A stretch of DNA of 64,000 nt from Tubiluchus corallicola (Eukaryota > Priapulida > Priapulimorpha > Priapulimorphida > Tubiluchidae). Below the pieces are notes generated by a model. It searched no databases. It worked only from the letters and a program-made list of their open reading frames with translations, and was not told where the DNA came from. Positions 1 to 64,000 of this stretch are shown piece after piece. Position 1 is the first letter of the stretch. Each line of letters starts with the position of its first letter. The stretch lies in the NCBI GenBank assembly GCA_030141605.1, contig JAQGDQ010002379.1:62001-126000 (forward strand), read 5' to 3'. Position numbers and translations under genes: made by a program.

Positions 1-714
1 GAACTAATAGATCATGCGACTACAATACTGCAAAACTATCCGCTTGTTACAGAATAATTTTTTCGAAAGCTCACAATGACTTGGTCAAACCTAACATTAA
101 AATTTCGTCTTCTGTCTGGATCCTCAGGACTTTTTCTTCTGTCTTTTTGAATTGTCTTTCACAAAGCCAGTTCAGTCAAATTCTGTAGATGTTTCATGAA
201 ATCGCGCGTTTGTGTTTGAAGCAACCCTTCCCTATTCAGAATATGCTGGCCGACAGTATGGCTTCAAACAGTTCCATAAGATCAGAGAGTTATTCAACGT
301 GTTGGGTTTTGCAAGGTTACACGTGTATGATACAGATTTCTTGTGACGTATCAGCACGACGAATAGGCCACCAATACCAGGTAAGAATTAAACATTTTGT
401 AAATTAATTTCTCCCAATTTTCATTTACAGAATTTTGTAGTTTGTAAATTTTTGGAAAATTTGTTGATCGTGTTCACACTTATAAAAAAAGTTTTCATGA
501 AATTATATATTCATTGCATTATAGCTACTGTAGTCTCAGTGTATTTCAAGAAATTAAGATTACGTGTATTTTAGAAGTGAACTAAGTTTTACACCTAAAT
601 GTTAGTGGATTCTCACCTAGCATTAACGATAACCTACCATTTCTCTAGTTAACGTGCATTGTAGAACAACTTTAAAAAACGTTTTTTATTTGCCATCTGA
701 CAAAAACGTTTTTA
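1..714. other. AT-rich intergenic DNA, nothing recognised
   Basis: I see no coding exon, RNA gene or repeat here. The 72-codon open frame at 189-407 has no recognisable domain or splice context. Confidence 0.5.
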
Positions 715-1194
715 GTGTGCATGTCACGTTTAATTTTAGGTTATTGAGGCAAACATCACTTAGACTAGTACAGCAGTTTTTATTCGTTAATTTATAAAAG
801 AGGTATATTTAAACTTTAGTCAATTATATTCAAAACATTAACGCAGTTACGTACTTAAGGCCTAAACTAATTGTAAGAGAGAAATTTTTAGACGATGCCA
901 CTGCATACATAAACCATAGGGAATACAGTAATATCAAATTTAATTATCGTCTTTTTATTCAGATTTTCAATTTAGAATAAACACTTGGCACTCACGACCA
1001 AGTGGTCACTAAGCTAACTGTGTTAAACCAATGACACACGGCCGCCAAAACACACAAACCCGCCGACGTCGGCCATGATAACTCTCCTTAACAGGGCTGT
1101 CTCTCCCATTAATGCAAACCAGGCAGTTGCGCAGGGCACCAAATTTTGGTTGGCGTCAAATTCTGGAAGTAATTATTTCATTTTGAAGTTTAGC

Positions 1195-1830
1195 TTAAGT
1201 AATAACATAGCGTATGTGTAATAACATAGCTTAAGTAATAACATTGTGTATGTGTAATAACATAGCTTAAGTAATAAAATTGTGTATGTGTAATACCATA
1301 GCTTAAGTAATAACATTGTGTATGTGTAACATAGATTAAGTAATAGCATTGTGTATGTGTAGTAATATAGCTTAAGTAATAACATTGTGTATGTGTAATA
1401 ACATAGCTTAAGTAATAACATTGTGTATGTGTAATAATATAGCTTAAGTAATAACATTGTGTATGTGTAATAACATAGCTTAAGTAATAACATTGTGTAT
1501 GTGTAATAATATAGCTTAAGTAATAACATAGCGTATGTGTAATAACATAGCTTAAGTAATAACATTGTGTATGTGTAATAATATAGCTTAAGTAATAACA
1601 TAGCGTATGTGTAATAACATAGCTTAAGTAATAACATTGTGTATGTGTAATAATATAGTTTAAGTAATAACATTGTGTATGTGTAATAATATAGCTTAAG
1701 TAATAACATTGTGTATGTGTAATAACATAGATTAAGTAATAACATTGTGTATGTGTAATAACATAGATTAAGTAATAACATTGTGTATGTGTAATAACAT
1801 AGCTTAAGTAACAACATAGCGTATGTGTAA
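1195..1830. repeat. 36-bp minisatellite, about 17 copies
   Basis: The unit contains TAATAACATAGCTTAAG followed by TAATAACATTGTGTATGTG, repeating every 36 bp with point variants. Because 36 is a multiple of three, the minus strand reads as a long Leu/Tyr-rich open frame (1173-1898); this is an artefact of the repeat, not a gene. Confidence 0.9.
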
Positions 1831-2417
1831 TTCTTTAAGTGCGCAACACTAATCAAACGAAACGAACCATAATCTTTCTGTCGAAATGGATAATTCATCG
1901 ATGCTAGGAAGTTAATTCCTACAGCAAAACACTTTCTAGTTTAGTTTTATTTGTATTTCTAAGATTACATCATTCCACTCAGACATTTCTTGCGCGTGAT
2001 TTTGCAAGCATTTTCTATTCTATGCATCGAGCAGCCTCGCTACGTAAGTGCTTATTGTAATGACCCTTACGTTAATAAACACTTCTTTCTATAGCATTTG
2101 TCTAATTATGCCAAATAAACTTACAAGAGTCGAAGTGTTTAGGAGCGGAATTATACAGGAAATGAAAAGCAAGAAAGCTAGCGGGTGACGGGTGGCGGGT
2201 GGCGACAATGAACAGCAGAAAGATTCGCCAGTGAAGCATTTGCAACAAAACCAGAGTTATGAAGCAGATGAAGCTAGTGAAATGGATGTACACGAAGAAA
2301 GAAGTTAAAGTTTCAAGGATTTCCTGACGAATAGCTGAGGGAAAATCTAAACAAGAAGAGCTGAAATCACAGAAATTTGATTGCTCCTGTAATAGGGTTA
2401 TAAAGTCAGTTTCAAAT

Positions 2418-2735
2418 TTAGTCAACACAATACAAGCTGTAGATAGGTAATTGACCACACTTAATTAGTTCACTATCACACATGCATAAGTCTAACACAC
2501 AGGTACCATTATACTTTATTATAATATCATACAAGAAAAATTCAAATTTGCTGATGCTGTGTGAACCGGGGTGGAAGGGGTTGACCGTTGTTCAAATTCC
2601 GTCAACACAGCACAAACTGTAGATCTATCACACATGCATAAGCCTAACGCACAGGTAGCATTATACTTTACTATAATATTATACAAGAAAAATTCAATTT
2701 TGCGGGTGCTGTGTGGACCGTGGAAGGGGTTGACC
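2418..2735. repeat. Imperfect direct duplication of about 130 bp
   Basis: The block at about 2418-2560 is repeated at about 2599-2735. Both contain a CACACATGCATAAG motif, an ATTATACTTTA stretch and a GGAAGGGGTTGACCGTTG tail. It lies inside the inverted repeat described above. Confidence 0.7.
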
Positions 2736-3514
2736 GTTGAAGAGGGGGCGCTAAAACTAATTTTCCCTAAGGCCTACTAAGGAAAATTGTGTTAGCCATG
2801 ACCCCTTAGATCTGAATAAAAAGACGATACTTCAATTTGATATTACTGTACACCACATGGTTTATGTATGTATTTTAAATTTCTCTCATGCAATTAGCTT
2901 AGGTCTTAAGTACGTAATTGCGTTAATGTTTCGAACAGACATCAAAAATAATTCACTAAGAGTTTAAATATACCTGTTTTATAAATTAATAAATAAATAC
3001 TGCTGTACTAGTCCAAGTGATTTTTGCCTCTGTAATTTAAAATTAAACGTGATATGCACACTCAGACTACCTAGAGCCCACCCTGCTCGTTAAATTATAG
3101 AAGCCATTGAAAAGATTCACACTTGTGAAACTACTAGCTGTTCGCGTCTGTAGTGTAATGTAACTACAAAAACTTATAAATTAAGTATCTTAGCGCATTA
3201 TATCGTTGTATGTAAAAATGTCCTACCGAAGAGAGACACTGCCAGTTCAAGCATTTTTCGTTCTTTGATTTGATACAGTGAGTTATCATTGATAGACGGT
3301 GCTATACTTAATTTCTCTAAGGAAAAAGCCAGAAAGGCACTTAGTATATATGCTAAACAGTCCGTTCATCGCTTATGTTTTCCTTTATTGCTATTTTGAT
3401 GATTGCTGTTCATTGCTAGTTTTGCTGCTAGCTAAAATACTCGTGTTTATCTAACTGTCTTTCATGTTTGGCATCAAAATTTCATCAATTGTTGGTTTTT
3501 TCCATCCTTAAAGG

Positions 3515-4110
3515 AAGACAGGGTGATTTTTTTATATACCAGCCCATTTCAAGTCCGATAAAAGGGATACATTTTAACACAATTAATACCGCAAAAGTAG
3601 TTCTCATAATTAAATAATAGATTAAAAATTTAATTAACGGCGGGCTAGCCCACCTATTGATGACATCACCAATTAACATAATTTTCAAAGGCAAAAATAC
3701 TCCACTAGCTTGTTTGAACTGTTTGAAAAGTACAGTGGTATTCAGTGTGTTGTATCAAAGCAAGGCAAGTTTTAATATAAAAATTCAAATTTCAGAATAA
3801 GTGCTGTGCTCACGCATGAGCTGTCGAATGTTTGTAGTTCGTCGCAAACTAACGCATCTGAACAGAGAGGCACAGCACCTGTTTTTTGTGCATTGCGTTT
3901 CTGAAATGCAGGCGCTAGTGCCCGTCTAGCTAACGAATGGCGAAATGCATGTAACAGCGAAGAACTAGTGGCGCGAACGTGAAATTGTATTTCTGGGGTA
4001 TTAATTATTTCACGTAAGTCATTTTTGAAAAAAAGAGTATGTTTCCTTTCAATATTTTAAAGAGTAGATTGTTTTGACCTACAGTTTAAGATTAGGCCTG
4101 GTTTTACTTT
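3515..4110. repeat. Dispersed repeat, copy 1 (about 600 bp)
   Basis: This block aligns along its length with 51780-52380, sharing landmarks such as TTAATTAACGGC, ACAGCGAAGAACTAGTGG and TTGTTTTGACCTACAG. No coding frame is present, so it is probably a non-autonomous mobile element of unknown class. Its right-hand end reappears in tandem at 4933-5200. Confidence 0.75.
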
Positions 4111-4932
4111 AATAATAATAATCTTGATTCTAGTTACTCAATTAAGTCATTAATTTTCCACAGAAATTTCAGGATCAAAATTGATGTTAATTGTTAGATT
4201 CACTCCAGTGTAAGAGGTCTAACAGTGGAAATGCTGAAATTAGTTTACCAAACAAAAAGAATGAACTTTGGGCTGCTTTAATCATTGGAAATAGGGAAAT
4301 AGGGAGACAAAATCCAGGCTGTATCCCATCTATTTTCAAATTTCCTGTCTCTGGGCTTTAGTATCAAAATTTAATTTACTGTATCTTTGTTCCATCATTC
4401 ATGTTCTGTCATTGTTTTAATTTTGTCGGAAAAATTTATTTGACCCAACATCTTGGTCTGTGGATAGTTTTTTCCTAGAAACGGAGAAGGGTTTTTATGG
4501 GATATGAAAAAGGGTGGTTATATTTTCACTGTTTGTGACGTTTTTCTGCCTAGACCCGAAGTCTCATTTTCATTTTCTTTTCGGGACTGTGCAGTGATTG
4601 TAAAATGCTTAGCAAGAAAAACATTTTTACGTTTTAATTTGGTTTTCCCACAAAAATAAATCTGTGTATACGAGTTACGTGCCTATTCCGACAGAACTAT
4701 AACTACAATGTATTACCGGTTTATTTCCTAAACGCTATTTCGCCAACTTAAACATCGAAATTTTAAGTTTCGAAGTTTTACAAACGACGAGTAAAATCAT
4801 CAGCAATACAAGTGCACTAATTCTCAGATTATTTTCCCACTAAACTGTGAATTTTACTCTTGTTGTTGGAGTGTGTCCCATTCTTTTGTGCTTGCTAAAC
4901 TATTTTGGGATAAATTGCGCTAAGCATTCTTT
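4111..4932. other. Intergenic, nothing recognised
   Basis: AT-rich sequence between two repeat blocks, with no supported exon or element. Confidence 0.5.
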
Positions 4933-5190
4933 CATGTAAGTCATTTTTGAAAAAAAATAGTATGTGTCCTTTTAATATTTTAAAGAGTAGATTGTTTTGA
5001 CCTACAGTTTAAGATTGGGTCCGGTTTTACTTTATATAGTATGTTTCCTTTCAATATTTTAAAGAGTAGATTGTTTTGACCTACAGTTTAAGATTGGGTC
5101 CGGTTTTACTTTATATAGTATGTTTCCTTTCAATATTTTAACGAGTAGATTGTTTTGACCTACAGTTTAAGATTGGGTCCGGTTTTTACT
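4933..5190. repeat. Tandem array of dispersed-repeat 3' ends, about 77-bp unit
   Basis: Three head-to-tail copies of the terminal part of the dispersed repeat (TATGTTTCCTTTCAATATTT through GGTCCGGTTTTACTTTATA). They lie just upstream of the chitinase first exon and may form part of its promoter region. Confidence 0.85.
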
Positions 5191-5325
5191 TTATATTATA
5201 CTTTATATATTTTACTTTAATTTATAACACGGAATTATATAGAATAATTTTTGCTTGCATTACAATTTTTTTCTACTAATGATTGATAACTAACGATCAT
5301 GAAAATACTCGATTATTTTTGCAGT

Positions 5326-6504
5326 ATGCAGGGGATAGGTGTTTGCCTGGTATTGGTATTACTGGCAGGACTATCATCTACTGAAACTCAGCCAGGTAAG
5401 TATTAATTTGGTTTCACATTTTAAATACAGTTTGACGTCGGTTAGTTAAATTATTTCGCCATTATTAGGTGTAAGACATTAAGAAAATGAACATATCTGT
5501 ATCTCTATAAGTTCAGCAGTTGTTTCACTGATTGTTTGATTGGTTTTTTTCAACATGAAATTTTGACAGCAAATGTCTGGAGAATCTTAATTAACGCTGG
5601 CGCAATTTTTGGCAAATTCTTTTTTTCATTTACGGTTTGTGTGGGATTTTGATAAAAGTAAATCAAATGTTATTGATATGAACCTTTGTTTCCGTGCCTG
5701 TGCCGTTAATGAAACACCATTGTTTAGTAGCCAAATTAGCGATGTTACTATGTTTTAAATGTGTTAATCAGAATTTAACAATCCATTGCGATTCCTTCCA
5801 TCTACGATTAACAGCTATCTGTTGGTGAGCATAAACCGCAATCGTTTGTTAAATTCTTTGTTTTCACACTACAATCAAAGACTAATTATCCAAAACACCA
5901 TATTATGGTTAGGTAATTAGTAATTACAGTAAACAGTTAAGTGTAAGTAAACTAACAGTTCCCTTGGTTGGTGACCTAATATTATGCAATAATGAACGCT
6001 AATCCTAAAGAATTTTAAGATACTTTTCTTTCAACTCTTTTTTTTCATAACTAAACATACATGTTTATCCACTTTTGCTAGCTTCAAGCGGAAAATTAAT
6101 TTTTTTTCTTCCTTTGACTCTAGGTCCTCATAATATTAATTTTAAATACGTAAAGGTTAAATTATTATTAAAAGATAGGCACGTGTGTCTCTTCTTTCCC
6201 ATTATTGAACATTATTTTATTATAAACTAACACATTCGTATAACGTTCAATTTTCATTCGTCTTAAATGCAAAATCTGATAATTTTTTATTATCTGATAC
6301 ATGCGCATTAACTAATTAATTATATTAGTAACAATTCTGAGAGGGTGGCTGACCTCGATGACTTATAGTTCTTTCGCCACCCTTTCACCACTAATCAATA
6401 ATTACTTTTGCACTTTGTAATGTTGTATTATTGTATGTTGTATAGATTTATAAATCTGTTAGTTATGTATTTTGCTATTTTAAAAATGGTGATAAACTAA
6501 TAAA

Positions 6505-6550
<46 letters not shown>

Positions 6551-9500
6551 TACTCATGGGATTGAATTAAGAACGCCCGCGTTCACACGTGTCTGTGTTG
6601 TCTAGTCATTGGTTTGAATTCCAAAGGTTTCTGGTTCAAATATATTGTGTTCACTTTACCAATAACTGATAATCTCGAATTTAAACTTATAACTAATTAG
6701 CTAATTATTTTATTTAATTACTTTCCAGAAGTTCCAAGTCATCTTCATGACTACGATTCCTACGTGCGGTTCTGCTTTTACCCGGGGGAGGCAGCTCGAC
6801 GTCCCGCGCCAGCCACGTTCTTACCAGAAGACATCGACCCCTCAACTTGCACGCACATCGTGTTTGGATACGCCACAATATTGGATAATGAGCTGACGGC
6901 CAAGTCAGAGTCAGATTTAGGTAAGTTGCTTGTTGCAAAGTGCTTTTGCCAATATGGTGTTATTGTTTACCATCCAAAGAAATTTCTGTGCTCATTGCGA
7001 TGATGATGATGATTATGGCGACGACGACAACGATGATGATTCAGCTTTAAGTAGAACAGACAAACAAAGCTGCAATGAGATTTTTTATTGCCCACGATAA
7101 ATTACGAATTACAACTACATAACAGAGATTAGTCACACAGGGCAACTACACGTAGCATTTTTTAATTTTTTTATATGACTGTCTTTCGTATCGAACACGC
7201 AACCTCCTGTACGGAGCTCGGACGTTTTACCTATCAGGCTACGCAGCCACTGTATTTGCCTAAGTGTTTGAAGAGAGACAGTACGACGTGACTATTAAAC
7301 GAATACACAACATTGTCGTTCTGGCTATTGAGATTGCAAGCTGAGGTAAAAAGGTATCGAGGTTTAGGGACTGAAGTCGTGGACACTGGGTAGTGGGTTT
7401 TGAGTTTAAACAGGTACTGTGGGTAGAAATACCAAAAAACGTCAGGTCTATTTTATACACTCCCGAAATACTTTTCAGATTGCACGCAAAGTGTTAAAAT
7501 TACTTGAAGATCACCAGTCGAATATTCATTCACGAAAAAAGGTTTATAAATAGAAGTAAATAAGTATAATCATTTTACTAGTTTTACAATCTGTTCACAA
7601 ACCTACTAAATTGACAATATGATAAAAATCATGGTTTTTTGGTTCTTTTCTTAGAGAAGCGGTACGAAATCTCGACTTCACACTTAATCGCATTTAGATA
7701 TAGATCTAGTAACTAATTTAATCTACAGCCAAAGGGAAGAAATAAAATGAGGTCTGCAACATCTTGATGGCTCTGCTTGTTAAATGGTTTCAGCTTATCG
7801 TAGCCCCGAATGCACCACTCATATTTTACGCCTAGCACACGAACGCAGCGCACCCTGTGCTTAACTCCCCAGCCTGTGGTATCATTGATGACTTTCTTTT
7901 CTGGCTAATTATCACATTGGACACAATTCAATTCAATTCAATAATTTTTTATTTGGCTGATTTGCAACACAAAACATTAAACTATATACGTAATGATAGC
8001 AACAATGCGATAACAAAAACAGGTATGGTTTGAAAATTCTACAGAGTAGGATCGTGAACTTTCCAGACTCACCCCGAGACATGTCTTCTGTTCCTGAAAT
8101 GGTAACTCGCGTAATTTCGTAACTTTGAAGCTCGTAGCTCTAATTTTAAATGCTTTTACTCACTTTCTGCATATAGTATTTTTTAGCACTTCTAGTTTTA
8201 GTCTAGGTAAATTTTAATTGTATGTTTTTGTGGCTTTTATGCTGAAATAAATAGTACAATGAATGGATCAATCATAAATCAATCATTCTGACATGCTCTT
8301 CTCCTCACTTCTTAGCTTAACAAACCCAAATGAGGTTCAGTTTTAGTTATTTCAATGGCAAATAAAAAAAATTGATTTAATTTTGCTTTAATTTTGTTGC
8401 GTTTTTCCAACTTTTTTGTTAAATGATAAAGCACATAAAAATTGACGATATAAAACACATTGAAAAATCCCTGGTAAAGACCTACTTAACAATAACCAAG
8501 GTACACGGTGCAAGAAAGCAACAAACTGAACAAAGACCTGATCAAGTAAAAGTGCATTCAAAGCTGTGGTACAAGGAAAAAACCTAATGAAGCAATGAGT
8601 ATTGAAGTAACTTTCCACAAATTTTATATTTTGTCAGAATTTCAAGAGGCCATTTATGCACTTTAACCCATGTCACAAAAATGATGTGTCGCATTCATTG
8701 TTAAACCAAATTTTGAGCTAAACGTTTTTTAAAACATCGTTATTGCATTGTTTAAGACGCTGGTTGGGCTTTAAATTGCTATTTGCAGTAATACCTAACT
8801 AAAAAATCCGTTTGCACTAACTGTTTCTGTCGAAGCATTTAATAAAATTCTTTTTTAGAATTGTTTCAGAGAATCCTGGCCCTAAAAAACCAAAATCCAG
8901 ATCTGAAGGTACTGCTAGCAGTAGGCGGTTGGGCAGAAGGTTCACAGCGTTTCAGCAATATGGCGTGGTCTCTCAACTCACGTCTTACCTTTGTTAATTC
9001 TGTACTTCATTTCCTGAGACAATATGGTTTCGATGGACTAAATGTCGACTGGGAGTTTCCGGGCTACGAACGAAGAGGTGGACATCCTTCAGATAGAGAC
9101 AATTTACCACTGCTCTTAGAGGTATTGATATAAAAATATTAGTAGTATTTGACAGGCTATAACACTCTAACTGCTTTGCTCTTGAAATTCATCTTTTCAA
9201 GCATTTTAAAGCAGGTTGTTAGTTCTGCTAGTTGACCGTCGGTTCTTCGTGTCTATATGGTGTAGTTTTGGCTTGAACAAATTAATGCAAAGTGAGGACT
9301 CTTCTTACCCAATATCTCTGTGTCAATTTTAAATTTATGTACAATTGTGTGTTTAATTTTTAGGAGCTTCACAAGATCTTTACGATGGAAGCCAAGTTTT
9401 CCGGCAACAATCAACTAATCTTGGCCACCACGATACCGGGCGCTAAATACTGGATAGATTTGGGTTACGACATCCCGAAAATCTCTTCGTGCGTTTATAA

Positions 9501-12500
9501 ATACGTTTCTTATTTTTGATGAAAATAATTGGTACTAATAACGCTATTTAAAAGTTGAATTATCAGTGAATGATAAATTATTATGTAGAAGATAACCGCC
9601 CTGCAGGTCAAGTGACTAACCTCAAAATTGTCCTTGAAATCTATCATCTACTACCATTAATCCTTGCAAAGCGCCTTGTGTAAAAAACATCTCTGGTTAT
9701 TTGTGCTCAAAGAGAAAAAGCTTCTCATAATATTCTTGATTTCTAAATGCAGGTTTAGTGATTATTTACCAATGATGACTTATCACCTTAATGGAATATG
9801 GAACAAACACGCTGGTCATGGAAGTCCTTTGCATCCTCACTCCTACGATGTGGACAAAACTGCGAATATTGTAAGTGAAGAGGTCGCCTTTGAAATATCT
9901 TTGTTTTTAGTAATTTCAGTTAAGTGTAAGACAACTTGGAAAATCACACACAAGCAAGGGCAGCATTTTTGTGTCATGTGTGTGAAAGGGATAAATTATT
10001 GGAAAATCACGGAAGCACTTTTGAGACTAATAGCTATGAAGATGCGGTATGATCGTTTTCCTTAGATAACCTAGTAATCTTCCATGCCATATAGTGTTCC
10101 TTGGTTTTTAGGGTACTTGGATAACCTAATAATCTTCCATGCCATGTAGTGTTCCTTAGTTTTTAGTGTACTTGGATAACCTAATAATCTTCCATGCCAT
10201 GTAGTGTTCCTTAGTTTTTAGTGTACTTAGATAATCTAATAATCTTCCATGCCATATAATGTTCCTTAGTTTTTAGTGTACTTAGATAACCTAATAATCT
10301 TCCATGCCATGTAGTGTTCCTTAGTTTTTAGGGTACTTAAATAACCTAGTAATCTTTCATGTCATATAGCGTTCCTTAGTTTTTAGTGTACTTAGATAAT
10401 CTAATAATCTTCCATGCCATGTAATGTTCCTTAGTTTTTAGTGTACTTAGATAATCTAATAATCTTCCATGCCATGTAATGTTCCTTAGTTTTTAGCGTA
10501 CTTAGATAATCTAATAATCTTCCATGCCATATAATGTTCTTTAGTTTTTAGTGTACTTAGATAATCTAATAATCTTCCATGCCATGTAGTGTTCCTTAGT
10601 TTTTAGTGTACTTAGATAATCTATTAATCTTCCATGCCATGTAGTGTTGCTTAGTTTTTAGTGTACTTAGATAATCTAATAATCTTCCATGCCATGTAGT
10701 GTTCCTTAGTTTTTAGTGTATTTAGATAATCTAATAATCTTCCATGCCATATAACGTTCCTTAGTTTTTAGTGTACTTAGACAATCTAATAATCTTCCAT
10801 GCCATATAGCGTTCCTTAGTTTTTAGTGTACTTAGATAATTTAATAATCTTCCATGCCATATAGCGTTCCTTAGTTTTTAGTGTACTTAGATAACCTAAA
10901 TCCTATTATCGTTGCTTTTTTTTAAGGAATTCATCGTCCAATATTGGATAAACCATGGAACGGATCCAAAGAAATTGCTGCTGGGAATTCCTCTTTTTGG
11001 ACAGACTTACACTCTCCAAGACCCATCTGACCACATGTTAAATGCACCTATTGTAGGAAGTGGCAAGGCTGGACACATGTATCAACAGGAAGGAATGATG
11101 CCGTACTACGAGGTTTGTGCCCACAAAACTTTGCTTGAGCTTATTCTTATTAAGATTTTCGGCTTCTTGTGGATTGGTAAACACCAATCTTATTACTGCT
11201 TAAGTGATAGATTTAGCCAACTGAACAACTGATAATGCTTCTTGCGAATATTTTTTGAATGACTTACAGATCTACGTCTTCACTCATAATAAATGAATAA
11301 ATTACGACAAAATTTGCAGATTATAAAGATTCGCAAATCTGTTTCGGAAAATTCACAAACATTTTAATGGTACCAATGTGCGGCATTTGTCACATTTGCA
11401 AATAAATAAAAATTGTGGTTTATTTCTATTAATTTTAATGACTTGCATTACTTAAATCTTTTGTAGGTGTGTTCTGAAGTGATGCCAAGCTATGAAAGCT
11501 TTTGGGTTGAAGATCAGCTTGTTCCATTTGCTTACAAAAATGACCAATGGATTGGCTACGAGGATTCAAGGAGTATTAGTGAAAAGGTAACAATCCTTTG
11601 CAGTATATTTGGACAAGTTCTAGAACTTCCATCACCAAACTTTCACTAATTTTTTTGTACGTATTGTTGACCACAGTTAGCATTCAACTGGTTACTGATC
11701 ACCAACTTTTGTAATTTTTGCAACGCATTTGCATGTTATCAACGGGCCTCATTTTTCCCTGACTGACAATAGGGTTCGTCTAACTAGTTTTTGTTTGTAG
11801 GTCAAGTATGTGATCGACAATCACCTTGGAGGCGTTATGGTCTGGGCATTAGGTTTTGATGATTTTAAAGGTCATTGTAATCATGGAAGGAATCCTCTGT
11901 TGACCACAATAAAAACAGAATTGCTGGAAGTGACACAGGTGACCTATGTAATCCACACAAAATCTTCAAATGTTTTACAGCAGTTGCCGCACAAGTATGA
12001 AACGGGTGCAGTAGAACCACATTATGCAACATCACATCACGGTGAGACGTACAGGCGTCATACTGTGCAACATCGGCGACACTACGTACAACATGTATCC
12101 CATCAGCAAGAAGGACAACACCCTGTTCATGGATATGATGAGCACCATGCCTACCATGGGCACAGTCGCAGTCGCAGAGTGGAGTCATCATATTCACGGC
12201 ACGGGAATTATCACGATGCGTATCCTCATCAAACACAAGGAAGTTACATACCATATCAAGAACACGAAATGATTCCCCACGAAACGTACAATTACGAAAC
12301 ATATCCACACAGAGATGCATATGAAGTCTACCCTAGCAACAGCTATCCTTATGACGCTCACAATTATGTAATATATCTGCCGGAGCAGTATGACGTGCAC
12401 CCTCATCAAACACATGAGAATTACGGTGCATATTCAGCACATGGACAGTATGATGATTTCGAAGTACATCCTCGTGAAAGTTCTGAAATATATCCAGTAA

Positions 12501-14953
12501 ACGAGCCGCATGCGTACCCTTATGAAAAAAGCAATTATTACGATACTTACCCTGGGTCTGAACTCTATGAAGTTCATCCTTATGAAAGTTATGGTTATGA
12601 AACACACCCTGATGAACTGTATGCTGAACATGGACATTATGAAGGGCATCCTCGTGAAACATACCCTGAACATGGACATTATGAAGGGCATCCTCGTGAA
12701 ACATATCCTGAACATGGACATTATGAAGGGCATCCTCGTGAAACATACCCTGAACATGGACATTATGAAGTGCATCCTCGTGAAACATACCCTGAACATG
12801 GACATTATGAAGTGCATCCTCGTGAAACATACCCTGAACATGGACATTATGAAGTGCATCCTCATGAAACATACCCTGAACATGGACATTATGAAGTGCA
12901 TCCTCGTGAAACATACCCTGAACATGGACACTATGAAGTGCATCCTCATGAAACATACCCTGAACATGGACATTATGAAGTGCATCCTCGTGAAACATAC
13001 CCTGAACATGGACATTATGAAGTGCTTCCTCATGAAACATACCCTGAACATGGACACTATGAAGTGCTTCCTCATGAAACATACCCTGAACATGGACACT
13101 ATGAAGTGCATCCTCATGAAACATACCCTGAACATGGACACTATGAAGTGCATCCTCGTGAAACATACCCTGAACATGGACATTATGAAGTGCATCCTCG
13201 TGAAACATACCCTGAACATGGACATTATGAAGTGCATCCTCATGAAACATACCCTGAACATGGACATTATGAAGTGCATCCTCATGAAACATACCCTGAA
13301 CATGGACATTATGAAGTGCTTCCTCATGAAACATACCCTGAACATGGACACTATGAAGTGCATCCTCATGAAGCGTACCCTGAACATGGACACTATGAAG
13401 TGCTTCCTCATGAAACATACCCTGAACATGGACACTATGAAGTGCATCCTCATGAAACATACCCTGAACATGGACACTATGAAGTGCATCCTCGTGAAAC
13501 ATACCCTGAACATGGACATTATGAAGTGCATCCTCGTGAAACATACCCTGAACATGGACATTATGAAGTGCATCCTCATGAAACATACCCTGAACATGGA
13601 CATTATGAAGTGCATCCTCATGAAACATACCCTGAACATGGACATTATGAAGTGCTTCCTCATGAAACATACCCTGAACATGGACACTATGAAGTGCATC
13701 CTCATGAAACATACCCTGAACATGGACATTATGAAGTGCTTCCTCATGAAACATACCCTGAACATGGACACTATGAAGTGCATCCTCATGAAACATACCC
13801 TGAACATGGACACTATGAAGTGCATCCTCATGAAACGTACCCTGAACATGGACACTATGAAGTTCATCCTAATGAATTATATCCTCATGAAGAGTATCCT
13901 GAACATGGACACTATGAAGTGCATCCTCATGAAACGTATCCTGAACATGGACACTATGAAGTGCATCCTCATGAAGAGTATCCTGAACATGGACACTATG
14001 AAGTGCATCCTCATGAAACGTATCCTGAACATGGACACTATGAAGTGCATCCTCATGAAACGTACCCTGAACATGGACACTATGAAGTGCATCCTCATGA
14101 AACGTATCCTGAATATGGACACTATGAAGTGCATCCTCATGAAACGTACCCTGAATATGGACACTATGAAGTGCATCCTCATGAAACGTACCCTGAACAT
14201 GGACACTATGAAGTGCATCCTCATGAAACGTACCCTGAACATGGACACTATGAAGTGCATCCTCATGAAACGTACCCTGAACATGGACACTATGAAGTGC
14301 ATCCTCATGAAACGTACCCTGAACATGGACACTATGAAGTGCATCCTCATGAAACATACCCTGAACATGGACACGATGCATATGAAAGCTATCCAGGCCA
14401 CTATGATACGTATCCATCACATGTTTCCACAGTTGGTATTCCATTTCCACACCATACAGCTTATTCTTATGAAGGGTATCCTACAAATCAATCCTATGAA
14501 CAATATCCACGTAATACTTACAACGATTATGAATTACCTGGTACTGTTGGACACGAGACATATCCCAGTAATACTCATGGGGGCGAAAGCCTTGGCCCAG
14601 TAGTTGCCCAGGAAGAGCAGAGGCCATATAATCCAGAATTGGAGGAAACAAAACTTTCGGATTCCGGTTCATCTGCTTCTGGAAGAAACGGCGCTGTGGG
14701 AATGGCTACAGAAAGTACGCAATGTGAGGTGAAAGGACCAGGTCCCTCTTGCTCCGGACATTCGCACATGGTAATGGCAAATCCAATAAACTGTCGCAAG
14801 TACTATCTATGTCTGTGGCAGAACACACCCAATGAAATGCGTGTTCCAATGAACTGCCCGGAGGGAACAGTCTTTCATCCATTCAAATACATGTGTGATG
14901 ATAAGGAAAATGTTGATACATCCGTAATATGTAAATGTGGAGAAGAGTCGTGA
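5326..14953 (+). CDS. Secreted GH18 chitinase with His/Tyr-rich repeat domain and C-terminal CBM14
   Basis: Endochitinase-like protein predicted to be secreted and bind chitin. Exons: 5326-5395, 6729-6920, 8859-9121, 9364-9488, 9753-9870, 10927-11112, 11467-11586, 11801-14953. All junctions are GT-AG and keep one frame, giving 1,408 residues. A signal peptide (1-20) is followed by a full GH18 domain (about 40-385), including LLAVGGW, DGLNVDWEFPG (catalytic Glu153), KLLLGIPLFGQTYTL and GGVMVWALGFDDF. Residues 385-633 are a loose His/Tyr-rich spacer. Residues 634-1213 are about 42 copies of EHGHYEVHPHETYP. The end (1333-1408) is a CBM14/peritrophin-A domain with the usual Cys spacing. Odd points: the conserved second Asp of DxxDxDxE is Asn149, and the Asp of the MxYD motif is His228. 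An in-frame ATG at 5299 would add nine residues; TTTTTGCAG before 5326 could instead be a splice acceptor. Domain calls are strong; enzyme activity is uncertain. Confidence 0.92.
5396..6728. other. Chitinase intron 1
   Basis: The intron begins GTAAG and ends TTTCCAG. It contains a LINE-like tail at about 6340-6550 (listed separately) and otherwise AT-rich DNA with nothing recognised. Confidence 0.85.
6340..6550 (+). mobile_element. LINE-like 3' end with (GCTT)n tail
   Basis: A GGTGGCTGA-TCGATGAC-TTCGCCACCC stretch able to form a hairpin is followed about 130 bp later by AATAAACTTG and a run of GCTT repeats. A related arrangement occurs at 37865-37997 with a different tail. The pattern matches 3' ends of CR1/Jockey-like LINEs, which often carry short tandem tails; no reverse transcriptase is attached. 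Confidence 0.5.
6921..8858. other. Chitinase intron 2, with SINE and LINE-like relics
   Basis: Starts GTAAG, ends TTTTTTAG. Holds a short GATGAT/GACGAC run near 7000-7040, a tRNA-derived SINE (7080-7250), a minus-strand tail of (TTGAA)n type near 7925-7945 and a plus-strand AATCAATC tail near 8260-8287. Nothing coding was found. Confidence 0.75.
7080..7250 (-). mobile_element. tRNA-derived SINE-like element
   Basis: Read on the minus strand, 7241-7230 is TAGCCTGATAGG, a good polymerase III A box, and 7203-7188 contains GTGTTCGATAC, a good B box. The spacing fits a tRNA-derived promoter. No cloverleaf with matching acceptor arms is obvious, so a SINE head is more likely than a working tRNA gene. 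Confidence 0.6.
9871..10926. other. Chitinase intron 5, mostly minisatellite
   Basis: Intron between the MTYHLNG-coding exon and the LLLGIPLFG-coding exon. It starts GTAAG and ends TTTAAG; over three quarters of it is a 55-bp tandem array. Confidence 0.85.
10062..10898. repeat. 55-bp intronic minisatellite, about 15 copies
   Basis: Unit of 55 bp with core AATCTTCCATGCCATGTAGT and GTTCCTTAGTTTTTAGTGTA, differing by single bases between copies. It lies wholly inside chitinase intron 5. Confidence 0.93.
12626..14376 (+). repeat. 42-bp coding minisatellite in the chitinase last exon
   Basis: A unit beginning GAACATGGACAYTATGAAGT recurs 42 times at 42-bp spacing, with one 15-bp insertion near unit 30. 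It encodes EHGHYEVHPHETYP with substitutions at a few fixed positions (Gly/Val, His/Leu, Arg/His). Units 12-19 and 20-27 carry the same order of variants, which shows a 336-bp block duplication. The unit length is a multiple of three and no frame gains a stop, so other frames and the antisense strand also look open over 1.4-2 kb; those are shadows. Confidence 0.95.
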
Positions 14954-15093
14954 TATGTAGCAGTAGACTAATTTGTTTTTGTGTGCCAGTCCTTGCTGTT
15001 TACCTGTGACCATGTTTAATCCCTTTTCAAAAGTGGGAGGAATAGTGTCCTAGTAATGCTTAGCAGTATCTTTTTATTACCTAGATCATTGGA

Positions 15094-15099
15094 AATAAA
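15094..15099 (+). terminator. Candidate poly(A) signal of the chitinase
   Basis: AATAAA lies 141 bp after the stop codon. Further AATAAA motifs occur downstream, so the true cleavage site is not fixed. Confidence 0.45.
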
Positions 15100-16154
15100 T
15101 GTAATTGACTAAAGCAGCAACCGAATTGCAACAGCGGAAAACTGATAATTTCATTTCTGCCTTTTTGAACATCATCGATCAGGTTTTATTACTTGAGGTA
15201 ATATTTTTTTTAAAAGGAAACACTTGTTTTGTAGCTGAGCAGAACTTCCTTAGCCTTTCGTTTAAGACTTTGGTGCTCGGTACTCTTGCTGCTTATGCCC
15301 AAAACAACTAGACCTGCTACTGCCGGCAAAAGTATATTTTTTCCAAAGTTACTAGTAGAAGCTTTAGTGTAGTTCTATAGCTTTATTTACAGTATGTTTT
15401 AGTGATAGTATTTATGTTGCTAGTAGTTGATTTAGGCCAAAGCTACAGAGCTATAATCTGGTTTTTTTCCTTCATTAGCTGGTTCTGTTTCGATTACTTT
15501 ATTCCTCAAACTGATTTTAAAAACAAGTGATTTTCTCAACATTATTATCTGTATATTCGTGCCAAAATTTGGGCATCGTTAACTTATTGATTATAATGAT
15601 TTCAGTTTATAATTCCTAATACAATTTAAATTACGCGTAAGTTCAAAATTTAAATAAAAAGAATTTTTGTGCATGAAATTAATGTTATGTTGTTATAGCA
15701 ACGTTCACTTTGTTGTTGATGTTTTGTCGTTTATTGTTAAGACAGAATGCATCTTTTGCATACCGTTGTTGTTATCCTTGTTAATAGTATTGTTATTATT
15801 TTTGCATAAAATTGATTTTGAATTATGCACATTCTAAAGCGAGCAAAATGACATTAAGATTGGAGTACACTGTAAAAATGAATAAAAATTATGCCCAATA
15901 GCGTAATTTTTGTAATTCAGTTTTATTAATAAAGCTATAATGCAAAATCGTTGAGTATTATGATAATTTTTATTATTTGTACAAAAACTACATGTTGTTA
16001 TCGCAATTGTGACATTTTAAGGCCGTTTTTATATATTTGTAATAAATCTATATACAAAACTAATTCTAAGGACTTAATCCAACAGTAAAATTTAACATTG
16101 CAATTTTTTGATAACCGGAAGTAAGTAATGCTTCATGCATGCCCTGAATTTAAC
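15100..16154. other. Convergent intergenic region
   Basis: AT-rich DNA between the 3' ends of the chitinase (+) and the minus-strand secreted protein gene. No exon or element recognised. TTTATT at 15968-15973 could be a minus-strand poly(A) signal. Confidence 0.5.
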
Positions 16155-18486
16155 TTAATAACAATAACATCGTTGGCCACCTACTGGACGATGTAAAGTG
16201 TTATCATGGCGAATCGGACTCGTTGAATATCCATGCTGTCGGTATTTACTGGGATGGCCGTAGCTGTAATCGTCGTTAGCATATCCGCCATTGTGATAAG
16301 TTTTCGTTGATGGATAATCGTAGCCGTAGCCGTCGTAAGAATGGCTTAATATTGGTCGAACTATGTCGTACTTGTATAACGTTTCTGGTTGATAATATTC
16401 ATGGCCTTCCCTAGGACAAGAAGCAAAGCATTTAATTATGTTCATCGACTTGTTAATTAAACTATATTAACCCCGATGTATATACTCGGTGTAGCAATAG
16501 ATGCATTTCAAAAAAAGAGTTAAAATTCAAGCGAGACCACGTGACTAAAATACACATGCAATCGCTGCAGTTGGGTGTTTAAATAAACTTGTTATTCTTT
16601 ATAGTAAAATATTTCGTTAAAATATTTTTATAGTAAAAGAGAAATAAAAAGCGGTTTCTACTGAAAAATTTTCGTATGTCTACGATTTAACTTCTAATAA
16701 AGTCATAACTTACTTTACTGATATTTTGGTAATTGGTTAAAAATATATTAACATAGCTTCTGTTTTAATAAATTTAATAATTTTACGAAGTGCACTGTAG
16801 TGACATCTATTAACGAATAAGTTAATTAATCAGTGTTCTGTGCCCACTGCGAACCTTACAAACTGGTTTTAGGCATGATTGCGTTATCCATCGTTAAACA
16901 AGAAATTTAATAATCACGATCAAGTGAATTTAAACAAGTGAACAGCTGTTTTAAAAGCAAACAAACTAAGTATGATTTCAGTAACACTTGATTTCAGACA
17001 ATGTTGTTCATATAATTTGCCAGATAATTACTATCAAAACAATTTGTTACTTTTTGGCGCTTGTTAAATTGCAAAACAATATAATAAGTTTCAGCCGTTT
17101 TGAATTATAACTTTAGTTTAGTTTTGTTTAGTTTTGTCTGTATGCTTACTTGTAATCGTAGTCGTAACCTCTAGATTTTGCTGAGGTCTCCTTCGCGTAG
17201 GATTTATCTTGACTAGTCAAAGTTCCGTGAGCCCGACCAGAGCGAGAAAATGAGGTTTCGCTACTTTTCTGCCCATCTCCTTCCAACTTGCCTTTGCTCA
17301 CCGGTCCGTACGTTGTGGTGTGAAAATAAGTTTTTGGAGCTGGTGCTACTTTGTGATAGGCTGCTGTGTTGCCCTTATAGCCGTGTGGAACAGCACCTCC
17401 GGGAGCAAACGCCACATCGTTCCGGTACGATGGCCCACTGGCGCTTACCATGCTAAGTACAGCAACGGCTAGAACGGCAACAAGAATCGTATCCCTGCAA
17501 CGAAAATTTGCATTAGCCTTGTGTTAAGTGCACAGGTAAGAAGTGTATCATCATCATGATCATCGCCGTCGTCTTCATCGTAGTTGCATTCATCATTCGT
17601 CATTATCATCATCAAAACAGCAGCAGCAGCAACAGCAATAGCAACAACGACAACAACAACAACAATTACTTCTACAACTACATTACTATTACTGCTACTG
17701 CTACTAAAACTACAACAATAATTACAACAACAGTAGCATGATTAACAGTAACAACGACGGTAGCATCAGCAACAAGCAACATCAACATTATAACTACCCG
17801 GAACTGGTATTTGCCAGATGATAAAGTTCCCAACTCTTACAAGCATGGGTCTAAATTCAACTTAAAATTTGAAACAAAAACTTTTGCAAAATTTAGATTT
17901 ACAGTTTAAGAACGTGGTCCTAATTCTGAATTTTCGCATCTTTTTAACATGTTTATTTAAAAAATCAATTAATTGAATAAGCTTTGAAATCAGTAATGAG
18001 CATAAGTATCCACTTTTTTAAAGAAAATTGCACAAACGTGGATGTAAAAATACGTCAAAAGCTTGTTGTGCGCTTCAGTACTAAGTTCGCACTATAATTT
18101 GCAAATTTTACAAATAAATTTACATTTCATTATTAACAAGAAGATAATATTATTAGATAACATTATTGTAATCCTTTTATAGAATATTTCAATTACAAGC
18201 TGTTATTTCGATACTATTTTTGTAGTTTTAAACTTCAAATCAAACGTTTGCACATTTTTTTTTAAATTGATTATTTATGCTGACTGCTGAATTGAGCAAA
18301 TTAGACTAGACTGCTGATCAAAAATTTTAAACTTGCTAATAAAAAACATTTTCAGAAAATGAATAGGACTCTGTGCATCGTTAATTTATAAAGCTAGCAA
18401 CTAAATGACTTTTTACAGATTTATCAAAATCATTCAAACGTTTACATCAAGTTTTGAAATAAAAAAACAGTTACTCGCACTTACAT
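16155..18486 (-). CDS. Secreted Tyr/Gly/Ser-rich protein, about 200 residues, unknown function
   Basis: Exons on the minus strand: exon 1 ending at 18485, exon 2 17494-17150, exon 3 16410-16155. Exon 1 ends in AT before GTAAGTG and exon 2 starts with G, so the start codon would be split AT|G. This gives MDTILVAVLAVAVLSMVSAS, a clear signal peptide. Exon 2 ends AA before GTAAGC and exon 3 starts G, joining YDYDYK to EGHEYYQP in frame; the total is 603 nt. The mature protein is rich in Tyr, Gly, Ser and His, with short YDYD, YGYDYP and YSYGHPS segments, and ends QRCYCY. No family is recognised. It is convergent with the chitinase; a matrix or cuticle role is only an inference from composition and location. 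A weakness is that exon 1 contributes just two coding bases. Confidence 0.7.
17540..17770. repeat. Trinucleotide-rich stretch in intron 1 of the Tyr-rich gene
   Basis: Mixed CAT, GTC, CAG, AAC and ACT triplet runs. No gene call is made from the short open frame they create. Confidence 0.8.
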
Positions 18487-18567
18487 TTTGAAGTTTTGCT
18501 CTCTGACCGTAGGCCTGCGATTGTGGAACAATTTGACAACTGTGGCAGTCGGGAAAATGTGGAAAGC

Positions 18568-18574
18568 ATTTATA
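18568..18574 (-). promoter_or_regulatory. TATA box of the secreted Tyr-rich gene
   Basis: The minus strand reads TATAAAT here, with ATTGG just upstream (18583-18579). It lies about 85 bp before the proposed exon 1 donor, leaving room for a start site near 18540. This supports the split-start model. Confidence 0.55.
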
Positions 18575-18639
18575 GAGGCCAATTAGAAACGTCCTCCAAA
18601 TGATAGCGGTCATGGCGTAAAAACTGGGTGCCAATTTCA

Positions 18640-19540
18640 GGAAAATGCACTAGTTTCTGGGCGGAAAATTACCATCGTTAGCGTATATACAGGATATTAA
18701 GCCCTACATTTATAGACAATAACGCTGTGTTAATGTTTAAAGGTTTCCAGCAAGAAACACGGGTTAGTTGTTCGTTTTTTTCTATTTTTATGTGTTAGGC
18801 AAACGTGGACACCAAAACTTTAGTATAAATTATCGAAACTTCAGTATAATGACGAATTGGTTTATGACAATTTATAAGTGACTCCTCAATTAGACATATT
18901 ACGTACGTTGTGTTTCAGGAAATGATAATTCGTTGTATTTTCTAAAAAATAATCATATGTATCTGTAAACTTAATAAAGATTTAAATTGTTTATTACAGA
19001 AAAATATCCGTTTCATAGACAGATCATTGTATAACAAGTTTCAATAAATTTTTATTAGAAAAATGCAGTGTTTCTACTACATCATTTCCGGCCACCCGTC
19101 TTACTTGAATACACAGTTACTTTGCAAACCTTTCAATTATTATGTCTTTTTTCGCTATATTACATCAACCCATATACATTTGTACCTCTAATGATATCGA
19201 AAAAGCAAAATATTTAATGACGACTACGTGTTTTAACAAGCTCGGTTATACGTGTTAGCAACTTGTGCAACTTAGCAACAACGAACATGATAGCAACTTT
19301 TTGACATTTGTTTTAAACTTACGAATTCTAATTAATATTACTCTAATTAATAGCAGTTGTGAATTGAGTTCGATTCCTCCAATGTTCACTGTTTAAATAA
19401 GTACTTGACTGTGGTTACGTTGTGCTGATGCTTTGCTGCTGTTATTCACTATGAGATTTTGCAGTATTATTTGTTCACTTAACATGCTTCATTCAATAGG
19501 ACTTTCTGGACAACCCAATGCCCATTCTTAAAAGTTACGT
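18640..19540. other. Intergenic, nothing recognised
   Basis: AT-rich DNA upstream of the Tyr-rich gene promoter with no supported feature. Confidence 0.45.
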
Positions 19541-19623
19541 CTCTTTGCGGTGTAGAAGGTATTGGGTTCGACTCTTCAGTCCCTTATAAGCATCTCGTTG
19601 ACAAAACTAATGTCTAATGTGTC

Positions 19624-19747
19624 TAGACATAGACATAGACATAGACATAGACATAGACATAGACATAGACATAGACATAGACATAGACATAGACATAGAC
19701 ATAGACATAGACATAGACATAGACATAGACATAGACATAGACATAGA
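19624..19747. repeat. (ACATAG)n hexanucleotide microsatellite, about 21 copies
   Basis: A near-perfect ACATAG array. On the minus strand it directly follows GAAAATAAATGTT, so it may have grown from the tail of a minus-strand LINE whose 3' region (19750-19870) includes a CTAGAAGACCCTACGG stretch. Confidence 0.9.
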
Positions 19748-19749
19748 AC

Positions 19750-20580
19750 ATTTATTTTCTCCAATTAGTTTAACATCAAACGTTTTTTAAATATTAAGTA
19801 ATTATAATCATGGAGCAGGGCAGGGAAGGACCGTAGGGTCTTCTAGTCTCCTGCCATTTCTTATAAATAGATTAAGACATTAAAAATTAACGGTGATGCT
19901 GCAGATAACAAAAACAAAAACAAATAAGAAAAAAATAATAATAAAAACAGTATAAATGATACAAATTATTCAAAAAGAACTGAAAACAAAAAATAATAAA
20001 GTTAGATCTAAACAAAACAATACAATTATTCAGTAATTAGGATTATTATATGTAGTAGTTTCAAATGGGGTCTTATTAACAGGGGAATTTGGCCAAGGTT
20101 AGTGAGTAAAGTTAAAAACTGAGAGTACGGAAAGAAAAAAATAAGCATAAAAAGTGTAATATAGAAAAATTTATGAGAAAAAGTAACTATGAGAAAGAGC
20201 AACAATTACTTAGGAGATGAGTTTACTCTAGGTAAACTAATGTGTGGAATTATAGTACTAGTTACAAATTAGTCAGTGCGTGCCCTTGAGATGTATGCAA
20301 CTAAGCAGAGTAGGACTAAACCCAATAATTATTTGTAAACCTGTAAATTGGTGAGCAAGCTTCGCAGTAAACCGTTTGCCGTAAAAATAGATGCGCATAT
20401 TATGAACAATACCAAGTTTTAAATACGAATACAGAATTTGGAGATTCTAATGTGAATTAAACGAAAAATTCAAATTTTCAAAAAATATCTTTTATCCATT
20501 AAGTTAAATCATTACTGACTTTAAAAAACTGTTCGATACCTTTCTGACACTTTAAATCGTTTTCTCTTGATTGGAAGTTG
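19750..20580. other. LINE-like 3' remnant and AT-rich spacer
   Basis: The first 120 bp look like a minus-strand LINE 3' end; the remainder is A-rich DNA leading into 5S spacer sequence. No coding frame was found. Confidence 0.4.
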
Positions 20581-20704
20581 AAGTGGTGAGAGCGAGTATC
20601 TGTGCACTATCCTGATTTTTTTGTATTTTTAATTTCAATGCCAAAAATGTTTGCTTGTTCATGTACATCATATCTATGTTAACTCGTCTTAAGAAACTGC
20701 TAAT

Positions 20705-20823
20705 GTCTACGGCCATATCACATTGAATACACCGGTTCTCGTCTGATCACCGAAGTTAAGCAATGTAGAGCGTGGTTAGTACTTGGATGGGGGACCGCCT
20801 AGGAATACCACGTGCTGTAGACT
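20705..20823 (+). rRNA. 5S ribosomal RNA
   Basis: A 119-nt match to the metazoan 5S pattern, from GTCTACGGCCATATCAC through CTCGTCTGATCACCGAAGTTAAGC and GTTAGTACTTGGATGGG to GGAATACCACGTGCTGTAGAC. The 5' GTCTAC pairs with the 3' GTAGAC. The internal control region (A box, intermediate element, C box) is intact and a TTTTT terminator follows. It transcribes the 5S component of the large ribosomal subunit by polymerase III. First copy of an array with an 823-bp unit. Confidence 0.93.
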
Positions 20824-21157
20824 TTTTAGCTAGTGACTATTAACTATCAAAGTGTGTGCACAACACGACCGTTTCATTTTGACAGTATTGTTTTTGATTT
20901 TTGGAAGTTGAAGTGGTGAAAATAAATGTCTGTCTCGACATTATGTTGATTTTTTTTGCATTTTAATGTGAAAGACTATCTACTTGTTGCATTTCTCCAA
21001 TATTATACAAAGTAAGGAAAAATGAAAATAAAACTAGAAAATCAGCCACTGTCCTTCAAAAATGATTTTTGATTTTCATAAAAAATCAAAACAGATACTT
21101 TGTTACTACGTTCACCTTCATCTATCTATTATTTCTATATTATCTGTCTATAACAAA

Positions 21158-21217
21158 ATGCAGAAGTTAAGCAACCTCAAACCTGGTTTTGCGTTTGAAT
21201 GGGTGACTGCCCGGTAC
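21158..21217 (+). pseudogene. Degenerate 5S-like copy in the 5S spacer (copy 1)
   Basis: GCAGAAGTTAAGCAACCT and GTTTGAATGGGTGACTGCCC match the 5S A box/intermediate region and C box at 5S-like spacing; the flanks have lost the 5S sequence. The same motif recurs once per repeat unit. Confidence 0.7.
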
Positions 21218-21527
21218 TTACATTTTTCTAAATGATCAGGAAGGGTGATGACAAATGCTGTAAGATCTTTTTCACCACTCAAAAATGGATTTTTGTTCTG
21301 ACAAATATTTTTAAATGAAGAATCTTTTTGCTTGTTCATGCTTGATCATTCCCATGTTTAATTATGTCATATCTAGAAGGTAATATACTTAAGCACGGTA
21401 TTCAACCTCCCTGACATTTTATAATTTCATGTGATATTTCTGTTTATACTTTGCATTAAAATGCTAAAAAGGTTTACTTGTTCATGTACATCATTTCTAT
21501 GTTAACTCATCTTAAGAAACTGTTAAT

Positions 21528-21646
21528 GTCTACTGCCATATCACATTGAAAACACCGGTTCTCGTCTGATCACCGAAGTTAAGCAATGTAAAGCGTGGTT
21601 AGTACTTGGATGGGTGACCGCCTAGGAATACCACGTGCTGTAGACT
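21528..21646 (+). rRNA. 5S ribosomal RNA
   Basis: Second full 119-nt copy, 823 bp after the first. It differs at a few bases (GTCTACTGCC, GAAAACACC). Internal promoter and T-run terminator are intact. Confidence 0.9.
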
Positions 21647-21810
21647 TTTTAGCTAGTGACTATTATCTATCGAAGTGTGTGCACAACACGACCGTTTCAT
21701 TTTAACAGTATTGTTTTTGATTTTTGGAAGTCGAAGTGGTGGGAATAAGTGTCTGTCTCGACATTATGTTGATTTTTATTTGCTTTGCATTTTAATGTCT
21801 AAAACTATCT

Positions 21811-22060
21811 AGTAGTAGTAGTAGTAGTAGTAGTAAAATCTTTATTCGCCATTATAAAACATTGACCATCATATTAAAAGACAGACAATCAGTGTTAGTC
21901 CATATAAAAAACATACACTGTTCTAGGCAAATGCGTCTGGTGCAAGCTAAACTATAAGTGCAACTAGAAATTCAAAAAATAAAATATAAACTAGTTTAGT
22001 AAGGTCTAGGAAAAATGAAATTATGATTTGAGTAAGTATCATCGTGTTCGTATGTCGGAT
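21811..22060 (-). mobile_element. LINE/SINE 3' fragment inserted in the 5S spacer, with target-site duplication
   Basis: A 250-bp insertion starting with (AGT)n and reading on the minus strand as a retroelement 3' end (GGCGAATAAAGATTTT then an ACT-repeat tail). It is flanked by AATGTCTAAAACTATCT (21794-21810) and AATGTCAAAAACTATCT (22061-22077). The paralogous unit near 34309-34330 shows the empty site. Confidence 0.85.
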
Positions 22061-22255
22061 AATGTCAAAAACTATCTATTTGCTACGTTTCTCGAATATT
22101 ACACAATGTGAAGAAAAATGAAAATAAAACTAGAAAATCAGCCACTGCCCTTCAAAAATTATTTTTGATTTTCATAAAAAATCAAAACAGATACTTTGTT
22201 CCTACGTTCACCTTAATCTATCTATTATTTCTATATTATCTCTTTTCAACGAAAT

Positions 22256-22314
22256 ACAGAAGTTAAGCAACCTGGAACCTGGTTTGGTTTTGTGTTTGAA
22301 TGGGTGACTGCCCT
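22256..22314 (+). pseudogene. Degenerate 5S-like spacer copy (copy 2)
   Basis: Same A-box/C-box remnant as at 21158, here with a small GTTTGGTTTT insertion. Confidence 0.65.
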
Positions 22315-22413
22315 TGGCTTACATTTTTTTAAATGGACGGGAAGGGTTCTGACAAAAGCTGTAAAATCTTCTTCAACACTCAAAAATGGATTTTTGTTCT
22401 GACAGATATTTTT

Positions 22414-24471
22414 GTAAAACTATGTCACGAAGATTTTGCATATTGTGTTTTTTTGTTCCACATGTGTGCGCCATTTTTGTTCCAGTGGCAAAATTCGATT
22501 TTATGCGTGATAAACAATTTACAGTTTTAAATAAATCTTTTTGTATTAAATAATTGGAACTTATCCGTGATTGTATTTATATTTTGGTACGGAACTGCCG
22601 GGAAAAGAGACCTTTAGATGAGTATGGCTGAGTGTGATAAAATTAAACACTCTAGAAGTAGATCCAAGGGTTGGGTGAAGACTGGCATAAAATTACTAAA
22701 AGAGGCGATGTCTAGTGAAACGCCTAACTTTGTGTTTGTTCAGCAAAAATTAGAGAACCTTGGAAAATATATTGCCACCTTTAATGAAACAGAAGTGTAG
22801 TTAGAAGATTATTTAGAAGGTGAAGAACTTGAACAAGCGATTATAGAGGCAAGTGAATTAATCAACACAGCGGAATTAATTTCTGCTCAGGCACTAAGTT
22901 TGCTAAAACCAGATTCAAGACCATGTAGTCCTAGTGATTTCCAGCGACATGCAAGTGATAATGATTTTGTCTTGCGACGAGTGAATAACTGTGATTTAGC
23001 ACGTAGTGAAAGTGCAGCGAATTTACCAACTAATAATGTAGTCGGTGCAGAAGTCACCAACATAAAACTACCTAAATTGCAACTGCCAACTTTCAGTGGT
23101 GACCCATTGAAGTTTTACGAATTTTGGGACATGTTCGTTGCCTCTGTGGATGCTAAACCTGTACCAGACGTTCATAAACTTGTTTACTTAAAGAGCTTAC
23201 TTAAAGGTGAAGCTGCTCATGTGATAGATGGCCTGCAGCCTGTAGATGGCAATTATAAGGAAGCTGTTTCTTTGTTAAAGGAGAGATTTGGTGATAAAGA
23301 CGCAATCGAGATGTCATTGTTAAAAAAACTGTGGCAGTTAAAGCCCATCACCGATTCGAAAAATATTGAAGCACAAGGAAGTTTTGTAGATGAGCTTGAA
23401 GTTGTTATAAGAGGCCTCAGTGCAATGGGACTTAGTACAGAAGAATTAGGTAAAACCCTAAAACCTCTCTTTCTAGCAAAAATTCCATATGCTTGGCGTG
23501 TTGAATGGGAGTGAATGAGAAGGCGTGAAGATGACAGCGTGAAGATGACACAACATGCTTTGAAAAATTTCGACAGTTCATGAAAAGCGAAGTTGATATT
23601 AGACGAAAGGCTGCTTCATATACTCGCCATAGAGAGTCTGGTGAATTTAGTCGTCGTGCTGGGTATAAGAATTTAGGTGTGAGGAGCACCCTAGATTCAG
23701 TTTCTCTTCTTCAGTCTAGTGATTTTTGTGGAAACACCAAAAATGCGCCTACAGCTTCAAAGAATTCCCATTGTTTATTTTGTGGCAGAGCTCAACATAT
23801 GTGGCTTGATTGTGCGTCTCTTCCTACTAAGACTTTGCAAGAGCGAAAACAGAAGGTTGCTGAGCAGCACCGTTGTTTTTTGTGTCTTGGTTTAAACCAC
23901 AGAGCTGATACTTGCCGTAAACCTCCATGCAACCGATGTAGTAAATGGCATCATTATTTATTGTGCAATTCAATTGCTGGCTGCTTCCAGGTGAGTCCTT
24001 ATGTTAAAAGAGGTTCAAATACTTCTGATGCAAGTGTTGATGTTCCATCAGTTCATTTACAGTCTTTTTGTACGAATGTTGTGTTCTTAATGACTGCGAC
24101 TGCTGTTTTGGAAGATACCAAATCGTCAATTCCTATTCGTGTTTTTATAAATCCTGGTGCCACTACCTCTCTTATTTTGTGTGATGTTGCAGAGCGAGCA
24201 GGTTGCGAAATTATAGGCGAGCGTAATCTTTCGTTAGCTATTATGGGTGGACTTAGCACACCGCAACAGAAATGCCACATTGTTCGTGCTAAACTTCGAA
24301 CAAATACAGGAAAAATTGTGACCTTTAATGCCACCACCCAAGATAAACTAGTGAGACCCTTTCCGGCATGTTCTGAGGGTGATTGGTTAGGAGACTTAAA
24401 GGGCATGATCCTAGGTGACCCAGAGATTCTTTGTGGCAATCCACGAGAAATTCATCTACTGGTTGGTATCC
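22414..24471 (+). mobile_element. BEL/Pao-type retrotransposon fragment within the 5S array
   Basis: The 5S spacer stops after GACAGATATTTTT at about 22413 and resumes near 24472. The insert carries gag and protease parts but no reverse transcriptase, integrase or long terminal repeats, so it is a truncated copy. The spacer resumes at an earlier point than where it broke off, so array rearrangement accompanied or followed the insertion. Confidence 0.85.
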
Positions 24472-24482
24472 CCCAAAGATGA
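22618..24482 (+). pseudogene. Broken BEL/Pao gag-protease frame
   Basis: In order: a gag N-terminal segment from 22618; an in-frame TAG at 22798; a DUF1759-type gag core at about 23060-23510 (LPKLQLPTFSGDPLKFYEFW); a TGA at 23512; a change of frame; Cys/His zinc-knuckle segments at about 23770-23970; and a DUF1758-type retropepsin-like domain at about 24110-24470. A 14-bp tandem duplication near 23522-23550 coincides with the frame change. The usual active-site Asp-Ser/Thr-Gly is replaced by Asn-Pro-Gly near 24150. With two stops, a frameshift and no pol region it cannot encode a working element. Confidence 0.85.
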
Positions 24483-24580
24483 TTTTTGATTTTTATAAAA
24501 AAAAATCAAAACAGTTTACCTTGTTCTTGTGTTTCGCTTAATCTATCCATTATTTCTACGTTATCTGTCTGTAACAAAAT

Positions 24581-24639
24581 GCAGAAGTTGAGCAACCTCG
24601 AACCTGGTTTTGCGTTTGAATGGGTGACTGCCCAGGACT
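24581..24639 (+). pseudogene. Degenerate 5S-like spacer copy (copy 3)
   Basis: GCAGAAGTTGAGCAACCTCG then GTTTGAATGGGTGACTGCCC, as in the other spacer relics. Confidence 0.65.
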
Positions 24640-24811
24640 TGTAAATTATGTCATATTTAAAAGGCAATATACTTGAGCACGGTATTTCCACCTCCCTGAT
24701 ACTTTACAATTTCATGTGATATTTTTATTTATACTTTGCATTACAATACTAGAAATATTTGCTGTTCATGTACATCATTTCTATGTTAACTCGTCTTAAG
24801 AAACTGCTAAT

Positions 24812-24930
24812 GTCTACGGCCATATCACATTGAATACACCGGTTCTCGTCTGATCACCGAAGTTAAGCAATGTAGAGCGTGGTTAGTACTTGGATGGGTG
24901 ACCGCCTAGGAATACCACGTGCTGTAGTCT
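24812..24930 (+). rRNA. 5S ribosomal RNA
   Basis: Third full copy with intact internal promoter and T-run. The 3' end reads GTAGTCT rather than GTAGACT, which weakens the terminal stem by one pair; it may still be functional. Confidence 0.88.
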
Positions 24931-25362
24931 TTTTAGTGATTGACAATTATCTAGCGAAGTGTGTGCACAACACGAACACTTTAGATTGTCTTTGATTTTT
25001 GGAAGTTGAAGTGGTGGAAATAAATGTCTGTCTCGACCTTACGTTGATTTTTATTTTTTTGCATTTTAATGTGAAAAACTATCTATTTGTTACGTTTCTC
25101 GAATGTTACACAAGGTAAGGAAAAATGAAAATAAACTAGAAAATCAGCCACTGCCCTTCAAAAATGATTTTTGATTTTCATAAAAAATCAAAACAGGTAC
25201 TTTGTTATGCTTGGAAATCGTAGTAATCGTAGTATGCGTAGAAAATCAGCCACTGCCCTTCAAAACTGATTTTTGATTTTCATAAAAAATCAAAACAGGT
25301 ACTTTGTTACTACGTTCACCGTAATCTATCTACTGTTTCTATATTATCTCTTTTTAACGAAA

Positions 25363-25425
25363 TGCAGAAGTTAAGCAACCTCGAACCTGGTTTGGTTTTG
25401 CGTTTGAATGGGTGACTGCCCGGCG
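25363..25425 (+). pseudogene. Degenerate 5S-like spacer copy (copy 4)
   Basis: Same remnant; its C-box-like part ends GGGTGACTGCCCGG. Confidence 0.65.
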
Positions 25426-25769
25426 ACTGCTGATGCTGGTAACTTCTTAACTTGGTGCTTAGACTTTTTTAAATGGTCAGGAAGGGTGATGAAAAATGCT
25501 GTAAGATCTTCTTCACCACTCAAAAATGGATTTTTGTTCTGACAAATATTTTTAAATGAAGAATATTTTTGCTTGTTCATGCTTGATCATTCTCATGTTT
25601 AATTATGTCATATTTAGAAGGTAATATACTTGAGCTCGGTATTTCAACCTCCCTGATACTTTATAATTTCATGTTATATTTTTATTTATACTTTGCATTA
25701 CAATACTAAAAAGGTTTGCTTGTTCATGTACATCATTTCTATGTTAACTCGTCTTAAGAAACTCCTAAT

Positions 25770-25834
25770 GTCTACGGCCATATCACATTGAATACACCAG
25801 TAATCGTCTGATCACCGAAGTTAAGCAATGTAGA
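25770..25834 (+). pseudogene. Truncated 5S rRNA, first 65 nt only
   Basis: Matches the 5S gene from GTCTACGG to TTAAGCAATGTAGA, then breaks directly into a 17-bp minisatellite. The C box and 3' half are missing. It also carries two changes (ACCAGTAATCG). Confidence 0.9.
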
Positions 25835-26605
25835 CTATTGTCTACAGTGCACTCTTGTCTACAGTGCACTCTTGTCTACTGTGCACTATTGTCTACAGTG
25901 CACCCTTGTCTACAGTGTACTCTTGTCTACAGTGCACTATTGTCTACAGTGCACTATTGTCTACAGTGCACTCTTGTCTACTGTGCACTCTTGTCTACTG
26001 TGCACTATTGTCTACAGTGCACTATTGTCTACTGTGCACTATTGTCTACAGTGCACTCTTGTCTACTGTGCACTCTTGTCTACTGTGCACTATTGTCTAC
26101 TGTGCACTATTGTCTACTGTGCACTATTGTCTACAGTGCACTCTTGTCTACTGTGCACTCTTGTCTACTGTGCACTATTGTCTACTGTGCACTATTGTCT
26201 ACAGTGAACTCTTGTCTACTGTGCACTATTGTCTACAGTGCACTCTTGTCTACTGTGCACTCTTGTCTACTGTGCACTATTGTCTACTGTGCACTATTGT
26301 CTACAGTGAACTCTTGTCTACTGTGCACTATTGTCTACCGTGCACTATTGTCTACCATGCACTATTGTCTACTGTGCACTATTGTCTACTGTGCACTCTT
26401 GTCTACAGTGAACTCTTGTCTACTGTGCACTATTGTCTACAGTGCACTCTTGTCTACTGTGCACTCTTGTCTACTGTGCACTATTGTCTACTGTGCACTA
26501 TTGTCTACAGTGAACTCTTGTCTACTGTGCACTATTGTCTACCGTGCACTATTGTCTACCGTGCACTATTGTCTACAGTGCACTATTGTCTACTGTGCAC
26601 TATTG
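25835..26605. repeat. 17-bp minisatellite, about 45 copies
   Basis: The unit TCTACAGTGCACTATTG recurs with two main variable positions (A/T after TCTAC, A/C in CACT[AC]TTG). As 17 is not a multiple of three, the same peptide series appears in all three frames; none of these is a gene. Confidence 0.95.
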
Positions 26606-26673
26606 AGCTTTAAAACCAAGACTTCGTATACTTAAAAGTAAAAGGTCATTTACTGCCATTGTCAGCAAAAACA

Positions 26674-26802
26674 ATGGAGAAAAATCGTGGCATGGATTTT
26701 TTGCAAAAAATTACGGATTCATGCAACCAAAGTCCACTGCAAGATGCTGCAGACTTCGACGAATTATCAGCAGCTCAGAAAATTACACAGAAAAAAGCTT
26801 AG
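26674..26802 (+). CDS. Possible 42-residue ORF or terminal exon
   Basis: Directly after the minisatellite, an ATG opens a 42-codon frame starting MEKNRGMDFLQKITDSCNQS, with mixed composition unlike the surrounding AT-rich DNA. CATTGTCAG just upstream could be a splice acceptor. No family or partner exon is recognised; it may be chance. Confidence 0.22.
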   Translation: MEKNRGMDFLQKITDSCNQSPLQDAADFDELSAAQKITQKKA

Positions 26803-26809
26803 AATCAAT

Positions 26810-28010
26810 GCGATTAGCTGCATTAAAGACCTTCGGTTACACCAAGAGACTTAGCTAATTAACTTCAGTAATTGCTATAATGTAGTTGCTTTGTGACATA
26901 TGCTGTGATTACAATCCCACATATTCGCCTGTTTTTCCATTACTTCCTTGTATAATTGTTGTCTGATAAACAGTTTCTCTGTCTGTTCTTTGTTCTCTGC
27001 TTGATTGGTTGGTTGGGTGGCATACTAGCTGTCAGACATTGGTTGATTGGTTGTTTGGTGAGTAAGTCGGTTGTTCAGACAACCGATTGGTTGGTTGACT
27101 GATTGAGAAGTAGGTGTAGTTCTGAATGTGCTTGTCGTGTTGTACACTGGATGCATGTCTCCTAGCTTGCTTACTTGGAAAGCTTTTTAGGTGCTTTGCA
27201 GAGTAGTGAGTTGATTGTGTGTTTTCTTTTATTTGACTGATTAATTTTCAAGTTTAATTTGTTTCCATGACACTTTCGCGTTAACTGTATTTTGCCGCTT
27301 GATATTGTTGGGATATTTCTCAGATATAAGGCATTACATGTGTTCCATTAATGTAATTAGTCAATTGTGTTCGTGATTTCGCTCTTTGTCCCTTGTATAG
27401 CTGTTTTCCATGTAACAGATTTCTGTGTATTATCTGGTCTTCAATATAAAAATCATGTACGTCTTTATGTTATTACTTTGTAAGCTTTGTACCTTTACTA
27501 AATTTAGCTGCTTATGTTTGCATTTGCATACAAACCTTAGTTCACATTTTTATAGTTATTTGTGCTATTTGTACTTTACTTTTCATTAATTTCTATTAAC
27601 TGTAGAACTTATTGTTAATATATTATAATGTTAATATAATATAACAATTATCATATTGACAATTTTGCTGTTCTTTTTTACAAAAATTTATTTCTCACAA
27701 AGAAGAGTTTCAGAATTATACACAACCGATTTAGATTTCTATTTTTAACGTCTCATGATAAACGTGCAGCGATTAACTTTTAATTTATTTTCTTTGTATG
27801 GAGAATCCTCAAAACGACTCGAATCGAAACAAGGGAATATTTTACCTTCACATACAGATATAGTAAAGATAACTTAGACTAGCATTTACATCTTTTACAT
27901 TAGAAAAACATTGAAAAGGCAGTCTGAAATATAACAGCTACAAGTGGATCTGAAACAAACGTGGATATATCAAGGAGAAGTGGATCTACGTCAAGCACGG
28001 ATGGACTCCG
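26810..28010. other. Intergenic, low-complexity GATTGGTT-rich part
   Basis: Includes a GATTGGTTGGTTG-rich stretch at 26995-27105; the remainder is AT-rich with no supported gene. Confidence 0.45.
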
Positions 28011-28100
28011 GATCTGTTGAAGAACTATTCTACTGTCCATAACTGTAGAAGTATTGTAAAAAGAATGTTCAATCTATGTTCAACTTGGGAATCACAGGAT

Positions 28101-29052
28101 TTACCAGAAACCACCACCGTATCCACGGCCATAAGATACACGTCCGTAGCCACCAAGTCCACCGTATCCACGTCCGTAGTAACCACGGCCATATCCACCA
28201 TATCCACCAAATCCACCATATCCACGTCCGTAGTAACCACCGCCATATCCACCAAATCCACCGTATCCACTTCCATATCCGTAACCTAATCCACGTCCAT
28301 AGCCAAGGCCACGTCCATAGCCCAAGCCTCGTCCGTAGCTGCCACCATAAAATCCGCTGGCACTGACTACAGCAACCTACAAATGTATTATCAATGAAAC
28401 TGTTGTACAAATGAACTTATCAATGAAACTGTTGTACACGTGAACTTATCAATGAAACTGTTGTACAAATGAACTATCAATGAAACTGTTGTACAAATGA
28501 ACTATCAATGAAACTGTTGTACAAATGTACTTATCAATGAAACTGTTGTACAAATAAACTTATCAATGAAACTGTTGTACAAATGTACTTATCAATGAAA
28601 CTGTTGTACAAATAAACTTATCAATGAAACTGTTGTACAAATGAACTATCAATGAAACTGTTGTACAAATGTACTTATCAATGAAACTGTTGTACAAATG
28701 AACTTATCAATGAAACTGTTGTACAAATGAACTTATCAATGAAACTGTTGTACAAATGTATTATCAATGAAACTGTTATACAAATAAAAACTTCTTGTTC
28801 TTTTAACTTCTTTTGTCTCCAAATGTAATTAAATAGTTTGACTGAAATGTTGTTGGCTAACACAAACCAATGCCAAGTACATGTGTCGACGTACTTTGAT
28901 TGATGCAGTAAAGGCTACGTTGTATTAAATAGAAACGTGAATGTAAATTAACTAGGTGTGGTACTCGAACATGAACAATTGGCTAAATTGTGAAATTCCG
29001 TCCATAGACGACTTACCAAAACGGCAAGGAGGAAAGCTAGAGTGATCTTCAT
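28101..29052 (-). CDS. Secreted glycine/tyrosine-rich peptide, 103 residues
   Basis: Exon 1 (29052-29017) encodes MKITLAFLLAVL, exon 2 (28376-28101) continues VAVVSASGFYGG, so the intron lies within the signal peptide in phase 0. The mature part is YGRG/GYGG repeats (for example GGYGGYGRGYYGRGYGGLGG), ending GGGFW then TAA. This composition resembles nematode YGGYG-type antimicrobial NLP peptides and shell or cuticle glycine-rich proteins; such low-complexity similarity does not prove homology. A further 5' UTR intron is likely: TTCTTGTTAG sits four bases before the ATG, and a donor (ATT|GTAAGTA) at about 29889 follows a TATA-like box. The mature peptide has no Cys. Function (defence, cuticle or matrix) is open. 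Confidence 0.82.
28380..28790. repeat. 28-30-bp minisatellite in the glycine-rich gene intron, about 14 copies
   Basis: Units contain TCAATGAAACTGTTGTACAA with an alternating ATGAACT/ATGTACTTA linker. The array starts immediately next to the exon 2 splice acceptor. Confidence 0.92.
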
Positions 29053-29056
29053 TTTC

Positions 29057-29888
29057 CTAACAAGAAAAAATATTTAATTAACAAACTAGAACTTGAATGG
29101 GCATTCGATAAAAAATCAATAATTGTCATTTTCCAAATTATTTTAGCATAAAACTGACAATGCTCTAATGATCAATGTTGTTTGGTGAAGAGACTGCAAT
29201 CAAAAGTGATGAAAACTCACCTAATGCTGATCAAGGGTTAAATAAAGTGTTTGATACATGTATTAGTACAACATGTATTATACTAAATTTCGCAAAAAAG
29301 AAGACAATTAGTCAGTTTGTGCTAAATTTCTTTGGTAGCCAAAGTTAAGCAGTCGCAAAAAGACTGTGAAGCATCAATGAACGCCTGGATTAAGTTTAGA
29401 TTATGCCGGTTTAGTAGCGGAAACCGTTTAAAACAGAATTTTGATACGTTCAATATTTTGATGGCTTAGAGGTAAACGTATTATGTAAAATTTGCAATAA
29501 ATTAAGACATTTGTGCTAAATTTCCTTCTTAGCAAAAATTAAACAAACTCGAAAAGCTAAAAGAGACAAAAACGGGGATAGGTATGTACATTTTACGTTT
29601 TCAAACAGTTTCCCTTACTGACTCGTACGTTTCAAAATGTAAAATAATTTCGTCTCAATCTTGCTACTCCTATATTGTAGATAAAGTTTGTCGTAAATGT
29701 TAAGATAAAACGAAACATCTTGTAAGTTTACTCTTCAAAAAATACCACTGAATGTATTACCAAGAAATCTTTCAAACATTTTAAAAAAAGTTGCCGTTTG
29801 TAACGATAAAAAACGCAGTTCGTAAGATGACTAGGTCATATACTAAAACTTCAAAATGCTTACTTTAGTAATAGTAAAAAATACTTAC
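29057..29888. other. Probable 5' UTR intron of the glycine-rich gene
   Basis: Bounded by a GTAAGTA donor and a TTCTTGTTAG acceptor on the minus strand. AT-rich, nothing else recognised. Confidence 0.5.
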
Positions 29889-29964
29889 AATTATAAGTTG
29901 AGTTGAGATTCGTGTGGTACCACAGACGACAGGCGTATGGTAGCAACACCGGTCTCATCACGCC

Positions 29965-29972
29965 TTAAATAC
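29965..29972 (-). promoter_or_regulatory. TATA-like box of the glycine-rich gene
   Basis: TATTTAAG on the minus strand about 80 bp upstream of the proposed 5' UTR donor. No other promoter element is clear. Confidence 0.45.
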
Positions 29973-30344
29973 TTCCATCGGCTGGTGACCATGAGAGTCA
30001 AGCTCTTAATCACAGATACCTGAAGTCAGCAGCAGCAGTAGCAGCCGGATTTTTAACGAACAACCTTCTGTCACCCATCAAAATAAAAGTGTTGTTTTCT
30101 GTCCTGAGAGACCGCGCATGTAATTTAAAGCCCTAGCAAGGCAGTTACTGAATATGAAACAAACAGAAAAACAATGACGTCTCTGTGCATTACCAGTGTA
30201 AATTAACGTTAGTGGAAGGTTGGAAAAACGCCTTTTATTTGAATGCATGTGTTTTGTTGATACTGATAATTATTTTCCCTAAAAAAACTTGAAGGGTACA
30301 GGGGGTAAGTGATTTGTAGTTAATTGTGCTCAACAGAAAATTGG

Positions 30345-31470
30345 AGACATAGTTTAGACAACAAGCAATACATTTTAGCGGCATTTTTGGATTTAAGTAA
30401 AGCATTCGATAGCATTAACGCTCGAACTACTTTACGATAACTTAAAACAAATCAGATTTTATTCGATATCGTTAAAACTGATAGAAAATCATCTCAAAGA
30501 TGGACAAGAACGAGTAATGATACAACCAACTTTTCTGACTGGGCAACGTTAAACAGACGTATACCGCAAGGAACACTACTACTTTATTATTTTGCCTATA
30601 TATAAACAACATATCCAGTGTATTACAACACTCACAAATAACGCTGATGACACTACAATCTACATAGCCCATGAAAATATCCAAACTGCAAAAATTTATT
30701 TAGAAAAAGATATAAAAAATATAAATACGGCATTTAGTCATTACAAGCTAAATATGAATAATGACAAAACATAAACCATGATACTGTCACCCTCATTAAA
30801 TACTAATGATGCATCATCAACCACTTTGACAATAGATAATGCTGTAATCAAACAAACTAATAATGATAAATTTCTGGGCATACAGGTAGACAATAATCTT
30901 TCACGGGATGACACTTTAATAACATATACACAAAAATGGCATCAAGCACATCATATCTCCGACAAGTTAAAGGGCAGCTAATAAAGGAAACTAAGTCACT
31001 AATATATAAAACTTTAGTTCTACCACACTTCTTATATGGATGTACGCTACTTCAAAAAACCAAAAGAGAAAATTACTTAAAATTAAATCTCCTTCAGAAC
31101 TATGTGTTGAGATTAATAGCTGGGTACTCATACAAACGTAAGGCAGGTAGACAAAAATTTAAAGCTTCAACAACTAACCTGAGAAAAACGTAAAAATTCC
31201 CAATCATTGAAGCACACAAAGAATATTTTACTCTGCTTTTTACATTTAAATACATTAACAACATCAGCAAACCATTCCGGAATAACAGATTTACCTTTTT
31301 TCCAAGTCTAATCGTTAATTCCAGAACAAGCAATCTAAAACAAATTAGGACAAATACCCACTATGGAACGAACTCTGTAATCAAACAAGCAATTCTACTT
31401 TGGAATTCTCTACCATTACAGGTTAAACAAATCAAGTCCCTATCAGCATTTAAAACAAAATTAAAATAAC
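30345..31470 (+). pseudogene. Degenerate LINE reverse transcriptase (CR1/Jockey-like)
   Basis: Pieces appear in order but in different frames: ILAAFLDLSKAFDSIN (palm, first Asp) near 30375-30420; NADDTTIYI near 30645 in place of the usual YADD box; KFLGIQVDNNLS near 30870; and a thumb-like LIKETKSLIYKTLVLPHFLY near 30975-31035. Several stops and frameshifts separate them. No endonuclease domain or tail is attached. Confidence 0.82.
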
Positions 31471-31696
31471 TAATATTAACCTAATATGAAATATCATCAC
31501 ACCAGTACGACAACATACACACTAATTCAGAATTTATATATCCACGGCCATATTAATTAAATCATACTTTTTTCGTTTTTTGTTCATAGTTGTAAATATG
31601 CTTGATTTTATTCGTCATTACTGCACAGTAAGTTTAGCAGTGTAAGTTTTTATTAACTAACACTGATTGATCATCTCTGTAAAGTTACTCTTACTT

Positions 31697-31816
31697 TACC
31701 TCACTCACTCACTCACTCACTCACTCACTCACTCACTCACTCACTCACTCACTCACTCACTCACTCACTCACTCACTCACTCACTCACTCACTCACTCAC
31801 TCACTCACTCACTCAC
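31697..31816. repeat. (TCAC)n microsatellite, about 30 copies
   Basis: Near-perfect CTCA/TCAC tetranucleotide run ending next to a minus-strand 5S-like relic. Confidence 0.95.
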
Positions 31817-31822
31817 TTACTC

Positions 31823-31929
31823 CTGCAGCACCTGGTATTCCTTGTTGGTCCCCCATCCAAGTACTAACCCCCCTCTTCGTTGCTTAACTTCGGTGATCAG
31901 AAGAGAACCGGTGTCTTCAACGTGATTTG
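31823..31929 (-). pseudogene. Divergent 5S rRNA relic, minus strand (copy 1)
   Basis: On the minus strand it reads CACCGGTTCTCTTCTGATCACCGAAGTTAAGC, then GGTTAGTACTTGGATGGG and ACCAGGTGCTGCAGG. It differs from the array copies in the middle (AACGAAGAGG). Confidence 0.8.
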
Positions 31930-32040
31930 AACCTAGTATTCCTTGTCGGTCACCCATCCAAGTACTAACCCGCCTCTTCGTTGCTTAACTTCGGTGATCA
32001 GACGAGAACCCTTGTCATCAACCTGTTTTGAACAACCGGT
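31930..32040 (-). pseudogene. Divergent 5S rRNA relic, minus strand (copy 2)
   Basis: A second copy abuts the first with almost no spacer: GAGAACC/GATCACCGAAGTTAAGC and GTTAGTACTTGGATGGGTGACC are recognisable, while the 3' end is lost at the junction. Confidence 0.75.
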
Positions 32041-32330
32041 ATTTTCAACGCCGTAATTGTGTATAAGCAGATGCGCGTGATATACAAGAATTGCAAACTT
32101 GCTACATAGGAACATGTACTAATGCGTATAAATTGTCCTCAAATACCAGTAAAATCCACACTAAGTTTCGTTTATTAACAATCAGTATGCAAATCAGTAA
32201 CAACAGTATACAAACATGTTTAATATTAGCCTATATCGATTCGATTTTTTTACTTTTTCAAGAACGGAAGTGAACGAGTTAAAAAAAGACAAAAATTCGG
32301 ATTTCCGTGATAAGTAATCTAGCTTGTCGC

Positions 32331-32554
32331 CTAGAATTCACAAATATACGGAAATTTTGCTGTATCACACGAGAAGTCATTCCACGTGTTCCCATTTGCC
32401 CGCAAGATGGCGCAGCTTTCGCCATCGCCGTAATTTTCTGGTTGGCCATCTGCTACATCCCAAGAAGTAAAAAGGGCAGGTCGACCTGTTGCAAACCACC
32501 TCCAGTCACCCTCCTCGTGTATGTCCATTAAACCAATCCAAAAATGCTCACCAG
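32331..32554 (-). CDS. C-type lectin domain, C-terminal exon (partial or orphan)
   Basis: The frame reads GEHFWIGLMDIHEEGDWRWF, then SWDVADGQPENYGDGESCA, WNDFSCD and FPYICEF before TAG. This is the second half of a C-type lectin fold, with the WIGL core, the two C-terminal conserved Cys and the WND calcium-site motif. The sugar-specificity position is QPE rather than the common EPN or QPD. ATAAAG at 32560-32555 provides an acceptor in phase 1. I found no upstream exon for the N-terminal half in the following kilobases, so this is either the last exon of a gene with a distant exon or an orphan remnant. Confidence 0.7.
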
Positions 32555-32559
32555 CTTTA

Positions 32560-33140
32560 TTAAAAACAAAATATAATTAATATTAAATTTGGTTATTTAC
32601 CATTATATTTTCATATAATATAACAGTTATTTAACTTTTATACATTCCTCGGCAATTATAACGTACTTTACCACTCCCATGAAACACTAAAATAACAAAT
32701 ATTACCAGTGATTTTTTTGAAATTTTTTTGCTCAAACAGCCTGCAGAAAAAAACGTTCTGACGGCACCTGGTGGGACTCTCGAAGGGAGATATACAGCTC
32801 TTTAGAAAGGGGAAGAACAGGGCTATACGATGATGTGGGCTATATTAGGACACGTCCATCAAGAGCAGTGACGACGACTTAATTAGATGTTCTATTTTTG
32901 GCAATTTTCGCTTGGAAAACTGCTGACGCAAAGCCATTGTTGTGACGTCATCCATTATACTCTGCCTGTAACTTTAATTCAGTAAAAGCTTCTGGCTTTG
33001 CGTTAGATAAACAGACAAACACTAGGTAGAATGTTTGCGCATATTTGATTATGAGTGGATTTATAAGCAAAATTTTTTTGCGGGGCCTTTGCTAGTTTGT
33101 TTATTAATTCACTCAATCGTTTATTCACACACAATCATTC
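32560..33140. other. Intergenic, nothing recognised
   Basis: No supported exon or element, although an upstream lectin exon could be missed here. Confidence 0.4.
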
Positions 33141-33149
33141 ATTCATTTA

Positions 33150-33320
33150 TTCAGTTAGTCAGTCAGTCAGTCAGTCAGTCAGTCAGTCAGTCAGTCAGTC
33201 AGTCAGTCAGTCAGTCAGTCAGTCAGTCAGTCAGTCAGTCATTCGGTCGGTCGGTCGGTCGGTCGGTCGGTCGGTCAGTCGGTCGGTCGGTCAGTCAGTC
33301 AGTCAGTCAGTCAGTCATTC
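33150..33320. repeat. (CAGT)n/(CGGT)n compound microsatellite
   Basis: About 22 CAGT units, then a CGGT block, then CAGT again; a single-base variant has spread within the array. Confidence 0.95.
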
Positions 33321-34040
33321 GTTCACTCATTCAGTAAATAATTTAAAAAACTTACAATTACTTATTTATTTGTGTGATTTATCTGCAGACAATTAAGACA
33401 AAATCAATATTCAAGCTACGAAGAAATAAAAACACAAATAGATAAACAGACAAAATGACACAAAACATACAAATAGTGTAATCTTCAAGAATCACGAAAT
33501 TGTAATGTGACATGCAATGACATAATCGATGAAAAGTTGATCCAAGTTACTCCAAGGTCTTGCATAACCTCACATTTGGTCACTCACTAGCGGAGACGAA
33601 AGGTATGCATCTGAGAAATAATGGGTAAAAGCCCAAGGAGTCAAATCAAATATTGCAAACTGCAGCAATTATCATTTTGAATTTGCCAATGATTGCTTGA
33701 TTTACTATAATAGTTATTTCAGTTGAGAGCTTTACAAGTTGTACAAGATGTACTCAAAAACTAATCACGTACAGTCAAGATGTACACGCTACAGAATCTC
33801 CTAGTAAGACTGCTATTCGTTGTTAATTATTACTAGTAAATTAGTTAATTCCAGTTCTTATCGGTTTAGCATGTCCCATTAACTTGGAAAATGGTCAAAC
33901 GTAACACATTTCTCATTTGTATTTTTCTCATAGGAATATATGATGGCAGCGAAGACAACTCTCTAATCCAATGCTGTTTTATCGTACACCTGGTTTTACT
34001 AGATTATGAATACTATAAATACTACTTGTGCTGTGCCGAG
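33321..34040. other. Intergenic, nothing recognised
   Basis: No coding or repeat structure supported. Confidence 0.45.
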
Positions 34041-34043
34041 CAA

Positions 34044-34163
34044 GCTACAGCCAAATCACGTTGAAAACACCGGTTTTCGTCTGATCCCCAAAGTTAAGTA
34101 ATGTAGAGACCCTGGTTAGTACTTGGATGGGTGACCGCCTAGGAATACTACGTGCTGTTGACT
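34044..34163 (+). pseudogene. Diverged 5S rRNA copy
   Basis: Full length, but with changes in the internal promoter (CTGATCCCCAAAGTTAAGTA, AGAGACCCTGG) and in both ends of the terminal stem (GCTACAG versus GCTGTTGAC). Probably not functional. Typical 5S spacer follows. Confidence 0.8.
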
Positions 34164-34433
34164 TTTTTGCTAGTGCCTATTAACTATTGAAGTGTGTGCA
34201 CAACACGACCATTTCATTTTTGCAGAATTGTTTCTGACTTTTGGAAGTAGAAGTGATAGGAATAAGTGTCTGTCTGAACATTATTTTGATTTTTATTTGC
34301 TTTGCATTTTAATGTCTAAAACTATCTATTTGTTACGTTTCTCAAATACTACACACAAAAATTCAAAACAGATACTTTGTTACTACGTTCACCTTAATCT
34401 ATCTATTATTTCTATATTATCTCTTTTAACGAA

Positions 34434-34496
34434 ATACAGAAGTTACGCAACCTCGAACCTGGTTTGGTTTTGCGTTTGAATGGGTGACTGCCCGGG
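34434..34496 (+). pseudogene. Degenerate 5S-like spacer copy (copy 5)
   Basis: ACAGAAGTTACGCAACCTCG followed by GTTTGAATGGGTGACTGCCC, at the same place in the unit as in the main array. Confidence 0.65.
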
Positions 34497-34809
34497 ACTG
34501 ACATTTTTTTAAATGGTCAGGAAGGCTGATGACAAAAGCTGTAAAATCTTCTTCAACACTCAAAAATGGATTTTTGTTCTGACTGATATTTTTAAATGAA
34601 GGATCTCTTTGCTTGTTCATGCTTGATCATTCCCATGTTTAATTATGTCATATTTAGAAGGTAATAGACTTGAGCACGGTATTTTAACATCTCTGATATT
34701 TTAGAATTTCATATGATATTTCTATTTATACTTTGCATTAAAATACTAAAAAGGTTTGTTTATTCATGTACATCATTTCTATGTTAACTCATCTTAAGAA
34801 ACTGCTAAT

Positions 34810-34928
34810 GTCTACGGCCATATTACATTGAATACACCGGTTCTCGTCTGATCACCGAAGTTAAGCAATGCAGAGTGTGGTTAGTACTTGGATAGGGGAC
34901 CGCCTAGGAATACCACGTGCTGTAGACT
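34810..34928 (+). rRNA. 5S ribosomal RNA
   Basis: Full 119-nt copy with GTCTAC/GTAGAC ends and a T-run terminator. Minor changes (AATGCAGAGTG, GGATAGGGG) fall in or near the C-box region, so activity is less sure than for the first array copies. Confidence 0.82.
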
Positions 34929-35269
34929 TTTTTGCTAGAGTGATTATTAACAATCAAAGTGTGTGCACAACACGACCATATCATTTTGACAGTATTGTTT
35001 TTGATTTTTGGAAGTTGAAGTGGTGGAAATAAATGTCTGTCTCGACATTACGTTGATTTTTTTTGGCATTTTAATGTGAAAGACTATCTATTTGTTACGT
35101 TTCTCGAATATCACACAAAGTGAACAAAAATGAAAATAAAACTAGAAAATCAGCCACTGCCCTTCAAAAATTATTTTTGATTTTCATATAAAAATTCAAA
35201 ACAGATACTTTGTTCCTACGTTCACCTTAATCTATCTATTATTTCTATATTATCTCTCTTTAACGAAAT

Positions 35270-35325
35270 GCAGAAGTTAAGCAATCTCGAACCTGGTTTT
35301 GCGTTTGAATGGGTGACTGTCCGGG
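35270..35325 (+). pseudogene. Degenerate 5S-like spacer copy (copy 6)
   Basis: GCAGAAGTTAAGCAATCTCG and GTTTGAATGGGTGACTGTCC; the last spacer relic before the unit is cut off at about 35634. Confidence 0.65.
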
Positions 35326-35634
35326 AATTCTGGTATTGCTAACTTCTTAACTTGGTGCTTAAATTTTTTTTAAATGGTCAGGAAGGGTGATGACAAATGC
35401 TGTAAAATCTTCTGCACCACTCAAAAATGGATTTTTGTTCTGACTGATATTTTTAAATGTGTATTCTTTTTGCTTGTTCATGCTTGATCATTCCCATGTT
35501 TAATTGCGTCATATTTAAAAGATAATATACTTGAGCACGGTATTTGAACCTCCCCGATACTTTATAATTTCATGTGATATTTTTATTTATACTTTGCATT
35601 ACAATACTAAGAAGGTTTGCTCGTTCATGTATAA

Positions 35635-35960
35635 TGTTACAGAGGCACCTGTGTCGGGTGTAGGGCCCTCTACACGCCCTGCTTTCACGTCAGCAGCGAC
35701 TCACCCCTTTTTTGTAGGTCCAGACGTCTTGTTTGGGCCTACACGTGGTGGAAGAAGCCAGCAGCCCTGGAATGCCAGTAAAAAAGCGTGTAGAGGTCAC
35801 TAGAGCCTTGATTTGTGACACAGCTGCTCCTCGGGCGTAGTGCTGTTACTTAGCTATTTTTTGTGTGTGTATTTTGTTCCCCTATAAGTGCTGGTAATAA
35901 ACTCCGTACAGTGTAATTTTTGTGTTTTATATTGTGAGAGTTAAATGACATGCTATAACA
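35635..35960 (+). mobile_element. Possible LTR of a retrotransposon
   Basis: The 5S spacer breaks at 35634 and a 326-bp block starting TGTTAC and ending ATAACA follows, with AATAAA near 35896. These are LTR-like traits, but no matching second LTR or internal region is seen. Confidence 0.35.
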
Positions 35961-36044
35961 GGTATCTGGTATTAGTTCACAGATATTAGCTTAATTAATT
36001 AGCATAACATTTATAATTAAAAGTAACATTTGTAGTTAAGTACT

Positions 36045-36417
36045 CAGGGCCTCTTTCAGCTTAAGAGAGGCCCGGGAAAGTGGGGCGTGTGAGGCCCCCT
36101 CGAGGGGGAGGGCAAAGCGCCCAGAAAAATTTTGAACTGCTAGAACGCCGGAGAAGCATTTTCGAAGAGAAAACATGGAGTTACACAGTTGTTAAAGGAA
36201 AGAACAATTGAAAGAAAAACTGCTTTATTCTCAAAACCAGTCCTTAATACTTGTCAATACTGGCAAACGGCGCGCGTGCGGCAAGAGAGAGAGAGGGGGG
36301 AGCGGAGGAAGTATGTTCGCATAAAGCAAAAAAATGTTACCTTGGCATCAGGCCCCCTGGAGGGTGAGGCCCCGGGGAATTGTCCCCACTTAACCCCCCC
36401 CCCTAAAATAGGGCCTG
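36045..36417. mobile_element. Non-autonomous hAT-like element with 8-bp target duplication
   Basis: Ends CAGGGCCTCTTT and (reverse complement) CAGGCCCTATTT; both flanks carry TAAGTACT (36037-36044 and 36418-36425). The 373-bp, GC-rich interior has no transposase. Confidence 0.75.
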
Positions 36418-36829
36418 TAAGTACTCAATTACATACCGATACAAAATGGGTCTTCATGAACTATTTTCATCAGCATCTTGCAAGGTTAATGACTCGAAAG
36501 AAATCTAATGTTGCACAGTTATGCTTTTGCTGAATAGTTTGTCAGATTTAATTTGGATCAAGAGTTGTGTACGTATGATACAAAATGTTCAGTTAGCAAG
36601 TAAATGGTTTCCTTCAAGACTTGACAGAGAACGTTTGTAGAACTTCACCATATTTAAAACCATAAAAAATTAAATTAATATTGTTAGTGGCAACTCACAA
36701 ACGATGTTCAAAAATTGGTTAAAAGTAATTTTATTCACATCCATTATATACAGCTTTATTAAAAGTATGTTATTCATAATATTCATAATGTTATTCACAA
36801 GTAGGCTTATAGCATGCTTAAAACTGTTG

Positions 36830-36861
<32 letters not shown>

Positions 36862-36997
36862 TGTGTGTGTGTGCATGCGTGTGCATGCGTGAGTGCGTGC
36901 GTGTGTGTGTGTGTGCGTGCGTGCATACGTGTGTGTGTGTGTGTGTGTGTGCATGCGTGTGTGTGTGTGTGTGTGTGTGCATGTGTGTGCATGTGTG

Positions 36998-37037
<40 letters not shown>

Positions 37038-37100
37038 TGCATGCATACGTGTGTGTGTGTGCGTGTGTGCGTACGTGTGCGTACGTATGCGTGCGTGTTT
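36830..37100. repeat. (GT)n/(GTGC)n microsatellite
   Basis: About 270 bp of GT with GC and CATG interruptions, ending nine bases from the stop codon of P450 gene A. The long Cys/Val or His/Thr frames across it are artefacts. Confidence 0.95.
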
Positions 37101-37108
37101 ATAGTTTC

Positions 37109-47649
<10,541 letters not shown>

Positions 47650-47988
47650 GACGGTAAAATAATTTTTTATGTTAAAATATTCATACACACATACATACAT
47701 ACATACACACGGAAGGCGTCGACCACGTGACGCAGCTTTGTAAATACTGTACTATCTCGATTATAAGACCCTAGAAACTGCGCTAGTACCTACTGCGCAT
47801 TCCTGGGTAAATGGCCTTGAGTGGCGTTTATTGATTTGGAACTTATTTACATTAGTAAACATAATACGGACTCCTGGTTCCACAGCCAGCACGCTATACG
47901 AAATAGACAGCTCTGCTTGCCAACTGGAGTTAGGTTCGCTACTCTGAAACTGCAATATAAAAATTCTGTTTTGTTATCAGCAATAACA
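47650..47988. promoter_or_regulatory. Divergent promoter region between P450 genes A and B
   Basis: Only 339 bp separate the two start codons. It contains a CACGTG E-box (47724-47729), a TATAAG motif near 47762 on the plus strand and a short CATA repeat. Shared control is an inference from the spacing. Confidence 0.5.
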
Positions 47989-49739
47989 ATGTTTCCAACG
48001 TTGCTCATCGCGGCAGTTTTGCTCATTTTGTTACTATTTGTATGGCAGTGGAAGAAACGTCCCGAAGGGGCACCGCCGGGCCCTGTGGGCTGGCCCATCG
48101 TTGGTTCGATGTTCTCAATGGGAAAGGACCCAACCGCGTATTTTGAAAAGCTCACAAAACGGTATGGCAACATTTTCGGGCTGTACATAGGACCAACTTT
48201 CAACGTGGTCATCAACGATTTTGAAACGGGTCGTGAAGCTTTTCTGAAACATGGAGATGTATTTTCTGGAAGGTTCGAAAGTTTTACAATCGGTGAAATT
48301 ATGGGAGACGATGAAATGCGTGGTAAGTACTGCGATCATATAGCATTTGTAGTTGTGTTTTTAAAGAACCGCTTTCTTAATGTCTAATTTATATATTCAA
48401 AAAGCCAAGATTTCTTTGATCTTGAACAAGTGATTTAAAATATCAGAGACCTTTGCAAAAAAGCTTGAAAATTTTGGTATGTTAACTTATGTAGTTTATA
48501 AATCCATCCAAGTTAGCAAACGAGTATGGTGGGGAAGTTACACAAATTCCATCCTCACAGTAGTTGCAAAACAGTTGTGTTAGCTTAATGAAGTTATCTT
48601 AATTTTACATACTATTAACAAATAATAGTCTTTCTATCTTTTATATCATCCTATATATATCAGCTTGATTCATTACAGCATTCCATTTTAAGCACTAATG
48701 TTTTTTTAATCACGATTCACTTTAAATTTTCAGATTATCTCCATTACTTTTTTTCTATCACTGTGTGGGACAATCTAACAAGCCCTGCATTTTGATTGTC
48801 CTCAACACATTTACCTTCGTATATAAGTGAACGGTGTATGAGGCTTTTCCTGTGCAGTATTTCTTATTTGTATTATGTTCATTGTAAGCTCTTTCACTAG
48901 ATATTGTACATGAAACTATTGTAAATGTGTAATGTGAAATAGATGACCTATGACTATTCGAGAATAGTACTGCAAACAATGAAGCATTGTGTAATACAGG
49001 TATGCAACTATTTGCTTCATTGGACGTGGACGCTTCAGGTAATTTTGCTAGCCGTATACCTAAAACTTAATCACTAAATTCTTTCGAAGAAAGTCAATAA
49101 TTCAATATTACGACCCAATAATTCAGGGATATTGGTTGGTTGATTGATTTTGCAACATAGATTGTGAACAACATTATTGCTAGATCCTGTTATCCTGTTA
49201 TGCAACTTAAACATCTAATAAGAAACTACAATCCAAAGAGACTAAACAATAAACACTGGACAGTGAAAAGCAAGAAATTACTGTAACATTGTTTGCAAAG
49301 TTATTTCATCATGTAAGTGTGAACAGGCCCTAATGTTGCACTTTTGGATTACAGGGCTTGTGATGTCAGAAGGAAGACGATGGAAAGAACAGAGAAAATT
49401 TGCTCTGAGTAAACTCAAAGAGTTTGGAATGGGAAAGATTAGCTTGGAGAAGAAGATAAAAGAAGAAATATCAGCCTTTCTGAACGAGCTAAAGGATAAG
49501 GAAGGCAAACCTTTCGATCCTAAACTATATCTTTCAAATACAATTTCAAATGTCATATGTTCCATAGTATTTGGAAACCGTTACGAATACGATGACTCGG
49601 CATTTATCAAGTTAATGGACTACATTGCTCAAGATGTCCAAAATCCTGACATTACTGGGTTTATTGATGTCTTTCCGTGGCTGAGGTATCTCCCAGGATT
49701 TAGATCAAGGTGGGTCAGACGATCTTACTCATCGTGCAA

Positions 49740-50700
49740 AACCTGTTGTAGCTAAATTAGGAAACAATCTCATTCATGAAGCGCTATTGGCCATTTTGAG
49801 CATTTTTTGGCATTTTTGTTTAACAATCAGTAATTTATTACACTGAAACTACTGATTTTTTGGTGTAGTAGGCTCACATATTTCTTCTTATTCGAGTAGT
49901 TTGGTTTCATCTAAAGTTGTTCCTTTGTTCGTGAGGTGGCAGAGACTGATTGGTAATTGATTACTAGTCGATTGTCGATTGATCACCAAAAAAGCCAATC
50001 CCCGAATGGTAACACATTTGCGCAAATATTCGTTGCCAATACAGCTCTTCTGTGTTCTAGCGTCAACCTTAGCATTTACTCTCTTTGTTACCAGATGTCC
50101 AATTTATAGAAATCCGGTAATTGTTACAAATTTAGTTACGGTTAACTTTAGAACATTGTTAATTTTTGACATGTGTTACCAGTTATCAATTTCTTTATGC
50201 GCGTAGAGTGTCCGTTCTTACATGCTCTTACAATAAGCCAGTGATTATTAATACCATTTAATTCTTGATGTTTAAAAGTCACCCTGTTCGTTTGTGTGCC
50301 TGGCCTTGAATCCTGCCGCGGCCGCACTAGGCTAAAAATAAAACAACAATATATTTTGTGGAAATAGAGAGCTTCTTTTCAACAAAAATAGATCTCCAGA
50401 CCATTAAGCCACTGGTTACTCTTTGTAGATCAAAGGCTACTAGGTTATGGACTTTGGTCAGAATATTTACCTACATGATAGTCTATTAACGCTAAATTCA
50501 ACAACATAAATATAAATAGTGTTGATTGGCGTTTAAATGTTTGGGAACATTGATTATTACGTGTATTATCTGTTACGTGTTAAAGATTGATAAACAGCGA
50601 TTTTGACTCTGTTCTTTTCTTATGCATATAAGTAAAAACCGAATGCCTTCATTTCAATCAGTGGTGTTGAAAAAGTAAAAATACTTCGAGTTATTTGTTC
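49740..50700. other. P450 gene B intron 2, unique part
   Basis: AT-rich intron sequence, nothing recognised. Confidence 0.5.
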
Positions 50701-50705
50701 AGTAA

Positions 50706-51486
50706 AGCTCATTTCACAGCGAGGACGCAAAGAAAAATGACGTACGGAACTGCTGTCAGAAAATCAGAAAATATTTATGAAAATTTCCAATTTTTCTCGA
50801 AATCCCATTTACATGCAGCAAGGTAGTTCATTTCACAGTGAAATTGCGCGGTTTTTTCCGCACGCGCAGTTAACTCAACTTAACTGCAACTACTTCGCAA
50901 GTTTTATACTGTATAATCATGTTTAAATTAAGTTTTGCTTACCGAATTTCTCATATGCAAAGTACAATTAGCAAAAGTATTTATTAATCAAAGTATTTTT
51001 ACACCTGTTTGTTTTTAGTAAAGTTTTACTAATGACTTCAAAATCTAAAAATATACATGTACAGTATAACATAAATATATTCGTTATTTTTGTTTTTACG
51101 AATATAGCCATCGATGTTGCATTAAAAAAACACAAAATCGTCAGTCTGTTAAAGGAGAAATTAAATCTTAGAAATTAAATCTGCTGAAACGTGTTAATTG
51201 TTGTTCGTTAAATAAGAAACAATTAACAAAGTAGTTAAATTAAAGACTGAATTCTACGAGAATTCTTCAAGAAAATGGAACATACAGGCAAAATTCCTTA
51301 CGAGGAGGACGCATAGCTGCTAGCTGGCAGCAGAATTCCCCAAGAGGAATTGCACGAGGAATTTTGCTGCGCGTCCTCACTGTGAAAGGCGCCATAGAAA
51401 ACAATGTGTTTCATTTTCGCGAGGAATTCCTCAAAGAATTTCTCCTCTAGGCATTCTGTTGCGCGTCTTCACTGTGAAATGGGCCT
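50706..51486. mobile_element. Putative DNA element with nested inverted repeats
   Basis: GCTCATTTCACAGCGAGGAC at 50706 mirrors GTCTTCACTGTGAAATGGGC at 51466-51485. A second pair lies inside: TTCATTTCACAGTGAAATTG near 50828 and GTCCTCACTGTGAAAGG near 51373. No transposase frame. The outer pair ends 43 bp before the exon 3 of gene B. Confidence 0.5.
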
Positions 51487-51779
51487 CAGCTTTCCTAGAA
51501 ATTAACTGCTTAGTCATCATTATTTCAGATACAAGAAGTTCATGGAAAATGAATTTCACATTATGGACTTTATAAAAAGCCATGTGGACGAACACACGAA
51601 AACGTACAATCCAGATGACTTTGTTTCTCTTATTTAATGAAAATCCATTGTATTAATTCCAAATCCATTCCAGTAACCTAATATTGTACTCTAACTGTAA
51701 TGGTGACAAAATTTTTACATTGGCTTTTGATTATAATGTCTCTAAGCTTTTTTGAGCTGTTTTGTACCTCTCTGAGTAA

Positions 51780-52385
51780 GCAAGACAGGACGATTTTTCA
51801 TATACTACCCCATTTTCAACACTGATAAAAAGTACACATTTTTAGACAATTAATACTACAAACGCATTTCTGATAATTAAATAATAGATTACAAACTTAA
51901 TTAACGGCAGGCGAGCCCAACTATTCATGACATCACAAATTAACATAATTTTCAACAACAAAAATATTCCACGAGTGTGTTGCACGTGTTTGCGAAAGCA
52001 AAAATTGAAGTACAATGCTACTGTAAAATATTCAGCAAGTTTTAAGATAAAAATTCAAATTTCAAATATACCGCTGTGATCACGTATGAGCTTTCGAAAC
52101 GGTGTACGTTTGTCACAGACTAGCACATTTGAACTGAGAGGTACAGCACCCGTTTTTTGTGCAATGCGTTTCCCAAATGCAGGTGCTAATGCCCGTTTAA
52201 CTAGCGAAAGGCGAAAGGCCTGTAACAGCGAAGAACTAGTGGTACGAACATGAAATTGTGTTTGTGTGGTAATAATTCTTTCACGTAAGTCATTTTTGAA
52301 AAAATAGTATGTTTCCTTTCAATATTTGAAAGAGTTGATTGTTTTGACCTACAGTTTAAGATTGGATCCTGTTTTGCTTTAATTT
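51780..52385. repeat. Dispersed repeat, copy 2
   Basis: Second copy of the element at 3515-4110, same orientation, ending in the same TTGTTTTGACCTACAGTTTA region. It lies in gene B intron 3, about 140 bp after the premature stop. Confidence 0.75.
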
Positions 52386-53844
52386 TGGTTGCAACCATGT
52401 TGACAAAGGACGAGAATCGTGCAAACGACACAGTTTAGAGTAGAAATAAGTAAACGTGGAAAAGCAATTTCAAAAAGCACTTGAAGTCAAATTTTTAATA
52501 AGTGTAATCAATTTTAATGACGTTGTAGCAGTAAAATAAGATTTCTGACATGATCAGAAGAGAAATGAGTTAAACCCGAGTTGAGATGAGATGGCTTCTT
52601 CATTTTCAATTCTGACACTAAAGAAATGTGTTTACAAGAAAAAAATCAAACAAAATATCAGAGACTTTTAATTCAAAAGTCGAGATGCAAGGTTATTTAA
52701 TCAATTATTGTTCATATAAATTCACAACTAAACCTTGAAATATCTTAAATATGGGGCGATTTGACGTGACAGAGTTCCAGGTTAGCTCACTTCCCTTTTC
52801 TCTGCCTCTTTTAGCATGTTAAAAGGGTTCTAGCATATTAACAACTTCGAAAAATCACTCGAAACACTTAATTATTGTGACACTAATAGATAAATTCAGT
52901 AAAATACAAATTATTGATTTTTTGCAATAATGGGTGCCAAATCTGTTAAAATAGTAAGTATTTAACTTTTTTTCAGTTAGTGAGCTTATGTGGGTTGCAG
53001 CAGACTGTTTCTTTGCTGGAACCGAAACCACGTCATCAACACTTTATTGGGCGTTTATTTACTTGCTGCATTATCCCGATGTACAGAAACGCGTGCAGAA
53101 AGAAATTGATGACGTCATTGGAAAATCAAGGCTGCCATCTGTAGCCGACAAACCAAACATGCCTTTCACGGAAGCAACTTTAACTGAAATACAAAGAATG
53201 GGTAATGAAAGTGTTGGCAAAAATAAGAAATTTTTTGTTGACCATACTGATGATTTACAAACTATATTAACATTCATTGCTACTATCATCCTAATTTTCT
53301 AATTTTTTCCATGGCACTTTTTTCCATATATATGTAGCTTATATCATAGAACTTACAAAAAGGCTTTTAAAATGTTGTTTCGTATTTACATCCAGAGCTA
53401 AAGCAACATGATACTAGTCATTTGTGATGGCCTGCAATTTTTGGTCTTTTGAAAGTAGTATTTTCAACACATTTTCAGGAAACATTGTACCACTTGGAGT
53501 ACCACATTCCACTTCAAAAGAGGTGACGTTTCAAGGCTACAGAATACCAGCTCGTACGACTGTAATGTTGAACTTGACTGCCATCCATCAGGATCCGGTC
53601 ATGTTTCCGGAACCTAATCACTTCCGTCCTGAACGCCATTTGAACGACAAAGGAGAGTTTGTAAAGAATGATGCAGTAATTCCATTTTCAGTTGGTGAGA
53701 TTTATTTTACACATAGAGAAAGAAGAAGAAAAAGAAAACCTTCTAATGGAGGGGGTGTGGGATAGATGGTTATAGCATCTATTTACAAAACCTCATCAGA
53801 AGGGAAGGACAGGCAGATAGACCTTTTTTTCTTTCACCAATACA

Positions 53845-53990
53845 TAACCAATTATCGGTTAAGTTTGAGTAAGGCTAGAAAGGTGATCAGAGTTTGCACA
53901 GGTGTTGAAACTTGGATTCGAACCAAGAACCTCTGGATTGGCTTTCAGGTGTTGTAACCACACAGACACCTGACACAAAGTAGAGCAATG
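53845..53990 (-). mobile_element. tRNA-like SINE fragment
   Basis: On the minus strand GGTTCGAATCC (53924-53914) is a perfect B box; the A-box region (TGTGGTTACAACACC) is degenerate. Adjacent sequence does not fold as a full tRNA by eye. Confidence 0.4.
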
Positions 53991-54124
53991 TTTTGGTTAT
54001 AGACATTTTATTACTTGGAAGCAGCATACCTTTTGTTACACATTAACACCTGGTTAGGCAATGTGATGCGTCCACCATTGCATGCCACTAACCTCCAACA
54101 CATCTAGCCCATTTTTCTAAAAAA

Positions 54125-54128
54125 GTGT

Positions 54129-54163
<35 letters not shown>

Positions 54164-54240
54164 TCCTATTATACATATATATAATGTAAACATATATATA
54201 TGTATACATTATATATATGTATGTATACATATATAATGCT
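54125..54240. repeat. (TA)n and palindromic TATACATA stretch
   Basis: About 17 AT units, then ATATATGTATACATTATATAT-type mirrored sequence able to form hairpins; in gene B intron 5. Confidence 0.9.
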
Positions 54241-54500
54241 CATCTGCGCTCTCGTACAAACTCACAAAGGGAATTTGAATCTTGTTAAAAGGACATAGGT
54301 ATAGCCAACAAGGAAGACATTTTCTTATAGGACAGTGTTGAAGACAAATCTCCAACAAATCAAGCCAACATATCAAAAAGTGTTTTATGTCTATATAATG
54401 CTCGCCTTGGCTCTCATTCGAAAACACAAAGGGAGTTTCAATCTTGCCAGAGGGACACGGGTATAGCCCACTAGAAAGGCATTTTTATAGGACAGGCAAT
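54232..54500. repeat. Direct duplication, about 165 bp apart
   Basis: Blocks starting ATATAATGCTC at 54232 and at 54396 share CTCTC-T-C-AAA, CACAAAGGGA-TTT-AATCTTG and GGTATAGCC. Confidence 0.7.
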
Positions 54501-54509
54501 CACAAATTC

Positions 54510-55160
54510 CTGAAAGGTAGTTAGTCATGTAACTGAACTTGATCACCGTCAGTAAAAATAATACCACAATATAGAATAGTTATTTAGTCCATTAGCAATT
54601 TAACTAAATAATGTCACAATGCTACCAAATCGTACACACTTTTAATTTTGCAGTTATGCACATGCAGCATGAACAGAAGTAAAATCAAACAGTGCTCTTC
54701 TGAGACGTCCCATTATCGTAATCATAAATAAGACAATGTGCCTTATCTCTACCTTACAGCTAACAAAGGTCCTGTGAAAAACGAAAACTTCTGTGTCTTA
54801 ATGGGCCCTTTGTATTCTTTGCGATTTGAATGTGAGTCTTTGAATGTAAGTAAGACTCTGTTTATGTTTCCAAAGATCCTGAATACGTTCTACCACTTTC
54901 AGTAGTATGGAAATTATCGGCCTAAAACCGCTTGCAAATAGGCCTAATCAATGAAAGTTCTAATGCAACATGCAGGTTTGTAAAAACGGCTTTTGCAGCT
55001 TCAATAAAAACCATTAACGGTAACTGCAAAATGAAATGAAGAATCATTTTAAAATCAGTTCAAAAGAAGACAAAACGAACTTACTAGTATCAGCAGAGTA
55101 TTAAGAGAAAAACATGTGCAAGTCCTATTATGGCGCACTAGAGTTTTATAAAATAGTTTT
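54510..55160. other. P450 gene B intron 5, unique part
   Basis: No exon or element recognised before the TTTGTTTAG acceptor at 55170. Confidence 0.5.
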
Positions 55161-55352
55161 GTTTGTTTAGGTCGACGTGTCTGTCTTGGTGAAGCTTTGG
55201 CAAGAATGGAGCTGTTTTTATACTTCACGAGCATACTGCAAAACTTTGACATTCAGCTACCCCCTGGTGCTCCTAAACCGAGCTTAGAACCACATTTTGG
55301 TTTCCTAGTGTCAGCTCCCGAACCTTATAAGATTCAAATGAATGTTCGTTAA

Positions 55353-56140
55353 TCAACATTAATAAGATAGAATATAGCTGTACGTGAATAGAGAGAAAAA
55401 TTACTTTAAAAAGAGTTGTTTTTTTTTGCTAAGTGCTGTCAGAAAAGTTTTAGTGTTAAAGAATTGTAAATTTAAAAAAATATTTAAGTAACGTTTTTTT
55501 GTGATTAGGTTTAAAACAGAAATAGTTTAAGTAAACATTTTCAGCATGAGAAAGCTGGTTGCAAACTAGATTTTACATGTTGGCAGTACTTGATGGCTTA
55601 AACTTGCTTTAACGTGAAATATAGATAATTACTCGATCTATCATCGTGAATTTTGTAATTTCTTTTGTTTACATGTGTCCAGTAGCCAATATTCAATAAC
55701 TACTTGTGTGTTTTGCCTGAAAAACAAGCATCATAGAAATTCCGTTGCCTTACATTTGGTGAGGTATCACAGATTCAGCAGAATAAGATTTGCGCGTTAA
55801 CATTTTCATTTCATTTTTTTATTTGAAACCTCTTGGCACCAGTGAATTATAGTAGTTACCACTATATTACTTCAGAAGGCAGACGATAAAACACTTATAA
55901 AAATAAGGTTAGACGTTAGTAACGTCAAATCATATTTATTTGATTTTTTTCTTGTGCCATACAGATTGAAAATTTGTTTGTTTGTTGTTTTTTGTCTGTT
56001 ATTTGTTTTTCGTGCATTGATTCGTTTGTTTGTGTGCTGATTCGCTTACTTGCGTACCTGTTTATTCGTGTTTCTGCTAGTTTTCTCTCATTTTTTAAAA
56101 TTATTTTCTTAATGACATTTTTATTTAGACTACAACAGTG
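55353..56140. other. 3' flank of P450 gene B
   Basis: AT-rich; no clear poly(A) signal close to the stop codon and no other feature seen. Confidence 0.45.
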
Positions 56141-56149
56141 GCTGATTTA

Positions 56150-56572
56150 GGGGGTGTGCTCAAGGGGCCTGGGCCCTCCCTTTCACAGTAACAGTTACAA
56201 CACACCAAATGAATATTTTCTCTGAATTATACGCATTACAACGATTTCCTAAATCCTAAAGATGCCTTATATCTGTAAAACTCATGTATCACCAGAAAAC
56301 AAATGTAAATGATTGTACATTCATGTATGCTGTATAATGTTTATCAATATATTGGCATGTAATCTTAAATCAAAGGTGAAATGAAACCTGTTCTAAACTA
56401 GTGAGCGTCCTTGAAGAAATGGCTTTTAGAAGGCAGAAAAGTGGTCGAAATGCAGTAAAATGTGTTGTTGTCCGGGTGGACCTCGTTGGGGAGCTTACAC
56501 CGCTCCCCCAACCCCCGTAAGTGCTTTTCTGTTGGACTCACCGTTGTTCTAAAACCTGTATCCGCCCCTATA
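56150..56572. mobile_element. Possible hAT-like element
   Basis: CAGTGGCTGATTTAGGGGG at the left and, as reverse complement, AGGGGCGGATACAGG at the right resemble hAT ends of the CAG-GGCGGATCCAGG kind. A clean 8-bp duplication was not found. Confidence 0.4.
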
Positions 56573-57260
56573 TTACATAAGCGGCTATAACTAATACGGG
56601 AACAGAGAAATAGAAGCATTTGAAAACATAATTATATATCCGTTAGTTATATACATTTGTAGATCCTTTTAAACTATGTCTTGTTAATTGCTATACTACA
56701 AACGCTTGTTTTTTTTCTGTATTTAAAAATAAAATTGTCATAAAACGGAATGTTGCAGTTGGTTACACTTATTTAATGTGAGCAGTGTGCTGTGTTGCGG
56801 GGAAAAGCAATGCATACTACTACTGTTGTTTCCAAAATATTTAAAAGACAAGAAAAAGGGTACCTGATGTAGGTTTCAGAAAAATCGCCTTAAAAATTAT
56901 ACTACTTTACAGCAATTATATGTGTACATAGTGCTTGCGTTGAAAGGAATTTTTGTTTGTTTTCATTTTAAATCTTCTGCAATACTGTTCTGACGGCGCC
57001 ATTACATGACGTCACTACGACACGAAAATCAGGGGAAGAAAAGGCATTGCTAAATTATTTCCAAAAAAATATTCCATGCATATCCATATTACTTACCATT
57101 TCGCTTAACTGCTGGAAAGACTTATGTAACTAGAAATAACAATTTAAAATATTCGTGCCAATTGGTAAAATGTCGCTGAGTCACCCTTCAGGGTGCGCCA
57201 CTCAGTAACCAAAATGGTATTTCTAATCTTATTGACAAGATACAGTAATTTAAAATTTTA
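56573..57260. other. Intergenic, nothing recognised
   Basis: No supported exon or repeat. Confidence 0.45.
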
Positions 57261-57269
57261 CTTAGTTAG

Positions 57270-57372
57270 TAACATGTATGCTAGGATGCTCTGATTATTT
57301 TTTCAAAAATTACTCAGTGTTATCTATGCTAGGATGCTCTGATTATTTTTTCAAACTTTGCTCAGTGTTATC
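57270..57372. repeat. Tandem duplication, 51-bp unit
   Basis: ATGCTAGGATGCTCTGATTA and CTCAGTGTTATCT occur twice in tandem. Confidence 0.85.
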
Positions 57373-57839
57373 TAAACTTGTTTCAAACGACCTACCATCA
57401 AAATGGCTGCCCCTAATGGTCATCGCGGGAGTAAATTTACACACTTTATTCAGCGTTACAGCCGACGCAAACGACGATGCCGACTGCATGCAAAAAGACA
57501 GTGTGTAAATGGTATAAATTTCAAGACGAATTTTTTAAGCTTTATGTAAGTGGAGGTTTTTCTTGTGCTTTAAAAATTTACTTTTAAAATAATCTACAAC
57601 CTCCTTGCATGAACGTAGTTTCTTCTTGCAAATCTCTGTCTCATTTCCATCCTAGTGACCCATCAACTTATACCGGCCAATAATTAATATTACACTCGAG
57701 GGTTAGCAACCAGGAAGAGATTGTCAGAGTGCACTTAAATGTATCCAAGGTTTTTGATTGATTTCAACATGACGGTTTTTTTTCAAATTACATGCAGCCC
57801 ATTATTAGATTGGCTAAAATAAAATAATATTTAGAGAGC

Positions 57840-58015
57840 TGTCATCAAAGTGTTGTCATTAAGGGATCTGAATGCCTCAGAAAGGATTCACGTAGAGGCG
57901 GGAGTCTCCAAGGATAGATTCTACGCCCACTGTTGTTTTGGTGTTCATTAATGACACATCTGCAAACTTGGAGAATACTCTTCGTTGTTTACATACTTTT
58001 TTCTAACTCTCTCTC
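57840..58015 (+). pseudogene. LINE reverse transcriptase fragment
   Basis: Frames read VVIKGSECLRKDSRRGGV, then ILRPLLF and VFINDTSANLENTLR with frame shifts between, matching the GVPQGSILGPLLFLVFIND block of LINE reverse transcriptases. A stop replaces the Ser codon. Too short to assign to a clade. Confidence 0.65.
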
Positions 58016-58502
58016 TTTTTTGTCCCCTGAAAAATATTAGCCTTGCAGTTGAAATCCTAAACTGTGACATTACTAAAATTCAAAACTTGGTATTCAAAGT
58101 GGTTAATAACAATGATGGTTCAAAAGTAGTTCAGTAAAATGCTGGAGGTATAATACTTTTTTCGTAATGCTGAAAATGAAGTAATGAATTGTATTTTCGA
58201 CTATTAACACAGTGGCTTGCTCAGTGCTGTGTTATCTCCCGGAAACTCTATATCGAAGACAAAACCGACTGCAATTCTTTTAACACGTTAGTCTATTCAG
58301 GTATGTTAATTTAGTCTTTTTATTTTATTTAATTAGCTTTTATTCTGGGAAGACTTATTGCATAGTGATTGGTTTTTCTTTCTATTCAGTCGTGGTAATT
58401 TTTTATAGCTTGTTATATTTTAAATCAATGATGTTTTGCTTTTCATTTTCTTTTTTTCACTCTGGTGACCTACTGCCTTAACATTTTATCTGTAATATTC
58501 AT

Positions 58503-58526
58503 CTGATGAGGCCGTTAGGACGAAAA
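58503..58526 (+). other. Hammerhead-like core motif
   Basis: CTGATGAGGCCGTTAGGACG followed by AAAA has the CUGAUGA and CGAAA boxes of a hammerhead ribozyme around a short imperfect stem II. Stem III is not convincing. Such motifs occur in Penelope-like and some other retroelements, which would fit the mobile debris around it. Confidence 0.3.
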
Positions 58527-59060
58527 CTCCTGAAATAAATAAGTAATCTATTGTGAGATTATAAAGTGCATTCAACGTTTTATTCAGGCTAAAGATGGCA
58601 AGCCTCATGCGCATTTTTTTCACATTTTAGATGATTTAAAAAATTTGGCGCACGTTATTCCAAAACCGGTAGCCCTTAAAACAGCGCCCTCTTGCCCACG
58701 TATAAAACAAGTCTAGCATGACCTTGTACTTCAGTAGTCCACTCATAAGTGAGCTTAAAAATAGGTTTATTTCCGAATTTGCGAGTGCCGTTGCGCTCAG
58801 TTAAAGCTTGCTTGTGAGTCTTGTACATAACAGGCAGTACTGCTTAGCAATAAACAGTCAAATCTCGATATTAGCGTTGATTACATCATTTAAATGTGTT
58901 GATTTACATCTACAAACGTTATATTGTAGACACGTGTATAAAAAACACGTCTTCAAAATTAGTGCGACGCTTTCAAATATCCCAAGCGGCCAAGGCAGTG
59001 AAATCTATTTTTAAAAAAATTGCAGTCTGTTGTGTTTAATGCAGCAACATCGACATTAGC

Positions 59061-63420
<4,360 letters not shown>

Positions 63421-63429
63421 GTTTGCAAT

Positions 63430-63796
63430 AATTAGATTAGATTAGATTATTATGTATTACGACAGCAAGGCTATAAATTACATAAAAATAAACATACAGT
63501 TAAAAGTACATTTACAATTATAATTACAAAAAAATATCTAAAACTACAATCATTAAGAAATAATAAAAGTACTAGAAAAATTCATTCTTAGACGTGTAAC
63601 ATTTTACCTTCGTTTTACCCAGCGGTTTGGTTTCAGTTGTCTACAGCTTAACGCCTATACGAATGTCAAATATTCGAATGTGCTTAAATATTAGAGACTG
63701 AAAATAGATATCTGAGTTCAAAATACATTGCACATAGAAGTTTTGCGAATTTTGTAGCCTAACAAATAGAGAGAAAGCTTAGCGTCTAACTATAAC
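63430..63796. other. P450 gene C intron 3, first part
   Basis: Begins with TTAGATTAGATTAGATT and a minus-strand retroelement-like 3' segment; otherwise nothing recognised. Confidence 0.4.
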
Positions 63797-63943
63797 ATCA
63801 AAAGTAAGGGATGTCGTAATCCAAGTACACATAGTTATATTGAAAGTTCAATCATTATCAGCTATAACTGATCTTTCAATATAGCTGATTGAACTTTCAA
63901 TATAAGTATGTGTACTTGGATTACGACATCCCTTACTTTTGAT
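63797..63943. mobile_element. Fold-back element with about 60-bp arms
   Basis: ATCAAAAGTAAGGGATGTCG at the left mirrors CGACATCCCTTACTTTTGAT at the right; the arms are nearly perfect across about 60 bp with a short centre. A MITE-like palindrome, capable of a very stable hairpin if transcribed. Confidence 0.85.
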
Positions 63944-64000
63944 TTTATATTAATGCGGTAGAGTTGTAGGCAACAACTTGCATATGTAACGTGCAAAAAT

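Follow-up and report, generated by a model that had tools for sequence, protein, structure and literature searches.

Introduction

Chitinases of the chitotriosidase/AMCase type share with the gene described here a signal-like start and the order GH18, then CBM14; the protein predicted from our locus differs from them in its worn active site and in the approximately 930 His/Tyr/Glu-rich residues that separate the two domains. Tandem short His-rich repeats, the other main feature of the locus, are also found in mussel foot protein 4 (mfp-4), a protein of a DOPA-bearing material in which these repeats may bind copper. To our knowledge, mfp-4 has neither a chitinase nor a chitin-binding domain, and its repeat sequence differs from that of our array. 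The jaw protein of nereid worms is Gly-rich, whereas our array contains 7.7% Gly.

Several hardened materials have been described in which similar components occur. Squid beak is reported to contain His-catechol cross-links and two protein families, one that binds chitin (DgCBP) and one rich in histidine (DgHBP) (PMC9716703). One hard material thus combines both properties, as may be the case at our locus, but they are divided between two families there and lie in one chain, together with GH18, here. TcCP30 from the elytra of Tribolium is a protein of 171 residues with 36% Glu, 21% His and a pI of 5.8; it occurs with chitin, and laccase 2 mediates its cross-linking, for which His is the suggested site (PMC4440208). 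It resembles our array in being Glu/His-rich, of low complexity and acidic (pI 5.8 versus 5.55), and differs in its 171-residue length and in being rich in Arg and Gly rather than Tyr and Pro; the passages available describe no chitinase or CBM14 domain in it (PMC4440208). The jaw-tip protein of nereids contains up to ~27% His, compared with 25.2% in our array, and zinc there is partly imidazole-bound (PMC8410824). The same source reports bromine enrichment in the mechanical structures of a priapulid; in such structures from several phyla, among them those of a nereid, a pycnogonid and a priapulid, the bromine is most likely carried by singly brominated phenyl rings. It further describes the Zn-rich tip material of arthropods as containing little chitin or none at all, and reports that a single His together with water binds most of the Zn (PMC8410824).

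Chitinases themselves are reported from shell and radula in a brachiopod and mollusc context (PMC4595640, PMC9263180, PMC6351634). Within the open-licence PMC literature, as far as its available passages go, we found no GH18 protein with a His-rich repeat; in the one paper found that combines GH18 and chitinase with “histidine-rich repeat,” the phrase concerns metal transporters. In the available passages on Priapulus caudatus, chitinase is mentioned once and in general terms (PMC6170570), and the open-licence literature found, likewise in its available parts, named no cuticle or tooth matrix protein of scalidophorans.

Here, we characterize a chitinase-like gene in a 64-kb stretch of DNA with 35% G+C (hereafter, the window). 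We lean, with slightly more conviction than doubt, towards reading its product as a secreted, chitinase-derived structural protein that would be anchored on chitin and would carry a His/Tyr array for cross-linking and/or for metal or halogen loading.

Results

Gene structure and reading frame

We built the gene model by homology and inspection, with the translation in one unbroken frame. This resulted in a complete model of 8 exons that encodes 1408 residues. All seven introns have AG/GT borders, and the upstream exons join in frame to give a whole GH18 domain.

5326..14953, plus strand: whole coding region, 8 exons, predicted model (exon joining, AG/GT borders)
5326-5395, 6729-6920, 8859-9121, 9364-9488, 9753-9870, 10927-11112, 11467-11586 and 11801-14953, plus strand: the exons
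5326..5395, plus strand: exon 1, signal-peptide-like N-terminus MQGIGVCLVLVLLAGLSSTETQ (translation, judged by eye)
6773..11860, plus strand: GH18 domain, residues 39-378, exons 2-8 (Pfam PF00704, E 1.8e-78)
9041..9043, plus strand: codon of Asn149, which replaces the second Asp of DxxDxDxE; Glu153, further along, is kept
11933..12625, plus strand: non-repeat His/Tyr/Glu-rich spacer, 231 residues (composition; stop-free in frame)
12626..14362, plus strand: array of 41 full units of EHGHYEVHPHETYP, then a broken 42nd copy
14363..14716, plus strand: broken last unit and Tyr/Ser/Gly/Glu-rich tail
14717..14950, plus strand: CBM14 (peritrophin-A) domain, 78 residues, 8 Cys (Pfam PF01607, E 4.3e-11)
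15094..15099, plus strand: AATAAA polyadenylation-type signal, 141 bases past the stop (motif match only)

The signal-peptide-like stretch covers the first ~22 residues or so, as judged by eye, and the protein is probably secreted. The last exon (11801-14953) is a single open frame that runs from the end of GH18 through the spacer and the array to CBM14 and the stop codon. Its 423 non-repeat codons after GH18 contain no in-frame stop; a first-order Markov model of the window puts the chance of this at ~2e-13. We judge this frame to be real because it continues from GH18 through these codons to CBM14 without a stop; the openness of the array alone proves little, as its other frames are open too. 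The placement of GH18 and CBM14 in one gene, proposed in a preliminary description of this DNA, is borne out by this stop-free frame. That description also had the last exon joining the end of GH18, a spacer, the repeats and a six-Cys domain; the single open frame agrees with it, but the exon starts at 11801 and the C-terminal piece has 8 Cys. Overall, the gene is intact by structure in this predicted model.

The window is unusually rich in tandem arrays. One of them, a 55-bp minisatellite of 15.3 copies (10061-10899), lies in an intron of the chitinase-like gene. This intron array is likewise free of indels, so the lack of frameshifts in the coding array is weak evidence.

The GH18 domain and its active site

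By sequence, the enzyme-like domain belongs to the GH18 family (PF00704, 264.9 bits against a cut-off of 29.6). Its closest PDB matches are structures of human chitotriosidase (330 bits), with similarity extending to residue 399, and its best identity among the matches listed is ~41%, to snail and vertebrate proteins. To read the active site, we compared it with 181 homologous domains of >250 aligned query residues each, which came from 119 of 120 proteins (the best 120 of 230 matches). The DxxDxDxE motif reads DGLNVDWE, with Asn at the second Asp, a position that holds Asp in 175/181 homologues and Asn in 3/181. The MxYD motif reads MTYH; at its last position the 181 homologues have Asp in 156 cases, Asn in 20 and His in none. 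Gln replaces the equivalent of Arg269 (Arg in 153, Met in 18 and Gln in 2 of 181), and Glu replaces the equivalent of Trp31 in the first-strand part of the cleft (Trp in 155/175, Glu in 1/175). Neither the DxxDxDxE nor the MxYD motif of active GH18 chitinases is complete. The catalytic Glu153 is kept, as it is in 174/181 homologous domains, and so are the third Asp (167/181), the Tyr of MxY (176/181) and the last Trp of the cleft (174/180). The replaced residues, Asn149, His228, Gln282 and Glu44, stand at the positions of D136, D213, R269 and W31 of chitotriosidase, respectively.

Changes of this type strongly cut activity in GH18 mutants, and those found here would be expected to lower it as well. 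Our reading includes, as an important element, a chitinase activity that is probably reduced or silenced in spite of the retained catalytic Glu, and the worn site is an addition to what the preliminary description had proposed. We built a tree of 47 rows from the window domain and 46 of the 181 domains, all selected from named proteins; in it, the end branch of the window domain measured 1.27 against a median of 0.29, with one scallop domain longer (1.95). No supported (starred) set in this tree contains the window domain.

It is possible, if fairly unlikely in our estimation, that the protein is a chitinase that still acts, perhaps weakly, in moulting, digestion or immunity and whose usual linker has been replaced by an expanded His-rich tether that spaces the domains or tunes pH behaviour. 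Some activity may remain, since the protein retains the Glu, the third Asp, the Tyr of MxY and the final Trp of the cleft and since, in the available passages on an insect chitinase, Glu is named as the residue whose loss abolishes activity (PMC3097210), so that the classic inactivating change is absent here. The order GH18-CBM14 is also common to many animal chitinases among the matches listed. Such an enzyme would nevertheless have to work with Asn, His, Gln and Glu at sites that are nearly always Asp, Asp/Asn, Arg/Met and Trp/Phe in the 181 domains. It would do so at the end of a long GH18 branch and with ~930 residues, two thirds of the protein, lying between its domains.

Spacer, array and tail

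The region between GH18 and CBM14 begins with the 231-residue spacer, which contains 15.6% Tyr, 13.4% His and 10.0% Glu, and ends with a tail of 114 residues. Between them lies the array, whose 14-residue consensus unit (EHGHYEVHPHETYP) has four His, three Glu and two Tyr, just as had been noticed earlier; the ~42 repeats first estimated come to exactly 41 full units plus a broken 42nd (41.3 copies by TRF). Unit length is 14 residues in 40/41 units, and unit 30 carries a 5-residue in-frame insertion. The array consists of 25.2% His, 21.8% Glu, 14.6% Tyr, 14.2% Pro and 7.7% Gly, contains no Lys, Cys or Trp and has a computed pI of 5.55. His4, Tyr5 and Tyr13 are invariant (41/41 units), while His2 is kept in 39/41, His8 in 35/41 (Leu in 6) and His10 in 29/41 (Arg in 11, Asn in 1). 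HxH motifs occur 63 times, as 40 HGH and 23 HPH. Using textbook pKa values, we computed a charge of ~0 at pH 5.5 that changes to ~-116 at pH 8.

Only 14 distinct DNA units occur among the 41. Neighbouring units differ by 1.42 bases on average, compared with 2.41 over all pairs, and a run of seven unit types is repeated eight units further on. From the likeness of neighbours, the 14 unit types and the recurring run, we conclude that recent duplication enlarged the array, which is therefore probably variable in length. Differences of units from the consensus are synonymous in the coding frame in 37/65 cases; counted as distinct changes, 4/13 are synonymous, compared with 24/126 possible ones, and selection on the array is for this reason only weakly indicated.

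This history raises the prospect of a near-neutral minisatellite expansion in the linker, by unequal exchange or slippage, in which the His/Glu/Tyr make-up would have no special job. The array could be such a by-product because the window is rich in minisatellites, one of which (55 bp × 15.3) lies in an intron of the same gene; the recent growth and the mere 4/13 synonymous distinct changes are also in keeping with it. The spacer, however, is not repetitive and is itself His/Tyr/Glu-rich in the same frame, which suggests that the bias in composition predates the array. Both Tyr and His4 are moreover unchanged in 41/41 units, and 37/65 unit differences are synonymous. On balance, we regard neutral expansion as quite improbable.

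We searched 5.8 billion proteins for relatives of the spacer, array and tail, using residues 120-1050 of the last exon as the query; none of the 3532 candidates, which were ~577-1837 residues long and shared exact five-residue words with the query, had E ≤ 0.001. Within this length range, no histidine-rich beak or jaw protein matched the His-rich part at that threshold either. Against PDB sequences, the array had no match at E up to 1. We also performed AlphaFold2 on a single sequence of 24 units, which returned a regular coil with two strands per unit (mean pLDDT 66.2, pTM 0.65, the five models spanning 66.2 down to 35.8). A second run with the last units and CBM14 gave one strand per unit and CBM14 at low confidence, a poor model. 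Foldseek of the array model against the PDB returned 6 matches at E up to 10, none at 0.001, with a best TM of 0.20. AlphaFold2 tends to invent such coils for near-perfect repeats, and we therefore claim no fold for the array.

CBM14 and comparison with GH18 relatives

The C-terminal domain matches PF01607 (CBM14) with 43.2 bits against a cut-off of 22.1 (E 4.3e-11, and E 9.4e-9 within the whole exon), and chitin binding is its predicted function. In the PDB it comes closest to chitin-binding beak protein 3 of squid (E 2e-5). The match is a likeness within the CBM14 family and, at the sequence level, no evidence of orthology.

The preliminary description had called for a search of GH18 relatives for His-rich linkers. 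Among the best 120 of 230 GH18 matches, the next highest His content per 100 residues is 11%, with one protein set apart. This protein, from Scortum barcoo (P0064), reaches 22% His in a 100-residue window, and we judged it to be a prediction artefact because its YNHNS runs appear to be an ACN (Thr) linker translated in a shifted frame. The domain arrangement of our gene is absent from all relatives among the matches listed, and a hardening role is plausible.

That the protein is a soluble metal-storage or transport protein of body fluid, with His pairs carrying zinc or copper and the chitin domains incidental, is very improbable: it would suit the 63 HxH motifs of the array, and a metal-binding His-rich glycoprotein is known by name from mussel haemolymph (PMC9263180), but the high Tyr and Pro content and the chitin-type domains at both ends would point to a fixed matrix.

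A possible role in hardened chitin

We judge the protein to be most likely a chitin-anchored structural component of cuticle, hooks or teeth because it has the same ingredients as squid beak, beetle elytra and nereid jaws. That a chitinase base carries a chitin protein with a structural, metal-binding or pH-responsive role had been proposed from the first look at the DNA. This idea is supported in part, as it agrees with our findings, and it is strengthened by the worn active site and long GH18 branch together with the 63 HxH motifs and the computed charge swing.

In the mechanism that we propose, GH18 with its worn site at one end and CBM14 at the other would both hold the chain on chitin, and the load would be the His-, Tyr-, Glu- and Pro-rich stretch of ~930 residues between these two anchors. 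At the ~pH 5.5 of an acidic secretory granule, this chain would carry almost no net charge, which could allow dense packing. At the pH of sea water, the His side chains would be deprotonated and might then react with oxidised catechols or, as HGH and HPH pairs, bind metal; Tyr would be a candidate for hydroxylation, bromination or cross-linking. The outcome might be a hardened chitin-protein layer, for example in cuticle, hooks or teeth. A more specific version, in which a one-chain hardening protein of a priapulid-type tooth or hook matrix clamps chitin with the eroded GH18 and CBM14 while its array takes up zinc or copper, or becomes brominated and cross-linked, we consider unlikely as a whole. 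The hardening chemistry could involve metal, catechol or bromine. We do not favour a chitin-anchored Zn matrix, as the Zn-rich tip material of arthropods is described with little or no chitin and with Zn mostly on one His.

If the structural reading is true, the gene would encode a candidate for the matrix of cuticle or teeth in a scalidophoran. It would also show that an enzyme domain can be taken over to tie His-rich material to chitin, which parallels the materials of squid beak, beetle elytra and worm jaws, and one molecule would unite two jobs that are split between two protein families in squid beak. The 14-residue unit with its computed charge switch could then serve as a simple system for asking which chemistry hardens non-mineral teeth.

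Neighbouring genes and other features of the window

Two small genes lie within 15 kb of the chitinase-like gene.

16155-18486, minus strand: small secreted-looking gene, three exons, 200 residues with 25 Tyr, 21 Ser and 21 Gly
28101-29052, minus strand: secreted-looking Gly/Tyr repeat gene, two exons, 103 residues with 44 Gly and 19 Tyr

The start codon of the Tyr-rich gene is split AT/G by an intron, and pieces of both genes had no Pfam match. The presence of these two secreted-looking genes, one Tyr-rich and one Gly/Tyr-rich, strengthens the structural reading; they fit an extracellular-matrix neighbourhood and prove nothing about the chitinase-like gene itself. The intron of the Gly/Tyr repeat gene contains a 29-bp tandem array.

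A cluster of CYP2-like P450 exons, recognized by eye in the list of open reading frames, occupies 37112-61347 on both strands. From one of its genes (47821-53762) we joined 374 residues in four pieces, with the central exons missing. The best named matches of this gene are four Priapulus caudatus proteins (41-46% identity), and two further sequences score higher (52 and 48%). We placed it in a tree of 26 rows, made up of the window gene and 25 of the best 120 matches and covering one gene family. Six Priapulus rows and seven others group with the window gene, and this clade is split from mollusc, annelid, echinoderm, amphioxus and vertebrate rows with support of 96/94. The row nearest to the window gene is one of the seven others. 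A brachiopod or mollusc origin, which we had first entertained in view of the chitinases of shell and radula, was given up on this result. The grouping suggests that the host is probably a priapulid or another scalidophoran, not necessarily Priapulus, and such a priapulid-type host likewise strengthens the reading of the chitinase-like gene as a structural protein.

Seven matches to 5S rRNA, of which a single one is on the minus strand, are dispersed within 20705-34928 and vary in quality from 40 to 113 bits. A DUF1759 piece found with Pfam lies at 22801-24482 on the plus strand; this domain is typical of BEL/Pao retroelements. Finally, Pfam identified a C-type lectin exon at 32334-32576 on the minus strand.
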